Part shown: one piece after another, positions 1-64,000 of the stretch
How positions within the stretch are numbered: position 1 is the stretch's first letter
Layout: the number at the start of each line of letters is the position of its first letter
IMG/VR virus record: IMGVR_UViG_3300042894_002372
Span: 1 to 64,000 of that record
From: a virus
Strand: one strand, 5' to 3'
Length of the DNA: 64,000 bases
Made by a program: the position numbers and the translations under genes
Notes under the pieces: model-generated
What the model was told of the DNA's origin: nothing
Database searches by the model: none
What the model saw: the letters and a program-made list of their open reading frames with translations, nothing else

Positions 1-47
1 CTAACAGCCTGCAACCACGCAGGGTAGCCGTGTAATGTGCTTTTATA

Positions 48-121
48 TGGTAGGGGTGCAGGGGAACGATCCCTGTTTTACGGATTAAAAGTCCGTTACT
101 TCACCTTAAAGTTTCACCCCC
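48..121 (-). tRNA. tRNA-Lys (UUU)
   Basis: A 74-nt cloverleaf with encoded CCA. The anticodon stem ACGGA/TCCGT closes the loop CTTTTAA, giving anticodon UUU. The acceptor stem GGGGGTG pairs with CACCCCT (one G-U). The T stem CAGGG/CCCTG is perfect but its loop is ATCGTTC instead of TTCGAAT, so the usual T54-A58 pair is replaced by A54-T58. The stop codon of the small upstream CDS (101-244) lies inside this tRNA. Confidence 0.85.
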
Positions 122-244
122 TAATGGGCTTTGTTTTTGTGCTCGACGCAGAGCCTTGTTGCTCTTACGATGCGAACCTGCTTTGCGGAACAGTGCAAGA
201 CGAACGAAGCAGTTACGTTCGCGCACGATCGATTTACGTTTCAT
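101..244 (-). CDS. Small basic protein ending inside tRNA-Lys
   Basis: A 47-residue ORF starting MKRKSIVRERNCFVRL and rich in Arg and Lys. An AAGGA Shine-Dalgarno sits six bases before the ATG. It fills the gap between tRNA-Ala and tRNA-Lys, and its last codons and TGA stop fall in the 5' half of tRNA-Lys on the same strand. It resembles small basic RxRNxFV-type proteins I recall from phages, of unknown role; the basic character suggests nucleic acid binding, which is inference. Processing of the tRNA would destroy the mRNA 3' end, so translation must happen before or instead of tRNA maturation. Confidence 0.6.
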   Translation of the reverse strand: MKRKSIVRERNCFVRLALFRKAGSHRKSNKALRRAQKQSPLGGETLR

Positions 245-263
245 ACAGTTTCCTTTTATAAAA

Positions 264-339
264 TGGTGGAGGATAACGGATTCGAACCGTTTGCTCCTGG
301 TTGCAAACCAGGTGTGTTAGCCAAGTATACCAATCCCCC
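264..339 (-). tRNA. tRNA-Ala (UGC)
   Basis: A 76-nt cloverleaf with encoded CCA. The anticodon stem CCTGG/CCAGG closes loop TTTGCAA (anticodon UGC). The acceptor GGGGGAT pairs with ATCCTCC with one wobble, and the T loop TTCGAAT is canonical. Confidence 0.95.
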
Positions 340-624
340 AATATGCTCTGCATCCCCCGGCGGTAATTATAGAGTATCAACATAGATTAATCCGGAATCT
401 AACTCAACTAAGGTTAGCGATTCTATGCATCACACACTCCTTCCACCCGCTTCCCGACAGGGACCGTTATCGCATTGCTAGCGGCCTTTTGGTAAGAAGA
501 CTACCACCCTTGAGTAACGAACTCACTTCTCTCGTACGGGTCATACTAGCCAGGCGTTACCCCGACGGGTTCTTCTCTCAAATAAGCATAAGCATAGTAT
601 TCTTTCATACCTTGACGAGAATCT
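340..624. other. Unassigned 285-bp gap
   Basis: No convincing gene. On the minus strand two tiny frames follow each other: a 20-residue one at 546-608 (MKEYYAYAYLREEPVG...), whose start recalls the YxYAYLRE beginning of GIY-YIG homing nucleases, and a 25-residue one just after it. Neither has a good ribosome site. A few 5-bp hairpins (for example AGATT/AATCT near 383-399) are visible. It may be an untranslated leader of the tRNA array or a decayed homing-endonuclease remnant. Confidence 0.3.
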
Positions 625-1386
625 TTACAACCTAGATTCTATCATAGGAGCAATAAAATCAGCAATCTGAATATGAGCTTTTTCTGTAGGATGATGTGAT
701 ATTGGATTTAACAATCCAATATCAACTAAAAACGCTACTCTATTGGAGTCTACAACCCAATTTGAATAATGATAGTTGTTATCAACATTTTTCATGTTAT
801 TTCTCAAACACAATTGTGACATTAAATCTCTATCAGGTATATCAATCATATTGTCGATGGGTTGATGATACAGATGATGATTAAATGTATCAACCCATAT
901 ATTTTTGACCCCCATTGACTTATAAAAAACATTCCAAAAATTCATCTCAACTTCTAATTGTTGTACTTCGTGATTATGATCATATGAATGTTTAACCATA
1001 AACTCGCTAAATTTATTTGGCATATTATATTTGCAATGTAACACAGACATTGTGTCTAAATCAAAAAATACATTTCGAGCAGTTGATGTGATTGCATGCA
1101 ATACAATAATTTTATCATATGTTTCTTGATCACATTTGAAATCAATTTTACTAAAATATCTTTTAGCATAATTAAATTGAGCTTGATTACTGCTTCCACC
1201 ATGTGCAAAATTTTTGTTATCTAATGCAAAATTTTTAGACAAAACACCACGAAATGATTTTGTCCCACAAATGTCTGAATTCCATGCAATAGAATTATAC
1301 ACAGCAGTGGATTGCTCAATTTGATATCCTACACCAACTCCATAGGTCCAACTGCACCCAAACGTGATAAGCAAATTTTTATTCAT
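625..1386 (-). CDS. SGNH/GDSL-like hydrolase domain protein
   Basis: A 253-residue protein with SGNH-like blocks: FGCSWTYG near residue 10, where the Ser would be the nucleophile; a GGSSN block near residue 63 (block II/III type); and HPTEKAH near the C-terminus, which could supply the catalytic His. Esterases of this fold remove or transfer acyl groups on glycans or lipids. It overlaps the upstream methyltransferase by 8 bases, so the two are probably translated together. The stretch looks more AT-rich than most of the window. Two further SGNH-like proteins lie at 10157-11541. Substrate unknown. Confidence 0.5.
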   Translation of the reverse strand: MNKNLLITFGCSWTYGVGVGYQIEQSTAVYNSIAWNSDICGTKSFRGVLSKNFALDNKNFAHGGSSNQAQFNYAKRYFSKIDFKCDQETYDKIIVLHAITSTARNVFFDLDTMSVLHCKYNMPNKFSEFMVKHSYDHNHEVQQLEVEMNFWNVFYKSMGVKNIWVDTFNHHLYHQPIDNMIDIPDRDLMSQLCLRNNMKNVDNNYHYSNWVVDSNRVAFLVDIGLLNPISHHPTEKAHIQIADFIAPMIESRL

Positions 1387-2035
1387 GTTTTTGTAGTACC
1401 ATTCTTAATGTTCCCTCGGCCATGTTAGATCCAATATGAGTATCATCAAGTTCAAAACACAAAATCTCATCTCTAAAAATTTCAATTTGATCACGTATGT
1501 ATGTTGATGCAGTATTTTTTATTTCTGTAGTCTCTGCACCTATCATATGACACACATTCATCATGATAAAAATTTTACCACCTGGTTTGGTCATTTGTAA
1601 GACTTGATTGATCCTGTTAGAAAATTGCGACAATGGAATAAAATGCAAAGCATTCATACTCATGATATTTTCAAATTTTTCTGTATTTTCCTTGACAAAC
1701 GCATCATCTACAAACCCAACCTGGTCAGCATAAAAATTTAATGATTTTGAATCAATGCCGATTATGTTTGGAATATATTTTTTATATATGTTCCACCCAC
1801 ATCCAATATCATAAATTTTAGAGCTTGATGCTAATTGTAAAATATAGTAAAAAGGAACCATTGAAAATATTCTTTTGCCACGATATTCGCGCGGCGTCAT
1901 TCCCATAAAGCCCAAAGTTGGTATATTAGTTTCCCAAGTCAACAAATCAAAATCTTGTTTTACGTTACGTGCCAAATCAGTTGATTCAAAGCTTTTTCGA
2001 AAATTTTCTAAGTTATATGCGTTTAAATTGTTCAT
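1379..2035 (-). CDS. Class I SAM-dependent methyltransferase-like protein
   Basis: A 218-residue protein with a motif I-like YDIGCGWN near residue 95, an acidic IGIDS strand end that would hold the SAM ribose, a central SMNALHFIP motif and a GGKIFIMMN strand. These match the Rossmann methyltransferase order. It lies upstream of and overlaps the SGNH-like gene, and directly follows tRNA-Tyr on the same strand. The region is AT-rich. Substrate cannot be read from the sequence; a sugar or small metabolite is as likely as nucleic acid. Confidence 0.6.
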   Translation of the reverse strand: MNNLNAYNLENFRKSFESTDLARNVKQDFDLLTWETNIPTLGFMGMTPREYRGKRIFSMVPFYYILQLASSSKIYDIGCGWNIYKKYIPNIIGIDSKSLNFYADQVGFVDDAFVKENTEKFENIMSMNALHFIPLSQFSNRINQVLQMTKPGGKIFIMMNVCHMIGAETTEIKNTASTYIRDQIEIFRDEILCFELDDTHIGSNMAEGTLRMVLQKHE

Positions 2036-2054
2036 ACATTATATATGATAGATA

Positions 2055-2139
2055 TGGTGGAGATGATAGGGATCGAACCTATTGTGACCGAAGTCGGAAG
2101 ATTTACAGTCTCCTGCCATACCATTACGGCGGCATCTCC
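2055..2139 (-). tRNA. tRNA-Tyr (GUA)
   Basis: An 85-nt class II tRNA with a long variable arm and encoded CCA. Acceptor GGAGATG pairs perfectly with CATCTCC. Anticodon loop CTGTAAA gives GUA. T loop TTCGATC. Confidence 0.95.
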
Positions 2140-2144
2140 ATGTC

Positions 2145-2219
2145 TGGTACTCGATAGCGGAGTCGAACCGCTCTTGCCTGGATGAAAACCAGATGTCCTA
2201 ACCGATAGACGAATCGAGC
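2145..2219 (-). tRNA. tRNA-Glu (UUC)
   Basis: A 75-nt cloverleaf with encoded CCA. The anticodon stem CTGG/CCAG closes TTTTCAT (anticodon UUC). Acceptor GCTCGAT pairs with ATCGAGT, with a terminal G-U. Confidence 0.95.
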
Positions 2220-2227
2220 AAAAAGAG

Positions 2228-2292
2228 GAGAGCCACGGTTGCAGGACCTAGTGTCTCGTTGCCGAGAGAAGTGTCCAGGCGATGTGGCTCTC
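2228..2292 (-). ncRNA. Small structured RNA between tRNA-Asp and tRNA-Glu
   Basis: A 65-nt element closed by a perfect 9-bp stem (GAGAGCCAC with GTGGCTCTC). Inside is a GGAC/GTCC pairing that encloses a TCTCG/CGAGA stem capped by GCAA, a GNRA tetraloop. It is tRNA-sized and sits in a tRNA slot but has no anticodon arm and no T loop. T4 also carries stable non-tRNA RNAs in its tRNA cluster, so an unassigned stable RNA is a reasonable reading. Function unknown. Confidence 0.5.
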
Positions 2293-2298
2293 AAAACT

Positions 2299-2373
2299 TG
2301 GCGGTCTGTGGGGGAATCGAACCCCCGTAAGTGGATAGACAATCCACAGTAATAACCTCTATACGAACAGACC
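2299..2373 (-). tRNA. tRNA-Asp (GUC)
   Basis: A 75-nt cloverleaf with encoded CCA. The anticodon stem GTGGA/TCCAC closes TTGTCTA (anticodon GUC). Acceptor GGTCTGT pairs perfectly with ACAGACC; G is the discriminator base. Confidence 0.95.
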
Positions 2374-2381
2374 AAAATCTA

Positions 2382-2596
2382 CTATTTTAAAACATACTAA
2401 AGGAACCATTGTGCATCTATGTCTACCTATAGGACCGTCTCCTATAGACCTGCACGGTCATTACTGCCTACATGCTCCGCCGCTTTTCTGGACATTTCTG
2501 CCCGGTTTCATGGACCTAGCTTGAGCGTGGGCGGCCCCACAGTCCTCGCCTTAGATCCCTAACGGTGTAGGTAACCTTTAATACGTTTTAAAATAG
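2382..2596 (-). ncRNA. Structured RNA with 22-bp closing helix
   Basis: No good ORF. The two ends (2575-2596 and 2382-2403) pair over 22 bp with only two G-U wobbles. Inside, CCTACA can pair with TGTAGG, GTGCA with TGCAC, and CTATAGGA/TCCTATAG forms an 8-bp hairpin with a 5-base loop. Upstream within the same expected transcript are a GTAA-capped hairpin (AACCC/GGGTT) and a 7-bp hairpin at 2641-2660. A strong promoter at 2666-2694 should start the transcript near 2659, and tRNA-Asp follows nine bases after the helix. It does not match tmRNA or RNase P RNA as far as I can read; a 6S-like or wholly new RNA is possible. Confidence 0.55.
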
Positions 2597-2665
2597 CAAC
2601 CCTTACGGGTTACCAAAAACAACAACTTTTTAAAGAACGTCTAGTTAATTTCCTAACTAGTCTCT

Positions 2666-2694
2666 AGTATAACACAATGGCTATATCTAGTCAA
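2666..2694 (-). promoter_or_regulatory. Sigma70-type promoter, proximal copy
   Basis: Minus-strand -35 TTGACT (2689-2694), 17-base spacer, -10 TATACT (2666-2671). Reads into the structured RNA and the Asp/Glu/Tyr part of the tRNA array. A hairpin CCCTAC/GTAGGG lies just upstream (2708-2727 region). Confidence 0.8.
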
Positions 2695-2703
2695 TTTGTT
2701 TTG

Positions 2704-2831
2704 CAAAGTCCCTACACTGTGTAGGGTTATTTGCAGATCCAGCTAATTTCTTAACTTGTTTCTATTGTAGCAAAATGGCGTTTAATTGTCAACTTAGTAC
2801 TTTAGTATACCCTACGCACTGTAGGGTTATT
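2704..2831. repeat. Paired CCCTAC/GTAGGG hairpins next to tandem promoters
   Basis: Two short hairpins, each CCCTAC, about five bases, then GTAGGG followed by TTATT, lie about 100 bases apart (near 2709-2727 and 2811-2829). Each sits immediately upstream of one of the two minus-strand promoters, giving a repeated hairpin-plus-promoter unit. They could be weak terminators for plus-strand or upstream transcripts, or protein-binding sites. Confidence 0.5.
2764..2792 (-). promoter_or_regulatory. Sigma70-type promoter, distal copy
   Basis: Minus-strand -35 TTGACA (2787-2792), 17-base spacer, -10 TACAAT (2764-2769). Lies directly below tRNA-Trp, so it restarts transcription in the middle of the tRNA array. 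Confidence 0.8.
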
Positions 2832-2833
2832 AT

Positions 2834-2907
2834 TGGCGTACCTCCAAGGACTCGAACCTTGACTGACGGTTTTGGAGACCGCGGTGCTGCCATTACACCA
2901 GAGATAC
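2834..2907 (-). tRNA. tRNA-Trp (CCA)
   Basis: A 74-nt cloverleaf with encoded CCA end. The anticodon stem CGGT/ACCG closes CTCCAAA (anticodon CCA). Acceptor GTATCTC pairs with GAGGTAC with one wobble. T loop TTCGAGT. Confidence 0.95.
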
Positions 2908-2914
2908 ATTAAAT

Positions 2915-2988
2915 TGGTAGCCTGTCAAGGTAACGATCCTTGGTCGCTCGATTATCAGTCGAGTGCTCTACCTTTGAGCTAACGGGCT
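2915..2988 (-). tRNA. tRNA-Ile (GAU)
   Basis: A 74-nt cloverleaf with encoded CCA. The anticodon stem CTCGA/TCGAG closes CTGATAA (anticodon GAU). Acceptor AGCCCGT/ACAGGCT has one C-A mismatch. The T stem CAAGG/CCTTG is perfect but the loop is ATCGTTA, with the same A54/T58 swap seen in tRNA-Lys. Confidence 0.85.
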
Positions 2989-2993
2989 ATGAT

Positions 2994-3068
2994 TGGCGGG
3001 TCCTGCAGGAATCGAACCCACACCGCTTGGTTCGAAGCCAAGCATGATATCCATTTCACCAAGGACCC
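2994..3068 (-). tRNA. tRNA-Arg (UCG)
   Basis: A 75-nt cloverleaf with encoded CCA. The anticodon stem CTTGG/CCAAG closes CTTCGAA (anticodon UCG). Acceptor GGGTCCT pairs perfectly with AGGACCC. Confidence 0.95.
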
Positions 3069-3073
3069 TTAAC

Positions 3074-3163
3074 TGGCGGTGCGACTCGGATTCGAACCGA
3101 GAACCCGGATTACGCCGAGCGACAGATTAGCAATCTGCTCTAATACCATTATAGGACCACACC
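3074..3163 (-). tRNA. tRNA-Ser (GCU)
   Basis: A 90-nt class II tRNA with long variable arm and encoded CCA. Anticodon loop TTGCTAA gives GCU. Acceptor GGTGTGG pairs with TCGCACC with wobbles. T loop TTCGAAT. Confidence 0.95.
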
Positions 3164-3169
3164 GTTGTT

Positions 3170-3261
3170 TGGCGGAAGACGGAGGAGTCGAACCCCATCC
3201 CTGTTAAGAGAACCTGGTTTTCAAGGCCAGTCGCAGGACCGGTCCCGCTGCATCATCTTCC
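3170..3261 (-). tRNA. tRNA-Ser (UGA)
   Basis: A 92-nt class II tRNA with long variable arm and encoded CCA. Anticodon loop CTTGAAA gives UGA; the last anticodon-stem pair is C-A. Acceptor GGAAGAT pairs with GTCTTCC with one wobble. Confidence 0.9.
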
Positions 3262-3270
3262 TAAAATGTG

Positions 3271-4032
3271 TTAAAGATTTTTAAAAACTTTTTTTATAAT
3301 TGCACTGCGATCCAGTTTGGAACTGGCACCCAGCACAATGACTGCGTACTGTTGTTTGTTGTGTTCTACCAGCATGGCCACACACCATCCAGCAAGATTA
3401 GTAAATCCAGTCTTGCTCACGTCCACACGGGTAAACTCTGCCAACAGTGGACGGGATGTGTGAACCAGGTTCACAGAGCTGCCGCCTATTTTGTCAAGTT
3501 TTTTCAACAGCACAGTTGACTGCCCACTGGCTTCTTGTATAAACCAATAGTTGGCAGCAATCTGTACCATTTCTATTAGATCCCGTGCAGTGGACACATT
3601 GAACACACCCAGGCCTGACGGATCTACAAATTTAGTATTTCGAAGATTCCACATCCGGGCATGTCGATTCATTTCAGCTACAAAGGCAGATCGGCCTCCG
3701 GGGTAGTTCTGTGCAATGGTTTCGGCTGCTCCGTTGTCACTGCTGACCAGCATGGCCAGCAACAACTGTTCTCTGGTGTACCTGCCGGGCGGCAATCGAC
3801 TGCCGGTGTTTTTTCTCAGCACCAACTGCTGTTGAAGATCTCTGTTGTGATCCAATGCAACCATGGCAGTCATCAACTTGGTCACACTGGCCATTGATCT
3901 GATTTGATCACTATTTTGACTCAGTTCCGTGCGCTGTGCATTGATGTTGTAGACCAACACTGTGGGCTCACGTGCGTGGGCCGTTGCATTGGATAAAACT
4001 GTACAAAAAAGTACTGCGGCAAATAATTTCAT
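3271..4032 (-). CDS. Exported serine D,D-peptidase (penicillin-binding protein, S11 type)
   Basis: A 253-residue protein with a clear signal peptide (MKLFAAVLFC, ending NATAHA). All three penicillin-binding motifs are present: SVTK at about 49-52, SDN at 98-100 and KTG at 207-209. The family cuts D-alanyl peptide stems or cross-links of peptidoglycan in the periplasm; the length fits PbpG-like endopeptidases lacking the C-terminal beta domain of DacA. It lies between tRNA-Cys and tRNA-Ser(UGA), far from the lysis genes near 61-63 kb. It may remodel the host wall during infection or assist lysis. Unusual cargo for a phage and probably of bacterial origin. Confidence 0.85.
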   Translation of the reverse strand: MKLFAAVLFCTVLSNATAHAREPTVLVYNINAQRTELSQNSDQIRSMASVTKLMTAMVALDHNRDLQQQLVLRKNTGSRLPPGRYTREQLLLAMLVSSDNGAAETIAQNYPGGRSAFVAEMNRHARMWNLRNTKFVDPSGLGVFNVSTARDLIEMVQIAANYWFIQEASGQSTVLLKKLDKIGGSSVNLVHTSRPLLAEFTRVDVSKTGFTNLAGWCVAMLVEHNKQQYAVIVLGASSKLDRSAIIKKVFKNL

Positions 4033-4050
4033 ATCTTTATTTTGTAAAAT

Positions 4051-4125
4051 TGGAACACAGGACAGGACTCAAACCTGCATGATACGGATTTGCAATCCGT
4101 TGCGTAATCATTCCGCCACCTGTGC
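4051..4125 (-). tRNA. tRNA-Cys (GCA)
   Basis: A 75-nt cloverleaf with encoded CCA. The anticodon stem ACGGA/TCCGT closes TTGCAAA (anticodon GCA). Acceptor GCACAGG pairs with CCTGTGT, with a terminal G-U. Confidence 0.93.
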
Positions 4126-4156
4126 ATATACGTCGAACACACTGTTTCCAATGTGT

Positions 4157-4212
4157 GTATTAAAGCACTCTAAAATACTTAGGCTGCCTGTTCTTAAAGA
4201 ATGCTTTAATAC
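4157..4212 (-). repeat. 11-bp inverted repeat in the tRNA-Cys leader
   Basis: GTATTAAAGCA (4157-4167) and TGCTTTAATAC (4202-4212) are perfect inverted copies 34 bases apart, between the 4277-4306 promoter and tRNA-Cys. A 28-residue minus-strand frame (4160-4246, MESLVWEEKLVRIK...) runs through it but its AGG is too close to the ATG to be a good ribosome site. A leader hairpin or processing signal is likely. Confidence 0.5.
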
Positions 4213-4276
4213 GAACTAATTTTTCCTCCCACACAAGGGATTCCATCCTAGTCGCCGCCCGTTCGTGCTTGTTTAT

Positions 4277-4306
4277 AGTGTAGCACAGGACCTCGTTTCC
4301 TGTCAA
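4277..4306 (-). promoter_or_regulatory. Sigma70-type promoter for tRNA-Cys and the D,D-peptidase
   Basis: Minus-strand -35 TTGACA (4301-4306), 18-base spacer, -10 TACACT (4277-4282). Confidence 0.65.
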
Positions 4307-4317
4307 CACTTTAGGAT

Positions 4318-4479
4318 CTATGTCCAAAGTTGATTCTTGACTCGCATGCGAGTTTCGAGTTCCAACCTAGCACGTTCCAACTTTTCCCGAATCAACTTTT
4401 CACGTTGTTCCGGTGTCAGTGTGTGCTCTGTTGTGTACTTTACTTCACGCATTCGTTGTTTTAAATCTAATTTCTTCAT
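4318..4479 (-). CDS. Small charged helical protein
   Basis: A 53-residue ORF (MKKLDLKQRMREVKY...RVKNQLWT) with a good AAGGA ribosome site before the ATG. It is almost entirely Lys/Arg/Glu with heptad-like Leu, so one or two long helices or a coiled coil are expected. A terminator-like hairpin separates it from the next upstream minus-strand ORF. No family recognised. Confidence 0.6.
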   Translation of the reverse strand: MKKLDLKQRMREVKYTTEHTLTPEQREKLIREKLERARLELETRMRVKNQLWT

Positions 4480-4497
4480 TTTTCCTTTTCTAAAAAC

Positions 4498-4530
4498 AAA
4501 AAACCCTAGGGTTTTTAATCCTAGGGTCCT
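4498..4530 (-). terminator. Rho-independent terminator
   Basis: On the minus strand CCCTAGG, a nine-base loop, CCTAGGG, then TTTTTTGTTTTT. Lies between the small ORFs 4555-4695 and 4318-4479. The inner AAAAACCCTAGGGTTTTT is itself an 18-base palindrome. Confidence 0.7.
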
Positions 4531-4554
4531 TGGAGTTTGTGTGTAAACTTTTAT

Positions 4555-4695
4555 TTACGACATGGTCTCCTGGACCCTGGTACCCTCTGGTGTGCGATCA
4601 TATGACATGCTATTGATTGCCGACCAAATAGAGGGCGCGAAGCCGGCCTGTTTGGCTAAACAATTTGATATAGAATGTAATACGTTTGTTTGCAT
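4555..4695 (-). CDS. Small hypothetical protein
   Basis: A 46-residue ORF (MQTNVLHSISNCLAKQAGF...RVQETMS) followed by a clean terminator and preceded by a promoter at 4744-4772. The ribosome site (AAAGAAAC) is weak. No family recognised; the promoter and terminator on either side are the main support. Confidence 0.45.
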   Translation of the reverse strand: MQTNVLHSISNCLAKQAGFAPSIWSAINSMSYDRTPEGTRVQETMS

Positions 4696-4743
4696 TTTTG
4701 TTTCTTTAAATTTATATACACCTTTTTATTGGCGCATGTGTGT

Positions 4744-4772
4744 ATTGTATAGGTTTATTTATACAAGGTCAA
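4744..4772 (-). promoter_or_regulatory. Composite early/late promoter
   Basis: Minus-strand -35 TTGACC (4767-4772), 17-base spacer, -10 TACAAT (4744-4749). The spacer contains the exact T4 late motif TATAAATA (4756-4763 on this strand). Confidence 0.65.
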
Positions 4773-4830
4773 CCACTTGGTTGTTCAAAATGCAAATTTT
4801 TTTCAAGATATTTGCCTTAATAAGTACACT

Positions 4831-5925
4831 ATGCAACAAGCATTCAACGGAGTACACAGCGGCGAGATTTGGAATCAAAGCCAATGTCTAGTACACGAAT
4901 ACAACATCAATAACACAATATATCAAACACTACGCGATACCGGGTTTAGTGTAACTGACAATCCACGGATATGGAAAAAATCAAACCAAACAGTGATCGT
5001 TTGCCTGGTTGACGATATACGAAGTTGTAGTACAGACTATCACAGTGACTTGCCCTACTTGTTTGATGCCAATACCACAGTCATAACCGACAACTATATC
5101 ACTTGTCCCACGCAGTACCATGTGATAAGATTGCCCGCTAGTTTCTTGGGAATCTATCACTATGTGCCCAGCAACCAAACATGGCAGCCAGAACGAGATT
5201 TTTCTTTTGCAGTAAATCGAATTGACCAACGCAGATTTATGCTGATGTTGGAAATCGGACTCAGAGTACATTTGCACAAAGGCCATGTAAATTTCAACTG
5301 TTATCGTCCAGGAAATTCCGTAGTGTCAGACCCTGCTCTTATTTCCACAACCCGGGCATTAGAACATTGGAATAACCATTGGAACCAGACCAGCAACGAA
5401 GACAAATCAAAATATCAAAAAAGTTATGAATTGCTAACAGCACAAATGCCTGTGCGCAATTATGAAATAGAACATGATGAAATTTTTAATCGGTCATATG
5501 TTAACATTGTGGCCGAAACCTACAGCAGTGACAACAACATATCACTGAGTGAAAAAATATTCAGAGCATTGGTAACACCTGCTCCGTGGACCGTATCGTC
5601 GGGTCGATACACAGTGGCCTATTTAACTAGCTTGGGATTTGATACTGTGTCAGATCTAATAGACCACAACCATTACGATAGACTAATAGAAGTGCAAGAG
5701 AAGCAACGCATATTTGTATGGAAAAGCCTTGAAACTATTAAATCATTGAAGTCTCAAGATCTAACTCTGCTACAAGACAGATGTCAACGTGCTGCCACAC
5801 ACAATCAAACTGTATTGGCCGCAATGGCTGCTCGGTGGCCCAATGATTTTGCTCAGTGGATCAGCATACTTACACAAACGCTAACCAATCCACAGGCGAT
5901 CGAACCCATTCAGTGTCAAATTTAA
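4831..5925 (+). CDS. GT-B-like glycosyltransferase candidate, plus-strand island
   Basis: A 364-residue protein on the opposite strand to most genes. Start chosen at MQQAFNGVHS because a late-type motif (TTAATAAGTAC) ends six bases upstream; an in-frame ATG 54 bases earlier has no support. The C-terminal third (ETYSS...LSEKIFRAL...GRYTVAYLTSLGFD...LIDHNHY) matches in layout the end of the protein at 6551-7480 (TEP...VTEKTLMAL...GWRIADYMASMGFD...IVDHSY), which in turn resembles fucosyltransferase-like (GT10) donor-site regions. The two are therefore likely paralogues. It runs 56 bases into the 3' end of the convergent minus-strand gene. Confidence 0.5.
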   Translation: MQQAFNGVHSGEIWNQSQCLVHEYNINNTIYQTLRDTGFSVTDNPRIWKKSNQTVIVCLVDDIRSCSTDYHSDLPYLFDANTTVITDNYITCPTQYHVIRLPASFLGIYHYVPSNQTWQPERDFSFAVNRIDQRRFMLMLEIGLRVHLHKGHVNFNCYRPGNSVVSDPALISTTRALEHWNNHWNQTSNEDKSKYQKSYELLTAQMPVRNYEIEHDEIFNRSYVNIVAETYSSDNNISLSEKIFRALVTPAPWTVSSGRYTVAYLTSLGFDTVSDLIDHNHYDRLIEVQEKQRIFVWKSLETIKSLKSQDLTLLQDRCQRAATHNQTVLAAMAARWPNDFAQWISILTQTLTNPQAIEPIQCQI

Positions 5926-6523
5926 AATTCTTAACTTGACCGTCAAGATAATTTTGCATCATTGTCAATCTAAGATCAATGTTATGTAGATGATGTGTAG
6001 TGCTGTGATCGCCAATTTCCAGCCAATCAAGTCCATGGTCGGCACCAGGCTGGGAAGGTGTAACTAATATTGTTGTATGGTTAGTATCAAACTTGATCAA
6101 TCTTATCAAGTCTTGATCGTTGTTAATTTGCTGCCAAGTGTTGTATTGTACAGCGTTCGATGCTGTGCATGTTATAACAACACTGACTGTGGATATTTTG
6201 GGATTTAGTTGCAGTGTCATCAGTCGTGTGTCGCCACAATCAACTATGTACTGTTCATGTTGTTGGTGTATCAACAAGGGCTTTCGTATGGGCTCTTTGT
6301 GTAAATTTTGATAAAAATAGTTGACCCGCAGTAATTTTGCAATTTCGTTTTGCAGTCCTGCTGGCCAAGACAACAAATCAGTGCCATACAAATCTAATGC
6401 TTGATTTACCACAGAACAAGATCCTTCGAGTGTCTGTACCGGAGTTAGTTGTGCAATGGGAAATGCTGGATGGTAAAACATGCAGTATGTTGACCCAAGT
6501 GCTGTTTTTATTATATCTGTCAT
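5870..6523 (-). CDS. Hypothetical protein between two plus-strand genes
   Basis: A 217-residue protein. Start taken at MTDIIKTALG: a late motif GTAAATA ends five bases upstream and the longer frame would cross the divergent promoter. Tyr, His and Gln are frequent; a STTHHLHNIDLR segment lies near the C-terminus. No family recognised. Its 3' end overlaps the convergent 4831-5925 gene and its start faces the 6551 gene, so the trio was probably acquired together. A partner of the neighbouring glycosyltransferase-like proteins is possible but unproven. Confidence 0.55.
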   Translation of the reverse strand: MTDIIKTALGSTYCMFYHPAFPIAQLTPVQTLEGSCSVVNQALDLYGTDLLSWPAGLQNEIAKLLRVNYFYQNLHKEPIRKPLLIHQQHEQYIVDCGDTRLMTLQLNPKISTVSVVITCTASNAVQYNTWQQINNDQDLIRLIKFDTNHTTILVTPSQPGADHGLDWLEIGDHSTTHHLHNIDLRLTMMQNYLDGQVKNFKFDTEWVRSPVDWLAFV

Positions 6524-6528
6524 ATTGG

Positions 6529-6544
6529 TATTTACTTGTAAATA
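6529..6544. promoter_or_regulatory. Divergent back-to-back late promoters
   Basis: The 16-base perfect palindrome TATTTACTTGTAAATA contains one TAAATA late motif on each strand. It ends five bases before the minus-strand ATG (6523) and six bases before the plus-strand ATG (6551), so both genes would have almost no leader. Confidence 0.6.
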
Positions 6545-6550
6545 TAAACA

Positions 6551-7480
6551 ATGATTGAAATACACGGTCCTACTTACACCTACTCTGGCGAGATTCTGTC
6601 CAGCCCCGAAATTATTTTGGTTCGTGACCACCACTATAATCCCGACGAACATTGTTATCATGTGGAAAAATTATTGGAAAACAGTTCATGTGATCCGCAA
6701 CAGCATCTGTTGGTATTTGATCACGTCAATATGCAAGAAGGATTAACCCAATATCCGCATGTTTGTTTACCTATGTTTTTGGCCCGAGAAAATAAAGAAT
6801 TTATACATCAAGACATACAACCAGATTGGAGTTGTAAAACAACTACATTCAACTTTATGATCAACAAACCCAGACCCAACAGACGTCGATTGTTGGCATT
6901 AATCGAACAACATAAATTAACCAATTATTGTCATTCTCTTGCGTGGAAAACAAATGACATTAATACCATACCTGTAACCAACTATGTCTTTGGCCCCGAA
7001 GTTGCAATGGATCAAGGAGTTCGTAACGGTTCATTTAAAAATGCACACACCTATAATAAATTGTTGCAGAAAACAGTGTTTGAGCCTGCTTGTGTTTCTT
7101 TGATAACTGAACCTGCGTATTATGAAAAAGAAACTATAGTAACAGAAAAGACGTTGATGGCATTGTATGCAGGAACTATTCCAATTTGGGTTGGCGGTTG
7201 GCGCATAGCAGATTATATGGCCAGCATGGGATTTGATGTGTTTAATGACATTGTTGATCATAGTTACCAAAGCGAACCAGATCCTGAACTGCGATGCAAC
7301 TATGCTGTAGAACGCAATCTTGAACTGTTGACAAATTTTGATCTAGCTTTTGTCAGCATTGAGTTAACACGCCTACAGCACAATTATGATCTGTTACAAC
7401 AAAATGTTTTTTTAAAAGATGTGCTAGAAAAAACTCAACGATCAGAGTTACAGTCAATAGTTGCGCAGGAACTTTTCTAG
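6551..7480 (+). CDS. GT10-like (fucosyltransferase-fold) glycosyltransferase candidate
   Basis: A 309-residue protein. Residues about 185-240 carry SLITEPAYYEKETIVTEK, then LMALYAGTIPIWVGGW, resembling the donor-binding region of GT10 enzymes (acidic residue, TEK, AL, G-x-IPI). The following ADYMASMGFDVFNDIVDH matches the paralogue at 4831-5925. The start is fixed by the divergent palindromic promoter. The 3' end overlaps the convergent 7454-7819 gene by 27 bases. Likely role is transfer of a sugar to a phage or host glycan; donor and acceptor unknown. Confidence 0.55.
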   Translation: MIEIHGPTYTYSGEILSSPEIILVRDHHYNPDEHCYHVEKLLENSSCDPQQHLLVFDHVNMQEGLTQYPHVCLPMFLARENKEFIHQDIQPDWSCKTTTFNFMINKPRPNRRRLLALIEQHKLTNYCHSLAWKTNDINTIPVTNYVFGPEVAMDQGVRNGSFKNAHTYNKLLQKTVFEPACVSLITEPAYYEKETIVTEKTLMALYAGTIPIWVGGWRIADYMASMGFDVFNDIVDHSYQSEPDPELRCNYAVERNLELLTNFDLAFVSIELTRLQHNYDLLQQNVFLKDVLEKTQRSELQSIVAQELF

Positions 7481-7819
7481 ATCACCATACAGTTGTGACA
7501 TGACTGCTTCGCGACTACCAAACATATAAACACTGGTTGGTATGCGTTTGTCAATTCTAATATAATACGGACTTTGCAGTTTGCGATCAAGAGTTAACAC
7601 AATGCGTCGATTGCCCGGGGTTGGTTTGATCTCTAGTTCATAATGTGCTAAATCTAACACACGACTGAACACATAAAATCCATGTTCGGTAAGACGCAGG
7701 CCACCGGTCTTACGAATGTTTGCCCACCAAGTCTTGACAGCAACTTCAACGGGCTCGGCAAATTCTTCTGGCAGATTGGCCACCAGTGCTTGGGTTAATT
7801 TTAGTTTATCACGCACCAC
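7454..7819 (-). CDS. Conserved phage hypothetical protein
   Basis: A 121-residue protein with a GTG start that overlaps the upstream stop codon. Segments TWWANIRKTGGLRL and YMFGSREAVMSQLYGDLEKFL resemble a small protein I recall from many large marine myoviruses, where it has no known function. It heads into the replication-related run at 7.5-10.1 kb. Mixed alpha/beta with no membrane segment. Confidence 0.7.
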   Translation of the reverse strand: MVRDKLKLTQALVANLPEEFAEPVEVAVKTWWANIRKTGGLRLTEHGFYVFSRVLDLAHYELEIKPTPGNRRIVLTLDRKLQSPYYIRIDKRIPTSVYMFGSREAVMSQLYGDLEKFLRNY

Positions 7820-8105
7820 TGGGCTGAACTGTGTCGCCCTGGGTCAACAATACCACAGTGAACTTGTCGGTCTTGAACTGTGCGTTTAGTTTCTTTGAAA
7901 GATTGTGTGCATGGCCGGGATTGGAGAAACTGACTTTCTTGTACTTGGGCCCAGGGTGTTGCACCAACATGTTGCTGGTTTTGAGATTAATAGGAGAGTT
8001 GTTGTAGAACACAGCCCACACCCCTGCTGACGATAAAACCTGTTCAGTTTTGTACGTGGTTTTATTTGTCAGTTCTAGAATAACTTTGGGTTTTGGTCTT
8101 GACAT
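7809..8105 (-). CDS. Conserved phage hypothetical protein
   Basis: A 98-residue basic protein with strong ribosome site (TAGGAG) and a late motif CATAAATA just upstream (8124-8130). Contains a KYKKVSFSNPGHAHNLSKKLN segment. No family recognised; coupled to the next gene by overlap. Confidence 0.65.
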   Translation of the reverse strand: MSRPKPKVILELTNKTTYKTEQVLSSAGVWAVFYNNSPINLKTSNMLVQHPGPKYKKVSFSNPGHAHNLSKKLNAQFKTDKFTVVLLTQGDTVQPSGA

Positions 8106-8148
8106 TCATTAAACTCCTACATTTATTTATGACAAATATAGGGACTTT

Positions 8149-8391
8149 TTAAAATGCTCCACCCTTCATTTCCACTGTAATTTCGCTTTCTTGTGCGGCA
8201 TTTACAGCAGATTCTCTTGCGGCCTGTAGTGCGATCAACAGCCTTGTGAGGTCAGCATGGAGATCCTTGGCATCTTTGATGGGCATGGTAAAGTCTCTGG
8301 CACCACGTGCTTCAAATCCTTGAAGACGTTCGATAAATCGTTGAATGTGTATCATCTTGTCAAGTATCCTTTTAAGTCTGGCGGAGTCCAT
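8149..8391 (-). CDS. Small helical hypothetical protein
   Basis: An 80-residue mostly helical protein. Its start overlaps the 3' end of the MazG-like gene by 40 bases; a later Met (MIHIQRFIERLQ) would reduce the overlap to almost nothing and may be the true start. No family recognised. Confidence 0.5.
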   Translation of the reverse strand: MDSARLKRILDKMIHIQRFIERLQGFEARGARDFTMPIKDAKDLHADLTRLLIALQAARESAVNAAQESEITVEMKGGAF

Positions 8392-8720
8392 CCCTGAGGC
8401 TTGAGCACTTTGCCATCTTCGCGTTTACGCACCCGGCCTGTTTCGCGATCAACCTTGGCAAAGTTGGTTGCCATAACTTCTTTCCATGCACCTTCGCCAT
8501 CAAAGCCTGCTGAATGAATGGCTCCAATTGTAACAACCAAGATGTCAATCAGTGCATCCAGTTGTTCAGTCAAGTCGTTGGCTTCGACGGCTTCTCGAAG
8601 TTCTCGATGCTCTTCGTCTATTAGATTCAAATACATCTTATATTGTGAAATAGAGTAGGCATCGACCTTTTGGTCACAGGCCTTCATGAACTTTTCTTGA
8701 TCTCGGAATGGATTTGTCAT
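8352..8720 (-). CDS. MazG-like nucleotide pyrophosphohydrolase
   Basis: A 122-residue all-alpha protein with the family pattern LIDEEHRELREAVEAND followed by QLDALIDILVVTIG, giving the acidic EExxE and ExxD metal-binding residues. The family hydrolyses nucleoside triphosphates to monophosphates; phage members are thought to alter dNTP or alarmone pools. Its start overlaps the end of the gene above by four bases (ATGA-type coupling). Confidence 0.75.
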   Translation of the reverse strand: MTNPFRDQEKFMKACDQKVDAYSISQYKMYLNLIDEEHRELREAVEANDLTEQLDALIDILVVTIGAIHSAGFDGEGAWKEVMATNFAKVDRETGRVRKREDGKVLKPQGWTPPDLKGYLTR

Positions 8721-9154
8721 AGTGTCACTTGTTCTTTGTTCTTAAATGGGCCTTGGTAAGGATAGCGTTGTAGTGCAATCAGTTTGGGATCCTGAATGAT
8801 CTTCCAATTTCGTCCACGCTTGATAGAATACCATCCTGCGGCAAACCAACTTTTGCTTTTGGCAGTCTTGGTGTAGATTGGCAAGTGATGCACCACGTCC
8901 CACACAGGATTATAACAACGACCTGCTACCGGATATCCGTGTACAGAGGTATTGTCAGGTTTGGATGTTGTTTGTTCTTTGGCAAATACAATGTTTGATT
9001 CTTTGGCCGCAAGTTTGATTGTTTTAAATTGCTTGACTTGATTGTTGATACGAACTTGATATCCGCCATTCCATGCTTCGATGTTGCCAACTTTGCGATC
9101 ATCTTCTTGTAAGATCCAAAACTGTTTGTCTGCTACGACTTTAGCTACTAACAT
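8717..9154 (-). CDS. Conserved phage hypothetical protein
   Basis: A 145-residue protein with HGYPVAGRCYNPVWDVVHHLP and KSKSWFAAGWYSIKRGRNW segments. I recall this type from large myoviruses next to the RNase H gene but know no function. Overlaps the exonuclease gene by 14 bases. Confidence 0.65.
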   Translation of the reverse strand: MLVAKVVADKQFWILQEDDRKVGNIEAWNGGYQVRINNQVKQFKTIKLAAKESNIVFAKEQTTSKPDNTSVHGYPVAGRCYNPVWDVVHHLPIYTKTAKSKSWFAAGWYSIKRGRNWKIIQDPKLIALQRYPYQGPFKNKEQVTL

Positions 9155-10148
9155 TTAAAACTCCTTTATATGTTTCATTCAACCAACGGCCAAACCCTTC
9201 GGCGTTTTCACTACATCGTACTAGATCATACTTGCCGCAAAATTGCATAAACCTTACGCCCACCTGTCCGATATCCTTGTGCGAGATCTGTTCAATGATA
9301 GCAAGATCCACTGTGTCTTTTACTGCCTGTGGTTGATGTGTAAGATCAATCAACTGACGATTGCGTTCATAGTCATCCAACACACGATGTTCTTCACCGT
9401 TATGGTCTGTCCATCTTTGCAACATCATGTTGTTCCAGTTGTAGCCTTTGGTTGTACGGTCTGCAAATGCTTCTTGTAGACCCACCTTGTTCTTGGTGCC
9501 TTTTGTTCGCACACCAGGAAATGCAGAGAACACATTGTCGCTGGTATCGCCACGCATACATTTTTCGAACAACAACCATGCAGGATCAGGAATCTGTTTG
9601 GGTTCCTTGGTCTTCTTATCAACTACAGGTCTACCTTTGGCATCATAAATGCCTTCTGTGGTGATAAGTTCGTCTGTGATACCATTGTATTGTTTTACGT
9701 TTGCGGCCAGCAACTGCACAAAATCTGTGTCGCTACTGATCACAATGTGTTCGTCTTGGGGATGTAGGGTAATCCAACGGGCAATAATGTCATCGCCCTC
9801 TGCAGTGGGACATCGAATCACACTGCAATTGGTTCTTTCTGACAAGTATTTAGTCAAATTATCATACGTTTCCCAGAACATTTTATCTTCTTCTGCTTCT
9901 GTTTCTGTAAGAGCGGCACGGGCTACAGCACGGTTTGCTTTGTAGGGTTTGTAGTGATCTTTGCGCCAGCTACGTCCCTCCAGTGCAAAAACAACATGGT
10001 CTGCTTCAAAACGTTTAACAACCTTGTTAGCACTCATCAGCGTTGTGTGCAGTGCTACCCCAACTTTTTCCCATGGATCTGACGCACGAAATGCAGTGTG
10101 CCTTGCACGAAAAAACATATTAGCTGTGTCAATTAACACATAACGCAT
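9141..10148 (-). CDS. rnh: T4 RNase H-like 5'-3' exonuclease (FEN family)
   Basis: A 335-residue protein. Start taken at MRYVLIDTANMFFRARH because a longer frame would run into the next gene. DTANMFFRARH gives the first metal-binding Asp, AEGDDIIARW and SSDTDFVQLL the central acidic cluster, and MRGDTSDNVFSAFPGVRTKGTKNK the helix-hairpin-helix region. The T4 homologue removes RNA primers and short DNA from lagging strands. Fits the T4-type replication set with the clamp and polymerase at 30-34.6 kb. Confidence 0.88.
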   Translation of the reverse strand: MRYVLIDTANMFFRARHTAFRASDPWEKVGVALHTTLMSANKVVKRFEADHVVFALEGRSWRKDHYKPYKANRAVARAALTETEAEEDKMFWETYDNLTKYLSERTNCSVIRCPTAEGDDIIARWITLHPQDEHIVISSDTDFVQLLAANVKQYNGITDELITTEGIYDAKGRPVVDKKTKEPKQIPDPAWLLFEKCMRGDTSDNVFSAFPGVRTKGTKNKVGLQEAFADRTTKGYNWNNMMLQRWTDHNGEEHRVLDDYERNRQLIDLTHQPQAVKDTVDLAIIEQISHKDIGQVGVRFMQFCGKYDLVRCSENAEGFGRWLNETYKGVLNVSS

Positions 10149-10156
10149 AGAGAACC

Positions 10157-10858
10157 TTAGACTTTGTTGTGGGTATTGATATATTGTAACATAAAACGAT
10201 TCCAAAAGCTATGGCCATCCTTGCCAAAATGCCATGAATTGGGTGCAACTGTTTCTATTCCTGCGGCTCTGATTCGAGCATTATATGTGCCTTCTGAGTT
10301 ATACGGGTCAATGTAACTGTTGCCCCATTTTTTTGGTTTCTTAATACTACTAAAATCATTATTACCATTGAAGAAGATATGATTAACACCCAGTTTGTTT
10401 AGTTCGGTATGTAACTTCCAAATTTCATCGTGTGCTTGTTGAGTTTTTTGTTTCCAATCTACACTGACTACAAACTCTTTGTAGCGTTGTTTATGCTTGT
10501 CGGGAACATCATCCTGGCCACTGGCACCAATTTGGTAATATACTCCGTCAATCAACCATTCTTCTCGTTCCCAGGTGCTCCACTGTATTACCATCAGCAC
10601 TTCTTCAACATGATGTATTTTTTTTAACCAATCTCTGGTTGTGCGTAAAATTCTAGTGTTACTGCTGGCACTTTCAGCATCACAGTGAAAACTGGCTCGT
10701 AGTGCATCGCTTAACCGCCTGCCCCAACTCACTGCTAAATTTTCTGGATGCGGAGCACGACCCATGTAAAACAACTGTCCATCGTCCATGGCAAATGCAT
10801 GCGGATTAACTGCTTCGGCAGCCGCAGTGTGGCTATCACCGTTTACATAAAGAATCAT
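10157..10858 (-). CDS. SGNH-like hydrolase domain protein
   Basis: A 233-residue protein with block I YVNGDSHTAAAEAV at the N-terminus (Ser nucleophile in GDSHT), SWGRRLSDAL, an SSNTRIL block, and FGKDGHSFW near the C-terminus (catalytic Asp-x-x-His type). It is a paralogue of the next gene, with which it overlaps by four bases. Possibly esterase or O-acyl transfer on glycans; no signal peptide. Confidence 0.6.
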   Translation of the reverse strand: MILYVNGDSHTAAAEAVNPHAFAMDDGQLFYMGRAPHPENLAVSWGRRLSDALRASFHCDAESASSNTRILRTTRDWLKKIHHVEEVLMVIQWSTWEREEWLIDGVYYQIGASGQDDVPDKHKQRYKEFVVSVDWKQKTQQAHDEIWKLHTELNKLGVNHIFFNGNNDFSSIKKPKKWGNSYIDPYNSEGTYNARIRAAGIETVAPNSWHFGKDGHSFWNRFMLQYINTHNKV

Positions 10859-11541
10859 ACAATGTTGTGTTTTGTAATATGGTCATGCATGACATTTGCC
10901 CATTGAGTGTGAGCCGCACTTTCGTAGTGTTGCCATCCTGGAGTTATTTCTTTATAACCTTGGCGCTGGCACCATTCAGTGTAGATTAATTCTTTAGAGT
11001 AAGGTGTTAAAAATGCATTGTTCCAGTCAAGTTGGTTTACTTCACTTGGCAAAATAAACTCATCAAACGCATTGAAAAACAAATGCGGAATTTTTTTGTA
11101 CTCTAACAACTTGTGTATGTTAAAAATTTTATTGTGCCAATAAGCACCTTGTACCAACCGCCAGTAACCATCAGGTTGCACATTTTCAACATAATGTTTG
11201 TATCGATCTTTATATTCCTCAGGAACAGGAATACCTACTCCAATTTGGTTTATTTCCCAAAATCGTCCCTTGCCCCACTCGTCAACTAAAAACCATTGTA
11301 CGCGATTAAACTGTGTCCATCCAACCACTACTAGATCAGGTTTTGGACTGCTGGGATTGTTTAAAAAATCCAGTGTTTGTTCGTAAATTAAATCATTACT
11401 TGCACCCGGGGTTGCATCGTTGATAAATTTTGTTTTGTATTGCCCGTTGAATCTTTCGGCTAACTTAGGTGCCATTCCGTGAGTAGACTCCGGCAACTCT
11501 GTACCTGCTACGTTACTATCACCGTTGAAATATATCAGCAT
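10855..11541 (-). CDS. SGNH-like hydrolase domain protein
   Basis: A 228-residue protein starting MLIYFNGDSNVAGTEL. The ATG overlaps the upstream TAA by one base (TAATG), which decides the start against a 40-residue longer frame. Block I is GDSN; DATPGASNDLIYEQTLDFL is the second block; ESAAHTQW may supply the His. Tandem duplicate of 10157-10858 and related in layout to 625-1386. Confidence 0.6.
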   Translation of the reverse strand: MLIYFNGDSNVAGTELPESTHGMAPKLAERFNGQYKTKFINDATPGASNDLIYEQTLDFLNNPSSPKPDLVVVGWTQFNRVQWFLVDEWGKGRFWEINQIGVGIPVPEEYKDRYKHYVENVQPDGYWRLVQGAYWHNKIFNIHKLLEYKKIPHLFFNAFDEFILPSEVNQLDWNNAFLTPYSKELIYTEWCQRQGYKEITPGWQHYESAAHTQWANVMHDHITKHNIV

Positions 11542-11924
11542 TATGACACTTCGGATCGGCCATCCCCTATGTCGCGACTTTTCACCACACGATTGGGATT
11601 GTTTGCCATTTCTTGTTCCCATGTTTCCATCACAACATGACGACAAACATTCTGGAACCAACGATCAACAATGTCTGAATCTTTGTCGTCGGGTTTGCCT
11701 TGATATCCAGCACGAATCAAATTGGCAACAAACTTGTCGTTCCAGTCCAGTTCAAATGCACCTTGATGCATGTTCTCGGGATCCACTTGCATGCTGAGAA
11801 TTGCCACATAGGGCTCGCCTTTTTCTGTGGCAATTTCTTTTTCAGTTTTTACTGGTACCTTGGGCTTGGGATCAGCCTTGGGTTTAGGTTCAGGTTTCTT
11901 TTTAAATCTATCAAAAAATCCCAT
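11541..11924 (-). CDS. Conserved phage hypothetical protein
   Basis: A 127-residue protein. Residues 1-35 are a Lys/Pro-rich tail (MGFFDRFKKKPEPKPK...), the rest is a compact acidic domain with DRWFQNVCRHVVMETWEQEM. The domain type is familiar from large phages but unassigned. Coupled downstream by a TAATG overlap. Confidence 0.65.
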   Translation of the reverse strand: MGFFDRFKKKPEPKPKADPKPKVPVKTEKEIATEKGEPYVAILSMQVDPENMHQGAFELDWNDKFVANLIRAGYQGKPDDKDSDIVDRWFQNVCRHVVMETWEQEMANNPNRVVKSRDIGDGRSEVS

Positions 11925-11933
11925 ATAGTTTCC

Positions 11934-13034
11934 TTAGAATAAATCCACAGTTTCCCAAGGCAAATAGTTTTTGCCAAAGTGTCCGTAGTTGGTTGTGCTA
12001 CTGTAGATAGGACGGAAGAGATCAAATCGTTCAATAATGCCTAGAGGTGTTAGATCAACGTTGTCTTGCACCCACTTGGTCAATTCACGACTTTGTGGTT
12101 TGTGGTCTGTTTCGACGTAAAAGCTCATGGGCTGTGCCATGCCAATAGCATAACTGATCTGTACAGTTGCCCAATCTGCTCGACCACTGGCCACAATGTT
12201 CTTGGCAATCCAACGTGTCAAGTAGGCAGCACTTCGATCAACCTTAGTGGGATCTTTTCCTGAGAAAGCCCCGCCACCATGAGGACTATACCCGCCGTAT
12301 GTATCCACAATAATCTTGCGACCAGTAAGCCCAGTGTCACCATCAGGACCACCAACGACAAATCTACCAGTGGGGTTAATATAAAATTCGGTTTGATTAT
12401 CAACATAATTTTTAGGAAGAATATTACGGATAATTGATTCTACTTTGTTGCGGAGTAACGCTGTTTCAATATCATCGCTATGTTGCGTAGAACAAACAAC
12501 TTTAGCAACACGTTTGGGTGTGCCAGCATCATTGTACTCAAATGTCACTTGGCTCTTGGCATCTGGGCCTAGCCATTCAATGCCCAGTTCCTTGCGTTGT
12601 CGTGCAAGTTCTTCCACAATACGATGGCTCCAATAAATGGCACTGGGCATGTGTGTATCGGTTTCGTTACAAGCATATCCAAACATCAGTCCTTGATCGC
12701 CTGCACCGAATGTATCTGTGCCCAGTGCAATGTCTGCACTTTGACCATGTAACAAATTGGTGATCTCAACAGTGCGCCAATCAAACCCAGACTGTTCATA
12801 CCCAACGTCTTTGATAACTCTGCGTACTGCTGATTCAACTTCTTCGGCATGTAAGATGCCTTTGTATTCGCCAGCAACCACAACACGATTGGTAGTCACT
12901 AGTGTTTCACAAGCACAGCGTAGTGCAGGATTTTCCTTGGACATTACCAAGTCCAGAACAGCATCGCTAATAGCATCTGCAATTTTATCCGGATGTCCTT
13001 CGGATACACTTTCACTTGTAAATAGATAACTCAT
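11934..13034 (-). CDS. metK: S-adenosylmethionine synthetase
   Basis: A 366-residue protein. Start at MSYLFTSESVSEGHPDKIAD, the family's usual N-terminus. It makes SAM from methionine and ATP. Seen motifs: GHPDK, GDQGLMFGYAC (the signature), GGGAFSGKDPTKVDRSAAY (phosphate binding) and DTYGGYSPHGGG. Length is close to the usual 380-390. It follows queE and could feed SAM to QueE, the other radical SAM enzymes and the methyltransferases encoded nearby. A full-length metK is uncommon in phages. Confidence 0.95.
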   Translation of the reverse strand: MSYLFTSESVSEGHPDKIADAISDAVLDLVMSKENPALRCACETLVTTNRVVVAGEYKGILHAEEVESAVRRVIKDVGYEQSGFDWRTVEITNLLHGQSADIALGTDTFGAGDQGLMFGYACNETDTHMPSAIYWSHRIVEELARQRKELGIEWLGPDAKSQVTFEYNDAGTPKRVAKVVCSTQHSDDIETALLRNKVESIIRNILPKNYVDNQTEFYINPTGRFVVGGPDGDTGLTGRKIIVDTYGGYSPHGGGAFSGKDPTKVDRSAAYLTRWIAKNIVASGRADWATVQISYAIGMAQPMSFYVETDHKPQSRELTKWVQDNVDLTPLGIIERFDLFRPIYSSTTNYGHFGKNYLPWETVDLF

Positions 13035-13044
13035 TAATTTCCTT

Positions 13045-13899
13045 TTATTTTCCCCATCCGTTACCCCACAGATCAACGTGCAATCTTGGAGTATAGTAGT
13101 ATCCACGCACAAGTGCCCAGTCTGCAACATTCACACGGTTCTCTGCATATGGAGCAACAACACCACCTTGTGGCATAACATATACCACGCCTTCAAATCC
13201 TGCGGCACGATAAGCGGCCACAGCACGATCTACTTCTTCAAAGTGTACTTCGCTGTCAATCACAAACTTAAGATACACAGTACCAAAGTTTTGATAGTCT
13301 GCCACAATCTCGGGTTTAATTGCCTCTGCCCATGCTTCTCCGCTGGCACTGAGTTTGGGACTTACAGAGAATGTAAGTTCATTGTGTCCTGCCAGCCATG
13401 TGTTAAGATATTCTCTAAACTTGGGCTGTAACTTTTGAGTACCATTGGTCTCAAATGTAACATTCTTAATGCCACGCATATCGTCATGATCAAACAAGTC
13501 TTGATATGTACGTTGCCATCCCAGCAATGGCTCACCGCCTGTGATCACAAGATGTGTGTCATTGCCTGTGCGATTGGTCCAACGACGGTCAGGAATCAAG
13601 TCTAGCATTTTGTTTACTAGTTCATCAATCTCATATGTAGGGCTAAGTTCTTTGAAGTCTGGATGCCAACTTGCATAACTGTCGCAACCGGTGTTCACAA
13701 GCGGCAGTTCTTCAAATGTTTTATACAAGTGTACACTCTTGGCAACTTCATCTGCTTCTGTGCTTTTCTCCCCAGGCCGGCACCCGAAACCTGCACAGGT
13801 AAAGTTACAGCCAAATGTGCGTAAAAACACACTGGGTACACCAATAAAGCGACCTTCGCCTTGTGCCGAATAGAATAGTTCTGATACTTTTAATTTCAT
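13045..13899 (-). CDS. queE: 7-carboxy-7-deazaguanine synthase-like radical SAM protein
   Basis: A 284-residue protein (FYSAQGEGRFIGVPSVFLRTFGCNFTC) with the QueE N-terminus. QueE converts carboxy-tetrahydropterin to CDG, a step to preQ0. The cluster motif is unusual: CNFTC is followed by GFGC at +4 and by GCDSYASWHP about 45 residues later, so the third cluster Cys is not obvious. TGGEPLLGW is the SAM-binding GGE motif. Works with QueD (18666-19172) and FolE (21939-22769). Its own strong promoter lies at 13905-13934. Confidence 0.85.
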   Translation of the reverse strand: MKLKVSELFYSAQGEGRFIGVPSVFLRTFGCNFTCAGFGCRPGEKSTEADEVAKSVHLYKTFEELPLVNTGCDSYASWHPDFKELSPTYEIDELVNKMLDLIPDRRWTNRTGNDTHLVITGGEPLLGWQRTYQDLFDHDDMRGIKNVTFETNGTQKLQPKFREYLNTWLAGHNELTFSVSPKLSASGEAWAEAIKPEIVADYQNFGTVYLKFVIDSEVHFEEVDRAVAAYRAAGFEGVVYVMPQGGVVAPYAENRVNVADWALVRGYYYTPRLHVDLWGNGWGK

Positions 13900-13904
13900 A
13901 TGCT

Positions 13905-13934
13905 ATTATATACTAATCAGTTAAGACTTGTCAA
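13905..13934 (-). promoter_or_regulatory. Sigma70-type promoter for queE-metK
   Basis: Minus-strand -35 TTGACA (13929-13934), 18-base spacer, -10 TATAAT (13905-13910): both boxes match consensus. The -35 lies inside the end of the epimerase gene. Confidence 0.8.
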
Positions 13935-14832
13935 CTAAATTTTTAATAATTCGTTTGACACCTTGCTCGAATGACATTGGTTTATAATCGGACATGACCG
14001 ATCTCAGTTTGTCAATGTTGGGTCTACGTGTTGCAGTACTGCCGGCCTTGCCAGGAGAGGAAGTCCACTCAGGGTCAGTGTGACCCAGTTCTTCGGCAAT
14101 GACTTTTACTGCATCCCGAATGGTAATTTCTCTATCATTGCCTATGTTGAACAATTCACGTGTTTGTGTTTTGGCGCAGAATATGCTGGCTCGAACAGCA
14201 TCTTCTACATGACAAAAACTGCGTGTTTCTTCCGGGCCAACAACTTCAAATATACCATTTTGAATCTTGGCAATTTGATCTGCCAAGAAATGACCAGCCT
14301 TGCTGTTGTCACCATACACATTAAAGTACCGTATCATTACATAGGGCAACGGTGAGTTGGTCAAGTAGTTTTCTGCACAGATCTTGGGCAAACGATAACT
14401 CCATCTAGCATTGTGAATATTGTTGATCGTGATATCTGTATGCTCAGCCACAGGACTAACCGGATCGTCACTTACTACTTCACTGGAACTAGCGTACACT
14501 AGTTTTTTTAACTGTTTATTCATGCCGGCAAATTCAAATACATTGAAGTCGCCGACCATGTTGTTCCATAACACTTGGTTGGGACGCTCGTAAAAGTTCT
14601 TGGTTCCGTTGATTGCACCATAGTGATAGATGTAATCAAAGTCCACAGGCAAGTCTGCGTAGGCCACATCGCCTGCAGTCAAGTCCACATCGATAAACTT
14701 GTCACAGGGCGGTATGGTTGAGCTACGACTATGGTTGTCCATGGCCCATACTACATTTTTTTTATCGTGTTTGAGTTGGCGGCAGATTTCTGTGCCCAAC
14801 AAGCCGCTGGCACCGGTTACTAATATTTTCAT
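13921..14832 (-). CDS. NAD-dependent nucleotide-sugar epimerase/dehydratase
   Basis: A 303-residue extended SDR. VTGASGLLGTEICRQL is the N-terminal NAD-binding glycine motif; YASSSEVV and YRLPK give the Ser and the Tyr-x-x-x-Lys catalytic pair. FCHVEDAVRA is the usual downstream motif. Family members epimerise or dehydrate UDP-, GDP- or dTDP-sugars. First downstream of a six-gene sugar run (13.9-18.7 kb), overlapping its neighbour by four bases. Confidence 0.85.
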   Translation of the reverse strand: MKILVTGASGLLGTEICRQLKHDKKNVVWAMDNHSRSSTIPPCDKFIDVDLTAGDVAYADLPVDFDYIYHYGAINGTKNFYERPNQVLWNNMVGDFNVFEFAGMNKQLKKLVYASSSEVVSDDPVSPVAEHTDITINNIHNARWSYRLPKICAENYLTNSPLPYVMIRYFNVYGDNSKAGHFLADQIAKIQNGIFEVVGPEETRSFCHVEDAVRASIFCAKTQTRELFNIGNDREITIRDAVKVIAEELGHTDPEWTSSPGKAGSTATRRPNIDKLRSVMSDYKPMSFEQGVKRIIKNLVDKS

Positions 14833-15602
14833 TTGATAAATTTCTCGTTGTCGTCAATTACACTTTGAATCAGTTTGAAGTCAAGACCCAGTTTCTTGAT
14901 CAAGTTATTCCACGCACTGGTGTCTTTGGGCAAGCAATGGCCTCCGTAACCACGTGTGTTTTTATTGGCCATCAAGTATGCAGGATTGATACAGTCACGT
15001 TGCGTGATGGCATTGTACACATTCATGTAGTTGGCGTCTAGTTTTTGACAAACTTCATAAGTGACGTTGGCAAAGGTCACCTGCATGGCATGGTGTACGT
15101 TGTTAAAATACTTGACAATTTCTGCTTCTGTAGGTTTAACGCAGGCCACATGCTTGGGATAGAAACCGTGAATCTTTTTAATCAACTCAAAGTCTTCTTC
15201 ACGATAGCTGCCAATGATCAACAGATCATGATTGTGAATAAAGTCTGCCAGTGCAGTCTTGGCACGTAGGAACTCTGGCACACTACAGATTTTCATACGT
15301 GGATACTCTGCACTGAGCCGTTCGCTTGTGCCCGGTACCACTGTGCTTTTAACTGCAATCAATCCTCGGTAGTTTAGTCCATCAAGGTCTTTGATTACAT
15401 TTTCTACAATGCTGGTGTCACAGTCTCCGTTCGGTGCTTGATTGGTTGGCACACTGACAAAAACACAATCAGCGTCTATAACGTCCATGATAGATGATCC
15501 TTCGTATGCAGGATCAAAGAAGCACATGTTATGGCCCAGATACTCTAGTCCTTCGTACACTGCTTTGCCAACAGTACCTTTTCCAATTACACCCACGTTC
15601 AT
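14829..15602 (-). CDS. Short UDP-glucose/GDP-mannose 6-dehydrogenase-like protein
   Basis: A 257-residue protein. N-terminal IGKGTVGKAVYEGL binds NAD; VPGTSERL and HHAMQVTFANVTYE are typical; GYGGHCLPKDT carries the catalytic Cys. Enzymes of this family oxidise a sugar nucleotide to a uronic acid and are about 390-450 residues; here the C-terminal UDP-binding domain is missing although the frame ends cleanly with an overlap to the next gene. Either a natural two-domain form or a truncated enzyme. Confidence 0.8.
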   Translation of the reverse strand: MNVGVIGKGTVGKAVYEGLEYLGHNMCFFDPAYEGSSIMDVIDADCVFVSVPTNQAPNGDCDTSIVENVIKDLDGLNYRGLIAVKSTVVPGTSERLSAEYPRMKICSVPEFLRAKTALADFIHNHDLLIIGSYREEDFELIKKIHGFYPKHVACVKPTEAEIVKYFNNVHHAMQVTFANVTYEVCQKLDANYMNVYNAITQRDCINPAYLMANKNTRGYGGHCLPKDTSAWNNLIKKLGLDFKLIQSVIDDNEKFIK

Positions 15603-16015
15603 TTGTCATCTCCTGGAATGATTGAATCTACTCTGTACGTGTCAGTTTCGTAGTCTTCTCCGCCACGTGGACCTTCGGCAAAGGCAATAAATGTACAGCC
15701 ATCCACTGTGGTTTTCATGGCATGAATCTCATTGGGTGGGCTGATAATAAAGTCACCTTTTCTAGCCAAGAATTCTGTAGGTGTTACGTCACTGTCTACG
15801 GGTTTGCTGTAGTACACCATACTGCCTGTGAGCACATAGGTATATTGAGTAGTGTGTTTGTGATAGTGATTACCACGTACTGCACCGGCTGTGTTGGTAA
15901 TCAAGCAAGCGTGATTGATACCGGCCTTGTAAAAGATATCTGTAATTGTGCCACGGTCGTCGCTGAACGTTCCTAGCCCTGTTTCGTTGTTGTTGTAAAT
16001 GTTGTATTGTTTCAT
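15599..16015 (-). CDS. Cupin-fold sugar-modifying protein
   Basis: A 138-residue single cupin with RGNHYHKHTTQYTYVLTGS (metal-ligand His cluster) and a distal ISPPNEIHAM His. Cupins in sugar loci are often ketoisomerases or epimerases of the FdtA/WxcM type. Overlaps the genes on both sides by four bases. Confidence 0.7.
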   Translation of the reverse strand: MKQYNIYNNNETGLGTFSDDRGTITDIFYKAGINHACLITNTAGAVRGNHYHKHTTQYTYVLTGSMVYYSKPVDSDVTPTEFLARKGDFIISPPNEIHAMKTTVDGCTFIAFAEGPRGGEDYETDTYRVDSIIPGDDK

Positions 16016-17244
16016 TGTGATATAAACCTTGTGTTGGGATTGATGCGTAATAATGCTTGCTTAAGACCTTCGCCAATGTTCCAACTTAAAATTAGAGCGT
16101 ATGGATTGGGATACTTTGCAAATTCATTATCATCTAAGATTGGTATACGGCTAAGAGGAGTATACTTACCTTGCTTGTGTTCACTAGCATCGGTAATACA
16201 ATGCAGGTGTGTTTTATTTAGGCCATGCCACGCAAGCCATGTATTTGCTTTGGCGGCAGCACCCACGCCAATGATCACAGCGTCAGGTTCGTCTTGTAGT
16301 ATTTGATAAAATTTAGCCAACCATGTGTTGCGTTGTTGTTCAAACTTCTTTTGAAGGCCCACGTAAAAGCCTGGATCAAATAGGCCAGCAGTGGTTTCTG
16401 TGTGGATAGCATTCGACACCTTTTCCGGCACTCCTGCACCTGTGCTTTTTCTTGCTACCACACGCAAACTACCACCATGATAATCAACCACATCAAAGTC
16501 CGCAATTTCTAATCCAGCCTCTGCCAACAAGTTGTGCAGGCTCTTGATAGTAAAGTAACTGATGTGTTCATGATACACCATGTCAGTGAAGCGTCCGCTA
16601 CGAACCATTTCCAGCCAGTATGGAACTTCAAACACAAATACACCATCCGTGTCTAGTAGAAAACTTACACCATGTGCAAACTCTGTAGGATCGTTAGCAT
16701 GATTGAATACATTGTTGGCAATGACAACTGAGGCACGACCATGTTTGGGAACAAGATCATAAGCAACATTGGGATGAAATAATGCCTGTACTGCATCAAC
16801 TCCTTGTGATTTGGCCAACTCACACATTGCACTGCTGGAATCAATGCCCAACGTGGCGGTTGATTCATTGTTGAATTGTCGGATCAAGTATGCATCGTTG
16901 CTGCCAATTTCCACCACAAGACCCGCAGTGTTGTATTTTGATTTGATAGTTGTGGCAAACTCGTCCCAGTGATCTCTTGCTGTCTTTGAGTTGCTGGATG
17001 TGTAACTGTAACTGTACAAGTTGTATCTTGCTTCGGCATTGCTGACATACCCCAATTGCAACATGCCTGAGTTGGGATTCAAATGTACTTGCAATGGAAA
17101 CACTGGCTCACTTAGATTCAACTGATCCCGGGACACAAACGTGTCTGCGTAGGCGTGTTGTCCAAAGTCCAATACCTTGGTCACTGATTCTGTAGTGATT
17201 AAACATGTGTCCAACTGTCTGCTGTGTGTTATGTCTGTTGTCAT
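16012..17244 (-). CDS. Sugar C-methyltransferase (Methyltransf_13/14 layout)
   Basis: A 410-residue protein. The N-terminal part (KVLDFGQHAYADTF) matches the family's first domain, but the Zn-binding Cys pairs normally there are not visible. LVVEIGSNDAYLIRQF is SAM motif I; ANNVFNHANDPTEFA and VPYWLEMV follow; the C-terminal VIIGVGAAAKANTWLAW matches the Methyltransf_14 domain. Such enzymes C-methylate NDP-deoxysugars. Consistent with the surrounding nucleotide-sugar genes. Confidence 0.8.
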   Translation of the reverse strand: MTTDITHSRQLDTCLITTESVTKVLDFGQHAYADTFVSRDQLNLSEPVFPLQVHLNPNSGMLQLGYVSNAEARYNLYSYSYTSSNSKTARDHWDEFATTIKSKYNTAGLVVEIGSNDAYLIRQFNNESTATLGIDSSSAMCELAKSQGVDAVQALFHPNVAYDLVPKHGRASVVIANNVFNHANDPTEFAHGVSFLLDTDGVFVFEVPYWLEMVRSGRFTDMVYHEHISYFTIKSLHNLLAEAGLEIADFDVVDYHGGSLRVVARKSTGAGVPEKVSNAIHTETTAGLFDPGFYVGLQKKFEQQRNTWLAKFYQILQDEPDAVIIGVGAAAKANTWLAWHGLNKTHLHCITDASEHKQGKYTPLSRIPILDDNEFAKYPNPYALILSWNIGEGLKQALLRINPNTRFISQ

Positions 17245-18062
17245 TTTGGAAGTTTAAATTGTGTTGTTTGATTGTTTGGATCGTTGGCCTTCATAAGTGC
17301 CCATGGATCAATTTTTCCTGCGGCTGCCGCATCCCAGTGGGCGGTGTCGATATTTTTAGATCGCATATACGCAGCCAGTTTACCAACATCCACAAGCCGA
17401 TTGTGTGTGACGTACTTGTTATGGAAGTCTTCGGGATTTTTTGGATTGCCTTCAAAGTACTTTTTCTTTTTGGCATTTTCATCTGCATTATTACCAGTTA
17501 AATCATGACGGTCGTGTGTGACATCTACTTCAATGATTTTCATTATGTCCAGCAGATAAGCCATTTGACTAACTTCAGCATCAATCAATTGATGCTTGCT
17601 AAGATAACCTGTTAGCTCTGGCCACTCTGCTGGTATAATGGGAAATATACTGTATGGATGTTCATTGTGAGTGTGTACTTTTAACAACTTGAACTCTCCA
17701 GTGCATTCTATAATACGTTGGTCCCATGCTTGTGTTGACATGATGGCATCGTCGCACCAAACAAACAACCAATCAGCATTGGCATGTGTGGCAAGTGTAT
17801 TAAAATAACGATTGAGTGCTCCGTAACCTAACGGTTCAAACTCCAGTGCAGTATACGTTACATCTCGTTGGTCTAGTACGGGTTGAATCGCATTGACAAA
17901 ATGTTCACACCCAATTTCATCGTTGCTGTCAATGCCAAACACAAATTGTATTTGACTCAAGTCGTGGGCATTATCCAGCAGACTAAACACACTGCGGCTC
18001 AGTGCATCTGTGCGTTTGTGCGTGGGAAGTAGTACGGCTATTTTAAATTCACGATTTGTCAT
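17241..18062 (-). CDS. Family 2-like glycosyltransferase (GT-A)
   Basis: A 273-residue protein with KIAVLLPTHKRTDALSRSV at the N-terminus and DWLFVWCDDAIM as the probable DxD-type metal site near residue 100. No membrane segment. Likely moves a sugar made by the neighbouring enzymes. Confidence 0.75.
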   Translation of the reverse strand: MTNREFKIAVLLPTHKRTDALSRSVFSLLDNAHDLSQIQFVFGIDSNDEIGCEHFVNAIQPVLDQRDVTYTALEFEPLGYGALNRYFNTLATHANADWLFVWCDDAIMSTQAWDQRIIECTGEFKLLKVHTHNEHPYSIFPIIPAEWPELTGYLSKHQLIDAEVSQMAYLLDIMKIIEVDVTHDRHDLTGNNADENAKKKKYFEGNPKNPEDFHNKYVTHNRLVDVGKLAAYMRSKNIDTAHWDAAAAGKIDPWALMKANDPNNQTTQFKLPK

Positions 18063-18669
18063 GGGGAGTTATTGTGATTTGTTCTATCTTGTATTTAATA
18101 GCAGTTGCAATGGCCTCAGCAATATCTGCAGGTGTCAGTGCAGGACCTTTGGCATAGAGTTTTTCAATTTCATCTGGGGTTTTTGCACCTTGATAATTTT
18201 GTTTTAACATATTGCTACGTATTTTACCAGGCCTGATTTCTGTAAAGAGCACGTTGGGATACTGTTTCTTCACTGTATTCATACTGTAATGCAATGCGGC
18301 CTTGGCGGCAGTGTAGAATATGTTATACACAATAGGATCATCAATGTTACTGCTGGTGATATAAATGAAATGTCCGGTGGCACGTTGCTGAACATATTGC
18401 TTGGCCAACAGCAATGCGCCTGTGAAGTTTACATCAACTTGATTTTGCTGATTTTGCCAGGTGTTATCTTGCCAGCCCCGGAACGCACCTACATTAGCAC
18501 CGGCACAGTTAATAACAATGTCGTATGGAGATAGATCCAATTGATCTATTGCTTCAAAATTGGATAAATCTAGTTCGTTCCTTGTTGGCGCTGTAATTGT
18601 GTGTTGGCCAAACAGTTTGACACATGCTTGACCGACACCAGAACTACCGCCGGTGATGAATATGTTCAC
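18049..18669 (-). CDS. Short-chain dehydrogenase/reductase
   Basis: A 206-residue classical SDR with a GTG start. FITGGSSGVGQACV is the cofactor motif, NCAGANVG the structural motif, and YTAAKAAL holds the Tyr-x-x-x-Lys pair. Substrate likely a sugar intermediate, by context. Confidence 0.85.
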   Translation of the reverse strand: MNIFITGGSSGVGQACVKLFGQHTITAPTRNELDLSNFEAIDQLDLSPYDIVINCAGANVGAFRGWQDNTWQNQQNQVDVNFTGALLLAKQYVQQRATGHFIYITSSNIDDPIVYNIFYTAAKAALHYSMNTVKKQYPNVLFTEIRPGKIRSNMLKQNYQGAKTPDEIEKLYAKGPALTPADIAEAIATAIKYKIEQITITPHDKS

Positions 18670-19172
18670 GCAAACAGATCCTCATTCCATTCACGATGAC
18701 CTTCACGGAAAGCCATGTTAGCTTGTGTCTCACGTACTTCTACTCGATAGCACCACAAACGAGCTGCCTCTCCTGGACCCCACATTTCGGGAATGTACAC
18801 TCCATTCACATACTTGTACAACATGTCACTGAGTCCTTCGCAGCCTAGGCGAGGTAATACTACAACCTTGGCCATTTTCTTTTCCACTAACAAGTTGTAT
18901 GTGGCCATTTCTGGATCATCCGCTGCCACAATTAGTGTATGATCAAATTGGTCTTCTAATGTCTTTTTAAGTTCTTTAAGTCCACCGTAATCAGCGGCCC
19001 AGTTGCGAACATCCAGTTCATTGGTACCAAAGTAAAATTTCATACTGAATGAATATCCATGTATCAAATTACAATGACTGTCTGCCCTCCACTGTCTATA
19101 CGCACATGGAAATGCGTCGTGATACTCTTTAGTACTTGTATATTTGTAAACTACGGGATTTAATGTTGTCAT
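18666..19172 (-). CDS. queD: 6-carboxy-tetrahydropterin synthase-like protein
   Basis: A 168-residue T-fold protein. DSHCNLIHGYSFSMKFYF carries the Zn-type His pair, LEDQFDHTLIV the second His with its Asp. QueD turns dihydroneopterin triphosphate into carboxy-tetrahydropterin, the QueE substrate. It starts a transcript: a promoter lies 18 bases above its ATG (19190-19218), and the RBS is AGGAGA. Short of biochemical proof it could be another PTPS-family activity, but FolE, QueE and the DpdA-like gene nearby support QueD. Confidence 0.75.
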   Translation of the reverse strand: MTTLNPVVYKYTSTKEYHDAFPCAYRQWRADSHCNLIHGYSFSMKFYFGTNELDVRNWAADYGGLKELKKTLEDQFDHTLIVAADDPEMATYNLLVEKKMAKVVVLPRLGCEGLSDMLYKYVNGVYIPEMWGPGEAARLWCYRVEVRETQANMAFREGHREWNEDLFA

Positions 19173-19189
19173 GCTGTTTCTCCTATGTT

Positions 19190-19258
19190 ATTGTAGCATA
19201 GGCAGCAGAGTTTGTAAAGCGGGAATGATGCCGAAGACCGCTGTAAAGAAATATTTAT
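19190..19258 (-). promoter_or_regulatory. Tandem late and early promoters for queD
   Basis: Sigma70-type -35 TTTACA (19213-19218), 17-base spacer, -10 TACAAT (19190-19195). About 35 bases further upstream lies the late motif GATAAATA (19252-19258), in the short gap after the HIT-protein gene. Confidence 0.7.
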
Positions 19259-19262
19259 CGTA

Positions 19263-19682
19263 TCACACATCGGGATGCGTATAACTGCCTGTGCGATAGT
19301 TGCCTTGGCCGGGAATGGTATTCCTAACACCGCCAATGGGATCCTCTACGTCGCCAGTTCTTCGTGGAATCAAGTGTACGTGTGGCCAAGGCACTGTCTG
19401 CCCGGCTGCCGCACCATAGTTTAATCCAATGTTAAATCCATCCCAGGCACCCAATTCGACCTGCGATTGCCCGTGATAGATTGCATCTTGCACAGCATCC
19501 ATCAGCACACCCACTGTGTTGTATTTAGGTACAAACAACAGGTGTCCTGGGGTCACAGGATAGATATCCTCGAACACTTGTACATGAAAATCTTCACGTA
19601 CCAATTCAGTCCAAGGCGCATGTTGTTTGTTAATTTCCTGCGGCAACCCAGGAACGATTTCTTTTGTGTGTGGTAAAGTCAT
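19263..19682 (-). CDS. HIT-family nucleotide-binding protein
   Basis: A 139-residue protein; start at MTLPHTKEIVPG. The active-site strand reads PWPHVHLIPRRTGD, so the last two His of the HxHxH triad are present while the first is Trp. The family hydrolyses or transfers nucleotidyl groups. A YPVTPGHLLFVPKYN segment matches the usual HIT core. Role in the phage unknown. Confidence 0.8.
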   Translation of the reverse strand: MTLPHTKEIVPGLPQEINKQHAPWTELVREDFHVQVFEDIYPVTPGHLLFVPKYNTVGVLMDAVQDAIYHGQSQVELGAWDGFNIGLNYGAAAGQTVPWPHVHLIPRRTGDVEDPIGGVRNTIPGQGNYRTGSYTHPDV

Positions 19683-19693
19683 AATTGATCCTT

Positions 19694-20971
19694 TTATTTG
19701 ACAGTGGTGTAACCCCAAGGCTTACTAAAATATTCCGACAGTTGAATCTGTGCAGATTCGTTGTTTAACAAATCAAATCCGTGATACTGAGCGTAATAAA
19801 AGTCCCAGCCAACACTGTGTTTGGGATTTTGTATCCATTCGGCCCGACTCCATGGCATATACTCGGACCATTGTACCCCAGAAACTCTGCTGTTAAATTT
19901 GGATCCCAACAGTTCAAACACCGCCGCAATTTTGGTTCGTTGCAGTGCATAGTCGAGCGGTTGGTTAACCCAAGGTACAACACTGGGATCTACGTCTTTG
20001 CCAGTTGCACCAATGTGGATGGTGTCTAATAGAATTGGTTTTTGATACAGGGTAGCAATGCGCTGAATGTCAACAATCAAATTAAATATCACAGTGTCGT
20101 TGATTACACTGGCCAATGTGGTGCCACTGGACTTGGTCACTTGTGTGCCAACATGCACTGCAACAAGATCTACTCGATTCCATACCTGGGTAGTACAGCG
20201 ATCGCAGGATTCATAAATCAATTTGCCTGTGTACACAGTTTTGATCTGAGCAATAACGTTGTCCCAGTCGGCCATGTAAGGGGTTGTATCAAGCCCGAGG
20301 TTCATGGTTCCGATATAAAACCCGTCCACTTTGTATTTCTCTGCTTCTGTGGCCAATACTCGTTGATACGAGACTAAAGTGTTAAAGAAATTTGCGGTAG
20401 AGAATGTAGGTGGCAATGCAAATGTTGAACCGGTACAGCCAGGACAGATATTTACATCATTGATGTGATTGACTGGAATTGCTTTGATAAACACACGGAG
20501 TCCTCGGTCTTTGGAGTACTTGACCAGTCGCCAAAAATCTTTAGGTATGTTCTTATCACGGTTGTAGGCAATTGGGCTTGAGTCATACAATTCTAAATGT
20601 CCAGTTTTGACATCAATGGGAATATTGGTCTGAAAAACAATTGTATCAAATCCAACACAATCAATCTTATCAATAACCTGAGACACAGCATCGTATCCTA
20701 CTACCAATTTACCGTCCGCGGTATAGTCAATTTGTTCGAATCGCATGTCCACGATTGCACTGCGGTATTTGTCAGAGCTTATTGCAGGCTTTACTATGCA
20801 ATTAGTAAGAGCCGAAACTGTGTGTGTAGTAGGGGCAGGTGTGGACGCAACTGCTATAGTAGTTTCTATTGCAGTGGCACCAGGCCCGGTTATCGGAGTT
20901 CCAGCCCCACCTCCGCCACCACACCCAGTTAGGAATAAAACCAGCCCAATTGTGCTAATAATAAAACGCAT
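19694..20971 (-). CDS. Predicted lipoprotein with glycoside-hydrolase-like domain
   Basis: A 425-residue protein with a lipoprotein signal: hydrophobic IISTIGLVLFL then lipobox LTGC followed by five Gly. After a Pro/Thr-rich linker, residues about 70-425 read like a TIM barrel (FDTIVFQTNIPID; RGLRVFIKAIPV; VDGFYIGTMNLGL; LIYESCDRC; KPILLDTIHIGA; WSEYMPW), recalling GH113-type hydrolases. Would be anchored in the host outer membrane or periplasm. It has its own consensus promoter at 21006-21034. Possible roles: glycan trimming or blocking superinfection. Confidence 0.65.
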   Translation of the reverse strand: MRFIISTIGLVLFLTGCGGGGGAGTPITGPGATAIETTIAVASTPAPTTHTVSALTNCIVKPAISSDKYRSAIVDMRFEQIDYTADGKLVVGYDAVSQVIDKIDCVGFDTIVFQTNIPIDVKTGHLELYDSSPIAYNRDKNIPKDFWRLVKYSKDRGLRVFIKAIPVNHINDVNICPGCTGSTFALPPTFSTANFFNTLVSYQRVLATEAEKYKVDGFYIGTMNLGLDTTPYMADWDNVIAQIKTVYTGKLIYESCDRCTTQVWNRVDLVAVHVGTQVTKSSGTTLASVINDTVIFNLIVDIQRIATLYQKPILLDTIHIGATGKDVDPSVVPWVNQPLDYALQRTKIAAVFELLGSKFNSRVSGVQWSEYMPWSRAEWIQNPKHSVGWDFYYAQYHGFDLLNNESAQIQLSEYFSKPWGYTTVK

Positions 20972-21005
20972 AATACTTTCACCAAGAGTTGTTTAATGTA
21001 CACGT

Positions 21006-21034
21006 ATTATAACAAATTAAGAATTATTGGTCAA
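21006..21034 (-). promoter_or_regulatory. Sigma70-type promoter for the lipoprotein gene
   Basis: Minus-strand -35 TTGACC (21029-21034), 17-base spacer, -10 TATAAT (21006-21011). Confidence 0.8.
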
Positions 21035-21623
21035 CTAGCCATTTTTGATAAACTTGGTGCAATTCTTCCCAATTTAAGATTAATTCTTTGTAATTTCTTG
21101 GATTTTTAATACTTTGGTGTGTGTATTCGGAATTTACTATGTAATCAATGCCCAGTTGGTCGGCCACATACTTTTCTGGAACAGCGGCACCCACTAAACT
21201 ATTGTAGTCGATGCGGATCACACTGTTGTACCTTGACATAACTTCTGAATCGACCAACTGATATGTAATATGCAACCCATGTAATAAATTTGTAAAGTCG
21301 TCAGGATCCACATTGAATGGAGCCACTGGGGTATCTGTATAGACAAAAAATTCATCTGTGTGTTTTGCCACAAAATAACTGACAGCCACATCAAAATAAT
21401 TTGACCGATCACAAACAACCAATGTAACAGAATCTCTTATCTCTCGAGGTATTTCCAATAACTCGTCAACGTTGTTGGTGTGATATATCCAACTGCCAGG
21501 CAAAAGAGTACAGTTTGAATACCGGAATGCAGTTGGTGCTAATAATCCGATCAACAAAGATTCAACCCAGTGGCTACCAGTACGCCCTGGGCCGTAAATG
21601 ACAAAGTTTTTATATCGTTCCAC
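21024..21623 (-). CDS. Sulfotransferase-like P-loop protein
   Basis: A 199-residue protein, GTG start. [17 protein letters not shown] near residue 10 fits the 5'-phosphosulfate-binding loop of PAPS-dependent sulfotransferases; [10 protein letters not shown] is a typical later strand. The Arg/Ser of the 3'-phosphate site ([14 protein letters not shown]) is placed as expected. It overlaps the ferredoxin gene by 14 bases. A second such protein is at 29473-30174. Confidence 0.6.
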
Positions 21624-21942
21624 GGTCTAAGTGCTGTAGTTTATCTGGTACATTGGTCCATTTTTCATGGTCTGGCAGTGGTGCCTTACTTTTGGTAATA
21701 ACAGGCCATAGCTTTGCCAGCTCAGCATTGATAGCTATAAATGCCCGTTGCGTTTCCGGAACATCCTCTTCAGCATAAATTGCATTTACTGGACATTCTG
21801 GAACACATACTGCACAGTCAATGCATTCGTCTGGATCAATGGCCAAAAAGTTTGGTCCTTCGACAAAACAATCTACCGGGCATACATCAACACAGTCTGT
21901 GTGTTTGCATAAAATGCAGTCGTCAGTTACAACATAGGTCAT
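21610..21942 (-). CDS. Bacterial-type 4Fe-4S/3Fe-4S ferredoxin
   Basis: A 110-residue protein close to Fdx[19 protein letters not shown] at the N-terminus and [13 protein letters not shown] near residue 40, then the usual C-terminal extension. Low-potential electron carrier in the cytoplasm. Placed next to FolE and between the QueD and DpdA-like genes, it could reduce the radical SAM clusters encoded in this window; that link is inference. Confidence 0.92.
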
Positions 21943-22769
21943 CTTGGAGCAAAGTCCTGTTGTAATTTAATATTGTCAAAAAACTCTTTCTTTGTACTTT
22001 GATCTGTGTTAAACGCACCTTTAAGCACAGTGGTCTGTGTTAGACTACTGTGTGCCATAATGCCGCGATTCTCGCAACATCCATGTACTGCTTGAATATA
22101 AACACCAACGTCTGTGGCATCTGTGGCTCGCATTATTTCGCGGGCAATGTCATTAGCAAGTTCTTCTTGTAGTGTGCCACGACGAGCACACCACTGAGCA
22201 ATACGAGTGTACTTGCTAAGGCCAATGAGCTTTTGAGCGGCAATAATCCCGATATAAGCAACGCCACTGACAGGTTGGTGGTGATGACTGCACATACTGC
22301 GAAGCTCACTACGCACCACAAGCATTCCTTCATATCGATCCGCTGAGTCATTTGGGAAAGCGGTTGCATCTGGTTCTGGTTCATATCTACCTGCCATAAT
22401 TTCGTTAAAATACATTTTAGCAAGACGTCTTGCTGTGCCTTTTGAGTTGGGATCTGTTTCACGATCAATCAGCAATCGATCCAGCACTGTTTCAAATGCT
22501 TCTGCGGCTTCGTCAATTAGTTGTTCTACATCACCTTGGTGCAGGTAGTCACTGACGTTATCGCCTGCCCAGAAACGTTTGTTGTCACGTTTCATCTTGA
22601 AGCGAATAGCATCGCCTAGGTAACCTTCTTGGTAATCTTTGTCTGACATAATTTCAGTTGCTGTTGTAATTGTGGATGATTCCGTGGCATTGTTGCCAAA
22701 GCGGTCTGGTGTAAATTTCTTTTTAGTATCCGAGTGAAACACTGGATCTGGTGCAAATTCTTTTTTCAA
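21939..22769 (-). CDS. folE: GTP cyclohydrolase I
   Basis: A 276-residue protein. It converts GTP to dihydroneopterin triphosphate, the first step to preQ0. Zn and catalytic motifs: [12 protein letters not shown] and [21 protein letters not shown] is typical. The family is about 200 residues; the first 70 here are an extra, less conserved tail. The start is TTG, seven bases after GGAG; an ATG at 22649 is an alternative without ribosome site. A consensus promoter lies at 22811-22839. Confidence 0.9.
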
Positions 22770-22810
22770 TCATAGTCTCCGATGTTAAGGCAGTGGATTG
22801 CCATTGTGTT

Positions 22811-22839
22811 ATTATACAGGGTATTTAGGTCGTTGTCAA
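22811..22839 (-). promoter_or_regulatory. Composite early/late promoter for folE
   Basis: Minus-strand -35 TTGACA (22834-22839), 17-base spacer, -10 TATAAT (22811-22816), a perfect consensus pair. The spacer contains the late motif CTAAATA (22822-22828). Confidence 0.85.
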
Positions 22840-23432
22840 GGAACAATGGTTATTTTTCTGCAATCTGGGTAATCAACCGGGATTGGCTTCGGCCGATTTA
22901 CTTTTACATCTTCCAACAACTCTAGGCCACGAACAGCTTCTTCGATTGTGGGCTTGTAATGATATCCAACTCGGAACACTTGTTGTGTTTCCCACGGCGA
23001 TATGGTCAAATCTCTACCATCATATCGTTGTGCCAATATAGTATCATATGCAACAACATCATCCAACAAGATTGCTCCACCACGCCCAATGTGCAGGGGT
23101 TTACCGTAACCAAAACTCAAGCATTGCATGGCGCCTTCACGGTACATGCCCTTTTCAAGTCTACGTGCTGAATCCCAAATGCGTGTTTCTAGGAAAGGAT
23201 ATTCACCTACCCAACGTTGCCATTCATGGTCTAGCAGTTCGTACTTGATGCCTAGCTTGTGCATGGTCATTGGAATACTCAAATAGGTGTAAGGAGTAAA
23301 CTTGCACTCTGTGACTTGATCATAACGTAAACACAGTTCAATAGCATGTGTACAGCAATCAGTCATCACAGCATACGGAGCACCTGTAAACTCTGCCAGT
23401 GCTCTTTCAAACTGTAGTATTTTATCGAACAT
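22836..23432 (-). CDS. Short DegT/DnrJ/EryC1-like aminotransferase homologue
   Basis: A 198-residue protein. FTGAPYAVMTDCCTHAIELCL resembles the PLP phosphate-binding start of sugar aminotransferases, FTPYTYLSIP the next strand, and CLSFGYGKPLHIGRGG contains the expected PLP-binding Lys. The family is normally about 370 residues, so half of the C-terminal domain is absent. Overlaps galE by 11 bases. It may still bind PLP, or it may be a reduced version. Confidence 0.6.
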   Translation of the reverse strand: MFDKILQFERALAEFTGAPYAVMTDCCTHAIELCLRYDQVTECKFTPYTYLSIPMTMHKLGIKYELLDHEWQRWVGEYPFLETRIWDSARRLEKGMYREGAMQCLSFGYGKPLHIGRGGAILLDDVVAYDTILAQRYDGRDLTISPWETQQVFRVGYHYKPTIEEAVRGLELLEDVKVNRPKPIPVDYPDCRKITIVP

Positions 23433-24369
23433 ACCATGCCCAAGCGTGTTGAATCATATCATCTAAGCTATGCGATTGCCATGCACCGGCCACCGCATTA
23501 AACTTATCTGCACTGGCAGTGAGCATGGGAGGGTCACCCACACGTTGTTCACCTACTGTGACCGTTAATGTCTTGTTGGTAATGCGTTCAGCAGCCGCAA
23601 TGATTTCGCGATTGCTGGTGCCCATGTTTGATCCAAGATTGTAAATGCCTGCAGGAATTGTTTGATCCAACGCCAACACATGAGCCCGAGCAATATCATC
23701 CACGTGTACATAGTCACGAATGCATGTTCCGTCTGGCGTGGGATAGTTGTCACCGTATAGTGTAAACTCTTGATTGTCACGAATGCTTTCTAACACACGA
23801 GCAATGATGTGTGTGGCACCGGGCTCTTGTCCATGACGCCCTCGGGGATCTGCACCACAGGCGTTGAAGTAACGAAACGAAACATAGTCAAGCCCATATG
23901 CTCGATGGTACGATTCCAACATCATGTCAATCATCAGTTTACTTTCGCCATACGGGCTAACTGGCTCAGTGGGATCAACTTCGTCACACGGGACCATCAC
24001 AGGTTCGCCGTATGTGGCCGCACTGGAACTAAAGATAAACCTAGTTTGAGGCATGGCTCGTGTTATGAAAGTAATCAACTCCAGTGTTTTGGCCACATTG
24101 TTAAAGTAGTATTCACTTGGATTCTTAATACTAGGACCAACCAAGCTGGTTCCTGCACAGTGTACAATAGCATCAGGTCGTACGTTTAATAACTTTTTAA
24201 ATGCAGTATCACTGTCAAAGTCTGCCAGTACAAAACTATCAAGCAGACCTTTTTGATGTTTTTGTAAAGGTCTGCGATCGATGCCCACAACTGTATGCCC
24301 TGCGTCTTTTAACTGCAAGGCAACTTGTCCACCAATGTATCCAGCAACGCCTGTGACTACTGTGTTCAT
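23422..24369 (-). CDS. galE: UDP-glucose 4-epimerase-like protein
   Basis: A 315-residue extended SDR: VTGVAGYIGGQVALQL, FSSSAATYG, YGESKLMIDMML (Tyr-x-x-x-Lys), RYFNACGADPRGRHG and CIRDYVHVDD, all as in GalE. Interconverts UDP-glucose and UDP-galactose. Coupled by overlap with the glycosyltransferase above and the aminotransferase-like gene below. Confidence 0.9.
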   Translation of the reverse strand: MNTVVTGVAGYIGGQVALQLKDAGHTVVGIDRRPLQKHQKGLLDSFVLADFDSDTAFKKLLNVRPDAIVHCAGTSLVGPSIKNPSEYYFNNVAKTLELITFITRAMPQTRFIFSSSAATYGEPVMVPCDEVDPTEPVSPYGESKLMIDMMLESYHRAYGLDYVSFRYFNACGADPRGRHGQEPGATHIIARVLESIRDNQEFTLYGDNYPTPDGTCIRDYVHVDDIARAHVLALDQTIPAGIYNLGSNMGTSNREIIAAAERITNKTLTVTVGEQRVGDPPMLTASADKFNAVAGAWQSHSLDDMIQHAWAWYVR

Positions 24370-25568
24370 TCTTCGATTCTTCTCACTTGGTACTTCTCAT
24401 GTGCAGTATGATCACGATAGCGATTGCCTGCACGATTCCATTGCTCGCCTTGTCCAGTCATAATATCAATCACTCGATCAATAGTGCCGTTGTTCCAGTC
24501 TGAGATCAAGCCCATGTTGTGATGTGGTTCACGCAATAGGTTTTGCATCTTGTGATAGGCATCATCTATGCTCCAAGGCACGTAGAGCCTATTAGGGTCA
24601 TTAGCGAATGTTTCGGGGAAACTACGATAAGCAGGATATAACACATTACACCCAAGAGTATCGGCTTCAGAAACAGTGTTAGATACCCAGTCTTGTAAAG
24701 CACAATTGAATAGCACCCGAGTATCATTAACAAGATTATAGTAGTCATTTTTGCTTAGATTATCATAAATTTTTAACTTGCCTTCTTGCTCGTACATTCT
24801 AGCACGTTCAAGATACTTGGGATTGTTACTGCGCAATGGACCACCAGAGAAGATGGCAAACTCGCACGGTTCTTTGGTCATGTATCCATACATTTCAATC
24901 AAGTCCATGTAGAAGTCAGGTTGCTTCTCTTGGTCAAACCGTGCGGCAAAGCCTACACGACGTTTGCGTTCGCCAAATGGTCGGATATTCTCTGCACCAC
25001 CAATTCGCTCTAGCACTTCTTCTTTGCCAAATGCTAGGCCACTAATATTATATATAGGAGCACGCCATCCAGCAATGCGCATATGAGCAACCATCTCTTC
25101 GTTTGTGGCGAGAACTCCTGTAACGAACTCATTAACCATGTGTTCGTAGAGTCCCATCCACTTTGCCATACCCCATACATGTACGAAATCATCAGGATCA
25201 ATGGACTGAGCAAGACAGCGCACATATACCCTGGGACGCTGATCAGCAGGAATTTGATCAAATATATATGGTAAGCTCTCAATGCCTGGTTGAAACATGT
25301 CCTCAAAGTAGATAACATCTTCACTTGTAACTTCTCCTTTGCGCATCATTTGAACCAAGTTCATCATCTGGCTCATGCTGAAATAACTGCGACCATGTGC
25401 GTCTAGCACTTGTCCTACAGAGATTGCCTGTGAGTTGTCAATGGTTGTGCCAGGAACATAAACTACATCAAGCCCACGTCTATCAAACACACGCCGGTTC
25501 CACTCTGTAAGTTGTAGTGTATAGCGAGCCTCGTAACTCTCGAGACCCATGTAGAATAGTTTTCTCAT
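24366..25568 (-). CDS. GT-B glycosyltransferase (GT4-like)
   Basis: A 400-residue protein. RRVGFAARFDQEKQPDF opens the C-terminal donor domain, EFAIFSGGP follows, and WVSNTVSEADTLGCNVLYPAYRSFPE holds the E-x7-E-type donor site. N-terminal half has LFYMGLESYEARYTLQLTEWNRR. Phage enzymes of this kind glucosylate DNA or glycans; acceptor unknown. Overlaps galE by four bases. Confidence 0.75.
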   Translation of the reverse strand: MRKLFYMGLESYEARYTLQLTEWNRRVFDRRGLDVVYVPGTTIDNSQAISVGQVLDAHGRSYFSMSQMMNLVQMMRKGEVTSEDVIYFEDMFQPGIESLPYIFDQIPADQRPRVYVRCLAQSIDPDDFVHVWGMAKWMGLYEHMVNEFVTGVLATNEEMVAHMRIAGWRAPIYNISGLAFGKEEVLERIGGAENIRPFGERKRRVGFAARFDQEKQPDFYMDLIEMYGYMTKEPCEFAIFSGGPLRSNNPKYLERARMYEQEGKLKIYDNLSKNDYYNLVNDTRVLFNCALQDWVSNTVSEADTLGCNVLYPAYRSFPETFANDPNRLYVPWSIDDAYHKMQNLLREPHHNMGLISDWNNGTIDRVIDIMTGQGEQWNRAGNRYRDHTAHEKYQVRRIEE

Positions 25569-25569
25569 G

Positions 25570-25791
25570 TTAGATATTTCTATTCAAACGACGAGCGTCC
25601 TCTGCCCACATGTCACGAGCATTTTTGCCCTGTGAGTACTTGTTGTATTGTTGCCATGCATAACTCTTGAAGTTATACAGGTCTGCTTCGTTGAAGCGAT
25701 ATCCAAAATCGCGACAGAAGTCTAGAAAGTGATCCAGCTCATCCTGTGCGGCCTGGGCCTTGGGGTTAGAATATACTGCTTGTTTACCCAT
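25570..25791 (-). CDS. Small conserved phage protein
   Basis: A 73-residue helical acidic protein with DFCRDFGYRFNEADLYNFKSY and WQQYNKYSQGKNARDMW. Known to me only as an unassigned small protein of large phages. Good ribosome site. Confidence 0.6.
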   Translation of the reverse strand: MGKQAVYSNPKAQAAQDELDHFLDFCRDFGYRFNEADLYNFKSYAWQQYNKYSQGKNARDMWAEDARRLNRNI

Positions 25792-25802
25792 GGTAGTTCC
25801 TT

Positions 25803-26255
25803 TTAAATTTTAATGTTAAGATTGGGACGAGAAATTTCATATTTGATCAAAGCGCCGTTCTCGCCATCCTCGGCCACTTCAATCCACACTGCACGGTCAG
25901 GATACCGAGCGGCAATTTGTAAGTACAGATCATCGCTGATCATTTCACAACTCTTAAAGTTCAGTTCCAGTGTTCCGCCTGCGTAGAGATTCTCTAGCCA
26001 GCGTTTAAACTGAATAAATTCAATGTCACGATCGTTGTGAAATACATTAATCCAAACACGGAAATGAAAGATATGTCTATGCGGCACGCCAAGAAAGCTG
26101 ACATCATACTCGTCACCTGTGGCCAATGCAGGATCATCTGCGGCAGCCGGATACTTGTGGATGCCTTCTTTGCGGAATGTGATCCAGATTTTTCTTTCTG
26201 CCTGGTTCATGATTCTAATAGATTGTTCTACCAGTGCCTGTTCTCTTTGTGTCAT
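25803..26255 (-). CDS. Second QueD/PTPS-like T-fold protein
   Basis: A 150-residue protein whose order of motifs follows the PTPS/QueD fold: FRKEGIHKYPAA (first His), VPHRHIFHFRVWI (His-x-His), DIEFIQFKRWL (where QueD has DFxxLK), ELNFKSCEMISDDLY, and AVWIEVAEDGENGALIKYE (where QueD has V-x-E-T...Y). It lies just below a radical SAM gene and the DpdA-like gene. I infer a pterin- or deazaguanine-related enzyme; it might instead be a T-fold reductase of the QueF kind. Confidence 0.5.
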   Translation of the reverse strand: MTQREQALVEQSIRIMNQAERKIWITFRKEGIHKYPAAADDPALATGDEYDVSFLGVPHRHIFHFRVWINVFHNDRDIEFIQFKRWLENLYAGGTLELNFKSCEMISDDLYLQIAARYPDRAVWIEVAEDGENGALIKYEISRPNLNIKI

Positions 26256-27385
26256 AAATTACTCTCTATAGATTTATATACGTCGGGGAAAAGTTGTCTA
26301 CTATTTAGATTTCTGCGATCATCAATGTTTTTTAATGCGTCAACAAATGTTACACTAATTTGTTCAGTATTTGCAAGACTTTTGACAACATTTTGATAAC
26401 CAGTTATATTGGAATAATCTTTTTGTTGCATACGCTCAATCACTTGATTTCGGTACTCAACACTTAGACCTTGAGGATCAAATGGTCCAGGACCTGTACC
26501 GTTATGGTATACTGTTAATGAAGCTGTTTGGAGTCGGAATCCTTGATCACGTAACCAATCAATTGTGTTCCAAACTGACATTGCATTCAAAGAGAGAAAA
26601 ACCATATTAAACGAAATACAATGTAACGGAACGTCACGTTTGAGTTGCAAAAGATTATTTTCAAACTCTGTCCATTTGCCCGGCCAACGCAGGTACTCGT
26701 ATTCGACACCAGTAGCATCAAAACTAACCAACCATCTTACATTAGTCATGTTAATCAAACGTTGGTAAATCTTAGTATCGGTATTCAGTAAATTTGTATT
26801 AATTAAAAGTTTACAATCAGGATTGCGAACAGCAAGTTCATCAAGTAATAGTTCGTTTTCCTTCATTAGCAGCGGTTCGCCGCCAGCTAAGTACACTTCT
26901 TTTAAAGATTCTACGTTGTCTAGCACGTATTTCAAAAAATTGTTTTTGTCTCTGCGCTCAATTTTAATAGTGCGCCCAAGTTCTTGTGCCCACAGCGAAC
27001 TAACAGTAGGATGACAATACACACAGGCCAGGTTACAAGTATTACTCCATCGTGCATCTAAATACCTAAGATCAAACGTCCCAACTTGATATATAGAATC
27101 ATCCTTGTTAGGAAAATTCTGTAGCATGTTTACTTGCAGGGTATTTAGTCCGCCATCTATTCCGCCATGACACCAAGCACAACCAGGCACAACCTGATCG
27201 TTCAACATACTACGTTGAATGTTAATATTGGTTGGACCAGTTAGCATTTCCGCAACCGAATCAACTTCATCTAAATTGCCAAGATTGTTGCGGCCAACAC
27301 AACAGTTATCTACTCGTCCACTAGGTTCAACATAGACACTAATCCATGGCGCCGGACAAAAATTCTTATTGCCGGGATCGATCAT
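26252..27385 (-). CDS. Radical SAM protein with twitch/SPASM-like cysteines
   Basis: A 377-residue protein. The cluster motif is SNTCNLACVYCHP (C-x3-C-x2-C) near residue 117 and GGEPLLM the SAM motif. An N-terminal FCPAPWISVYVEPSGRVDNCC segment and CAWCHGG give extra Cys that could bind an auxiliary cluster. Target unknown; phage proteins of this type modify peptides or small molecules. Placed in the deazaguanine region and overlapped at both ends by four bases. Confidence 0.8.
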   Translation of the reverse strand: MIDPGNKNFCPAPWISVYVEPSGRVDNCCVGRNNLGNLDEVDSVAEMLTGPTNINIQRSMLNDQVVPGCAWCHGGIDGGLNTLQVNMLQNFPNKDDSIYQVGTFDLRYLDARWSNTCNLACVYCHPTVSSLWAQELGRTIKIERRDKNNFLKYVLDNVESLKEVYLAGGEPLLMKENELLLDELAVRNPDCKLLINTNLLNTDTKIYQRLINMTNVRWLVSFDATGVEYEYLRWPGKWTEFENNLLQLKRDVPLHCISFNMVFLSLNAMSVWNTIDWLRDQGFRLQTASLTVYHNGTGPGPFDPQGLSVEYRNQVIERMQQKDYSNITGYQNVVKSLANTEQISVTFVDALKNIDDRRNLNSRQLFPDVYKSIESNL

Positions 27386-27921
27386 AATTTCTCGTCCTTT
27401 GTGTATTTAGACCATGGAGTGAATTTGTTTCGATTTTGTAATGTGTGTAGGCTATGGCACCAAACACCAGGGTTGGTTGCCGCAAAGTCTCGATCGTCTA
27501 TTTTAAGTGTGGTATTATACCCCAGCAGACGGATGTAAGGAAGTTTTACAGAGATCATTGGAATAAAGTTATTGTGCTCGCACAATCCACCTTCAAGCAA
27601 TCCCTCAACACACTTGATATCAATGTCTAGTGTGCATAGATGTCCTTTGTTTAAAAAATGTTGGATCATCTGTTCCCAGGGAGACCAAAACACAGAATCA
27701 TTGGTTTGTATGCTAGAAGGAAAACTCTGATTGGCACCAAAATAAATGTGCTCAATGTGTTGTGTTGCATCTTCATACAAGGCAAAGTCATCTAGCCAAT
27801 CTTGAATTTCACTGACTGGCTGTAACCCCACTACAAACAATGTTTTCTTACCAAATGCTGGAGTATGTTCTACTTCTGTGCCTGTGAAAAACTTAACATT
27901 TTCGTGGCCTGCTCGGTTCAT
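27382..27921 (-). CDS. Conserved protein next to the DpdA-like gene
   Basis: A 179-residue protein with FGANQSFPSS, CTLDIDIKCVEGLLEGGLCE, FIPMISVKLPYIRLLGYNTTLKIDDRDF and NPGVWCHSLHTL. I recall close relatives in other large phages beside the same genes. No fold recognised. Overlaps the DpdA-like gene by four bases, so joint expression with DNA modification is likely. Confidence 0.65.
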   Translation of the reverse strand: MNRAGHENVKFFTGTEVEHTPAFGKKTLFVVGLQPVSEIQDWLDDFALYEDATQHIEHIYFGANQSFPSSIQTNDSVFWSPWEQMIQHFLNKGHLCTLDIDIKCVEGLLEGGLCEHNNFIPMISVKLPYIRLLGYNTTLKIDDRDFAATNPGVWCHSLHTLQNRNKFTPWSKYTKDEKL

Positions 27922-29486
27922 TTAGATTGTTCCTGTTCAAGTTTATCCAAATTGTCTACAGACAATTCCTCTTCATCTGATTGTACACTATCTTCGGTAT
28001 CTGTGTCAACAGTTTCGAACAGGCTGTTGAATTGAGTGTGTGCGTTCTTGGCTTTTTTGCCTTTGAACCCACGTGTGCCCACAATGTCCATCCAATAACG
28101 ATCGTAGGATTCAATAATGGCTTCTGCTTCGGCACGATCAGCAGTGGCAAAGATTGCTTCTACAATGTCCTCAAACTTGGTATGGTCACCGCATGTGTCC
28201 CACATCATTCGAGGCCTATTGCCAGCATCAAATTCACGATTGGCACGTTGTACAGACTCTAAGTGTAACCAAACATTATGGCCCATTAGCAAAGCATACG
28301 AGAAACTGTCCCAACTGGTTTTGCCTTCCTTACCAATCTTATTTAGGTCACCTGGCTTGTAATAGCAAATATCTTTCATTTGTAAATGCTGACTGATAGG
28401 ACTGTCTTCAAATGTATCAACCAATCCATCTGCCACAACACCTTGACTGAATGGGCGTGTGTCTGCGGCATATTTCTTGTCATCCACAATGGGGTTCATT
28501 CTGTAACTCCACTTGCCGTTGTGTGGCAACACAATCTCGTGGTACACTTGTCCGTTGGCTGTGGCAAGGAATGGGCTGGCACAATCAAAGGAAATAGTAA
28601 ATTGTGGATTCACATACTTTCTAACAGCCCTTTGAATCACGGTGAGTAACACAGCCCATTCCAACTTGCTTGTGCCCAAGAAATGCATCCAATCATGAAC
28701 ACCCGGTTGCAACAAGTTATCATGACGCAGTGCTACCAATCGTCGTAGCACCAAATGCACATCGCACATGTTCTGACCACCCATTGACCACCCATTAAAG
28801 TGTGTGTCGGGATATTTTATCGGATCACAGTACTCTTTCATCATGTCATACCAGCGATCTGCATCAGCATGATTGGCACCTTGCAACACATTCAAGAATT
28901 TGGCACCACCATTCTTAACACCTTTACGATGCTTCATAAAGTAATCGTTGTTGAACTTGGTAGCGTCAACTGCTTCTTGCAGTGTGGTAATTTGACAAGC
29001 CGCCGATGCTTTCTTGTCATGAATGACCCAGGTTGGAATATCTAGGATCATGCCATAGTCAGACACACCGTCTAACCATTTAAGCACAGCGTCACGTTTC
29101 TTTTGTGCTTTGGCACAGCCTGAGTTGGCTTTCCAATCGCCTTCCCATAAGCCTTTAGCAATCTGGAATCCACCTGAGTCGCCTAATATTACAGTGCCAG
29201 GTTCTCGATTACGAACCATGTCCTCTGACCAGTCCTGCTTGGTCAAATCCAAATTAGCATGACCACCGGAGTACAAACTCCACCGATATGGGAACAGACC
29301 CGTTTGACTGTTGAGCCAATTCATCTGTTCCATGTCCGGCATGCCCTGTGGCATACGTGCAGGTTCTATGTATGGCCCATTAACTGGGTCACGTTGCTTG
29401 CCTATGAACGTGGCATAGAATCCTGAAATGGCAGGCAAGAACACAGCATAGTCATTCTGTTTGGCAGTTAAGTTATCTTGCGTCAT
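27918..29486 (-). CDS. dpdA: DpdA-like tRNA-guanine transglycosylase homologue
   Basis: A 522-residue protein with the TGT-type barrel: VILGDSGGFQIAKG near residue 100 (catalytic Asp region), YGMILDIPTWV, NGWSMGGQNMC, HFLGTSKLEWAVLL and FTISFDCASPFLATA. DpdA enzymes swap guanine in DNA for preQ0 or a derivative, protecting phage DNA from restriction. The upstream precursor genes folE, queD and queE are in the window; queC is not. The last 40 residues are an acidic tail. Confidence 0.8.
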   Translation of the reverse strand: MTQDNLTAKQNDYAVFLPAISGFYATFIGKQRDPVNGPYIEPARMPQGMPDMEQMNWLNSQTGLFPYRWSLYSGGHANLDLTKQDWSEDMVRNREPGTVILGDSGGFQIAKGLWEGDWKANSGCAKAQKKRDAVLKWLDGVSDYGMILDIPTWVIHDKKASAACQITTLQEAVDATKFNNDYFMKHRKGVKNGGAKFLNVLQGANHADADRWYDMMKEYCDPIKYPDTHFNGWSMGGQNMCDVHLVLRRLVALRHDNLLQPGVHDWMHFLGTSKLEWAVLLTVIQRAVRKYVNPQFTISFDCASPFLATANGQVYHEIVLPHNGKWSYRMNPIVDDKKYAADTRPFSQGVVADGLVDTFEDSPISQHLQMKDICYYKPGDLNKIGKEGKTSWDSFSYALLMGHNVWLHLESVQRANREFDAGNRPRMMWDTCGDHTKFEDIVEAIFATADRAEAEAIIESYDRYWMDIVGTRGFKGKKAKNAHTQFNSLFETVDTDTEDSVQSDEEELSVDNLDKLEQEQSK

Positions 29487-30174
29487 AAAATTTCACTGAC
29501 TCTATTAGATCGTAATCTATTTTATAGTATTCTTTGAGGTGGACCATATGTGTTGGACAGGTATTTAGATGTTCGGTAAGCATATCTTTTATTTGTTGTT
29601 GCGTCCAGCCAACAACTGTTTTAGATTTATCATACCATCCTGGAAATTGGTTAGCTTTTCCTAATGCAGATATATTGTATGGATTATGAATATCTGTATG
29701 CCATTTTGATTGTTTCCTAGGAACGATTTTATCAACCGCCCAGTGATTCCATGTTTCGGACAAAAAATTATCACAATTAAACCATACAGTTCGTGCATGA
29801 TCTATATTGTCTAAAAACATGGTTTGTGGTGCTGTGTGTTCGTCAAACACTATATGATCAAATATATCATTGAATCCTATATTTAGAAAAAAATGAGGAT
29901 TCTCCGGAGAGCAGCCAACAAAGGCCTGCGCCGCACCTGAGATCCATCGGTCTATCGGATCTTTAAGCACAACCACATACGTAGCATCATCAATGGGATC
30001 TTTAATATAATTAATATTATTTCCATTAAATTTGTCTTTCATCCAAGTACTAGCATTTTTTGGAATGTTTATATATATGTAATTTTTATTATTGACTCCA
30101 AGATGATGTATCCCTTTACCCCGGCCGTTCCAATCGGTAATTTTCCAACCAAGAGAAAGAAGAGGATTACCCAT
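29473..30174 (-). CDS. Sulfotransferase-family protein
   Basis: A 233-residue protein. YIYINIPKNASTWMKDKF matches the 5'-phosphosulfate loop and VVVLKDPIDRWISGAAQ the 3'-phosphate motif of sulfotransferases. AT-rich compared with the flanking clamp and DpdA-like genes, which hints at separate acquisition. Likely sulfates a glycan or lipid. Confidence 0.7.
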   Translation of the reverse strand: MGNPLLSLGWKITDWNGRGKGIHHLGVNNKNYIYINIPKNASTWMKDKFNGNNINYIKDPIDDATYVVVLKDPIDRWISGAAQAFVGCSPENPHFFLNIGFNDIFDHIVFDEHTAPQTMFLDNIDHARTVWFNCDNFLSETWNHWAVDKIVPRKQSKWHTDIHNPYNISALGKANQFPGWYDKSKTVVGWTQQQIKDMLTEHLNTCPTHMVHLKEYYKIDYDLIESVKFYDAR

Positions 30175-30896
30175 TACTTGCTCTGTGCAGGTAAGATGTA
30201 GTTGTAAACAGCAAGACCAGAGTCAACTGTGATCATTGCGGCACCATCATCGCTGATCTTGACAACTTTGTCGCCTGTTAAATCCATGATAGAAATAAAT
30301 GTCTTGATGGGCCATGACCACGCACGTTTCAATTGACCAGTGATGCCTGGTTGGAACACAAAGTTGCCTGCGTGTGTTGAATGGTCACCAAAGAAAAACA
30401 TTAAATTGCCATTTTCTGTTTTTGCTTGGAAGTTTGTTTCTTCACTGTTGGCCTGTGCCTGCATTTTTAAACGCATGACGCTGGCATTGGTTGGCTCAAA
30501 CTCAATGTGCCAGTTGACACCTTTGAACTTGACAGTTTTAAGTTTCTCATTCACAATCTCACTGGCCATAAAGCGATAACTGTTTTTAAAGTCACCTAAC
30601 TTGTTTTCAAAGTTAATGCCGTCGGGCTCGCCGGTACTACGCCGTGTGATGCTGAGTTTGGCATCTTCACGATACTCTTGCAAGTTCAACAAGATTTTTA
30701 GTTTGCTCAAGTTAGGCATGCCGAAGTTGCCAACGAAGTCTGGAACTGGATTGGCAAACTTGCCCTCAACTACTACAGACCTGTCTTCTGCCAGCCCAGA
30801 AATAACTGTGTCTTCTTCTGTGCCTGTAATTTTTACCAAATCGATTACACCCAAATCAAGTGTGTGTTCGACTAAGTCTAATAAATGATCTCTCAT
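30174..30896 (-). CDS. 45: Sliding clamp (T4 gp45-like)
   Basis: A 240-residue protein of T4 clamp length (228). Domain pattern with IFDLTGDKVV-like repeats (SIMDLTGDKVVKISDDG) and GNLMFFFGDHS. It tethers the polymerase and, in T4, also activates late transcription. The composite promoter at 30917-30945 and a good RBS (TAGGAG) precede it. The clamp loader genes (44/62) are not in the window. Confidence 0.8.
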   Translation of the reverse strand: MRDHLLDLVEHTLDLGVIDLVKITGTEEDTVISGLAEDRSVVVEGKFANPVPDFVGNFGMPNLSKLKILLNLQEYREDAKLSITRRSTGEPDGINFENKLGDFKNSYRFMASEIVNEKLKTVKFKGVNWHIEFEPTNASVMRLKMQAQANSEETNFQAKTENGNLMFFFGDHSTHAGNFVFQPGITGQLKRAWSWPIKTFISIMDLTGDKVVKISDDGAAMITVDSGLAVYNYILPAQSK

Positions 30897-30916
30897 GTTT
30901 AATTCTCCTATTGTGT

Positions 30917-30945
30917 ATTGTATATGGTTTATTTAGATTTTGCAA
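30917..30945 (-). promoter_or_regulatory. Composite early/late promoter for the clamp gene
   Basis: Minus-strand -35 TTGCAA (30940-30945), 17-base spacer, -10 TACAAT (30917-30922). The spacer contains the late motif CTAAATA (30930-30936). Confidence 0.7.
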
Positions 30946-30946
30946 G

Positions 30947-31912
30947 TTATTTGTTAACTATTTTTGCCAAAGTCTGTCCACCACGGATGCTTTCAAGCTC
31001 GCCAGGTTTACGCAGTTCTAGCCAGGTTAGATTGCCCATGTCTGTCCAACTGAACATTTGTCGGTATCCAATTGATTTTGCAATTGCTTTTACTCGGTTT
31101 CCCGGAGTATAGAAACAGAAATTCTTTTCAACCAACGCAACACAATGTGCTCGGTCGCAGTCGTTGAATGTCATTGCCAATATACCACCTGGGCGTAGTT
31201 TATTAAAGATGTTTCGTAAGTATTGCTCCACCACTTCGAGTGGGGTAAACTCAAAAAAGTTAAATGCAAGACACATGCCAAATTGATTGTCTGGCAGTGC
31301 GTCTAGCACGTTGGTTGAGCATGGGTTTTGTTCGTATACTCGCAGTCTGCGTTGGTACTCTTCTGGAAAAGTACTCAATGCTGGCTGCAATAGTTCCGCG
31401 CTGTAGTCAACAAGGTATAGAGGATCCAGTGCTACCAAGTCACTTATAAATGTTTCAACTCCGGGGCGAATAATTAGGCCAGGATATTTCCAATCAACAT
31501 AGCTCTTAATGCGGTTAGAAATCATTTGTTGAACGTCTGCAGTCATTGGCATGCGACGATCTAGAATTTGTTGATTGACCTTTTTATTAGTAGGCTCGTC
31601 AAGTCGACCATACCGTGCTACCGCTTCATTGTATAACCTGGTGCTTTCGGCATACTGTGTTTTTTCAGCCGTCTCAATCATGCTGTCTAGTTCGCTTATT
31701 AATTCAACCAGTGTAGAACTAAAATGATCAAAAGCAGTTATTACACGAGTTTGATCTTCCTGCAGAGTTTGTGTAAATGCACGTGGCTGTATCACACTGT
31801 TCTGTACATTATACACAATTTCTTCTAGCTTATGCCGTGCAGTATATTGGATGGTGTTAACATCAAACTCTGACAAATGATTGCGGTATGCAACTAATTC
31901 ACTAAGTTTCAT
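30947..31912 (-). CDS. SAM methyltransferase-like protein with helical N-terminus
   Basis: A 321-residue protein. Residues 1-140 are helical and coiled-coil-like. The second half resembles a methyltransferase: LVALDPLYLVDYS, GMCLAFNFFEFTPLEVVEQYL, KLRPGGILAMTFNDCD. A canonical glycine-rich motif I is not obvious, so activity is uncertain. It sits between clamp and polymerase, four bases from the polymerase stop. Confidence 0.6.
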   Translation of the reverse strand: MKLSELVAYRNHLSEFDVNTIQYTARHKLEEIVYNVQNSVIQPRAFTQTLQEDQTRVITAFDHFSSTLVELISELDSMIETAEKTQYAESTRLYNEAVARYGRLDEPTNKKVNQQILDRRMPMTADVQQMISNRIKSYVDWKYPGLIIRPGVETFISDLVALDPLYLVDYSAELLQPALSTFPEEYQRRLRVYEQNPCSTNVLDALPDNQFGMCLAFNFFEFTPLEVVEQYLRNIFNKLRPGGILAMTFNDCDRAHCVALVEKNFCFYTPGNRVKAIAKSIGYRQMFSWTDMGNLTWLELRKPGELESIRGGQTLAKIVNK

Positions 31913-31915
31913 AGA

Positions 31916-34573
31916 TCACCATTCAAATAAAGTTTGGAATGTATTCTCTGTGTTGGTGGCACTTGCCAAGTCCCAATCCAGCACACCCAACAAGTTGTCA
32001 ATTTTTTGATCCACAACAGTGGCCTCCATCAATCCATCATCAAATGGCAGTTCTGTGAACCAAGCAGGCAAGCGTTGTTCATCTGTGGGATAACCAATTG
32101 ACGTCCACCCAAGAGCATTGCTTTTAAGTTTACACACAATAGTTTTCATACCATCAACAATTTGCATACTGTAGTTGTCGCCATTCATTTTCCGCATGTT
32201 GTTCCAGTTCATGGCAGCTCGCACATGTCCTGGCATATTGGCTTTGCCAAGCCTTGCCTCTTCTGCACCATACTTGGTCAAGTTGTTCACACGCTTGGGC
32301 GACCCTTTTTCCCAGCCCGGACGTTCCATAAACTCATATTTGAATTCACGAATACGTGCTACAATGGAATCTCTGTCAGCACCATGCAATGTACTATTTA
32401 GAATTTCCAACAAGAAGTCTTGAATTACCTTAGGTGTATCACTACGCTTCAAGTCCAGGCCCATGGCCTTGGTCTTGCCCTTCTTGCCTTCCACATCCAG
32501 TCGCTTGCCTTCCAAGTCAATGATGTTCACAGCATAGCGTTTCTTTGTGATAAACAGGCCACGATCTGCCACCAGTTCTCGACCTGCCGCAATCAACGCA
32601 CCCATCTCTCTTGGACAGTGAAATGCCTGTTCCATGAAGCCTGGAAAACTCTCATTCACTTGTTCAGCAATAGAGTCATACAAGGCAATGGCAGTTTCCT
32701 TGTTCCACGCCATACGACCTTCTGCTACTTCTTTCTTCAGCACTGGCCACGCAGTAAAGTAGCAGGAGTCTGTGTCACCATAGATGATGGCTTCGCCGGT
32801 GTGATCATACACACCTGTGATACATTCGTTGATGTGTGCATCCATGTGCCGGGCAATGGCACGACCAGTTAGTGTAGTGCTTTGTCCAATGCGATGATCG
32901 AAGAACCTGCAACCAGGATTTAAAATAGCACCATATAACGAGTTCAAGTTAATCTTCTTGACCAACTGTCGCTTGTCCCAGAATGCTTCTTCTTTCTTGT
33001 CCCGGGCTGTTTTCTTTTTGGCCTGTAGTTCTTTACGTTCACTGTACCAACGTTCCAACAAGCCTGGGATGATACCCTTCTTTTCGTATGTGAGAATAGT
33101 ACCGTTAGCACTCATGATCCAAGGCTGATTGCTGTCAAACATGATGGTCCAGATCTCTGCGGCACTGTGTGTGCTTTCTGTGCCATCTTGCCAGTCAATA
33201 GTGATCTCTGTGCCACGTTGCTGTTCCATTACCGCAGTGTATTCCAAACTGCCAAACAAGCCCTCCCAGGCAGCCGCAAAACTTGCACCCTTGGCAATTT
33301 TTTCTTTGATGTAGTGATCACTCATGATGGGACGCAGTTGGCCTACTACAGTTTCTGGTCCCATGTTCATGGCACGAATGGCCGATGGATATAGACTGTT
33401 GATGTCGACTGATCCAATCCAGTCATGCAGGCCCTTCTTTGGATACGCAACATACGCACCTGCGGCCTGGGTGTCATCGTCTGTGAGTCGTTGCTTGCGA
33501 TTGGGCACTACCATGCCACGTTCGTGCGCTTCATTGATAATGGCCTGCTCAGTCACTGCCACAGCACCCATTGTGGTTTGTAGTAGCACAGTATTGGCGT
33601 GTGCCAGTTCGCTGGCTAGACTCAAGAACTGTAGTTTACGATCCAGTTTGTGCAACAACAGTGTATCTTGTCTGTTGTATTCAATAAACTTTTTAAAGTG
33701 TTGGTTGTACAAAGCATCCAGGGTGCCTTCAAACTGTGTCTTGCGTTCGTTGAGTTCGTACTCGCCAATGGCATCTAAACTGTACGAATGGCGTTCTTCA
33801 TATGTGTACTTGCGATACAGTTGCATATAGTCCATATGCACACGACCAATCAAGTCATATGTTTGGCTTTCACTGCCAAAGCGTTCAAACATACGCATCT
33901 TGGGCAGTTGTCCCCACAGACAGAACTTACGTGTGTCGTCTTTGCTCAGCACACGAGTGCAACGATTCACAGTGTAGGGAATATCGTAGCCTTCTGAGTT
34001 CCAGCCACTCAGCACGTCTGCATCTTCGATCAAGTCCAGGAATGTTTTGATCATGTCCTCTTCTCGTTCAAACAAGATGGTATTTTCAAAGTCCTTCACA
34101 AGATCTTGTGCAGTTGCCCACGATAAGCCTTTGGGCGGAACTGCCAATGTGACCAATTGATCTAACCAGTTCAGGTAGACTGAGATTGCAGTGATGGGGT
34201 TGAATGGATCATCCACAGGCGAGAAACCTCGTTCTTTGTCAAAGTCTACCTCAATGTCGAAAAATGCAACATTGAGTTCTGGAGCGTCTTGGTCTTTGTA
34301 GTTTTCTTCTAAGCAACGAAAGATAGGGTTAATATCACTCTCATACAATTGTTTGCTAGAGTGCATGCGAACTTCCTTGCGGAACTCTTTGTTGTTGCGT
34401 GTTGAGAAACGACTCACAGGTGTTCCATAGATACTTTGGAACTTGCCTCGAGGGTCATCGTAGTAAAAGATGTAGTTGGCAGGATACTCTTGGTATTTCC
34501 TCACGCCGTCTCGGCGTTCTACAACGTGGATGCGATCGTGTTCACGATCAAATAGTGCGTCAATATAACTCAT
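31916..34573 (-). CDS. 43: Family B DNA polymerase (T4 gp43-like)
   Basis: An 885-residue replicative polymerase (T4: 898). Exonuclease motifs: NVAFFDIEVDFD, LSGWNSEGYDIPY and the later YNRQDTLLLHKL. Polymerase motifs: VDINSLYPSAIRAMN, KKINLNSLYGAI and IIYGDTDSCYF. The C-terminus (NLLGVLDWDLA...TLFEW) fits the clamp-binding tail. Preceded by GGAG and a short leader with a GTTCC/GGAAC hairpin (about 34610-34625). Confidence 0.97.
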   Translation of the reverse strand: MSYIDALFDREHDRIHVVERRDGVRKYQEYPANYIFYYDDPRGKFQSIYGTPVSRFSTRNNKEFRKEVRMHSSKQLYESDINPIFRCLEENYKDQDAPELNVAFFDIEVDFDKERGFSPVDDPFNPITAISVYLNWLDQLVTLAVPPKGLSWATAQDLVKDFENTILFEREEDMIKTFLDLIEDADVLSGWNSEGYDIPYTVNRCTRVLSKDDTRKFCLWGQLPKMRMFERFGSESQTYDLIGRVHMDYMQLYRKYTYEERHSYSLDAIGEYELNERKTQFEGTLDALYNQHFKKFIEYNRQDTLLLHKLDRKLQFLSLASELAHANTVLLQTTMGAVAVTEQAIINEAHERGMVVPNRKQRLTDDDTQAAGAYVAYPKKGLHDWIGSVDINSLYPSAIRAMNMGPETVVGQLRPIMSDHYIKEKIAKGASFAAAWEGLFGSLEYTAVMEQQRGTEITIDWQDGTESTHSAAEIWTIMFDSNQPWIMSANGTILTYEKKGIIPGLLERWYSERKELQAKKKTARDKKEEAFWDKRQLVKKINLNSLYGAILNPGCRFFDHRIGQSTTLTGRAIARHMDAHINECITGVYDHTGEAIIYGDTDSCYFTAWPVLKKEVAEGRMAWNKETAIALYDSIAEQVNESFPGFMEQAFHCPREMGALIAAGRELVADRGLFITKKRYAVNIIDLEGKRLDVEGKKGKTKAMGLDLKRSDTPKVIQDFLLEILNSTLHGADRDSIVARIREFKYEFMERPGWEKGSPKRVNNLTKYGAEEARLGKANMPGHVRAAMNWNNMRKMNGDNYSMQIVDGMKTIVCKLKSNALGWTSIGYPTDEQRLPAWFTELPFDDGLMEATVVDQKIDNLLGVLDWDLASATNTENTFQTLFEW

Positions 34574-34645
34574 AGTCTCCGTTTGTGGCCGGTAAGCCGT
34601 GATTCATGTTCCTTACGGGAACGACTCGCTGTTGTAAAACAGTAC

Positions 34646-34909
34646 TTATAGAGTTTTGCCAACAGTCTCAAGAATTGTTTCAAGTGTTTCGTGGTCTTGT
34701 TTTTCTTTACCAAATTCAGCTTTGTGTGCTAACTTGATAGCCTTCTTTAAGATGGCAGGCTTGACTTCTAGTTCCTCAGCAATGGCTTTGATGGTGTCGT
34801 TGAGACCACCTTGCAGTGTGTCAATTTCGTGCATGACCTGCATGCCCTCGTTGATGATTTGAACGAGTTTGATCTTTTGATCGCCGTTGAATGATTTGGG
34901 TTGTGACAT
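34646..34909 (-). CDS. dsbA: DsbA-like double-stranded DNA-binding protein
   Basis: An 87-residue helical protein with TLQGGLNDTIKAIAEELEVKPAILKKAIKLAHK, similar to T4 DsbA, which binds DNA near late promoters and aids late transcription. Expressed from a near-consensus promoter (34929-34957), upstream of the polymerase. Confidence 0.6.
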   Translation of the reverse strand: MSQPKSFNGDQKIKLVQIINEGMQVMHEIDTLQGGLNDTIKAIAEELEVKPAILKKAIKLAHKAEFGKEKQDHETLETILETVGKTL

Positions 34910-34928
34910 AAAATGCTCCTTGTTTTCT

Positions 34929-34957
34929 ATTATATACTTGTTCTAGCGCAAAGTCAA
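34929..34957 (-). promoter_or_regulatory. Sigma70-type promoter for dsbA-43
   Basis: Minus-strand -35 TTGACT (34952-34957), 17-base spacer, -10 TATAAT (34929-34934). Confidence 0.8.
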
Positions 34958-34994
34958 ATATTGTTTGGCTCAAGATTACCAAATAAATATCTGC

Positions 34995-35876
34995 ATGTCA
35001 AAAATATATGTAGAAATAAACCAAGCAATTGATTTTAACATTGATATTTACAATACCCCCATTGGTGAACAGTTCTTTAATCAGCATGTGGAAATTACCA
35101 AACAAGATCCAGTTCGTGCAGTGCCTGTTGTTACAGATTTTACCAAATACACAATTAACTATTTTATAAAATTAATCGAAGAAGCACGTGACACCAATAC
35201 AGTAGACTGGTCCATGTACAATATTCAAGCCGGCCCGGAACATTACGAGTCTAACCAGTTGCATTTTAATTCAATGCATAAAGATTTAGAAGTAACAGCA
35301 GGAATCAACAAATATGCAGGACTTGATAAAGAACAAATAAAATTAGTTGACGAATTGCATTGTTGCCTGCACAGTTTAGAAACCACTGAAGCCCCTCTTG
35401 ATTACAATTTTACAGGACGGTCGTTTGCTAACATTAGTTATTTTATTAATGGCCCAACAGACAATCAAATGCCCGAGCCTGTAAAATTTGCCAGAGTAAT
35501 CAAACCAGGCGAGGTACAGTTAGATTACCCGTATGTGGGCAAAGAACCATTCTTTTGCATGATGCACAATGATAATTCAATGTTATTACAAACTTGTAAA
35601 ATGATTGATCGTGTCAGCCTTAATTGGAAATTACATCTCAACGATTTCAATGGTACCCACTGGGGGCCAGCGCCGTGGCCCAATGATGTGAATGCCGCGC
35701 TCACTGAGTGGTACTATACAAATCAACTTGACCTAACAATGCTAGGATACAGTTTAGAAAAAATAATAGACCATACTGGATTTTGTATTCCAGGTAGAAT
35801 TGACAATCTGTCCAAACTTGAGTACATGAGAAACACTCCAAACATCCAGATCACTGGATATCAACTTATTAATTAA
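34995..35876 (+). CDS. Hypothetical protein, plus-strand island
   Basis: A 293-residue protein. Start at MSKIYVEINQAIDF: the late-type motif CAAATAAATATC ends three bases upstream. Segments QLHFNSMHKDLE, GRSFANISYFINGP and FFCMMHNDNSMLL are distinctive, but no family is recognised. A later SYSLEKIIDHTGFC recalls short segments of the other plus-strand proteins. Coupled to the next plus-strand gene, whose ATG comes two bases after its stop. Confidence 0.6.
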   Translation: MSKIYVEINQAIDFNIDIYNTPIGEQFFNQHVEITKQDPVRAVPVVTDFTKYTINYFIKLIEEARDTNTVDWSMYNIQAGPEHYESNQLHFNSMHKDLEVTAGINKYAGLDKEQIKLVDELHCCLHSLETTEAPLDYNFTGRSFANISYFINGPTDNQMPEPVKFARVIKPGEVQLDYPYVGKEPFFCMMHNDNSMLLQTCKMIDRVSLNWKLHLNDFNGTHWGPAPWPNDVNAALTEWYYTNQLDLTMLGYSLEKIIDHTGFCIPGRIDNLSKLEYMRNTPNIQITGYQLIN

Positions 35877-35878
35877 AC

Positions 35879-37249
35879 ATGAATAAAGATTTTCCAAACA
35901 TTGCAGTGGTACTGTACGACAATTTAAAACCTGAATGTGCTGATATCGCACAGAACTTGATTGACTTGACTGAGTTTAAACTGTGCGGGCGATACCAGTT
36001 TAATCTATATCAAACAAAAACGCTCACTGAAGAATTAAAAAAACTGGCTGAGCAAGGGTACGACTGGGCCGGCGTAGTTGCCGCTGGAAACTTCTTGCAA
36101 AATCAAACATTGGTAATTGACACAATTGAACATGCCAAATTAGAAAATGCACCAATGGCCTGTCACATATTAGATCGTGGCGGCTATTATCATTTACACC
36201 CACAATGGTTTGCACTTGATTTACAGGCATGGACAGCAGTTGGTCAACCTGCATTCGAAGAACAGTCTGGCCCAGTCACGTTTACTACACGTAAAACACA
36301 TCGTGATACAGACAATGCACACGATGATTATACTCCTTGGTGGGTAGCACCCGAGTCAGAAGAGTTGGTAGAATACACTAGCGATTATCAATATACCGGT
36401 ATCAATGTTATTGCTGAGTTTATTCGTGCCGGGCACCGCATAACTAATATTTCCAATGAGATCAGACAGAAGAAAAATTATTGCTATCCTGATCATGGAC
36501 ATGACGATATTGTAAAACTAATTGCTGATAAAAATCACGAGCCCCAGGACGAAGCACTTTGGTGGTTTGGATTTGCTATGCGGCAAATTACCAAAAACTT
36601 GGACACTGGTTATTATGTGTTGAACACCGAAACATTGATTGATCCGCAAGAGATGAAACGTCGGCCGCTTGATTGTTTTGTTGGGGTATGTGGCGGACTC
36701 AAGCCTGCTTGTATAACTGGCAATGATAATTTTGTTGCCAACACCATTGTGTATCTATTTGATATCAGCCGAGCGGCAATAGAGTGGCAGCAGTATTTGT
36801 TGGCAGAGTGGAACGGTGATTTTGATGTGTTTGAAAGTGTTTGGCACAAATTTCAATCAGCGCATCCAGACTATGGTCCTATGTATCACAGTCATCAGTC
36901 AATCGCTGACAACATAGATTGGTTTTTGAACAATGCCGGATTAACAAGAACTGATTTTCGCGCAAGATGGATCAAGTATTGTGGCATGACACACACATTT
37001 GTACACCTTGACCTTATGGATGCTGACGCCACTGCAAAAATACTAGAAATAACCAATCAATCTGCGTTGGGATCCTATTTGTGGACCAGCAATGCATTTG
37101 TCATGGACTATCTGATGTTTTTTAAAACTCGGGCCTGGGCCTTGAACAAGACTCAGAGCTTTATCAACGAACTTGCTGCCAATACTGCACAACCTATTTT
37201 GTTAGAGAATCAAGGTTCTCTTAAACACATATTACCCAATGTGCAGTAG
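35879..37249 (+). CDS. Hypothetical protein, plus-strand island
   Basis: A 456-residue protein. N-terminal FPNIAVVLYDNLKPECADIA and YDWAGVVAAGNFLQ look like a Rossmann-type start; FVGVCGGLKPACITG, HDDIVKLIADKNHEPQ and YCGMTHTFVHLDLMDA are notable. No family recognised. The end overlaps the convergent oxygenase gene by 18 bases. Confidence 0.6.
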   Translation: MNKDFPNIAVVLYDNLKPECADIAQNLIDLTEFKLCGRYQFNLYQTKTLTEELKKLAEQGYDWAGVVAAGNFLQNQTLVIDTIEHAKLENAPMACHILDRGGYYHLHPQWFALDLQAWTAVGQPAFEEQSGPVTFTTRKTHRDTDNAHDDYTPWWVAPESEELVEYTSDYQYTGINVIAEFIRAGHRITNISNEIRQKKNYCYPDHGHDDIVKLIADKNHEPQDEALWWFGFAMRQITKNLDTGYYVLNTETLIDPQEMKRRPLDCFVGVCGGLKPACITGNDNFVANTIVYLFDISRAAIEWQQYLLAEWNGDFDVFESVWHKFQSAHPDYGPMYHSHQSIADNIDWFLNNAGLTRTDFRARWIKYCGMTHTFVHLDLMDADATAKILEITNQSALGSYLWTSNAFVMDYLMFFKTRAWALNKTQSFINELAANTAQPILLENQGSLKHILPNVQ

Positions 37250-37897
37250 AATGATGTCTTTTTGATCAACCAACCGATGCTGTACCCAGTTGGAACTGCA
37301 ATGTACATGTGTGCGATCAAACATGCCAATTGACCCCAGCTGGTAGTTGTACACACCGTCCAACAGCCAGGTGTCCACAATAGACGGAGTTCCTGCCCAG
37401 CAATGATTGACTTCCTGAGTCTGACTAACAGTGCTTATAACAGGAAATCGATTGTTGTCGGCAATAAATTCTTTAAAGTATTGCTGTAAGTCATCATTAG
37501 TCAAGAATGCCCGATCCCATATTACAGTTTTAAACACCCCGTTGATATTTTCATCTAATGGGATGATTGCACTTTTGGCATAATTTAGATCTGTGGTAGG
37601 GTATACACCGTCAACATGCAGTTGGTGCGGCAAGTATTGTCGCTGATAGGCCATGTAAAAGAATGTACCGCGAGGAACATACCGATATAAAATATCACCC
37701 ATTCGCCGAAATGCTTCATCACCTGGCTGCAATATGTGTCTGCGATCAATGTTTGTAATTTCCTGTCCATAGATGCGCAGTGAATCTTCAACACTGTAAG
37801 GACGATCCACTGGATCAACATCAATAAGTGCTGCCAGGTCAGATTTAAACCACACAATGTCGTCAGCAGTTAGTGCATTTTCAAAAGTTTCAACCAT
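37232..37897 (-). CDS. 2-oxoglutarate/Fe(II) oxygenase-like protein
   Basis: A 221-residue protein. LPHQLHVDGVYP gives a His-x-Asp metal pair and IGMFDRTHVHCSSNW a downstream His, the pattern of 2OG oxygenases; IIPLDENINGVFKTVIWD is a typical core strand. It overlaps the next hydroxylase-like gene by eight bases. Hydroxylation of a protein or small molecule is expected; target unknown. Confidence 0.6.
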   Translation of the reverse strand: MVETFENALTADDIVWFKSDLAALIDVDPVDRPYSVEDSLRIYGQEITNIDRRHILQPGDEAFRRMGDILYRYVPRGTFFYMAYQRQYLPHQLHVDGVYPTTDLNYAKSAIIPLDENINGVFKTVIWDRAFLTNDDLQQYFKEFIADNNRFPVISTVSQTQEVNHCWAGTPSIVDTWLLDGVYNYQLGSIGMFDRTHVHCSSNWVQHRLVDQKDIILLHIG

Positions 37898-38603
37898 TTT
37901 TTATCGCCTCTCGATAGCTGTTTACAACCAAGTGATTCCACTCTGGGTTGCGCCATGCGCCGTGTACAATCATGTGGAATCGATCAGTATCACTGTTGTT
38001 ATGTACTGCATGCTGATAGTGGTTGTTGAACAAAAATACACTGCCGCTATTTCTAAAAGGCACAGTGCCATGTATGTTGGTTAGTCTGCAATCCTCTGGA
38101 TTGTTTAGAGAAATGTTTACAGCGGCACCAGGGGTATTGTTTACATTGTCGCTATGGGGTGCAATGTATCCTCCAGGTTCGACCAACATGTATCGTAGTC
38201 GTTGATATTGATTGTACGGAAACACATCTTTAAAAAATTTCACAGTAACCGGGCACTGATCTTGTATTTCAGTCCAATTGTACTTGACTTTGTCAGGATC
38301 TAGGCCATATGTCTGCGGAACATTAGTCATTGTAGCACCGATGCCATGTACAGCCAAACTACGCCAGCCCTTCATTCCCGCTTCTTCGCCGCGATGGAAT
38401 ACAAACATGTCTCGCAAGGCCTGTGCTTCTTGGTACATTTCTGCGTAGGGTGCGTCAATACCAAGAATTTCTAGCCACGGTGCTTGACTGTGTTTTAAAA
38501 TCCAATCAGCTTGGAAATGCACATCGCCTTCTGGAAGTGGCAACAACTCAAATGTATTCTTATCATTGTATTGATCTAAAAATTCTTTAATCCACTGTTC
38601 CAT
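37890..38603 (-). CDS. Aspartyl/asparaginyl beta-hydroxylase-like oxygenase
   Basis: A 237-residue protein. EPGGYIAPHSDNVNN has the His-x-Asp motif, NNHYQHAVHNNSDTDRFHMIVHG the distal His and the 2OG-binding Arg. These match the Asp/Asn beta-hydroxylase family. It forms an overlapping pair with the oxygenase below and the radical SAM gene above, suggesting a joint modification pathway. Confidence 0.75.
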   Translation of the reverse strand: MEQWIKEFLDQYNDKNTFELLPLPEGDVHFQADWILKHSQAPWLEILGIDAPYAEMYQEAQALRDMFVFHRGEEAGMKGWRSLAVHGIGATMTNVPQTYGLDPDKVKYNWTEIQDQCPVTVKFFKDVFPYNQYQRLRYMLVEPGGYIAPHSDNVNNTPGAAVNISLNNPEDCRLTNIHGTVPFRNSGSVFLFNNHYQHAVHNNSDTDRFHMIVHGAWRNPEWNHLVVNSYREAIKNG

Positions 38604-39666
38604 TGCTTATTTCCTTGTTGTTTAACACAGTGTTTAACACTTGTCTTTCCCAGTGTTGATACTTTCTACCACAATGAGAATCACACAAGATTAATCTGCC
38701 ATCTTTGTATTTTTCTATTTTCCAACGTTCTTCAATTTGATTGAACCATTCTGTTGCGGCTTCAATTCCTATTTCGAGTGCATTGTTGTTGACATGGTCC
38801 ACAATGGTCTTTAGTTGTGTGTGGACCAGATCGTACCAAGGTCCATCCATAAATGTACGGGGAAATGCACCAAGATAACAGCAAGGATACACTTCTCCAT
38901 TGGCAGCAATAAAAATAGTTTCACTGCGATTGCTGTAACAATCCAGTGTTTCTTTTTCTTCTGGCGGCAGCCGTGGAGTTGTATGGTCTTTCCATTGTAT
39001 TATTTGATCAATAGTGCGTGGCCCATTGCGGTCATCAACAATGCCTAAGATATGTGTCATATTTCCATGGCGGTCAAATGCTGGTCCGTAGTCCCGACCG
39101 TGATCAGTAAGATCAAATCTATAAAACCCCAAGATTTTAGCCATGTCGCGACAGGCATCAATTTGATGCAAGTTATGTTGAAATTTAATCATTTTCCACA
39201 CAGCACTACTGCCATTGGACATTGCCGTCTGCGCATTGCGAATGATATTTTGCCAGTTAGTGTCTACTCTATACATGGCATGAGTGTCTTCAAGCCCGTC
39301 AAGATCAAATATTATTTCCACATTGCACTGACCAATGCGTGTCCAGAATTCTCGATCTCTGGCGCTGCCATTGGTATTGATTGTGATTCTAGTGGAGGGA
39401 TTAACACTACGGAAGTACTCAACAATTTCCACAGCGTCTGGTGCCATTATGAAATCGCCAAAGTTGCCGCAAAAATCAATAAGCCTTAGTTGTCGAATAA
39501 AATCAACAGGAAATATCTGTTTTACTTGTTCCAGTGATAAAGATGTTTCAGGATACCCAAAGTTGTGCGGATATCCGTTTGCATTTCTTACACACAATGG
39601 GCATCGTGCGTTGCAAAGTGTTGTGAGTTCTAGGTGTATCTCTTTAACATTATCGATGGTGATCAT
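38587..39666 (-). CDS. Radical SAM protein with C-terminal SPASM-like region
   Basis: A 359-residue protein. HLELTTLCNARCPLCVRN carries C-x3-C-x2-C near residue 17; FCGNFGDFIM and NTNGSARD are typical strands; DCYSNRSETIFIAANGEVYPCC and LCDSHCG supply auxiliary-cluster Cys. Such enzymes often modify peptides. It is coupled to two iron oxygenases downstream. A structured leader lies upstream at 39731-39766. Confidence 0.85.
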   Translation of the reverse strand: MITIDNVKEIHLELTTLCNARCPLCVRNANGYPHNFGYPETSLSLEQVKQIFPVDFIRQLRLIDFCGNFGDFIMAPDAVEIVEYFRSVNPSTRITINTNGSARDREFWTRIGQCNVEIIFDLDGLEDTHAMYRVDTNWQNIIRNAQTAMSNGSSAVWKMIKFQHNLHQIDACRDMAKILGFYRFDLTDHGRDYGPAFDRHGNMTHILGIVDDRNGPRTIDQIIQWKDHTTPRLPPEEKETLDCYSNRSETIFIAANGEVYPCCYLGAFPRTFMDGPWYDLVHTQLKTIVDHVNNNALEIGIEAATEWFNQIEERWKIEKYKDGRLILCDSHCGRKYQHWERQVLNTVLNNKEISNGTVD

Positions 39667-39730
39667 GATGTATATAGCTCACTTTTGGATTCCCGGTAGC
39701 GAATCGGGCCGTCCAAGGCAGCAGCCGCCT

Positions 39731-39766
39731 CACACTTACGGTAACAAGTACCGGTCCTAAGGTGTG
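39731..39766 (-). promoter_or_regulatory. Bulged hairpin in the 105-bp gap before the radical SAM gene
   Basis: CACAC/GTGTG, TTA/TAA and CGGTA/TACCG pair in order around the loop ACAAG, giving a long bulged hairpin. On the minus strand no U-run follows, so it looks more like a leader element of the 38587-39666 gene than a terminator. Confidence 0.4.
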
Positions 39767-39771
39767 TTCTT

Positions 39772-40404
39772 TTATTTGCCGGCAACTGCCAATGCGGCAC
39801 CTTTGTTAAAACTTGGTGACCAGGGTGAGTTGCCCTGCTTTAGACCTTTGCGCTTGCTCCATTCGTATCCTGCACGGTGCCCAGAGCAGTCTTTGGTACA
39901 CTGTGACCCCAAGAAACTTAGTTCGTCTAAATGATCTTTTAAAAATGTATCAGCAAATGCCTTGCACAGTTGTCGGATGCGTGGGTTGGTTGTGGTCTTG
40001 ACATGAAACTTTTTACGCACTTCGTCCTGTGATGGATCTGCGTAGCCTGCATACACTTTGTGTACACCAGACTGGTTGATTAGGTCTGTGCAACTTTCAC
40101 CATGCCGATCTGGCATGTCTTCTGTGCAAGGACTCAGTGTTGTGATTATGATGCTACCCGGGGGAATGTCGCCAAACTGTTCCTGATAAGCATCCATTGC
40201 CGCACGTTCTGCGTGTACACGTGAACCATCTTCTGCAGGATAGTTTATGGCACTTACACAATTGTCGTTGGGATCTAGTACTGCGGCAGCCACCATGCCC
40301 AGGTCAGTGTGGTCACGTTTGCCTTGAACTATTTGACTGCAGAGATCCACTAGAATGTTATCTAGTTTGTCTAAGTTTTTGATTCTGAAGTCACTTAACA
40401 GCAT
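39772..40404 (-). CDS. CMP/dCMP deaminase-like protein with extra C-terminal domain
   Basis: A 210-residue protein. RVHAERAAMDAYQ gives the His-Ala-Glu catalytic motif and LSPCTEDMPDRHGESC the Pro-Cys and second Cys, here separated by ten residues instead of two. The deaminase part ends near 165. The C-terminal part (SQCTKDCSGHRAGYEWS...SPSFNKGAALA) is a small module found, as I recall, in other phage proteins. Deaminase activity on a nucleotide is likely; the wide Cys spacing is odd. Confidence 0.7.
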   Translation of the reverse strand: MLLSDFRIKNLDKLDNILVDLCSQIVQGKRDHTDLGMVAAAVLDPNDNCVSAINYPAEDGSRVHAERAAMDAYQEQFGDIPPGSIIITTLSPCTEDMPDRHGESCTDLINQSGVHKVYAGYADPSQDEVRKKFHVKTTTNPRIRQLCKAFADTFLKDHLDELSFLGSQCTKDCSGHRAGYEWSKRKGLKQGNSPWSPSFNKGAALAVAGK

Positions 40405-40481
40405 TATACTGGTGAGTAGGGATTGCGGAAACGATCGTATCCGTCATCTTCTGGATATACAGGATAGTCGTTTGCGCTCAT
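40404..40481 (-). CDS. 25-residue protein coupled to both neighbours
   Basis: MSANDYPVYPEDDGYDR... (25 residues). Its ATG overlaps the upstream TGA (ATGA) and its TAA overlaps the downstream ATG (TAATG). This double coupling is strong support for translation. Rich in Tyr, Asp and Pro; function unknown, possibly only a coupling peptide. Confidence 0.6.
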   Translation of the reverse strand: MSANDYPVYPEDDGYDRFRNPYSPV

Positions 40482-41662
40482 TTTTTAGGTTGCACTGCTG
40501 TTGGAACGTTTCGATACACACGCTTGGTAGGGTCGTACACAGTTTTCATTGGGCCTGCACCGGCCAACTGTTTGAGACGAGACATAGCCGCATCAAACTT
40601 GTCAGCATCCATATTGCCGACTTTTTCGCCTTCATCAATATCAGGCTCTGTCATTTTGCCTAGTCTAGAAATATGCGATTTGCTCATCAAGTGATCATCT
40701 TCCGCGTCCGGCTCTGTTCCGCCGTAACGACTAGCGTCTGCATGATGACGAATACCGGTTGCGGTCTTTTCAACTCGTCCTGGGGTAACAGGCGTAGTAT
40801 CCTGCTGGCCCGATGGAGGACGGCCACGGCCCCTCTCGCCCTCAGCCAGTTCGGGTTCTTGATTGGATTCAATGTAATCAGCCGCTGTGTCAATATAGTC
40901 AGCCGCATTAGTAATTTTCATTTGTACCCACTCTGGCATATTTTCGTTGTCATCCAACATGCCGTTGAGTCTGCGAGCCGCACGTACAATAGTGTTCAAT
41001 TGATCTTTTGCTTGGTCACCTTCGTAATCGTATTCGCCCGAGTCAGCGTGGTCAACAGAGTGGCCATCGCTGTCTACTTTGGCTTCCGCCATGCCTTGCT
41101 GACCGTAATCGGCTTCAATGTTATCCAACATACGATCATAAATTTGTTCAAAGTCATCATCGCCGTGATAGCCTGTATCGATAGAGATATCATCATACAT
41201 GTCTTGTATAGATTGTTCAATTTCTCGGCCGTATTTGCCTTGTTGTGCATTGTATAGCATGTCAAACCCGTTGTCGCCGGATCGTGCAACTTTGTGTAAA
41301 AATTCTTCAACATCATTGCTGCCAGTTTCCGCCACACCTTGAGGTTTATCGTTGGGGTTGGTAGTCAACATAAACTCTTTGTCTTTGTTGAACAGTTTGG
41401 CCTGCATTGTACGTGCGGCTTTGTTTGCGGCAGCCTTATCTTGGAATGCATAAGGATTGCCTGATTTGTCTCGGATCAGTTTTCCATTGAGGCGAATATA
41501 CCAAGTACTTGACTGCTGGTCAAGTGCATGATTCTCGTCATTGGCGCCACCGTCTGCACGATATGCTTGTGAGTCTTTGCCAAAGCCACTGGTGCTGTTA
41601 GCAACGTCACGTTCATATGCATCACGTGGGTCTCTCATTTCGTATAGATCATTTAGGTTCAT
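40478..41662 (-). CDS. Modular head-internal-type protein
   Basis: A 394-residue protein made of modules joined by repeated linkers. Module 1 (about 10-105): WYIRLNGKLIRDKSGNPYAF...LTTNP; linker QGVAE; module 2 with VEEFLHKVARSGDNGFDML; linker QGMAE; module 3 (about 200-270): GEYDYEGDQAKDQLNTIVRA...ADYIDTAADYIESN; linker ELAEGERGRGRPPSG (AT-hook-like); C-terminal basic tail. These modules recur in large marine phages without known roles. I read the GVAE-type linkers as likely prohead-protease sites. Confidence 0.6.
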   Translation of the reverse strand: MNLNDLYEMRDPRDAYERDVANSTSGFGKDSQAYRADGGANDENHALDQQSSTWYIRLNGKLIRDKSGNPYAFQDKAAANKAARTMQAKLFNKDKEFMLTTNPNDKPQGVAETGSNDVEEFLHKVARSGDNGFDMLYNAQQGKYGREIEQSIQDMYDDISIDTGYHGDDDFEQIYDRMLDNIEADYGQQGMAEAKVDSDGHSVDHADSGEYDYEGDQAKDQLNTIVRAARRLNGMLDDNENMPEWVQMKITNAADYIDTAADYIESNQEPELAEGERGRGRPPSGQQDTTPVTPGRVEKTATGIRHHADASRYGGTEPDAEDDHLMSKSHISRLGKMTEPDIDEGEKVGNMDADKFDAAMSRLKQLAGAGPMKTVYDPTKRVYRNVPTAVQPKK

Positions 41663-42360
41663 TATGCTTCCTCTACGTAGTCAGCTGACAGATCTTGTCG
41701 GCGTTGTCTAGCCTGGTACATTTCCAAGGCCATCTGTGCTTGGTCTAGATTTTTAAAACGGCTCTTCATTGCACGGTCACCATGACGAATTTCAAATCCC
41801 GCACGTTCGTCTCCGTATATTTCACATGAACGACCGTCTTCTAATGCAATGGTTTTAACCGGTGCTGATTCCGCATAGGTTGGTTCTTGCACAGGTGTTG
41901 TGGGCATTTGTACAATGGGATTCTCGTCAGTGGGATCTTCTGCAACAGCAGTGATTTGTTTGGCAATGATGCTGGCATCTTTCGCAGGCTTTTTACTGAT
42001 GTCACGATCTACTCGAACCGGGTCTTTTAAGTCAGTGTCTTTCTTTTCGTCAGCAATACTGTCAAGGTAGTCAGCAAAGGACTTTTTAACCTTGTCTAAC
42101 TTGTCTTCACTGGTCACTGCTTCTTCCAGGGCTTCCTCGTCGTGCTCGACACTTTCGCTGGAGCCAACCATGTAACCAGCACTGGGTGCTTTCTTGTTGG
42201 GATTGCCGCCTAGTACTGGACCTTGATCGGGCATTTTAAATAATGCAGGCATTTGTGGCACAGACCGTTGTTGTGCGTTCAATCCTTTTGAAACGCTATC
42301 TGGTGTGATAGTGCTTTCAATCAATGCAAGTCTCTGCATTATCGTGTAAATTTCATCCAT
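41662..42360 (-). CDS. Hypothetical modular protein
   Basis: A 232-residue protein. N-terminus MDEIYTIMQRLALIEST, with a LIE sequence that fits the T4-type (L/I)xE cleavage rule; a disordered acidic middle; AKQITAVAEDPTDE in the centre; and a C-terminal compact module RSCEIYGDERAGFEIRHGDRAMKSRF. No enzyme motif. One base overlap (TAATG-type) couples it to the next gene. Confidence 0.55.
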   Translation of the reverse strand: MDEIYTIMQRLALIESTITPDSVSKGLNAQQRSVPQMPALFKMPDQGPVLGGNPNKKAPSAGYMVGSSESVEHDEEALEEAVTSEDKLDKVKKSFADYLDSIADEKKDTDLKDPVRVDRDISKKPAKDASIIAKQITAVAEDPTDENPIVQMPTTPVQEPTYAESAPVKTIALEDGRSCEIYGDERAGFEIRHGDRAMKSRFKNLDQAQMALEMYQARQRRQDLSADYVEEA

Positions 42361-42361
42361 G

Positions 42362-42802
42362 TTATGCCCTCGCGTCCTTCAAATAACTTTTCAGTTGCCA
42401 CTGATACTTGCCGTGTTGGCTTTGGCGTTCTGCGGCAAAGTTTGCAATGTCTTCACGACCTTCGGCAGCACTGGCTTCGAAAACTTGGCGGCTAAGGTTG
42501 ATCATTATTTGGGTGTCTGCGAGTAATTCTTCCAGCATCAAGCGAGCACGTGGCACTTTGGTTTGATCCGGTATCTGTGTTAGTTCTAAAAAGCGGCTGA
42601 GACTGCCAGGGGCATATTCTTCTGTGGTGCGGATGTATTCAGCAATGGGATCTATAGCATCAAACGCATCTTCGTAGATCTTAGATAAAAACTTGTGCAA
42701 TTCACCAAAGTCTGGCCCTTCCACATTCCAATGAAAATAGTGTGCCTTCAAATAGTACGAAAATGTACTGGCCAAATAGGTCTTTAGTAAATCACTTAAC
42801 AT
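42362..42802 (-). CDS. dps: Dps-family ferritin-like protein
   Basis: A 146-residue four-helix protein. KAHYFHWNVEGPDFGELHKFLSKIYEDAFDAIDPIAEYI follows the Dps consensus, including the His of HWNV and the Asp-x-x-Ala-Glu of the ferroxidase site. Dps dodecamers bind DNA and oxidise iron with peroxide. No N-terminal basic tail is present. It sits among the modular head-type genes, so DNA or iron handling in the infected cell or virion are both possible. Confidence 0.85.
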   Translation of the reverse strand: MLSDLLKTYLASTFSYYLKAHYFHWNVEGPDFGELHKFLSKIYEDAFDAIDPIAEYIRTTEEYAPGSLSRFLELTQIPDQTKVPRARLMLEELLADTQIMINLSRQVFEASAAEGREDIANFAAERQSQHGKYQWQLKSYLKDARA

Positions 42803-42992
42803 TTGTTTTCCTTGCTTTCTTTCTCATACTTTTCGGGGTATTGGGAAAAGGGTCCGTGGTATATTTACCAGAAAAGAAACTATCGGGATTTCTTGACTGC
42901 ATGCCGCCCATGGGCATGGCCACAGTGGCAACGCTACCACTACTGGTGGCACCAACGGATGCATTTTCTTTGATAAATTCCTGAGCTCTCAT
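42792..42992 (-). CDS. Small protein with capsid-targeting-like N-terminus
   Basis: A 66-residue protein starting MRAQEFIKENASVG. The first nine residues closely match the capsid-targeting sequence of T4 internal proteins (EFIxE, cleaved after Glu). The rest (VATVAMPMGGMQSRNPDSFF...SMRKKARKTNVK) ends in a basic tail. Likely packaged and processed head peptide, by analogy. Confidence 0.6.
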   Translation of the reverse strand: MRAQEFIKENASVGATSSGSVATVAMPMGGMQSRNPDSFFSGKYTTDPFPNTPKSMRKKARKTNVK

Positions 42993-43270
42993 GTGAGTAT
43001 CTTTAGTAGATTTCCTTTGATTTTTCCGGGACCGTAATCCACACGCATATTTAAAACACGTATGGTGGCACCGGGAGAATTGACAAGTTCGTAACTGATT
43101 ACATATTCGCCTGGCTCTGCTTCGATCTGTATCATTTCTTCAAGATACTCATCTCGCCAACGCCAGGTTCTTTCAGCAAATAATTCGTCATCTACGTAAA
43201 CGCGGTAAACAGGTGGAGTTTCAGTCCAACTGCAATCAACGTCACATAGCACACGAATAAATTGTTTCAT
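42989..43270 (-). CDS. Small beta-rich hypothetical protein
   Basis: A 93-residue protein (VYRVYVDDELFAERTWRW...PGATIRVLNMRVDYGPGK), probably a beta sandwich. The late motif CTAAATA (43275-43281) ends four bases before the ATG. Similar in style to 55773-56207. Structural role is a guess. Confidence 0.6.
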   Translation of the reverse strand: MKQFIRVLCDVDCSWTETPPVYRVYVDDELFAERTWRWRDEYLEEMIQIEAEPGEYVISYELVNSPGATIRVLNMRVDYGPGKIKGNLLKILT

Positions 43271-43321
43271 TGTGTATTTAGTGTTATTAACCGCATAGTT
43301 AAATTACAAATAAGTATCTAT

Positions 43322-45274
43322 ATGGCCAACATAACAATTCCTATAGTATCTAAACGCACCGCACCGGTAGTAACAGGTGACGGCGGCGCACGTGATTTAG
43401 CTATGATTGAAACCATGAAACGCATGGCCGCTAGGCCCGAGCGCACAAGAAAAAATTTAACCCCTGTAAATTTACAATCAAATGTGTCAAGAAACACTCG
43501 TGTGGCACTGATACTTGCCCCAGAATGGGGTCCATATATTCCACCTTATAATCTTGCTAGACTGACCGCACTATCTAAAGCATCCGGGTATGCCACACAA
43601 TGTTTTGACATAAACATCGCGGCCTATCACTACGGAGATAAAGACCAGTGGAACGGATACAATGATTGGCGCTGGAAAAATGAAACATATTTTACTGACA
43701 TACACAGATCTATTGAACCGTTGTTGATCGAATACATTGACAAGATTGTTGCGTTTAACCCCACTGTTGTGGGTTTCAGCATTTATTACAGCAATAACCA
43801 ATGTACCAACTGGATTATACAACAACTAAGACAGCGTATCCCAGATGTAAGAATTATAGCAGGTGGGCCACAGGCCACGCAAGAACAACTTATTGCACCG
43901 GAGTTAATGGACCACATTGTGGTAGGTGAAGGAGAGATTATTTTCATGGATCTACTAGACAAGGTTGAAAATAACATAGTAATTACCGAGCATATACATC
44001 GCCACGACAAAGGTATTCGAATTGACCTTGACAGTATGCCCATACCAGACTACAGTGATTTTGATCTAAGCCTGTACACTATGGGCACAGGTATATCTTC
44101 TGAAATGAGTCGAGGCTGTGTGGCCAAATGTCAGTTTTGCAGTGAAACCACATTCTGGAGATATCGTAACAGGCAGGCGTTAAGCATTGTTGACGAAGTG
44201 GAATTCAATTACAATCAATACGGAATTAAAACAGTTTGGTTCATTGACAGTTTGGTCAACGGTGACCTAACAGAGCTACGTCAGTTTGCTCAAGAAATTG
44301 TAGCACGTAAAATAGATATTGACTGGCTAGGATATGCTAGATGTGATCATCGTATGGACATCAAATACTTGCAAGATCTCAAATCCAGTGGGTGTGCAGT
44401 ATTAAATTTTGGAGTTGAATCAGGATCTAATCATGTTCTTCAATTGATGAAAAAAAATGTCAAACGTGAAGCAGTAGAACAGAATCTAACTGACATGACA
44501 GTGATTGGCCTACACGCATTTACAAATTGGTTTACAGGATTCCCGGGCGAGACACAAAATGATGCTGCCGAAACAATGACACTACTATGGCGCACAAGAA
44601 ATACCACCATCACTGGCCGAAACTTTGGAATCTGTAATCTAAATCCAGACACGCCGTTGTCACAGAATAGAGAAGACTTTGATGTAAGTCGTGGGCACTA
44701 TGGCGGACATTGGGTGACCAATGATTATACAAATACAATTCTGCACAGATTAGTCAGATATAAATCCGCTAACATAATACTCAACCATTTGCACTGCGAC
44801 AACCGGACCCCGCCAGGTATTCAATCCCGACCGGAACGCCCGGGTATTGAATCGCACTATGAATTGTTGTACGACAAAAACAACATACAAGATATCATAC
44901 CCTACGAAATGTTTGACTATGCCATAATCAAGCTGTCAACAAATCCCATTGCTGATTCGTTGGTAAACGAAATATGGCCGTTGTTACGAGTATTATGGTT
45001 GGCAGTGGGCGAATTTAAATTGGATGTGAGATTTGATCCCACAATTGATTTGCCAGAATTCGGGCCTGGATCGTGTTTGAATGATGGCTTGCGTCCCAAT
45101 GATTATTTTAAAGCACATTACAAATTTGAAATTGGCAGACATGGTGCGTGGCATGCGGATTTTGCTACAGAATTACAAGCAGGCGGCCCCAATGGCAATC
45201 CCACTCAGGACGGAAAAACCTATGCATTTACTCATGCATGGCAAGGCACCGGAACCTGGGATCGCCCCGAATAA
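43322..45274 (+). CDS. B12-binding-domain radical SAM protein, plus-strand island
   Basis: A 650-residue protein. Start at MANITIPIVSK: the motif CAAATAAGTATC ends four bases upstream. Residues about 60-230 resemble a cobalamin-binding Rossmann domain (VALILAPEWGPYIPPYNLARL; VVGFSIYYSN; RIIAGGPQAT; HIVVGEGEI). SRGCVAKCQFC gives C-x3-C-x2-C near residue 270; GVESGSNHVLQLMKK and WFTGFPGET follow the family. Members do methylations, ring contractions or similar. Coupled with the desaturase gene downstream. Confidence 0.88.
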   Translation: MANITIPIVSKRTAPVVTGDGGARDLAMIETMKRMAARPERTRKNLTPVNLQSNVSRNTRVALILAPEWGPYIPPYNLARLTALSKASGYATQCFDINIAAYHYGDKDQWNGYNDWRWKNETYFTDIHRSIEPLLIEYIDKIVAFNPTVVGFSIYYSNNQCTNWIIQQLRQRIPDVRIIAGGPQATQEQLIAPELMDHIVVGEGEIIFMDLLDKVENNIVITEHIHRHDKGIRIDLDSMPIPDYSDFDLSLYTMGTGISSEMSRGCVAKCQFCSETTFWRYRNRQALSIVDEVEFNYNQYGIKTVWFIDSLVNGDLTELRQFAQEIVARKIDIDWLGYARCDHRMDIKYLQDLKSSGCAVLNFGVESGSNHVLQLMKKNVKREAVEQNLTDMTVIGLHAFTNWFTGFPGETQNDAAETMTLLWRTRNTTITGRNFGICNLNPDTPLSQNREDFDVSRGHYGGHWVTNDYTNTILHRLVRYKSANIILNHLHCDNRTPPGIQSRPERPGIESHYELLYDKNNIQDIIPYEMFDYAIIKLSTNPIADSLVNEIWPLLRVLWLAVGEFKLDVRFDPTIDLPEFGPGSCLNDGLRPNDYFKAHYKFEIGRHGAWHADFATELQAGGPNGNPTQDGKTYAFTHAWQGTGTWDRPE

Positions 45275-45305
45275 CAATTTAGCAGTAGTTTTGCTTAAAT
45301 ACTCA

Positions 45306-46010
45306 ATGACTGAACTTATCTATACCCTAATAGTCACACATATCACTATAATCTGTGTTACATTATACCTACATCGCGGGCAAGCACATCGCGGCATTGT
45401 TTTTACTCCTGTGTTAGAACACTTCATGCGCTTTTGGTTATGGGGAACTACCGGCATGGTGACCAAACAATGGGTTAGCATCCATCGCAAACATCACAGA
45501 TTTAGTGATGCAGAAGGTGATCCACATACTCCGCATGTGTACGGCATAGGTCGTGTGTTGTTCCGTGGCGCAGGCCTGTATCACTCAGCCAGCCGAGATG
45601 CTGACATGGTGGCACAATATGGCGTAGGTACACCGGATGACTGGATGGAACGCAATGTGTACACTGCACACAGCAGACTGGGCATTGTGTTAATGCTGGC
45701 AGTTGATGTTGCGTTGTTTGGTGTGTGGGGTGTGTTAATCTGGGGTATACAAATGGCATGGATACCGTTCTGGGCAGCCGGAGTTATCAACGGCATTGGA
45801 CATTGGTGGGGATATAGAAATGGCGAAACTAAAGATCACAGCAGAAACATTGTGCCTTGGGATATTGTTGTTGGTGGCGAATGCCTGCATAACAACCATC
45901 ATCTGGATCCTGCTAACCCTCGACTGAGCCGTCGTTGGTTTGAATTTGATGCAGGATGGATGTGGCTCACAGTATTTAGACTAGTAGGACTGGCTCGCTT
46001 ACGTAGTTAA
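45306..46010 (+). CDS. Membrane fatty acid desaturase
   Basis: A 234-residue protein with the three His boxes of acyl desaturases: HRGQAH near residue 24, HRKHH near 61 and HNNHH near 197, and several hydrophobic segments (ELIYTLIVTHITIICVTL; MLAVDVALFGVWGVLIWG). It inserts a double bond into fatty acids, di-iron dependent, in the inner membrane. The late motif TTAAATA ends four bases before the ATG. Its stop shares bases with the convergent 46007-46195 gene. It may alter host membrane fluidity. Confidence 0.9.
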   Translation: MTELIYTLIVTHITIICVTLYLHRGQAHRGIVFTPVLEHFMRFWLWGTTGMVTKQWVSIHRKHHRFSDAEGDPHTPHVYGIGRVLFRGAGLYHSASRDADMVAQYGVGTPDDWMERNVYTAHSRLGIVLMLAVDVALFGVWGVLIWGIQMAWIPFWAAGVINGIGHWWGYRNGETKDHSRNIVPWDIVVGGECLHNNHHLDPANPRLSRRWFEFDAGWMWLTVFRLVGLARLRS

Positions 46011-46195
46011 CGCAGTTCTTTGATTGAGCCCACGTGCCAATCTTCAATGCGGTACTGTGCTTTGATCATTTGTCTGGCCACATGAGTGTTGGGAGCCCAG
46101 ACCACTGCATCAACCCAGCCCACATATCCAGGATTTTGAACACGCACTTTGGCAGTCCATTGCTTTGCACCTCGAACGATTTCTTTGGCTCGCAT
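46007..46195 (-). CDS. Small protein with capsid-targeting-like N-terminus
   Basis: A 62-residue protein starting MRAKEIVRGAKQW, a weaker version of the MRAxEF tag. The rest (GYVGWVDAVVWAPNTHVARQMIKAQY) is one compact domain known from phage proteins as an unassigned module. The ATG overlaps the upstream TGA (TGATG). Confidence 0.55.
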   Translation of the reverse strand: MRAKEIVRGAKQWTAKVRVQNPGYVGWVDAVVWAPNTHVARQMIKAQYRIEDWHVGSIKELR

Positions 46196-47688
46196 CAGCA
46201 GTTCCAGCGACGACGTGCTTTACAGATGGCCTTGTCTGGCGTTTTGGCACATGAAATACTGTGCATCTTCATTTGTCCGCGACTGCGGCTACAATAACTC
46301 TTTCTACGCTTGCTGGCCTTGCTACCCCGCTTTAGTTTGCTGGGTTTGGTAGTCACAGCAGTCTTTAGTTTAGAACCAGGATTCTCTCTGCGATAAGCAT
46401 TCACAGCCTTTTGACTCATGCCTGCAGTACGATCTCGTTTGTTGGCCTTTTGCCAGTCTTCGTTCAGTTGCGAAGTCACAGCAAACGCATACAGTTCATC
46501 TTCGGTCAGGCTTTCTAGGTCCTCCCATACTGCTTCAGCATCTACACCATTTTGTTCAGCAATGCCTTCGATAATAGATTCAATAAGATCAAACTCTTCT
46601 GTCAAGCCTTCTTCAGCATTGGGTTTGTCACGGAGTGGGCCGCCTGTGACCCAGGCATCGCAGGTTCTACGGCTGGCACATTTGAATTTTAAGAACTTAC
46701 AATAACCCATCTCACCTGCATCAATTACACCGGCTGCATCCGCAGGAGAGTCACTGTCGATGCCTTGAGCAATGCAGTCCAGGGTGTGTTGACGTATATC
46801 AAAAGCCGCACAGTTGCCGCATAGGCTCGACTTGGCTTCGTCTACTGAGTCCAAGTTCCACTCATCAACTTTTTTCATCCAGAACTTAGTGTTGGGCATG
46901 TCTGGATTTAGCGGCCCATAGCCATAGTCATCAATGGCTTTTTGTCTGTTCTTGAGATTGAGTGTAATGTCTTGTGTAGCAGGCGGGCACTTGTTATCAG
47001 AGTCTTCTACTATGCTTTCAGCAGACACACAGTTGGGAACCTGACGGCCACCTTTGTTCTTCATGCCCTGTTGTTGATAACCGTCCCAGCATTTTTCATC
47101 CAGTTGTGCTTCCGCCGCCCCTTGTTCATCTATGCTTTCTCCAGTACCTACGTTATGTCTAAATTCAATGGCCTTAGTATCTGTGTTGTATATTGTAAAG
47201 TAAGTGTTTGGATCGTGCGTTTCTTTGGCCATTGATTTAACAACTTCAAAAGCTTCGTTTTTAGTTAATACTTTTGAAGATACATCTTTGCTGTTGATAT
47301 AAACTTTATAAACTCTATCCCGGCCACTATTTAAATTCAAATCTCGATTTACTCCTAGTCTTTCGTCAGGAGATAATACTTTATTTTTAAACCAACGGAA
47401 CAATAACCAGAAGAAATAGGACATAGCAATGCCATTGACTACCATTTGGGCAACATCGTTAAAGCCTTCCGCCACACCTTCTGATTTGTTGCCATAGTTG
47501 CCCGCACCTTTTTTGCGACACTGTACCAGTCGACCGGATGCATAAGCACTGGGCCATACTTTTGCACTAGCCTTGACCTTGTAGTAGCAGGCATCTTTCT
47601 TTTCCATCAGATCTGAATATTCAACCACAGGTCCACCACAGTGCGGACAAGTGTGTTGTGATTCTGTAATGATATCTTTTATGTTCAT
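46195..47688 (-). CDS. Large modular Cys-rich head-internal-type protein
   Basis: A 497-residue protein. N-terminus MNIKDIITE fits the (I/L)xE cleavage rule. Then a zinc-ribbon-like CPHCGG; a KVKASAKVWPSAYASGRL module ending GNYGNKSEGVAE; a segment with one hydrophobic stretch (MSYFFWLLFRWF); IDEQGAAE; CWDGYQQQGMKNKGGRQVPNCV; a Cys-rich module (LCGNCAAFD...CASRRTCDAW); GIAEQNG; and a basic C-terminus (KAVNAYRRENPGSKLKTAV...RRKSYCSR...RRRWNC), which resembles the DUF6321-type module. No enzyme motif. Modules joined by xGxAE linkers. Confidence 0.6.
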   Translation of the reverse strand: MNIKDIITESQHTCPHCGGPVVEYSDLMEKKDACYYKVKASAKVWPSAYASGRLVQCRKKGAGNYGNKSEGVAEGFNDVAQMVVNGIAMSYFFWLLFRWFKNKVLSPDERLGVNRDLNLNSGRDRVYKVYINSKDVSSKVLTKNEAFEVVKSMAKETHDPNTYFTIYNTDTKAIEFRHNVGTGESIDEQGAAEAQLDEKCWDGYQQQGMKNKGGRQVPNCVSAESIVEDSDNKCPPATQDITLNLKNRQKAIDDYGYGPLNPDMPNTKFWMKKVDEWNLDSVDEAKSSLCGNCAAFDIRQHTLDCIAQGIDSDSPADAAGVIDAGEMGYCKFLKFKCASRRTCDAWVTGGPLRDKPNAEEGLTEEFDLIESIIEGIAEQNGVDAEAVWEDLESLTEDELYAFAVTSQLNEDWQKANKRDRTAGMSQKAVNAYRRENPGSKLKTAVTTKPSKLKRGSKASKRRKSYCSRSRGQMKMHSISCAKTPDKAICKARRRWNC

Positions 47689-48119
47689 TTTTTAGTTCCT
47701 TTTGTGCTGACATTTATTGCTGGTCCTGAACGATTGGCATTGGGATCTTTACGGCGTTTTCTGGCTGCGGCACTGGCCCGGCCTTTTTTACCCAGAGCAT
47801 GTGCTTTGGCCTGTGGCAAACACTTGGGTTTGCCTTCTGATTCCGACCCTCGAGCACAGTCACCACGTATTTTACCGTCGGGTCCAAAGCGTACCCATTT
47901 GTCTTTGAACCAGTCACGAAGATTTTCATTCACGTGTGTGTTGGCATGTGCCTCACACATGCCACATGTTTCACACACCATTTCCATTTCAACTGATTCG
48001 TTCTGTTTTCGTTTACCGGCACAGTGCGCCTTTTGTGAGAAGCCTCGAGGGTGGCTGCAATTGATACTGCTTTTGTATTTTTTGCTCCACTTTTCGAATA
48101 CAAACTCACTTGCTTTCAT
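47685..48119 (-). CDS. Modular Cys-rich basic protein with targeting-like N-terminus
   Basis: A 144-residue protein starting MKASEFVFEKW. Module INCSHPRGFSQKAHCAGKR, then VCETCGMCEAHANTHVNE (Cys/His metal-site-like), then WFKDKWVRFGPDGKIRGDC, KPKCLPQAKAHALGKKGR and a basic tail, resembling the DUF5872-type module. Probably binds nucleic acid in the head; inference. Confidence 0.6.
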   Translation of the reverse strand: MKASEFVFEKWSKKYKSSINCSHPRGFSQKAHCAGKRKQNESVEMEMVCETCGMCEAHANTHVNENLRDWFKDKWVRFGPDGKIRGDCARGSESEGKPKCLPQAKAHALGKKGRASAAARKRRKDPNANRSGPAINVSTKGTKK

Positions 48120-49183
48120 TTTTTCTTACCTCGTCTCATATTTAGTTGCCACTGTGCCATCCTGCGGCGTTCACCTGTGCTGGATCCAGCAATCTTTTCC
48201 AGTTGGCCCAAGGTGGCTTTTTTAGGAATCCCTACTCGCTTGCTCAAGCCCTTGCGTCCAGGATTCTTACCATCTGCAAAATTCTCTGCTACACCTTGCT
48301 TGGGAATCAACAATTCAGGCATACGATACTCACTGACATCTACTGGATATGGCTGTAGTGATGCTTTGTATAATTCAGCATATTGTTCTTGTTCTTCAGG
48401 TGTCTTGGCTCTGTAAAACTTGTTGGCAATGGCCATGTCGCCTACTAAAGTTCCTGGTGGAATTGAAATCTTTTTTGGACCATAGTATTTTAATTTGTCA
48501 GAATCTTTGTTGGTCAAACTGTAAAAGGTTGATTCCCATTTGTCTGGATGCAGGGCATATTGTGCAGTTGCTCTTTCTGGCACAAACTCTGCAAGTGTAT
48601 CTGCACCAGGATGAAATTTACCTAACTTGGATAAACTTATAGCAGTATCATTGCTTTCGCCTTCCGCCACACCTTGTGGGCCCTGTTCAACAGCTACATA
48701 AGCAGGACCGGTATAACCATCTGGATACTTATGAAAGTGCTGAATAGTTCTATGCCAACCTTCTAGCAAATCATAACCATCGGGACGTTTAACAAGTATC
48801 ACAGGTTCTCTACGAACACCACCTTGTTGTTGTGCTAATGCCGCTTGAGTGGCATGTCTTTCTTTGTCTTTTGGAACACCCATACCTAAATCACTACTCC
48901 CACCGGCACGGCCTATTAATAGTTGTTTAGTCTTTGGATCAAACATATCCATTGTAAACTTCATATCGGGTATCAGTTGCCATTTAGTGTTAATAGTAAG
49001 ACCTGCACCTTGCACTTTTTCTATAATGCCGTTTTTAACAGCGTCTGCAGGGAGATTACTAAAATTGCCTTTGTTGGGTACTAGCCAATCTTTAAGGACA
49101 TACTCAGGCCAAGTGGGCAACAGACTCTTAACATATTGTAATAGTCTATCTCTATATTCGATTAAAAATTCATTGGCTCGCAT
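48116..49183 (-). CDS. Modular protein with ParB-like core and targeting-like N-terminus
   Basis: A 355-residue protein starting MRANEFLIEYRDRLL; LIE fits the T4 cleavage rule. Residues about 130-190 have EPVILVKRPDGYDLLEGWHRTIQ, the pattern of ParB/Srx-fold domains. Linkers GPQGVAEGESNDT and KQGVAENFADG separate a middle domain and a basic C-terminal module (GRKGLSKRVGIPKKATLGQL...AQWQLNMRRGKKK). Activity of the ParB-like part cannot be read. Confidence 0.6.
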   Translation of the reverse strand: MRANEFLIEYRDRLLQYVKSLLPTWPEYVLKDWLVPNKGNFSNLPADAVKNGIIEKVQGAGLTINTKWQLIPDMKFTMDMFDPKTKQLLIGRAGGSSDLGMGVPKDKERHATQAALAQQQGGVRREPVILVKRPDGYDLLEGWHRTIQHFHKYPDGYTGPAYVAVEQGPQGVAEGESNDTAISLSKLGKFHPGADTLAEFVPERATAQYALHPDKWESTFYSLTNKDSDKLKYYGPKKISIPPGTLVGDMAIANKFYRAKTPEEQEQYAELYKASLQPYPVDVSEYRMPELLIPKQGVAENFADGKNPGRKGLSKRVGIPKKATLGQLEKIAGSSTGERRRMAQWQLNMRRGKKK

Positions 49184-49184
49184 G

Positions 49185-52100
49185 TTAACTCACTATTGGT
49201 AGCACAGTAACATCTGTGCCATAGCTGTAGCCATTGTCGGTCAACCACTGTGTGGCCACACGGTTAGCATCACGCTGTTGATTGCCTATGCCGGAAAATC
49301 TATGCAGTTCATTACCATCAGAATCTACAATCTTCCAAGCACCTGTAAATGCGCCTGGTACAGCTCGTTGTTGTGCTAGGTCTGCGGTGGATCCTGCCAC
49401 AGGTGTAGATGCCGTTTCTTCTGCTGGTTCAACTTGATAGTTGCCATCAAAGTCGTTTTCTCTGGCCCATAGTGCGGCTAACTCATTGGCTTTTGCTCTA
49501 GTGTTTTCTGCAGGACGGAAACGATATACTTCGCGATTTAATCCGTCAATAATTTTCCACTGTCCTGTTGGGCTTGTGGCTGTACGACCTGCGGCTATTG
49601 GCATGTCTAAGCCAACAATTCCAACTCCACCGACGGTACGTATGCCAAACATACGTTCAGCCTGACCTCGTTGTAGGCTATGTGGACCGTGTTCAATGTA
49701 ATCATTGAGGCGAACCAATGCCTCTTCATCATTGGTGATTCCATCAGCATCCTCTACTGAGTTGCCAGTTTGTTTGTTGTAGATTTCATATTTGGGAGTT
49801 TGCTCGGCAGGTGCTTCGCGAACAGGAACAGCTGACCAACCGTTGTTTCTGAAGAACTCTTCCTCGGTGGCACCACTGGTGTTTAAATTCCATTCTTTTC
49901 TGGCTTTTTTCATTGCTTCAAATTCAGTAGAAGCAACAACCTCTATACCCTGACTCTGATATGGAGAATCACTGCTACCAGTGACTTTCCAAACAAAGGT
50001 CTGCTGAGATTCTTCATATGGACGCAACGGTTTGGCAGTCATATCTTTAGCCGTGGCCCAATCTGGGTATTCTGCCCGGCCTTTTTCAATTGCTTCTTCC
50101 TTGCTGGTAGCAACAACTTCAACACTGGCACCAAAACCTGGGCGGCCCACACGCCACCAATATTTCTTACCTTCGGTTGGATCTTTTTTAATTTTGCGTT
50201 CTAGTTGTGCTTGTTTAACAAAACTACGCAAGGCAGCTGCAGGAATCTTGCCTGCCACATATTCACTGAAGTACTTGATAGTATCGTCACCCTTTTGATC
50301 CTGCGTCAACAACTTGTACAGTTTCTTCAAGTATTCTTCGCGATACATTTCGGGGTTCAGGGCCGCACTCATGGCCACTGTGAATCGCAACAGAGTGTTT
50401 TCGATCTTGTCAAAGTTTTCGTCCAACCAATCGCCACCGGGTGAGCGGAATTCAATGTGTCCGTCTTTGGTATTGATACTGGTATACTTGCTAGTAGCAC
50501 CTGAGTGTATGGCCTTGCTTGCCAAACTGTCCAGGTTGCCTTTCATTTTGTCCAGCAAACGTTCGGCTTCGTCAGGTTTAGTGCGCACTTGATCGCGTAC
50601 CAATTTCATTGCTGATTTAGCGTAGGTATTGCCAGCACGACCAAAGTTGTCCAGCACATACTCGTCGCCCATTAACAGGGCTAGTTTAACAAAGTCCAAG
50701 TTTTCTCTACTGTAGTTGGGTACAGATATGTTGATGTGCAGGCCTGTTGAATCATTGGTGTAGCAACCATATACCTTGGCCCACTTTTTAACCTTGTTCA
50801 AGTCACTTAATATATCGTCAATGGGCAAGGGTGGACTTACAAACTCCAGGCCTACATCATCGCTGTCATCGGCTTCTAAACTGCCATCAGGTTCCACAAT
50901 ATAATGTTGTGCAGTTGGGCTGGGTCTTGTTACCCCGCCACTGTGGTAGTTGCCGCTGGCTCGAACGTCACGTCCTATAGCATCTTGAAATTCGTTGGCA
51001 ACATCTTCGATACTGGCCTCACCGCCACCCTGTGAATACAAGTGAGGCCAATTTATATCATAATTGCTTTCAACGTCCTGCATGGTATTGATATTATTAT
51101 CTTCCAGCCATTCTGATTCTAAATCTGCATTTTGATTAAAATCTTCTTGAGCGGATTCACGTGCGGCATCATACCAGTAGTTGCCGTAGCCTTCTTCAAC
51201 AATTTTTTCGGCAGCATTGCGATATACTTGTCTATCGGGCTCTGGGTATTCACCGTAATCGCCGGGTTCTATACCTAGTATTTCTGCAATTTCATCTGCA
51301 CTGGCGTTTTCTTTAATGTAGTTGTAAACAAATTCAACTTCGTCTCCGTCCCAACGAGTATCAAACGACTCACTTAGCCATTCGTAATATTGATCCTGCA
51401 TCCGGTCACGCAGTCTAGTGACATCGCCGCGGCTGTTGTAATCTCCATCGTAGAAGAAATCATAAGCCTCCTGTATGCTACTAACACCTTCATCGTAACT
51501 GTAATCGGCTTCCATTTGACCGTCGTCATCGCCGCCTTCCACATTGGGCACAATCATTTCAAATTCCATGCCGGCAATAGCACCGGTCTTGGCCGCTTCA
51601 CGACGCAGGCTACCTGTGCTCATGTTGATTTCGAACAACTCATCTTCGTATATCAGCGGCAACTGCCCAGTTTCTTTAAACTCACGCAGTGCATTGGCCA
51701 AGCCGGTCATTAACAAGCCTGGTTGTCCTTGACTGTTGGTCTTTAGTCCTAGTTTGTTTGCTTCTTTACCCACAGCACCAGGACGTACATCTCGGGTCAG
51801 AGCCATGCTAAAGCGTGGATCCTTGGCCTGCTTCTTTGTGGGAATATATCCTGATGCTTCTGCTAAATCATCTGTTTGGCCGGCAGCAAAATGTTCCGGG
51901 TGCAGTTTGGCATAGTTACGCATGAGTACGCCGGCACGAGCATTGGCTTCGTTTTCGTATGGACTGCCAGTTTCGCCTGCGTCAGATCCCATGTCACTGC
52001 CATCACGTTCGTGTTGATGTTTGTGTGTGAGTTCATGTGCCACTGTGCGCAACACATCCATGATGTGTCGTTGTCCCCAGGCCACTTCTAACATTTTTTC

Positions 52101-53072
52101 ATTGTCGTTGTAGCGACCAAACGTCTTGTGCCGCACTGGCCACTGTGGATCTTTACGCAGGCGAACACGTGGCATCTGTTCAATTGTTAATTCTGCAACA
52201 CAAAACTCCACAAAGTCTGTGAGTATATCTTCATCTGACTTGGGTTCTTCATTCAAGAACATCTGTGTTGTGGGACTTACTCCGTCCCATGAAGCACCAA
52301 CATCTTCTGTGGCTTTGAATCCGTAGGTGAATTTAAATGGTTTATCGATTTCAATAGACCGTTCTTTAAGACTCAGTGCTCGATCTTTGGCAGCGGTTCT
52401 GGCATCATACAACTGTTGTATCACACCTTGTGAACGCAACATCTTGTACGCAATGTTTTCTGGACCCAGTTCACCATGCTGATCAAGTCCGGCTTGACGC
52501 ATCTTTTTAATCTTGGCAGCAGTGTTGGTTAGACGTTTTAGGTTGCCAGATTTCACTGCTGATTCAATACGATGCTTGATCACATCGTACTTGCTCTTGA
52601 CCGCAGTGTCGTTTATTGTGGAACGTTTTTTCAGTGGAATGTTGATCCAGTCGTTATTCAGCACACTGAATATGCCTTGACTCACTGCTGATTTGTTGGC
52701 GTTTTCCACATAGAGTTCTACATCGTAGCCACCAATTTTGATATTGTGTGTTTCGTTGTACTGAAACTTTTTAGCATCAAACAGCTCGCGATACACTTCA
52801 CTCACATCTGCTTCAGGCAGGTCAACTACCAAGTGCAAGTCTATGTCACTATGTGGAGTATATGTGTAACCAGCATTGCTGCCGGACAAGGTAATGTCTT
52901 TGACATTTAAGTCGCCAATCCCCAAACTTTGTTTAAAGTCTTCAGCAATTTTTAACAGCGTGGCCCGCACCTGTGGGCGCATTTTATTGCCCTGCCAGAT
53001 GCGTGGGTTTAACTGTTCATTAAATTTAACAGCGTCAGCAAGGTTGTAGGAATCTAGTTCAAGAATATTCAT
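49185..53072 (-). CDS. Giant multidomain protein: nucleotidyltransferase, metallopeptidase-like, amidoligase-like
   Basis: A 1295-residue protein; start at MNILELDSYNLADAV. Domains in order: nucleotidyltransferase (about 60-130, LSGSNAGYTYTPHSDIDLHLV, i.e. GS...DxD); metallopeptidase-like with HELTHKHQHERDGSD near 350; amidoligase-like (about 500-960: GMEFEMIVPN, GLEFVSPPLP, TGLHINISVPN, HIEFRSPGG); then several small repeated modules (WWRVGRPGFGASVEVVA, FVWKVTGSS, YEIYNKQTGNSVEDAD, and two WKI(I/V)D modules at the end). An effector polyprotein is likely. A terminator and a late-motif promoter precede it. Confidence 0.7.
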   Translation of the reverse strand: MNILELDSYNLADAVKFNEQLNPRIWQGNKMRPQVRATLLKIAEDFKQSLGIGDLNVKDITLSGSNAGYTYTPHSDIDLHLVVDLPEADVSEVYRELFDAKKFQYNETHNIKIGGYDVELYVENANKSAVSQGIFSVLNNDWINIPLKKRSTINDTAVKSKYDVIKHRIESAVKSGNLKRLTNTAAKIKKMRQAGLDQHGELGPENIAYKMLRSQGVIQQLYDARTAAKDRALSLKERSIEIDKPFKFTYGFKATEDVGASWDGVSPTTQMFLNEEPKSDEDILTDFVEFCVAELTIEQMPRVRLRKDPQWPVRHKTFGRYNDNEKMLEVAWGQRHIMDVLRTVAHELTHKHQHERDGSDMGSDAGETGSPYENEANARAGVLMRNYAKLHPEHFAAGQTDDLAEASGYIPTKKQAKDPRFSMALTRDVRPGAVGKEANKLGLKTNSQGQPGLLMTGLANALREFKETGQLPLIYEDELFEINMSTGSLRREAAKTGAIAGMEFEMIVPNVEGGDDDGQMEADYSYDEGVSSIQEAYDFFYDGDYNSRGDVTRLRDRMQDQYYEWLSESFDTRWDGDEVEFVYNYIKENASADEIAEILGIEPGDYGEYPEPDRQVYRNAAEKIVEEGYGNYWYDAARESAQEDFNQNADLESEWLEDNNINTMQDVESNYDINWPHLYSQGGGEASIEDVANEFQDAIGRDVRASGNYHSGGVTRPSPTAQHYIVEPDGSLEADDSDDVGLEFVSPPLPIDDILSDLNKVKKWAKVYGCYTNDSTGLHINISVPNYSRENLDFVKLALLMGDEYVLDNFGRAGNTYAKSAMKLVRDQVRTKPDEAERLLDKMKGNLDSLASKAIHSGATSKYTSINTKDGHIEFRSPGGDWLDENFDKIENTLLRFTVAMSAALNPEMYREEYLKKLYKLLTQDQKGDDTIKYFSEYVAGKIPAAALRSFVKQAQLERKIKKDPTEGKKYWWRVGRPGFGASVEVVATSKEEAIEKGRAEYPDWATAKDMTAKPLRPYEESQQTFVWKVTGSSDSPYQSQGIEVVASTEFEAMKKARKEWNLNTSGATEEEFFRNNGWSAVPVREAPAEQTPKYEIYNKQTGNSVEDADGITNDEEALVRLNDYIEHGPHSLQRGQAERMFGIRTVGGVGIVGLDMPIAAGRTATSPTGQWKIIDGLNREVYRFRPAENTRAKANELAALWARENDFDGNYQVEPAEETASTPVAGSTADLAQQRAVPGAFTGAWKIVDSDGNELHRFSGIGNQQRDANRVATQWLTDNGYSYGTDVTVLPIVS

Positions 53073-53073
53073 G

Positions 53074-53087
53074 ATTGTAATATTTAG
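53074..53087 (-). promoter_or_regulatory. Late-motif promoter for the giant protein
   Basis: Minus-strand CTAAATA (53081-53087) followed by TTACAAT, which also supplies a -10-like TACAAT; ATG at 53072. No good -35 was found. Confidence 0.5.
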
Positions 53088-53095
53088 CGCAAATG

Positions 53096-53122
53096 AAAAA
53101 GCCACTGGGCAAAGTGGCTTTT
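53096..53122 (-). terminator. Rho-independent terminator
   Basis: AAAAGCCACT and AGTGGCTTTT (10 bp) with a six-base loop. On the minus strand five T follow, placing it after the 53146-54048 gene; it may also work on the plus strand. Confidence 0.8.
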
Positions 53123-53145
53123 GGAATCGGAATTAAACTAGCAGT

Positions 53146-54048
53146 TTATTTCTTTTTGCTGGCTTTTTTGCTTGATGCCAACACCGTGGTTTCAGCCGGC
53201 GCAGGTACCGCGGCAGCTTTTGCGGCAGCTTGTCTTGCTTCCACCATTGGAGTAACATCAGTGATCAGTTTCTCTTGTGACTCGTGTGCGAATGTGTATG
53301 TGCCGGTGTGACGTAGTAACACACGTTTGTCAACCCAAACCCGGCCACCTAGGTCACGCCAGTTTTCACAGAATGTCCAGTCTTCACTGTAGTAACGGTT
53401 TTCACGCACTGCTGTGTCAAAGTAGGTTTTCATATAGGGGTTGAGTTCCACTGGCAGGCCAATGTCGTTGATAAACGGCTTGGTTGCAGGGTGTGCATTC
53501 AACTTGTCAAACACATGCCGTTTGACTAAAAAGAAGCCTGTACCTGTTTTACTAACTTCTTGCAGACCATCTGCACCTTCTTCTGCACCGTCAAATCCAT
53601 TCACACACCATTTGATTGGCAGGCTTTTCATTGGGTACAATCCACCAATCACATCCACATCACGGTTCAACATGACCAACAGGTGCCATGGCTCCCAGCC
53701 AATGTCAGCATCCACAAACATCAAGTGTGTTGAGTCAGGATTGGCCAAAAACTTGGCCACCATGGTGTTACGAGCACGACTGATCAAACTTTCGTTTGTG
53801 AGTGTTTCCATGGTCCAATCAATGCCCAACTGACGTGCAGTGTTTGACCATTTGATGTAGCTCATAAATGTTGACTCAGTCAACATACCGCCGTAACATG
53901 GCATACAAATGTGAACTCTTGTGGTTTTTAAGTAATCAATGTTTACTTGGATTTGTTGTTGCCCACCCACCTGTTGTGGTGTTGATGGAATTTCTGTTGT
54001 GGGCACAACATCTGGCATTTTGCCTGTTACGTTTTGTTCTTCAGCCAT
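53146..54048 (-). CDS. GT-A-type glycosyltransferase
   Basis: A 300-residue protein. THLMFVDADIGWEPWHLL contains the DxD motif near residue 120; RVHICMPCYGG opens the nucleotide-binding fold; GTGFFLVKRHVF and YSEDWTFCENWRDLGG are typical later parts. An N-terminal Pro/Gln-rich and a C-terminal Ala/Lys-rich tail look disordered. Single-gene unit: late motif GTAAATA at 54073-54079 with RBS AAGGA, and a terminator after it. Confidence 0.75.
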   Translation of the reverse strand: MAEEQNVTGKMPDVVPTTEIPSTPQQVGGQQQIQVNIDYLKTTRVHICMPCYGGMLTESTFMSYIKWSNTARQLGIDWTMETLTNESLISRARNTMVAKFLANPDSTHLMFVDADIGWEPWHLLVMLNRDVDVIGGLYPMKSLPIKWCVNGFDGAEEGADGLQEVSKTGTGFFLVKRHVFDKLNAHPATKPFINDIGLPVELNPYMKTYFDTAVRENRYYSEDWTFCENWRDLGGRVWVDKRVLLRHTGTYTFAHESQEKLITDVTPMVEARQAAAKAAAVPAPAETTVLASSKKASKKK

Positions 54049-54098
54049 GTTTTCCTTAAAAAGTTAGTCAGATATTTACTACCAGTTGCCTACCCAGG

Positions 54099-54983
54099 TT
54101 AAATTTCTACGGTGATTAATTCAAATTCGTTGGCACGTTCTTCATAGTTAATGTAACCACGTGGGTTGCACAAGATACGTGTAGAACCAATCCGGTAATC
54201 AAACACATGATGTGTATGACCGTGTGTCCACAGTTTAATTTGCGGATGATCTAATATGTAATCATCCATGTTGCTACTGTAGCCACCGTTCATGATCACA
54301 TCATCTGCATAGCGTGGATGTGTGCTCAATTTGCTGGGACTGTGATGTCCGCAAACCACAAACTTTTGGTCCGGCTTGCCCTCAATGATTTGCTGAATAT
54401 AACCTCGGAATTTTACATGTTCTTCCATGGCATCTTCGGGACTAAACTTTGCAGTACGAGTTTTGAAAATGGGTTTTTCACGGTTGTCTACCCCGTTGAT
54501 TTGCTCATAGTTCTTGTAGTTTACAACTCGGTTGGAGTTTTCAACACAGCGAAAGTCATTCATCATGCTGGTCATGTGATACAGAGTTATTCCGTCACCG
54601 TTGTTCATGTCTGTCCACAGTGTGCCACCGATAAAGGTAACATCGTTGATAACCTTGATTTCTTTTTCCAACAGGTAAACGTTTGGCAAGTAACCGAGCA
54701 CATTCTTTAAGTGTTTTTCTGTGTGGGCAAAGTCGCCGTTATAATGCTCATGGTTGCCCATGATGTAAATCACGTGTGGGAACTGTGCAGAACATCGTTG
54801 CATAAAATCGTGATAACGATTACTGCGGTATTCTGGTCCCATGATTCCGTGTGGATCATGCTGTGTCATGTCTTTGGCCACAAGAATATCTCCAGAAAGA
54901 ATTAGTACTTCTGCGTTGTTGTTATTGGTTAGGTCTAAGTCACCAAATTCCAGGTGAACATCACTTGCTACTGCTATCTTCAT
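54099..54983 (-). CDS. Calcineurin-like metallophosphoesterase
   Basis: A 294-residue protein with the full motif set: VASDVHLEFGD, ILSGDILVAKD, GNHEHYNGD, CGHHSPS and WTHGHTHHVFD. Two-metal hydrolase acting on phosphate mono- or diesters; substrate unknown. RBS ACGGAGT. Confidence 0.9.
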   Translation of the reverse strand: MKIAVASDVHLEFGDLDLTNNNNAEVLILSGDILVAKDMTQHDPHGIMGPEYRSNRYHDFMQRCSAQFPHVIYIMGNHEHYNGDFAHTEKHLKNVLGYLPNVYLLEKEIKVINDVTFIGGTLWTDMNNGDGITLYHMTSMMNDFRCVENSNRVVNYKNYEQINGVDNREKPIFKTRTAKFSPEDAMEEHVKFRGYIQQIIEGKPDQKFVVCGHHSPSKLSTHPRYADDVIMNGGYSSNMDDYILDHPQIKLWTHGHTHHVFDYRIGSTRILCNPRGYINYEERANEFELITVEI

Positions 54984-55000
54984 ACTCCGTACTCCGAGTA

Positions 55001-55756
55001 TTATCGATTATATGTTTTTTCGTCTATATAATCAGGGTTGATGTGTGTAAAATCAGCGTGGATGCTGTTTACTTGTTTTTCTAATTGTAACACATTCTCC
55101 AGCCACTCCACAACCTTGACATTGCCGATCTGACGCGATTCGCGAATATAATTTTGGGCCTGCTCAGAAATGCCTAATTTCTTATCAAACACTGCGCGGA
55201 TTGCTGAATCTGGTTGACCATACAAGTCAGCAATAACTTGATCTTTGTCACGGTCGTTGCCTTTGAGATACATTTTGCGTATTTCGGATGCAGAGTTAGC
55301 ATCAACTCCATTTACTTTAAAGTTGATAGTGGGAGTGATCACAACGTAGCCATGTTTGGTCATGGGCTTGATTGACTTTTTATTTTTGGGCAATGGTTGT
55401 AGATAACCTGGGGAGCCATCTTTTTTAGGAGCAAAGTTAAAACGTTCAGCATCCTTGGCACTCACAGCAAATACCAGCACTGTGTTGGCTTTTTCTTCGT
55501 CAGGAACAGCACTGGTAATTTCAACAGCTTGATATGGATTTTTTACATTGACAATGCGACTGGCAGGAATACCCAGTTTGGTCATCATCATTACCTTGTC
55601 GGAGTAACTGAACGGACTAGTAACAGGTGCTTGTACACCACTGGTAGCAATGTACACACTGGCATCGCCGTACTGTTTGTTCAGCCAATCGTAGCTGGCC
55701 TTATGGCCTTTATGAAATGGATGGAAACGTCCTGGGTAGATTACTAGATAATTCAT
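55001..55756 (-). CDS. Cytidylyltransferase-fold nucleotidylyltransferase
   Basis: A 251-residue protein with YPGRFHPFHKGHKASYDWL (HxGH motif) and NSASEIRKMYL (where the family has SSTxIR). Such enzymes join a nucleotide to a phosphorylated small molecule, for example NMN adenylyltransferases. The C-terminal 80 residues are a helical extension. A late motif CATAAATA with TATAAT overlapping the ATG precedes it (55757-55770). Confidence 0.75.
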   Translation of the reverse strand: MNYLVIYPGRFHPFHKGHKASYDWLNKQYGDASVYIATSGVQAPVTSPFSYSDKVMMMTKLGIPASRIVNVKNPYQAVEITSAVPDEEKANTVLVFAVSAKDAERFNFAPKKDGSPGYLQPLPKNKKSIKPMTKHGYVVITPTINFKVNGVDANSASEIRKMYLKGNDRDKDQVIADLYGQPDSAIRAVFDKKLGISEQAQNYIRESRQIGNVKVVEWLENVLQLEKQVNSIHADFTHINPDYIDEKTYNR

Positions 55757-55772
55757 TATAGCATATTTATGC

Positions 55773-56207
55773 TTACATGTTTTCTAGCAGCCACAGGTAA
55801 ATTGGTGTTGTAAATCGTAAACTCACATGACCATTACAGCCCATGTCACCAAAGAATTTGTCTTCAATAGGTGCTTGTGATCCGTTAAAACTGTGATGAT
55901 ACACACTTTGGTCAACAAACACCTGACCCAGTTCAATGTCATCAAATGCAACATTAGTAATGGACAACATTGCATCTTTGGTAATATTACCGTCGTCGTC
56001 TACAATAGTGTGCTCCGGAGTTTTATTTTTCATCACAAACTTAAACTCATGTTCGCCTTCGTCGTCGAGAATTTCTAAACTCACAGGCATCGGTTCTGTC
56101 ATGTGATCAATTGAAAGTAGCAAAACATCATCAAGCAACACTTCAAACCCCAGTGCGGCGGCATAGTCAGAGGAGGTGAGATCAAAAGAGACTGTTATTT
56201 TATCCAT
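55773..56207 (-). CDS. Beta-rich hypothetical structural-type protein
   Basis: A 144-residue acidic protein (KITVSFDLTSSDYAAALGF; EGEHEFKFVMKNKTPEHTI; YHHSFNGSQAPIEDKFFG). Probably a beta sandwich as in virion decoration or tail proteins. No family recognised. Confidence 0.6.
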   Translation of the reverse strand: MDKITVSFDLTSSDYAAALGFEVLLDDVLLLSIDHMTEPMPVSLEILDDEGEHEFKFVMKNKTPEHTIVDDDGNITKDAMLSITNVAFDDIELGQVFVDQSVYHHSFNGSQAPIEDKFFGDMGCNGHVSLRFTTPIYLWLLENM

Positions 56208-56216
56208 AATTATTCC

Positions 56217-56600
56217 TTAGTACGAAACTGTTACGTTGTTGATGTAAGCAGGGTTATTGTCATATTCTTCGAAGCTGGTTACTACTGCTTTTAACCAGGA
56301 AAAATTACCGGTCAAATTAACAGGGTATCTAAAGTCAGTTGCAGGTGTAGATCCATCACCGTATTCAAACACATCAAACCAGTTGGCATCAGCAGGATCA
56401 AAATCCAGTGTTGCTTGCAGGGTTATTTTACCCGGAAAGTTTTCAACAGTGATAAACACAGTTTCTAAACTGCCTTGCCCTTGGTAGTAGCCTACTGCTT
56501 TAACAGGATCGCTTTCAAAGTCAACAGTACTACCATCATAGTTGCCGCTGGGGGTGCCGGTCACTAGGTCGCTTAATAATGTCAACGTTGTGATAGTCAT
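56217..56600 (-). CDS. Hypothetical virion-type protein
   Basis: A 127-residue acidic beta-rich protein (TLTLLSDLVTGTPSGNYDGS; VFITVENFPGKITLQATLDF). The ending FSWLKAVVTSFEEYDN...INNVTVSY resembles a small structural protein of large phages. No catalytic motif. Confidence 0.6.
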   Translation of the reverse strand: MTITTLTLLSDLVTGTPSGNYDGSTVDFESDPVKAVGYYQGQGSLETVFITVENFPGKITLQATLDFDPADANWFDVFEYGDGSTPATDFRYPVNLTGNFSWLKAVVTSFEEYDNNPAYINNVTVSY

Positions 56601-56601
56601 G

Positions 56602-56766
56602 TTATGCTCGTTCCGCTTCTACGACAACCCCTGCACCAGCCAGTTCTTCTGCTACACTTTGTAGTGCTGTAACAATGTCTGCTGTGGCAATTTCGATGCC
56701 AGCATCTGTATCTTTGACCAATTTTGATAGTTTGATCACAACTATTTCTTCGTGTATTTTTGCCAT
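56602..56766 (-). CDS. Small conserved protein
   Basis: A 54-residue ORF (MAKIHEEIVVIKLSKLVKDT...GAGVVVEAERA). It fills the gap between two coding genes almost exactly. I recall a very similar N-terminus in other myoviruses. Function unknown. Confidence 0.65.
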   Translation of the reverse strand: MAKIHEEIVVIKLSKLVKDTDAGIEIATADIVTALQSVAEELAGAGVVVEAERA

Positions 56767-56776
56767 AGTATATTAC

Positions 56777-57451
56777 TTATGATTTTATGATCTGAATTGT
56801 GTTTTTTATCAAGCCGGGATATACCAAACTCAACATGGTCATCCAGCCAGTGTCCGTGTGATCCACAAAATAATACGACTCAGTCCAGCCTCGCCAATTA
56901 GTGTGCAATGTCCAGTCCTTCAATCCCGGACTTAATCTAATGCCTTCTTGCTTTTTTAACAAGTTGCTGATTGATCGTTTTTGCTGTTCGTTTACCACCA
57001 CTGATCTCAAGTAGGTGCGATGCGTGTATGCAGATTCTTTAAGACAGATAGTGTCTCTGGGACGATCAATCACTGCTTGTGTGTAGGTTAGATAACTAAG
57101 CCCTGACACTGTGTCTGTTATTTCAGAGAACAGTTCGGAATCATTGGTGTACACACGTACTTGATTGTATTCTATCACCACTTTGTGTTGATATTTGGTG
57201 TTGATCAACACATCACACATGCTGTGTAAATTTTTTACCACGTCATCTGTGATGGCCCGGTTTGCAGAATAGTAGTCTTGTAGTTTGTTTACCCACTCTC
57301 TACGCACTGATACAACGTGATCAATTGCATCATGGTCAAGTTTACGCAGGCATCCTGCTTCCCGCAGCCGGCCATACATGCAGTATCGGTATTGATCGTA
57401 AAACAACCGATCTTTACTTACATCATTGAATGTTGGGATTGAATTGGTCAA
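56777..57451 (-). CDS. Conserved phage hypothetical protein
   Basis: A 224-residue basic protein with FYDQYRYCMYGRLREAGCLRKLDHDAI and a C-terminal LSPGLKDWTLHTNWRGWTESYYFVDH. Known to me from other large phages, role unassigned. Its start overlaps the clpA 3' end by 29 bases. Confidence 0.65.
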   Translation of the reverse strand: MTNSIPTFNDVSKDRLFYDQYRYCMYGRLREAGCLRKLDHDAIDHVVSVRREWVNKLQDYYSANRAITDDVVKNLHSMCDVLINTKYQHKVVIEYNQVRVYTNDSELFSEITDTVSGLSYLTYTQAVIDRPRDTICLKESAYTHRTYLRSVVVNEQQKRSISNLLKKQEGIRLSPGLKDWTLHTNWRGWTESYYFVDHTDTGWMTMLSLVYPGLIKNTIQIIKS

Positions 57452-59705
57452 TTACAATGTATCCTTCGTCATTGACAACAGGTATGGTCAATGTTGATGT
57501 GGTTGTGAATTCCACTGCGTCATTGACCATACTGGCATGAATTGCACAGTCAGCAATTTGATCAAACAAGATGCGCTTGCTCAATGGTACACGGATCAGT
57601 TCGTCAATCTTGCGACCCAATGGACGAGCACCCATCTTGGGATCGTAACCCTTGTCTGCCAGCATGTCGATCACATCTTCAGCAAAGGTAAGACGAATGT
57701 TCTTGCTCAACAATGTTTCTTGCAACTCTGCTGTGAACTTGACCACAATTTTCTTGATGGCCAATTTGTCCAACTTGTTGAACTTGCACACTTTGTCAAT
57801 ACGATTACGCAGTTCAGGCTTGAAGAACTCTTTCATGGCACGATCTTCTTCGCCAGATTTTTCTAATGATTGACCAAAGCCAATGTTGTTGTTTTCATTG
57901 TCTCTAGCACCCAGGTTCGAAGTCATTATAATGATACAGTTCTTGACGTCAACTGATTTACCACTGCTGCCGGTGATCCGGGCCTCGTCCAGCATCTGCA
58001 ACATGATGTTGACCACATCCGGGTGTGCCTTTTCAATTTCGTCAAACAACAGGATACTGAACGGGTGCTTGGAAATATCGCTGATCAACTTGCCACCACC
58101 CACATTGCCGTCATCAAAGCCCACATATCCCGGTGGCGCACCAATCAAACTGGCAATGCTGTGCTTCTCTTGGAACTCACTCATGTCATATTTCAGCAGG
58201 TGCATGTCGAGATTTTTACTCAGCAGTTTGGCCAATTCTGTTTTACCTGTGCCGGTTGGACCCAGGAACAAGAAACTGGCCACAGGCTTTTTAGCATTGC
58301 CAATGCCGGAGAAGTTGATGTAGATACGTTCTAGCACAGTGTCAATGGCTTCGTCTTGTCCGTACAAGAACTGCTTGATGTTACCTTCAAGTTCAGTGAC
58401 TTTGGTACTGCGTTCGTTTTGTAATCTATCCAGTGGAACTCCAGTGACACGACTGAGTTGCGCCATAATCATGTCACGGTTGATAGTGACTGTGCCTAGG
58501 TCTTTGACACGTTCTCCAGCACAAGCGCCATCCAACAGGTCAATTGACTTGTCAGGATTCTTACGATCATGAATGTAGCGTCCACTTAGTTCCACAGCCG
58601 CTGTCATTGCTTCTGTGTCAATTAGCACATTGTGGAATGTTTCTAACCGGGGGCTAATGCCAATTAAGATTTGTTCAGTGGTTTCTGCATCGGGCTCACC
58701 AATGTTGACTCTGTGGAATCGACGCATCAACGCACGATCCTTTTCAAACGATTCGTAGTATTCTTCCCAAGTAGTTGATGCAATGACCTTGATGTTGCCT
58801 TTGGTAATGGCCGGCTTGATCATGTTGGCAAAGTCCAAACTGCTGGAGCCACTGGTGCCAGCACCCATCATGGTGTGTGCTTCGTCAATGAACAAGACAC
58901 AGTTCTTTTTGGTTTCCAACGCGGCAATAACGTCCTTGAACTTTTCTTCAAACTCTCCGCGATACTTTGAACCTGCTAGTAAGGATCCAATCTCTAATCC
59001 CCAAACTTCAGAGCCTTTAAGGAACTCTGGAACACGACCTGCGTTGATCTCCTGTGCAAGCCCGTCGATGATGGCCGTTTTGCCCACACCTGGATCGCCT
59101 ACCATGAGTACATTGGCCTTGAACTTGCGAGCCAACACAGTGATCATTTCTTCAAGTTCAGTGGCTCGACCAATCATTGGCTCTAACTTGCCGTCGGTTG
59201 CCATCTTGCTTAGATTTGTACAGTGTTGATCCAGTATCTCGTTTGCACTTTCGTTGCTGAGACCTTTTTCTGGTGCGCTGTGATTCTTTTGGTAGAACTC
59301 AGCAAACTCAGTTTTGTGAACGCCATACTTCAACAAGAAATAGTGTGCATGACTGTTGTTTTCTGCCATCATTGCTAGATATAAATCCAACAGTGTAATT
59401 GATCTGCGTCCGGTAAACAGCACCTGTGTTAAAGCACGATTAAACATACGCTCAAGGCCATTTGTTTTGCGTGGTGTGTAATCTTCTTTGCTGGTTAGTA
59501 AACTAACCTGCGATAGGATATATGCACTGAGTTCGCCTTCAAACTGTTCAACGGCTGTGCCGTATTTGATCAACACCGATCGAAACGGTGCGTATTGAAT
59601 CATGGCCATCAATACATGTTCAGTTATTACATAAGCATGGTTGTGGGCTTTGGCAATAGCAACAGCATTGTTGACAATCTTTTCAATTTCAGGATTATTT
59701 TGCAT
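57423..59705 (-). CDS. clpA: ClpA-type AAA+ unfoldase
   Basis: A 760-residue protein, the size of ClpA (758). N-terminal Clp repeat domain (1-140); first AAA+ with MVGDPGVGKTAI (203-210) and CVLFIDEAHTMMGAG; second AAA+ with FLFLGPTGTGKTELAK and ILLFDEIEKAHPD; sensor region FKPELRNRIDKV. Where E. coli ClpA has its ClpP-docking IGL loop, this protein has NNNIGFGQS, so it could dock host ClpP and redirect host proteolysis. No phage clpP is in the window. Very strong promoter at 59735-59763. Confidence 0.93.
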   Translation of the reverse strand: MQNNPEIEKIVNNAVAIAKAHNHAYVITEHVLMAMIQYAPFRSVLIKYGTAVEQFEGELSAYILSQVSLLTSKEDYTPRKTNGLERMFNRALTQVLFTGRRSITLLDLYLAMMAENNSHAHYFLLKYGVHKTEFAEFYQKNHSAPEKGLSNESANEILDQHCTNLSKMATDGKLEPMIGRATELEEMITVLARKFKANVLMVGDPGVGKTAIIDGLAQEINAGRVPEFLKGSEVWGLEIGSLLAGSKYRGEFEEKFKDVIAALETKKNCVLFIDEAHTMMGAGTSGSSSLDFANMIKPAITKGNIKVIASTTWEEYYESFEKDRALMRRFHRVNIGEPDAETTEQILIGISPRLETFHNVLIDTEAMTAAVELSGRYIHDRKNPDKSIDLLDGACAGERVKDLGTVTINRDMIMAQLSRVTGVPLDRLQNERSTKVTELEGNIKQFLYGQDEAIDTVLERIYINFSGIGNAKKPVASFLFLGPTGTGKTELAKLLSKNLDMHLLKYDMSEFQEKHSIASLIGAPPGYVGFDDGNVGGGKLISDISKHPFSILLFDEIEKAHPDVVNIMLQMLDEARITGSSGKSVDVKNCIIIMTSNLGARDNENNNIGFGQSLEKSGEEDRAMKEFFKPELRNRIDKVCKFNKLDKLAIKKIVVKFTAELQETLLSKNIRLTFAEDVIDMLADKGYDPKMGARPLGRKIDELIRVPLSKRILFDQIADCAIHASMVNDAVEFTTTSTLTIPVVNDEGYIVIDQFNPNIQ

Positions 59706-59734
59706 CTTTTCCTTTTGTGGTTCGTGTATATATT

Positions 59735-59763
59735 ATTATACAGCAATTTGTTTTATATATCAA
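59735..59763 (-). promoter_or_regulatory. Sigma70-type promoter for clpA
   Basis: Minus-strand -35 TTGATA (59758-59763), 17-base spacer, -10 TATAAT (59735-59740). The -35 overlaps the end of dnaJ. Confidence 0.85.
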
Positions 59764-60539
59764 GAGGTAATTGTTCGTTTTTGCTCTATCATGTCCAGCA
59801 GATCTTTTGGTATGTCTTTGGGAATCACTGCCTGTATTTGAACCAGCATGTCGCCGGGACCTGTGCGTCCGGGCAATCCTCTGCCACGTAATCTCAGTCG
59901 AGCGCCAGGCTGTGTGCCTTTTGGCACAACAATGGTTATCTCGTTGCCCAGCAAATCTTTAACTACAGTTTCGGTGCCTAGTATAAGATCCCAGATGTTT
60001 ACTTCGTGGTCAGTTAACAGATTTGATCCTTGTCGACCCCAGGTTGAACTGGCAGCAATTCTAAAAGTTATCACAAGATCACTGCTGTGTGGACCAATGC
60101 CCCGGTACTGAACGCTGTCGCCATCGTTGATGCCCACAGGAATTTCTATTTCTACTGTAGACGCACCAATGCCAATTGTGCGTTTGCCACCTGTTGCTAC
60201 ATCTGCCAAAGTAATAGTTAAGTTTGCACGACTGACTGTGGGCTGGTGGCGTTGTTGACGCTGTCCAAACTGTGTGCCAAACACATTAAAGATAGTATCA
60301 AAATCAAACTGTGGGCCACCTGCCGGATTAAAGTTGTTGAACTGTGGTCTGGGATTGTCGTACTGTTGTCGTTTGGCACTGTCGCCTAGGGTGTCATAAG
60401 CGGCTTGTATTTCTTGAAACCGGGCAGTGTCTCCACCTTTGTCTGGATGATGTTGGCTGGCCAACTTACGAAAAGCCCGTTTGATTTCATCTTGCGTGGC
60501 AGTTCGGCTCACGCCCAAAGTTGAATAGTAATCTATCAT
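59760..60539 (-). CDS. dnaJ: DnaJ/CbpA-like co-chaperone
   Basis: A 259-residue protein. Residues 1-65 are a J domain with the HPD motif ([11 protein letters not shown]); then a Gly/Phe/Gln-rich linker; then two C-terminal substrate-binding domains ([49 protein letters not shown]). The Zn-finger is absent, as in CbpA. It would recruit host DnaK. Transcribed just before clpA, a pairing that suggests control of protein folding and turnover. Promoter and terminator overlap at its start. Confidence 0.92.
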
Positions 60540-60540
60540 G

Positions 60541-60574
60541 AAAAAAGTCCTGTACAGTTAATTATACAGGACTT
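60541..60574 (-). terminator. Terminator overlapping the dnaJ promoter
   Basis: AAGTCCTGTA (60565-60574, minus strand order) and TACAGGACTT (60545-60554) form a perfect 10-bp stem followed by four more T on the minus strand. It ends transcripts from the 60590-60802 gene. The -10 box of the dnaJ promoter lies inside this hairpin. Confidence 0.8.
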
Positions 60575-60589
60575 GCAGGGTCGAGTCAA
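60561..60589 (-). promoter_or_regulatory. Sigma70-type promoter for dnaJ
   Basis: Minus-strand -35 TTGACT (60584-60589), 17-base spacer, -10 TATAAT (60561-60566). Start of transcription would fall within the terminator loop, so its own transcripts lack the 5' half of the stem. Confidence 0.85.
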
Positions 60590-60802
60590 TTACTTCTTGA
60601 CAGGAACTTCGTGTCCTTCTAGTTTCTTGTGTACCTTGACTTCTTTGCAGTTTTGTTTGACTTTTTTGGTTTTTGGATCAATTACATCCTTGCCTTCTTT
60701 GTCTTTAACATCAACACAAACTCGAGTTTTTTCTTTTGGCTCCTCGGCCACTGCAAATTGACTACCTAGAGCCAATGCTAATGCTAATACGATTTTTTTC
60801 AT
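60590..60802 (-). CDS. Small exported protein
   Basis: A 70-residue protein with a signal peptide (MKKIVLALALALGSQFAVA, cleavage AVA-EEP), then a highly charged Lys/Glu/Asp tail with two Cys (VCVDVKDKEGKD...KQNCKEVKVHKK) that may form a disulfide in the periplasm. Function unknown; possibly envelope-related. RBS AAGGA. Confidence 0.7.
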   Translation of the reverse strand: MKKIVLALALALGSQFAVAEEPKEKTRVCVDVKDKEGKDVIDPKTKKVKQNCKEVKVHKKLEGHEVPVKK

Positions 60803-60819
60803 TTTATTTTTCCTTTATT

Positions 60820-61443
60820 TTATCCAATCATTACAGCCGAGTACAATGTGTACCTGTCTTTATTTATATTGCGTATATTGTGCAGTGTGCCAGCACCGTT
60901 GAGAAACATGATGCCTTTGTTACGTTGGCCGGTCATGGTGTAGTATGGTTCTGGTGAAGTGATATCAAACAGTTCAGTTCCAGTATCGTTGTCAGTTAAA
61001 TTAACAATCATCTGTAGAATAATGTGATTATTATCACAGTGCAGAGATGTAGCAAATCCGGGTGCATCATAATTTATAACAGTTACAGTCTTTGCACAAT
61101 CAACATAGTAATCAATATCTCTGTACCAGAGCTTTCTAAAATAACCCTTGCCTGTATCCGTGTCTACTAGAACAGCGGCACCAAGAAATTCTGCACATTG
61201 CCGGCCTGGCACCTGTAGTATTTCTTTCAACATGTCTGACGTGCAATCCATGCGACACTGTTTTCGTTGGTGACTGATAGCTGATGTTGTATTATCAACC
61301 CAGATGTCTGTGCAAAGTAATTCATTTGAACAATCAGGAGCATCAACTAGTTCAACTTCCCAAAACACATTATCATACATGCCATTTAAGTGGCTTGGCT
61401 GTAGCACTTCGTGTATGCGTCGTTGGCCTAGTTGTATATGCAT
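60820..61443 (-). CDS. 2-oxoglutarate/Fe(II) oxygenase-like protein
   Basis: A 207-residue protein. Start at MHIQLGQRRIHEVLQ: the ATG shares a base with the holin stop (TGATG). SLHCDNNHIILQMIVNLTDN supplies His-x-Asp, and NGAGTLHNIRNINKDRYTL the second His and an Arg for 2-oxoglutarate. Prolyl-hydroxylase-like layout. The longer open frame that continues upstream is the antiphase of the holin gene. Confidence 0.65.
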   Translation of the reverse strand: MHIQLGQRRIHEVLQPSHLNGMYDNVFWEVELVDAPDCSNELLCTDIWVDNTTSAISHQRKQCRMDCTSDMLKEILQVPGRQCAEFLGAAVLVDTDTGKGYFRKLWYRDIDYYVDCAKTVTVINYDAPGFATSLHCDNNHIILQMIVNLTDNDTGTELFDITSPEPYYTMTGQRNKGIMFLNGAGTLHNIRNINKDRYTLYSAVMIG

Positions 61444-61970
61444 CAGCGTTCCGGGAACGGTGGAATTACAGGTGCTGTCTTGCCACCCCAGCCTGTTATT
61501 ATTTCTGTACTCGCTGCCGCTCCAAATCCTGTTGACGTGCTTGCAAATCCTGCGTTTGAAGGTTGTGATCCCCAGGCGTGTGTGACTGTTGTTGCTGTTG
61601 GTGCACCAAACGTACCAAGCCCGGACTGCGGTGTTGATCCAGGTATTTGATATGTTGAACCGACATTCGATGGTAAGTTGATTCCGCCATTGTTGGCTCC
61701 TCCTAGTTTTTCTTGTGTACGACCATAGGCTGCAATGCCCAACACAGCACCCATGGCAATGTGATACAACCCAGCGCCTTGCAAGGTAATAGGTTGCCAC
61801 TGAATGTTGACCTGTCCTTTTGAAAGGCTTTGTAGCACTGACCACAGCACTGGAAATATCACAAAGTCAGCAATACAGGTCAACATGTAACTCCATCCCA
61901 TCATGGGACGCCATTTTGAATTCATCCAGTCTTCTTTTTTCTTTTCACTCTCACTCATTTTTTGTGTCAT
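61443..61970 (-). CDS. Holin-like membrane protein
   Basis: A 175-residue protein. After a charged N-terminus come SKWRPMMGWSYMLTCIADFVIFPVLWSVL and LQGAGLYHIAMGAVLGIAAYGRTQE, two to three membrane segments of the holin type I recall from large phages (3-TM superfamily). The C-terminal 80 residues are Gly/Thr/Ser-rich and disordered. It stands two genes from the lysin and presumably opens the inner membrane for it. Confidence 0.7.
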   Translation of the reverse strand: MTQKMSESEKKKEDWMNSKWRPMMGWSYMLTCIADFVIFPVLWSVLQSLSKGQVNIQWQPITLQGAGLYHIAMGAVLGIAAYGRTQEKLGGANNGGINLPSNVGSTYQIPGSTPQSGLGTFGAPTATTVTHAWGSQPSNAGFASTSTGFGAAASTEIITGWGGKTAPVIPPFPER

Positions 61971-61991
61971 ATCTGGCTCCGTATTATAATT

Positions 61992-62528
61992 TTAAAACCA
62001 CAGCCAATAGCCCTGGGCCATTAGCACTAATCCCAAAGCACCAACGCCCAGACTGGCCTTATACATTTTGTTGTTTACCGACAAAATACTAGCACTCAAC
62101 AGCACAATAGCCAGTTGAAACAACATGCCGGAGAATGTTAGCCATGGGCTGTGTGCTCTAGCCGCTTCACGTGCGGCGTCTTGTGCTCGTGCCTTGGCCA
62201 GTAATTCTCGTTTGCCTTCGCCGGTGTCAGGTTCGCTTTCGTATCTAGCAATCTTGGCTTCTAGTTTCTCAATACGTTCTTTGTCAACACCTTTTCGGGC
62301 TTCTTCTAATTGTCCTTCGGCCAAAGTCTGTTTGATACTTTTGCTCTGATAGAATCCATAAGTGTTGCTGGCCTGTAACAGGTTGGTTTGTGCTGTGCTT
62401 GAAAAGCCATTGGCAAGATATGTGTTGGCAGCTAAAAATAAGGCCATAAACACAATGACCAGGCCGGCTTTGTCTTTGATCTGTGCTTCACGCTCTGAAC
62501 GTGATAGGGGTTTGCTTTCGTCAGCCAT
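61992..62528 (-). CDS. DUF4337-like membrane protein
   Basis: A 178-residue protein: one N-terminal membrane segment (GLVIVFMALFLAANTYL), a SNTYGFYQSKSIKQTL segment typical of DUF4337, a charged coiled coil (about 75-125), and two C-terminal membrane segments. In the lysis block; possible accessory in membrane disruption. Not a known lysis protein. Confidence 0.65.
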   Translation of the reverse strand: MADESKPLSRSEREAQIKDKAGLVIVFMALFLAANTYLANGFSSTAQTNLLQASNTYGFYQSKSIKQTLAEGQLEEARKGVDKERIEKLEAKIARYESEPDTGEGKRELLAKARAQDAAREAARAHSPWLTFSGMLFQLAIVLLSASILSVNNKMYKASLGVGALGLVLMAQGYWLWF

Positions 62529-62532
62529 TTCG

Positions 62533-62649
62533 TTAATCCTTTTTAATCACGGCCATGACACGGGCCTGTATGCGTTTTGCAAAGTCCGGTTGTGGAAAGT
62601 TCCAACCAATGAATGCTCCTACGGCCAACCAAAATAGTGTTTCCAACAT
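62533..62649 (-). CDS. 38-residue membrane protein
   Basis: MLETLFWLAVGAFIGWNF... then a basic tail (38 residues). RBS TAGGAG eight bases upstream. One membrane segment; position between lysin and the DUF4337-like gene suggests a lysis accessory. Confidence 0.65.
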   Translation of the reverse strand: MLETLFWLAVGAFIGWNFPQPDFAKRIQARVMAVIKKD

Positions 62650-62652
62650 GAT

Positions 62653-63270
62653 TTATGCTCCTAGTATATGTAATGCGTGTTCAGTGTGCTTGATGCGATC
62701 TTCTAAGCCAATATAGCCACCGTTGATGGCTCGTGTTAGTCCCTTGGTATCATTTGCATCAGCAAATCTATTTAAGTTATTTTGTTCCCAAAAGAAACAA
62801 GCACTCTGTGCGGCACCTTCGAATGTGGCCAGGTACTCGGCAGCTTCTTCTACTGAAATGCCTAGTGATCCTGCAAAAAATGTGTAGTTGTCTTTGCCGG
62901 TCAACTGAATAAGTCCACGACCACAAAAACGCCAGCCATCGCCTGATGTTTCGTCGCCGTTGCCCATGCGATTGGCATACACTCTGTTGGCAATGCGCTC
63001 GGGTTTGTTGGCGTATTGTTGTGCTAGTTCTGCTGTGGGGAAATACTTTTTAAACACCGTCATCAAACTGGCGGCCTTGTAGTTTAGGTTTTCTTTGATA
63101 AAAACAAAATTGCCCGACTCGTGTGCGCACTGTGCCACAAAGTGTGCCACACGCAGGGGTGTGTTGATTTCGTAATCATCCAACAACTGGTCCAGTGCTT
63201 CGTGCCAGTGCGTGATATGGGGGTTCTTGACCATTTGTTTTAGTTGGTCCAGTGCTAGTATACTACTCAT
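62653..63270 (-). CDS. GH19 chitinase-like endolysin
   Basis: A 205-residue protein with AHFVAQCAHESGNFVFIKENL (catalytic Glu), YKAASLMTVFKKYFP, NRVYANRMGNGDETSGDGWRFCGRGLIQLTGKDNY. These match GH19-type phage lysins, which cut peptidoglycan glycan strands. No signal peptide, so a holin is needed. Late motif TTAAATA (63289-63295) and RBS AAGGAG precede it. Confidence 0.92.
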   Translation of the reverse strand: MSSILALDQLKQMVKNPHITHWHEALDQLLDDYEINTPLRVAHFVAQCAHESGNFVFIKENLNYKAASLMTVFKKYFPTAELAQQYANKPERIANRVYANRMGNGDETSGDGWRFCGRGLIQLTGKDNYTFFAGSLGISVEEAAEYLATFEGAAQSACFFWEQNNLNRFADANDTKGLTRAINGGYIGLEDRIKHTEHALHILGA

Positions 63271-63310
63271 TTAACGGCTCCTTGTTTGTATTTAATCTTT
63301 TGATATGACA

Positions 63311-63955
63311 TTACCGCCCAGTCCACACCCAGGGATCATTGATAATTGGTGTACCGTCAGATCGTTGCATGAAATTGCCACCGTGCATATCCCAATGATA
63401 TCCCCGGGATTTGCCAAGATTAAATAGTTCGTCAAGAGTACTAACCATCAGTGGCATTCTCTCGGCACCCAATTTTTTCTCTAGTACCGCATACTCGTTT
63501 GGCTGATTTCTTTGCATGGAGTTCATAAACCCCTTCACAGTGAGAGCTTTGTATTGATGAAGCCAACTCCTAATCAGACGACCTAGGTCATCCAGGGCAA
63601 ATCTTATTGGACCCTGAGTCTTTTTCAATGGCTCGGTTCGTATCATTAGATAGCGATTGTTGCCCCACATAAAACTGTCATGGCCATAAAATCGCGGCAA
63701 CAAGGGATTGTTGCTGTGGTTGGTACAGTAGTCGTACCAGGTAAAAAACATCTTTTGATCAGGACTAAAGTCCTTTTTTCCTTGGGTGCCAAATATCTTC
63801 AACACCAAGCCGGTGCTGGGTTCTAAGTATGCCGTTTGGTCCACACCCTTGCCCAGATATTGATAACCCTTGGCTTCCAGTGCAGATCTGATGCCTTTGT
63901 CTGTGGTTGAAAATTCTTCTAGATTCTGCTCGTCGATAAATTCCTGCGATCTCAT
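63311..63955 (-). CDS. Kinase-like protein with capsid-targeting-like N-terminus
   Basis: A 214-residue protein starting MRSQEFIDEQNL, the clearest T4-like head-targeting tag in the window. The rest has a protein-kinase-like order: KGVDQTAYLEPSTGLVLKIF (Gly-rich turn and Lys), LMIRTEPLKKT hinge, and at 187-214 HWDMHGGNFMQRSDGTPIINDPW, giving the catalytic HxDxHxxN and metal DP motifs as in aminoglycoside/RIO-type kinases. If the tag works as in T4, it would be packaged and injected. RBS AAGGAG. Confidence 0.7.
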   Translation of the reverse strand: MRSQEFIDEQNLEEFSTTDKGIRSALEAKGYQYLGKGVDQTAYLEPSTGLVLKIFGTQGKKDFSPDQKMFFTWYDYCTNHSNNPLLPRFYGHDSFMWGNNRYLMIRTEPLKKTQGPIRFALDDLGRLIRSWLHQYKALTVKGFMNSMQRNQPNEYAVLEKKLGAERMPLMVSTLDELFNLGKSRGYHWDMHGGNFMQRSDGTPIINDPWVWTGR

Positions 63956-64000
63956 TTAACGACTCCTTCAAATATATTTTTTTGTATTCGATACCACTGT

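Follow-up and report, generated by a model that had tools for sequence, protein, structure and literature searches.

The window, by which we mean the whole analysed stretch of 64,000 nucleotides, is part of an 80-kb IMG/VR record, and it probably comes from a giant-myovirus lineage, given that the nearest relatives of its DNA polymerase are those of Sinorhizobium phage Phosso, Agrobacterium phage Atu_ph07 and the 121Q group. On its minus strand a tRNA operon is headed by a structured RNA of about 190–215 nt, which is identified from sequence, its transcription not having been shown. The features of this operon, from 5' to 3', are as follows:

2764–2792, minus: putative promoter TTGACA-17-TACAAT, an 11/12 match to the consensus
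2666–2694, minus: putative promoter TTGACT-17-TATACT, a 10/12 match to the consensus
2627–2638, minus: boxA GUUCUUUAAAAA, some 30–40 nt ahead of the stalk, kept in array-type relatives
2596 to 2382, minus: the RNA with its closing stalk (covariance-model match 2388–2576, 201.8 bits; covariation; fold z of −4.1)
2575–2596, minus: 5' arm of the stalk P1, 22 pairs with 2403–2382, with two-sided changes at 12/22 pairs in relatives
2576–2402, minus: core of the RNA, GGUUACC...GGUUCC
2382–2403, minus: 3' arm of P1, supported by its pairing with 2596–2575 and by covariation
2299–2373, minus: tRNA-Asp(GUC), the next gene of the operon

A sequence-only reading of the region had described an unknown RNA without an ORF, closed by a 22-bp helix beside the tRNA array. 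The helix is indeed there, with 22 consecutive pairs between the two arms, and on the minus strand it runs unbroken and includes one G.U and one U.G pair. The two compensating G-U pairs that the reading had counted in its favour hold for a minus-strand transcript and fail for the plus strand, where both positions become A.C/C.A mismatches. We scanned the 64 kb on both strands for helices of 18 or more consecutive pairs with the spacing of the stalk; this was the only one, and on the minus strand it extends to 25 pairs (2599 to 2379). Folding of 2362–2616 gave −89.9 kcal/mol for the minus strand (z = −4.1, with 0/200 shuffles as good) and −70 kcal/mol for the plus strand (z = −3.2). Because the G.U pairs form on the minus strand only, and because the neighbouring tRNAs (all on the minus strand) and the promoters point in the same direction, we assign the RNA to that strand; the plus-strand reading was rejected, as it would break the stalk at two A.C mismatches and would run against the direction of the tRNAs, promoters and boxA. 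Inside the RNA the minus strand has no ORF of at least 30 aa, and the ORFs of the plus strand there have 37–47 aa. Relatives of the RNA differ by indels whose lengths are not multiples of three.

The core is built of nested three-way junctions, and the elements of the predicted fold are the following:

2467–2571, minus: P2 domain, CCUACACCGUU (2571–2561) with GGCGG/UGUAGG (2481–2467), enclosing P3 and P4; covariation at CG/GC/UA and GC/AU positions
2512–2558, minus: P3 (2558–2552 with 2518–2512) and P3b (2540–2536 with 2531–2527); two-sided changes
2535–2532, minus: P3b tetraloop G[A/C]CG, in the window GCCG; G[A/C]CG in 41/50 members
2490–2503, minus: P4 hairpin GGGCA-GAAA-UGUCC with a GNRA loop; two-sided changes
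2465–2458, minus: junction AGUAAUGA
within 2404–2465, minus: exchangeable 3' arm, P5 (2459–2451 with 2415–2404) and P6 (2447–2441 with 2433–2427), both covarying
2440–2434, minus: P6 loop A-GACGG-U

The fold is carried by covariation, the lack of which in relatives had been named beforehand as one of the results that would refute the proposed RNA; it proved strong in core and stalk alike and backs the inner hairpins, so that the closing helix and the RNA within it are well supported. RNAalifold on 29 MAFFT-aligned sequences found two-sided changes at 30/55 pairs. In a hand-set structure of 45 pairs applied to 21 sequences, 97.1% of cells were paired, 21 pairs showed two-sided changes, and the covariation score was 0.445, against 0.170 for shuffled and at most 0.10 for slid controls. 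Fitting 54 distinct members to the model gave 96.1% paired, two-sided changes at 27/45 core pairs and a score of 0.376 (shuffled 0.133, slid at most 0.074), a fit that leans toward the structure itself, while the stalk alone, in 24 members, scored 0.446 against 0.167 when shuffled. Two apparent invariances come from the searches: P5 was constant in the first set because the search pattern demanded it, and covaries in the second scan, and GGUUACCUA.ACCRYUAGG cannot vary in the second set, since a motif scan fixes its own motif.

Conservation sits in the interior of the RNA, not only in its stalk. The P4 loop is of the GNRA type in many members, not in all, and the arm is sometimes longer. The P6 loop, A-GACG(U/G)-U in 37/50 members, recurs inside most of the otherwise unrelated arms, and GACG loops are missing in a few divergent members. 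That the loop is kept while the arm stem is exchanged is what would be expected of a binding site, for which no partner is known. Types of 3' arm and types of P3b occur in many combinations, which indicates recombination between phages.

Among 13 related contigs gathered through a neighbouring carboxypeptidase gene, nine carry the RNA, at 77–100% identity. A two-part motif scan of IMG/VR returned 47 stretches, two of which (L043 and L061) look like chance matches in coding sequence, and a scan with the 5' motif returned at least 119; most of the listed 5'-motif matches fit the covariance model, and a few (e.g., L091, L095 and L116) do not. The model itself has 64 matches in the searched sources. 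Contigs that it matches reach 347 kb, and one motif-bearing stretch (L145) lies on a contig of 383 kb. Each of 11 larger contigs has a single copy; in one stretch (L153) the RNA lies in a tandem duplication. The model did not find the RNA in Phosso, Atu_ph07, 2.275.O or 121Q, blastn with six diverse queries found no phage in INPHARED that carries it (within the sensitivity of blastn), and of 21 pattern matches in bacterial genomes none was credible by the model. The searched collections consist of metagenomic fragments, and a missing match is valid only for those collections.

The RNA occurs in two settings. In the array setting it is usually the first gene of the operon, in the order tandem sigma70 promoters, boxA, RNA and then a close tRNA; some divergent members are instead placed directly behind a tRNA. 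The following tRNA, in 34 cases, is Asp in 20, Glu in nine, Leu in three and Ser in two, compared with background frequencies of 8% for Asp and 7% for Glu, a statistic that is weakened by the shared ancestry of the members. In the stand-alone setting, which comprises 32/66 distinct members, no tRNA is close behind; many of these members have a consensus promoter with its predicted start at the stalk, at many of these loci a separate promoter for the next gene lies soon 3' of the stalk, and boxA is absent. The strong dedicated promoter of the sequence-only reading is found in stand-alone relatives, and in the window it is an operon promoter common to the following tRNAs. Shuffled sequence yields as many promoter-like matches as this region does, so the case for the promoters rests on the conservation of their position and sequence in relatives. 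Massilia has the 12-mer GTTCTTTAAMAA both ahead of 16S and within its 16S-23S spacer, and Paucibacter and Comamonas have it in the corresponding spacers. As the boxA 12-mer is identical in these rrn operons, the array leader of the RNA carries a genuine rrn signal of Burkholderiales, which does not name the host of the phage. Of two marks of an rRNA-operon-like layout, an rrn boxA between promoter and stalk is present in the array setting only, and a stalk kept as a helix by compensatory change is present as well. The first reading had missed that the RNA is on the minus strand, that its operon is led by boxA, that stand-alone copies exist, that the arm is modular and that the family is widely distributed.

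The same loci hold three more conserved RNAs, apparently still without names, which we call RNA-B, RNA-C and RNA-D. In some members of the stand-alone group RNA-B (about 87 nt) lies between promoter and RNA (upstream of the RNA in L015, L020, L026, L031, L036, L037, L040 and L052). RNA-C, a conserved element of 66 nt (GAGAGCCAC...GUGGCUCUC), is at 2229–2294 (minus) of the window, between tRNA-Asp and tRNA-Glu, and is followed by a short U-run; it may resemble a terminator or have a regulatory role. RNA-D (about 180–230 nt) lies between tRNA-Tyr and tRNA-Ala, at about 365–572 (minus) of the window, where ORFs intervene between tRNA-Tyr and RNA-D, and it is also present in L005, L006, L009, L011, L013, L046 and others. 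A conserved-looking short segment, ACAGGGUG...CUGAGC...GCCCGCCCAAUCUAAUU, follows the RNA on its 3' side at some stand-alone loci (L089, L098 and L151).

Other features of the window were also recorded. At 3174–3261 (minus) there is a tRNA-like gene that ARAGORN missed and Rfam matched weakly to tRNA-Sec (35 bits, below the cut-off); judged by eye, it resembles a tRNA-Ser whose anticodon is UGA. A basic 47-aa ORF at 101–244 (minus), between tRNA-Ala and tRNA-Lys, is conserved in relatives and has no Pfam match over its 47 residues. By eye, the ORF at 27918–29486 (minus) is TGT/DpdA-like (DSGGFQ motif; no Pfam match) and that at 13045–13899 (minus) resembles a QueE-like radical SAM protein, and these resemblances together would suggest 7-deazaguanine DNA modification.

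The explanation that we prefer, and hold to be rather probable, is that the phage encodes a structured non-coding RNA of a new family, which acts in trans, is made in the manner of a miniature rRNA operon and docks on an RNA-binding machine of the host. Host RNA polymerase would start at the two sigma70-type promoters and boxA would load the host rRNA antitermination complex; once the RNA had folded, host RNase III would cut the leader-trailer stalk of 22–25 bp, and RNase P would free the adjacent tRNA-Asp. What remained would be a compact product of about 190–215 nt that presumably accumulates, with a constant two-junction core, loops of the G[A/C]CG type on two arms and one arm exchanged between phages. 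To hypothesize further, the two loop-bearing arms may dock on the host machine, and the RNA may act there as a decoy or scaffold, most likely in translation or stable-RNA metabolism, although what kind of target this might be is guesswork. The RNA, its strand, structure and distribution, the promoters, boxA and the autonomy of the gene are supported by comparison of sequences alone; processing, abundance, target and effect are inferred. For this explanation we count the covariation, which in core and stalk greatly exceeds that of the shuffled and slid controls, along with the wide distribution, the evidence for the strand, the autonomy of the gene, the rrn boxA of array-type leaders, the loop kept on exchanged arms and the single copy in each of the 11 larger contigs. 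Against it we count the members with RNA-B upstream (e.g., L036 and L037), which have only a short stalk, and from which it follows that release by RNase III is not universal, together with the stand-alone members without boxA and the few divergent members without GACG loops. A more specific version, in which an accessory RNA reaches the host ribosome or stable-RNA machinery by the rRNA-style route of promoter, boxA and stalk, and reprograms translation together with the phage Asp/Glu tRNAs and the companion RNAs, seems unlikely to us as it stands.

Several other explanations were weighed. A cis-acting antitermination element of the nut or put kind, where the nascent RNA stays on the polymerase and allows readthrough of terminators in the tRNA operon or in early genes, would account for an RNA just 3' of strong promoters at transcript starts, with boxA in the array setting. 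We doubt it strongly, as each larger contig has a single copy, which argues against a general antitermination element, the stand-alone setting lacks boxA, the next gene's own promoter comes right after the stalk in several stand-alone copies, and a stalk of this kind would favour release of the RNA. We are just as doubtful of a counter-defence or regulatory decoy, whose arm would be in an arms race with a defence factor or regulator of the host and whose core would be a scaffold. The many combinations of arm type and P3b type are what phage recombination would give; however, no defence partner has been identified and the core is conserved beyond what an arms-race surface needs. This reading also overlaps the docking, trans-acting RNA that we prefer, the target being the sole difference.

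A structural RNA that, like GOLLD and ROOL, assembles itself into oligomers or cages is still harder to credit. It would share their broad niche in phage genomes near tRNA islands (PMC12286853), and one contig has both GOLLD and the RNA; however, the RNA is a quarter to a third of the size of GOLLD or ROOL, which argues against such a cage, it has no conserved palindromic loop (the window loop GACGG is not self-complementary), and it has no Rfam match to either. That the RNA is a cassette acting in cis on the processing or spacing of tRNA operons can hardly be maintained, for although it directly abuts tRNAs in array members and the next tRNA is Asp or Glu in 29/34 cases, no tRNA follows in roughly half of the members and the interior is conserved as well as the stalk. 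The autonomy of the gene, with no tRNA behind it and a promoter of its own, argues against such a spacer and against a riboswitch. The riboswitch, spacer, antitermination and cage readings are thus disfavoured on the available comparisons, and none of them is excluded by experiment.

Since the multi-junction fold is strongly conserved, the RNA must bind or do something specific. It represents an apparently undescribed family that is common in large environmental phages, and its rRNA-like layout suggests phage use of the host pathway of rRNA antitermination and processing for stable RNAs of their own. The constant core, exchangeable arm and kept loop make it practical to find the target by pull-down.

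With regard to known RNAs, no Rfam 15 family matches the RNA, at the gathering score or at E ≤ 5, as was seen when the Rfam search that the sequence-only reading had proposed (6S, GOLLD and others) was carried out. That reading had also judged the RNA to be neither tmRNA nor RNase P RNA, and this is borne out: ARAGORN reports no tmRNA, and no Rfam match to tmRNA, RNase P RNA, 6S RNA, SRP RNA or rRNA overlaps the site, also at E ≤ 5. The GOLLD model (RF02032), including its conserved 3' region, does not match the RNA at E ≤ 5 either, and no Rfam match to ROOL was obtained. A literature search, which did not cover preprints or all papers, found no description of the RNA. A bacterial Y RNA partnered by Ro60 was rejected, there being no Rfam match and no TROVE domain (PF05731) in 12 records, some of them fragments. 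Mimicry of rRNA was likewise rejected: GUACGAGAG, which is sarcin-ricin-like in the window's RNA between tRNA-Tyr and tRNA-Ala, is absent from most relatives, and the 16S-like UGCACAAUGG of the RNA under study is lost in divergent members.

Nearest in kind is GOLLD. Like GOLLD and ROOL, which the literature places near tRNA islands of phages and for which no function is known (PMC12286853), the RNA is phage-borne, structured, of unknown function and often near such islands; it differs in being about 190–215 nt where they are 600–800 nt (ROOL about 600), with no similarity in sequence or covariance model. Among 13 contigs GOLLD occurs in one only (G010), at a place other than that of the RNA. 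In L051, a GOLLD with an embedded tRNA (10468–10931) is a separate gene of the same tRNA array as the RNA. The antitermination RNAs HK022 put and lambda nut are found close to promoters, where phage transcripts begin. The RNA resembles them in this position and in having boxA in one setting, and is unlike them in being larger, multi-junction, stalk-closed and present once per contig, with a boxA that is not universal. The combination of a leader-trailer helix with boxA is an rrn theme (PMC10250234). The array setting is like an rRNA operon leader in its promoters, boxA (the 12-mer of Burkholderiales rrn) and long closing stalk, followed by tRNAs, whereas the RNA within the stalk is not rRNA by Rfam and the stand-alone setting has no boxA. 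Apparently, then, this is a new RNA family within the broad kind of phage-borne, structured, stable RNAs, with an unusual operon layout.

Follow-up and report, generated by a model that had tools for sequence, protein, structure and literature searches.

In the locus described here, several genes are strings of modules joined by a short sequence. As DNA it is a seam at which modules are exchanged, and as peptide it is probably a cut site for the prohead protease gp21 in proteins that would be packaged as cargo. A broader reading, on which we are evenly divided, is that a single sequence of 15–18 bases is both exchange joint and prohead-protease site in a large, mostly aquatic group of phages and thus provides an open-ended cassette system. 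The window analyzed is a stretch of 64,000 nucleotides from an 80-kb viral record (IMG/VR IMGVR_UViG_3300042894_002372). In the model that we propose as the likely one, the proteins of the locus would be cargo of a jumbo phage of the T4 type. An N-terminal tag would take each protein into the prohead, where gp21 would remove the tag after hydrophobic-x-Glu. Several genes consist of independent modules, and their internal joint is a nearly invariant stretch of 15–18 bases, (C/G/A)AAGGTGTGGCGGAA(GGC), which in frame encodes (Q/E/K)GVAE(G). Recombination between related phages at this seam swaps, adds or removes whole modules while keeping the frame. Each module is preceded by V-A-E, in many cases with a further hydrophobic-x-E such as GSLNE after it; gp21 would free the modules separately in the head, and they would pass into the host along with the DNA. 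Cleavage at GVAE and a recombination pathway using the seam are steps that we infer; injection into the host is inferred from the tag and the detection of homologues in virions.

All linkers named in the initial annotation (QGVAE, QGMAE, EGVAE, QGAAE and EGIAE) were located in the window, and EGLTE, missing from its list, was found in addition (Table 1). In a set of 1099 proteins from relatives of the window we counted 45 QGVAE (0.2 in shuffles) and 67 GVAE (4.2 in shuffles). Homology to relatives breaks at seven of the eight linker sites in the window. The sole exception is EGIAE, which may not be a genuine linker, since its codons are ordinary and no relative breaks homology there.

Table 1. 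Genes, modules and linker sites of the locus in window coordinates; L and G numbers designate relatives.
Feature	Positions	Strand	Details
Polyprotein gene, 394 aa	40478..41662	-	constant ends, swappable middle; ends common to L007/L008, L047 and L020, with differing modules between
Seam 2, CAAGGCATGGCGGAA = QGMAE	41084..41098	-	homology ends at 41097 (L007/L008), 41101 (L047), 41086 (L020)
76-aa module between seams 1 and 2	41099..41326	-	exchanged for other modules in relatives
Seam 1, CAAGGTGTGGCGGAA = QGVAE	41327..41341	-	exact core; L007/L008 homology (92% identical) begins at 41327
Tagged protein, 66 aa	42792..42992	-	MRAQEFIKE at 42966-42992; G002 and G003 orthologues retain the tag
Polyprotein gene, 497 aa	46195..47688	-	tag MNIKDIITE at 47662-47688; C-terminal DUF6321 module (Pfam PF19846, E 1.8e-8)
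EGIAE, doubtful linker	46555..46569	-	ordinary codons (GAAGGCATTGCTGAA); no breakpoint found
Linker EGLTE	46597..46611	-	breaks at 46599-46604 vs L034, L037, L042, L020, L047 and L010
Degenerate seam QGAAE	47110..47124	-	L020 homology ends at 47123; 2 mismatches to core
Seam 3, GAAGGTGTGGCGGAA = EGVAE	47467..47481	-	homology breaks at 47462 (L034), 47464 (L037), 47477 (L020)
Tagged protein with WSxKYKSSIxC module	47685..48119	-	MKASEFVFE at 48093-48119; phrog_727 match
Tagged polyprotein, 355 aa	48116..49183	-	MRANEFLIE at 49157-49183
Seam 5, CAAGGTGTAGCAGAG = QGVAE	48284..48298	-	breakpoints at 48286 (L007, L008, L047), 48284 (L112)
Module with both its seams	48284..48677	-	L112 91% over exactly this span; no match on either side within the gene
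Seam 4, CAAGGTGTGGCGGAA = QGVAE	48662..48676	-	breakpoints at 48659 (L042, L047), 48667 (L037), 48677 (L112)
Large multidomain protein, 1295 aa	49185..53072	-	nucleotidyltransferase module, metallopeptidase-like region, amidoligase domain; no seams
Tagged kinase-like protein	63311..63955	-	MRSQEFIDE at 63929-63955; phrog_15752, E 7e-5; conserved DxHxGN...DP

The linker is conserved at the DNA level, a point absent from the initial annotation. We based this statement on loci selected by protein similarity and on a synonym comparison in IMG/VR; codon counts over sets to which the DNA pattern itself had contributed loci are biased and were set aside. In the protein-selected loci CAAGGTGTGGCGGAA encodes 28 of 49 QGVAE contexts (57%) compared to about 0.5% expected by codon usage, while the commonest DNA of the other common non-overlapping pentapeptides listed reaches at most 32% and in most cases stays below 13%. 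Seam codons in these loci likewise differ from background: Ala is GCG in 79% vs 8%, Val is GTG in 79% vs 27% and Gly is GGT in 82% vs 39%. The 18-mer seam was present in at least 120 IMG/VR stretches compared to 16 for its common-codon synonym in a completed scan. In a paired test of related protein-selected modules the seam showed only weakly more codon identity than the module interior (0.66 vs 0.55, n=61); for close pairs the values were 0.68 vs 0.69. The third linker residue is V at 62 of 75 sites and M at 10. Tag codons show no conservation of this type, Ala being GCG in 1 of 75. The exact 18-mer also gave 26 single matches in cellular genomes, scattered over unrelated, mostly high-GC bacteria; they look like chance and were set aside.

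A scan with the core pattern gave 174 matches, 161 of them in-frame GVAE, 5 in another sense frame, 6 antisense and 2 outside ORFs. A seam that is nearly always sense and in a single frame, is G-rich and may carry GTG or ATG at the third residue could be kept for its RNA, for instance to pause translation, direct RNA processing or allow an internal start, with exchange a by-product of domain boundaries. We consider such a role very improbable, as start-like spacing is absent by inspection and the breakpoints at seams are left unexplained. An internal start at the linker GTG or ATG was rejected because about 21% of the Val codons are GTA, which is unable to start translation, and because the AAGG stretch is too near.

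Exchange at the seam is seen in the positions at which homology ends. Of 1352 homology boundaries, 241 fall no more than 6 nt from a seam (null mean 42, maximum 66), as do 87 of 520 in the protein-selected subset (null 15, maximum 27); about 82% of boundaries are located away from any seam. The loci L083 and L156 are 98.7% identical over 232 nt and unrelated beyond the seam. Since DNA homology between relatives breaks at linkers, the linker is, as judged from these alignments, a recombination seam joining predicted cargo modules. A reading as protease site alone is therefore incomplete, because the linker is also conserved as DNA and marks module exchange between phages.

Some exchanges resemble cassette swaps between two seams with the flanks intact and the repeats in direct orientation, and a short conserved DNA site borders the exchanged modules as in site-specific cassettes. 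Together with the fixed sequence of 15–18 bases this would suit a phage recombinase or homing endonuclease that recognizes the core and mobilizes modules in the manner of gene cassettes. We regard this as quite unlikely: no tyrosine or serine recombinase (PF00589, PF00239) was found in the window record and five relatives (among them three contigs of 300–347 kb), records that may be incomplete, and the core is no inverted repeat.

At the protein level the five tagged starts (genes at 42792, 46195, 47685, 48116 and 63311) were all present on the minus strand where the initial annotation had placed them. gp21 of T4 cuts by the rule L/I-x-E↓, and the capsid-targeting sequence of IPIII comprises its ten N-terminal residues (PMC9026906). 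The tag consensus M(R/K)xxEF(I/L/V)xE matches both the T4 capsid-targeting sequence and this rule. The tags agree with the description of a T4-type targeting sequence (10–19 N-terminal residues with hydrophobic-x-Glu at the end); 75 have the form MR(A/S)xE(F/L)(I/L/V/M)xE with 9 residues, one fewer than IPIII. A search of relatives for MR(A/S)xEF(I/L)xE starts had been suggested, and the tag is indeed far above chance, with 160 strict tags among 2960 complete ORFs compared to about 8 with shuffled N-termini. The linkers, too, fit the published rule, as had been claimed for linkers and tags alike. Val at P3 of the linker extends the T4 rule, and V is present in tags as well.

gp21 was not found in the window record, which is a fragment, but it is present near gp23 in all five related contigs bearing gp23, among them G003, which shares about 90% DNA identity with the window locus. 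Hydrophobic-x-E is located immediately before the module in 25 of 25 contexts of DUF6321, 14 of 14 of SQAQ, 20 of 21 of WSxKYK and 36 of 44 of NFADGK. A twin of the module behind a linker elsewhere was found for 71 of 190 tagged proteins, with offset 0 the most frequent. Because identical modules follow either element in the same register, both tag and linker are probably cleavage sites.

The cargo might instead be packaged by its tag and remain uncut, GVAE being a flexible linker within whole polyvalent proteins and the DNA identity a result of recombination over short stretches. Polyvalent phage proteins are known, phage N4 packages its virion RNA polymerase without processing it (PMC5512222), and DNA-level conservation by itself needs no cleavage. 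We nevertheless consider this unlikely, given the shared register of modules behind the Glu of tag or linker and given that hydrophobic-x-E before modules persists where GVAE DNA is missing, for example in cyanophages; in the regions examined of S-CREM2, S-SRM01 and DSL-LC02 hydrophobic-x-E joints are present and GVAE DNA is absent.

Packaging is addressed by virion proteomics. Mass spectrometry of virions of the cultured cyanophage S-CREM2 detected homologues of two window modules (ORF137 and ORF156) and gp21 (PMC10665884 Table 3); its authors note that the non-structural proteins in virions may have co-purified as contaminants (PMC10665884). Among the detected non-structural enzymes a SAM hydrolase, a kinase and a cytidylyltransferase carry the tag. 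Enrichment of the tag in the S-CREM2 proteome is modest, with 4 of 50 detected proteins compared to 2 of 166 (p = 0.027). A tag-like RFASFMAE↓A at residues 18–25 of the S-CREM2 Cas9 was left uncounted, as it sits behind a 17-residue lead. Members of the virion-detected cytidylyltransferase family begin with MKKFSAFLKE (P-SSM3), MKKFSAFLNE (Syn30) and MKGFSNFLIE (MC09), while the N-terminus of the HTVC008M protein has no tag. For seam-bearing phages we found no virion proteomics; the mass-spectrometry papers on S-SZBM1, S-SCSM1 and S-CREM1 name few cargo proteins in the main text.

It could be argued that these are ordinary cytoplasmic or structural proteins whose tags and linkers are chance or lineage relics, as the window record is devoid of gp21 and some tagged proteins have no known virion homologue. 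This is hardly credible and largely refuted: the tag, linker and frame counts exclude chance, none of the tagged proteins scanned matches a DNA-replication or metabolic family, and homologues were detected in virions.

Individual genes of the locus differ in how tag and linker are combined. The gene at 40478–41662 has linkers but no canonical tag (start MNLNDLYE), and in place of its 76-aa module L007/L008 have about 320 aa, L047 has different modules and L020 has several modules joined by seams. The Dps-like gene at 42362–42802 has neither tag nor linker. After its tag the 66-aa protein continues with NASVGATSSGSVATV, which resembles the N-terminus predicted for mature gp23 in relatives (YLKE↓NASAGSTASGNIATL). 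Pieces of the 497-aa polyprotein match separately among 453 IMG/VR stretches, and its hydrophobic-x-E motifs number 16 compared to 6.8 expected. The WSxKYKSSIxC module comes after GVAE in L042, L061 and L152, and the N-terminal module of the 355-aa protein stands behind a linker in L042. For the kinase-like protein the top PDB matches of the AlphaFold model are protein kinases (E 5e-4, low TM).

The 1295-aa protein has a PF12224 domain (E 1.6e-7), weak matches to PF01909 and to the zinc peptidase PF06114 (E 0.0034, below cut-off), and an N-terminal module homologous to the virion-detected ORF156 of S-CREM2. No embedded zinc peptidase was found in the seam-bearing proteins of the window. The polyprotein reading does not extend to the 1295-aa protein, which lacks GVAE linkers and has no more hydrophobic-x-E motifs than expected (25 vs 25.4). 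The initial claim that the larger proteins are linker-joined domain strings therefore holds for the seam-bearing genes and fails for the largest. Prohead entry with release of domains, proposed there as well, is in keeping with the cleavage rule, gp21 in relatives, virion homologues and the interchange of tag and linker, but does not apply to this largest protein.

If our reading is correct, it accounts for the way in which phages lacking close relatives in culture maintain a variable repertoire of packaged proteins: new modules can be inserted at the standard joint, and an existing phage protease releases them. A single gene could then furnish varying sets of proteins for delivery to the host. 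Scanning viral metagenomes for in-frame CAAGGTGTGGCGGAA would delimit many uncharacterized modules likely delivered into bacteria, and the seam as a sequence handle makes their role directly testable.

In the open-access papers searched, we found no description of the GVAE joint. The T4 internal proteins (PMC9026906) share a short N-terminal tag ending in hydrophobic-x-Glu on diverse, unrelated cargo, and the window's relatives carry a T4-type gp21-gp22-gp23 block. In contrast to the many module strings with repeated internal sites found here, each T4 protein stands alone and is cut once, and the consensus here begins MR(A/S)xEF. Polyvalent proteins (Iyer et al. 2017, PMC5512222) combine unrelated domains (nucleotidyltransferase, kinase, peptidase) that also occur alone, and are predicted to enter the host with the DNA; a paucity in cyanobacteria was reported. 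Their processing was predicted to depend on embedded zinc peptidases, whereas here a separate prohead protease would act at a standard joint, which is moreover conserved as DNA; the word 'linker' does not occur in that text. In the giant phages phiKZ, 201phi2-1 and SPN3US many packaged proteins are cut after Glu, with several sites per propeptide, but in the parts of the sources consulted the extra sites lie in mostly discarded propeptides instead of between folded modules, and no DNA-level joint is reported. Tail-fibre genes of T4-type phages exchange modules at short conserved motifs, and shufflons and invertible fibre genes are further examples; these systems act on host-range proteins, and in shufflons a dedicated recombinase acts on inverted repeats. 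Short in-frame repeats at module borders within coding sequence are common to those systems and the seam, but the repeats here are direct, are spread across numerous genes and phages, and also encode a predicted protease site. Several unrelated domains share a polypeptide in the window proteins, each also found alone or differently combined, and these proteins are best classed as packaged multidomain ('polyvalent') phage proteins, of a variant with DNA seams.

The initial annotation had described proteins beginning with a capsid-targeting-like tag, the larger of them built as strings of domains joined by QGVAE-type linkers. All five tags were recovered in place on the minus strand, and every linker named is present in the window. 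Chance does not account for their frequencies: 1099 proteins from related loci contain 45 copies of QGVAE compared to 0.2 in shuffles, and 160 of 2960 complete ORFs carry the strict tag compared to about 8 with shuffled N-termini. Linker-bearing proteins are enriched for the strict tag (19/106 versus 141/2854 others, p = 2e-6). The linker-joined layout does not extend to the largest protein, which is without GVAE linkers.

The linker is a DNA element. In loci retrieved through protein similarity, GCG encodes the Ala of 79% of distinct sites (background 8%), GTG the Val of 79% (27%) and GGT the Gly of 82% (39%), and QGVAE stands out from common pentapeptides with a single 15-mer in 28 of 49 contexts. 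In IMG/VR the exact 14-base core encodes GVAE in frame in 161 of the 174 distinct matches listed, the others being scattered across the remaining frames and strands, and the 18-mer was found in at least 120 stretches versus 16 (completed scan) for its commoner-codon synonym. Conservation of this seam begins at the Q codon and declines past the following Gly codon, as seen in a biased sample. Cellular genomes gave just scattered single matches, and no comparable DNA conservation was found for the tags.

Sequence comparison identifies the linker as the site of module exchange. Of 1352 homology boundaries between genes, 241 lie at most 6 nt from a seam, where the null gives a mean of 42 and a maximum of 66 in 1000 runs; the protein-selected subset gives 87 of 520 (null 15, maximum 27). 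Two related loci, L083 and L156, are 98.7% identical over 232 nt and share nothing past the seam; L003 and L112 have one module in common, with a seam at each side. In the window 7 of 8 linker sites are homology breakpoints versus relatives. The clearest swap is a gene whose end segments recur in relatives while its middle differs: one 76-aa module in the window, about 320 aa in L007 and L008, different modules in L047 and a string of roughly six modules joined by seams in L020. Any linker would be expected to lie at a module border; the surprise is the fixed DNA. Its simplest cause would be self-reinforcing homologous exchange, in which modules with a common seam would be swappable in frame and the seam DNA would thus be retained. 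Alternatively, a homing endonuclease might act at the seam, or the seam might have a role at the RNA level; tyrosine or serine recombinases were not found in the window's record and five relatives.

Tag and linker are interchangeable in position. Of 190 tagged proteins, 71 have a post-tag module that recurs behind a linker elsewhere, most commonly at offset 0 (MRAQEFIVE/AFDQPYATDL and QGVAE/AFDQPYATDL; MRATEFIVE/NADQAAVSAL and QGVAE/NADQAAVSAL); other frequent offsets include a second hydrophobic-x-E, e.g. QGVAE/DLTE/VVDLDTAF. Hydrophobic-x-E immediately precedes the DUF6321 module in 25/25 distinct contexts, WSxKYK in 20/21, SQAQ in 14/14 and NFADGK in 36/44. Its middle residue varies freely, and it is retained in cyanophage cousins without GVAE DNA (GLSE/DWQ, VIGE/DWQ, SMNE/DWQ). 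This pattern looks like a protease rule, although not a universal one in these counts, as other modules begin at different distances from the site. In three cyanophages the small and large terminase genes flank a module string; that of S-SRM01 has in a single gene modules that the window spreads across three.

Positions of the features discussed
Feature	Record	Position	Strand	Remark
tRNA genes	window	48-4125		ten, left end
Clearest swap gene	window	40478-41662
Dps/ferritin-like gene	window	42362-42802		PF00210, E 1.6e-20; untagged, amid tagged cluster
66-aa tagged protein, part after the tag	window	42792-42966
Radical-SAM-like gene	window	43310-45283	plus	ORF 43262-45274; within minus-strand cargo cluster
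Fatty-acid-desaturase-like ORF	window	45081-46010	plus	adjoins radical-SAM-like gene; histidine-rich HRGQAHRG, HRKHHRF, HNNHH (by eye)
Protein sharing ORF137 module	window	46195-47688
Largest protein	window	49185-53072
Cytidylyltransferase-like gene	window	55001-55756		phrog_395, E 6e-8; no tag
Tagged kinase-like protein	window	63311-63955		evidence weak but consistent
Module string, S-SRM01	L264	5335-7164
Module string, DSL-LC02	L265	5125-7122
Module string, S-CREM2	L266	4804-6276
Cas9-like gene, S-CREM2	OR473000.1	7704-10313	complement

The window belongs to an 80,420-base uncultured virus record. Independent IMG/VR contigs span the locus. One of them, L003, matches it at 99.99% identity along 13.9 kb, which makes an assembly artefact an unlikely source of the structure. 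Another, L047, belongs to the 347-kb record G003 and shows 83–90% identity across most of the locus. The radical-SAM-like gene is absent in L007, L008, L020 and L047, whose homology skips from 43306-43309 to 45275-45296, which marks it as a recent insertion. The gp21-like protease sought for the predicted cleavage was not found in the window's own record but is present in five gp23-bearing relatives: gp21 (PF03420) and gp23 (PF07068) both occur in G003, G002 (340 kb) and three more contigs, and neither was found in the remaining 15 searched. In these relatives gp21-gp22-gp23 stand in T4 order and the predicted gp23 and gp21 N-termini hold the same type of site (KYLKE/NASAG, YLQE/H). In all likelihood, therefore, the window comes from a T4-type jumbo phage that encodes gp21.

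The cleavage site of T4 gp21 is L/I-x-E, with the cut behind Glu, and IPIII needs no more than its first ten residues for head entry (PMC9026906); the tags of the window locus, M(R/K)xxEF(I/L/V)xE, agree with this cleavage rule. A cultured relative, cyanophage S-CREM2, provides an independent check. In its virions (PMC10665884, Table 3) SAM hydrolase (MKDFDSFLEE), APH-like kinase (MKRFDAFLTE), cytidylyltransferase (MKNFSSFLTE), ORF13 (MKDLHSFLTE) and ORF136 (MQTFSMFFSE) were detected, N-termini being given in brackets. Four of the 50 virion-detected ORFs bear the strict tag, versus 2 among the 166 that were not detected (p = 0.027), a count that misses the kinase owing to start calling. ORF137 and ORF156 are also in the virion proteome; the former carries the C-terminal module of a window protein (71% identity, 96 residues) and the latter is homologous to the N-terminal module of the largest protein (32% identity). 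The authors warn that such virion proteins may be contaminants (PMC10665884). The Cas9-like protein reported in S-CREM2 virions has a tag-like RFASFMAE/A at residues 18-25 behind a 17-residue lead. Cytidylyltransferase-named proteins have been detected in cyanophage virions, the tag being present in S-CREM2, P-SSM3, Syn30 and MC09 and absent in HTVC008M. The post-tag sequence of the 66-aa protein, NASVGATSSGSVATV, resembles that after the predicted gp23 cleavage site of relatives, NASAGSTASGNIATL; it may be a gp23-derived scaffold-interacting or decoy peptide.

We consider it likely that these are packaged polyproteins whose joints double as protease sites and recombination seams. Capsid-targeting tags are already known. 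Packaged multidomain 'polyvalent' proteins are known as well, and zinc peptidases embedded in them are predicted to carry out their processing (PMC5512222). Polyvalent proteins and gp21 also figure in a survey of jumbo phages, which names neither a linker nor a cleavage site. The literature searched does not describe a standard joint that is conserved at the DNA level; if its double role is proven, such a joint would be a categorically new element.
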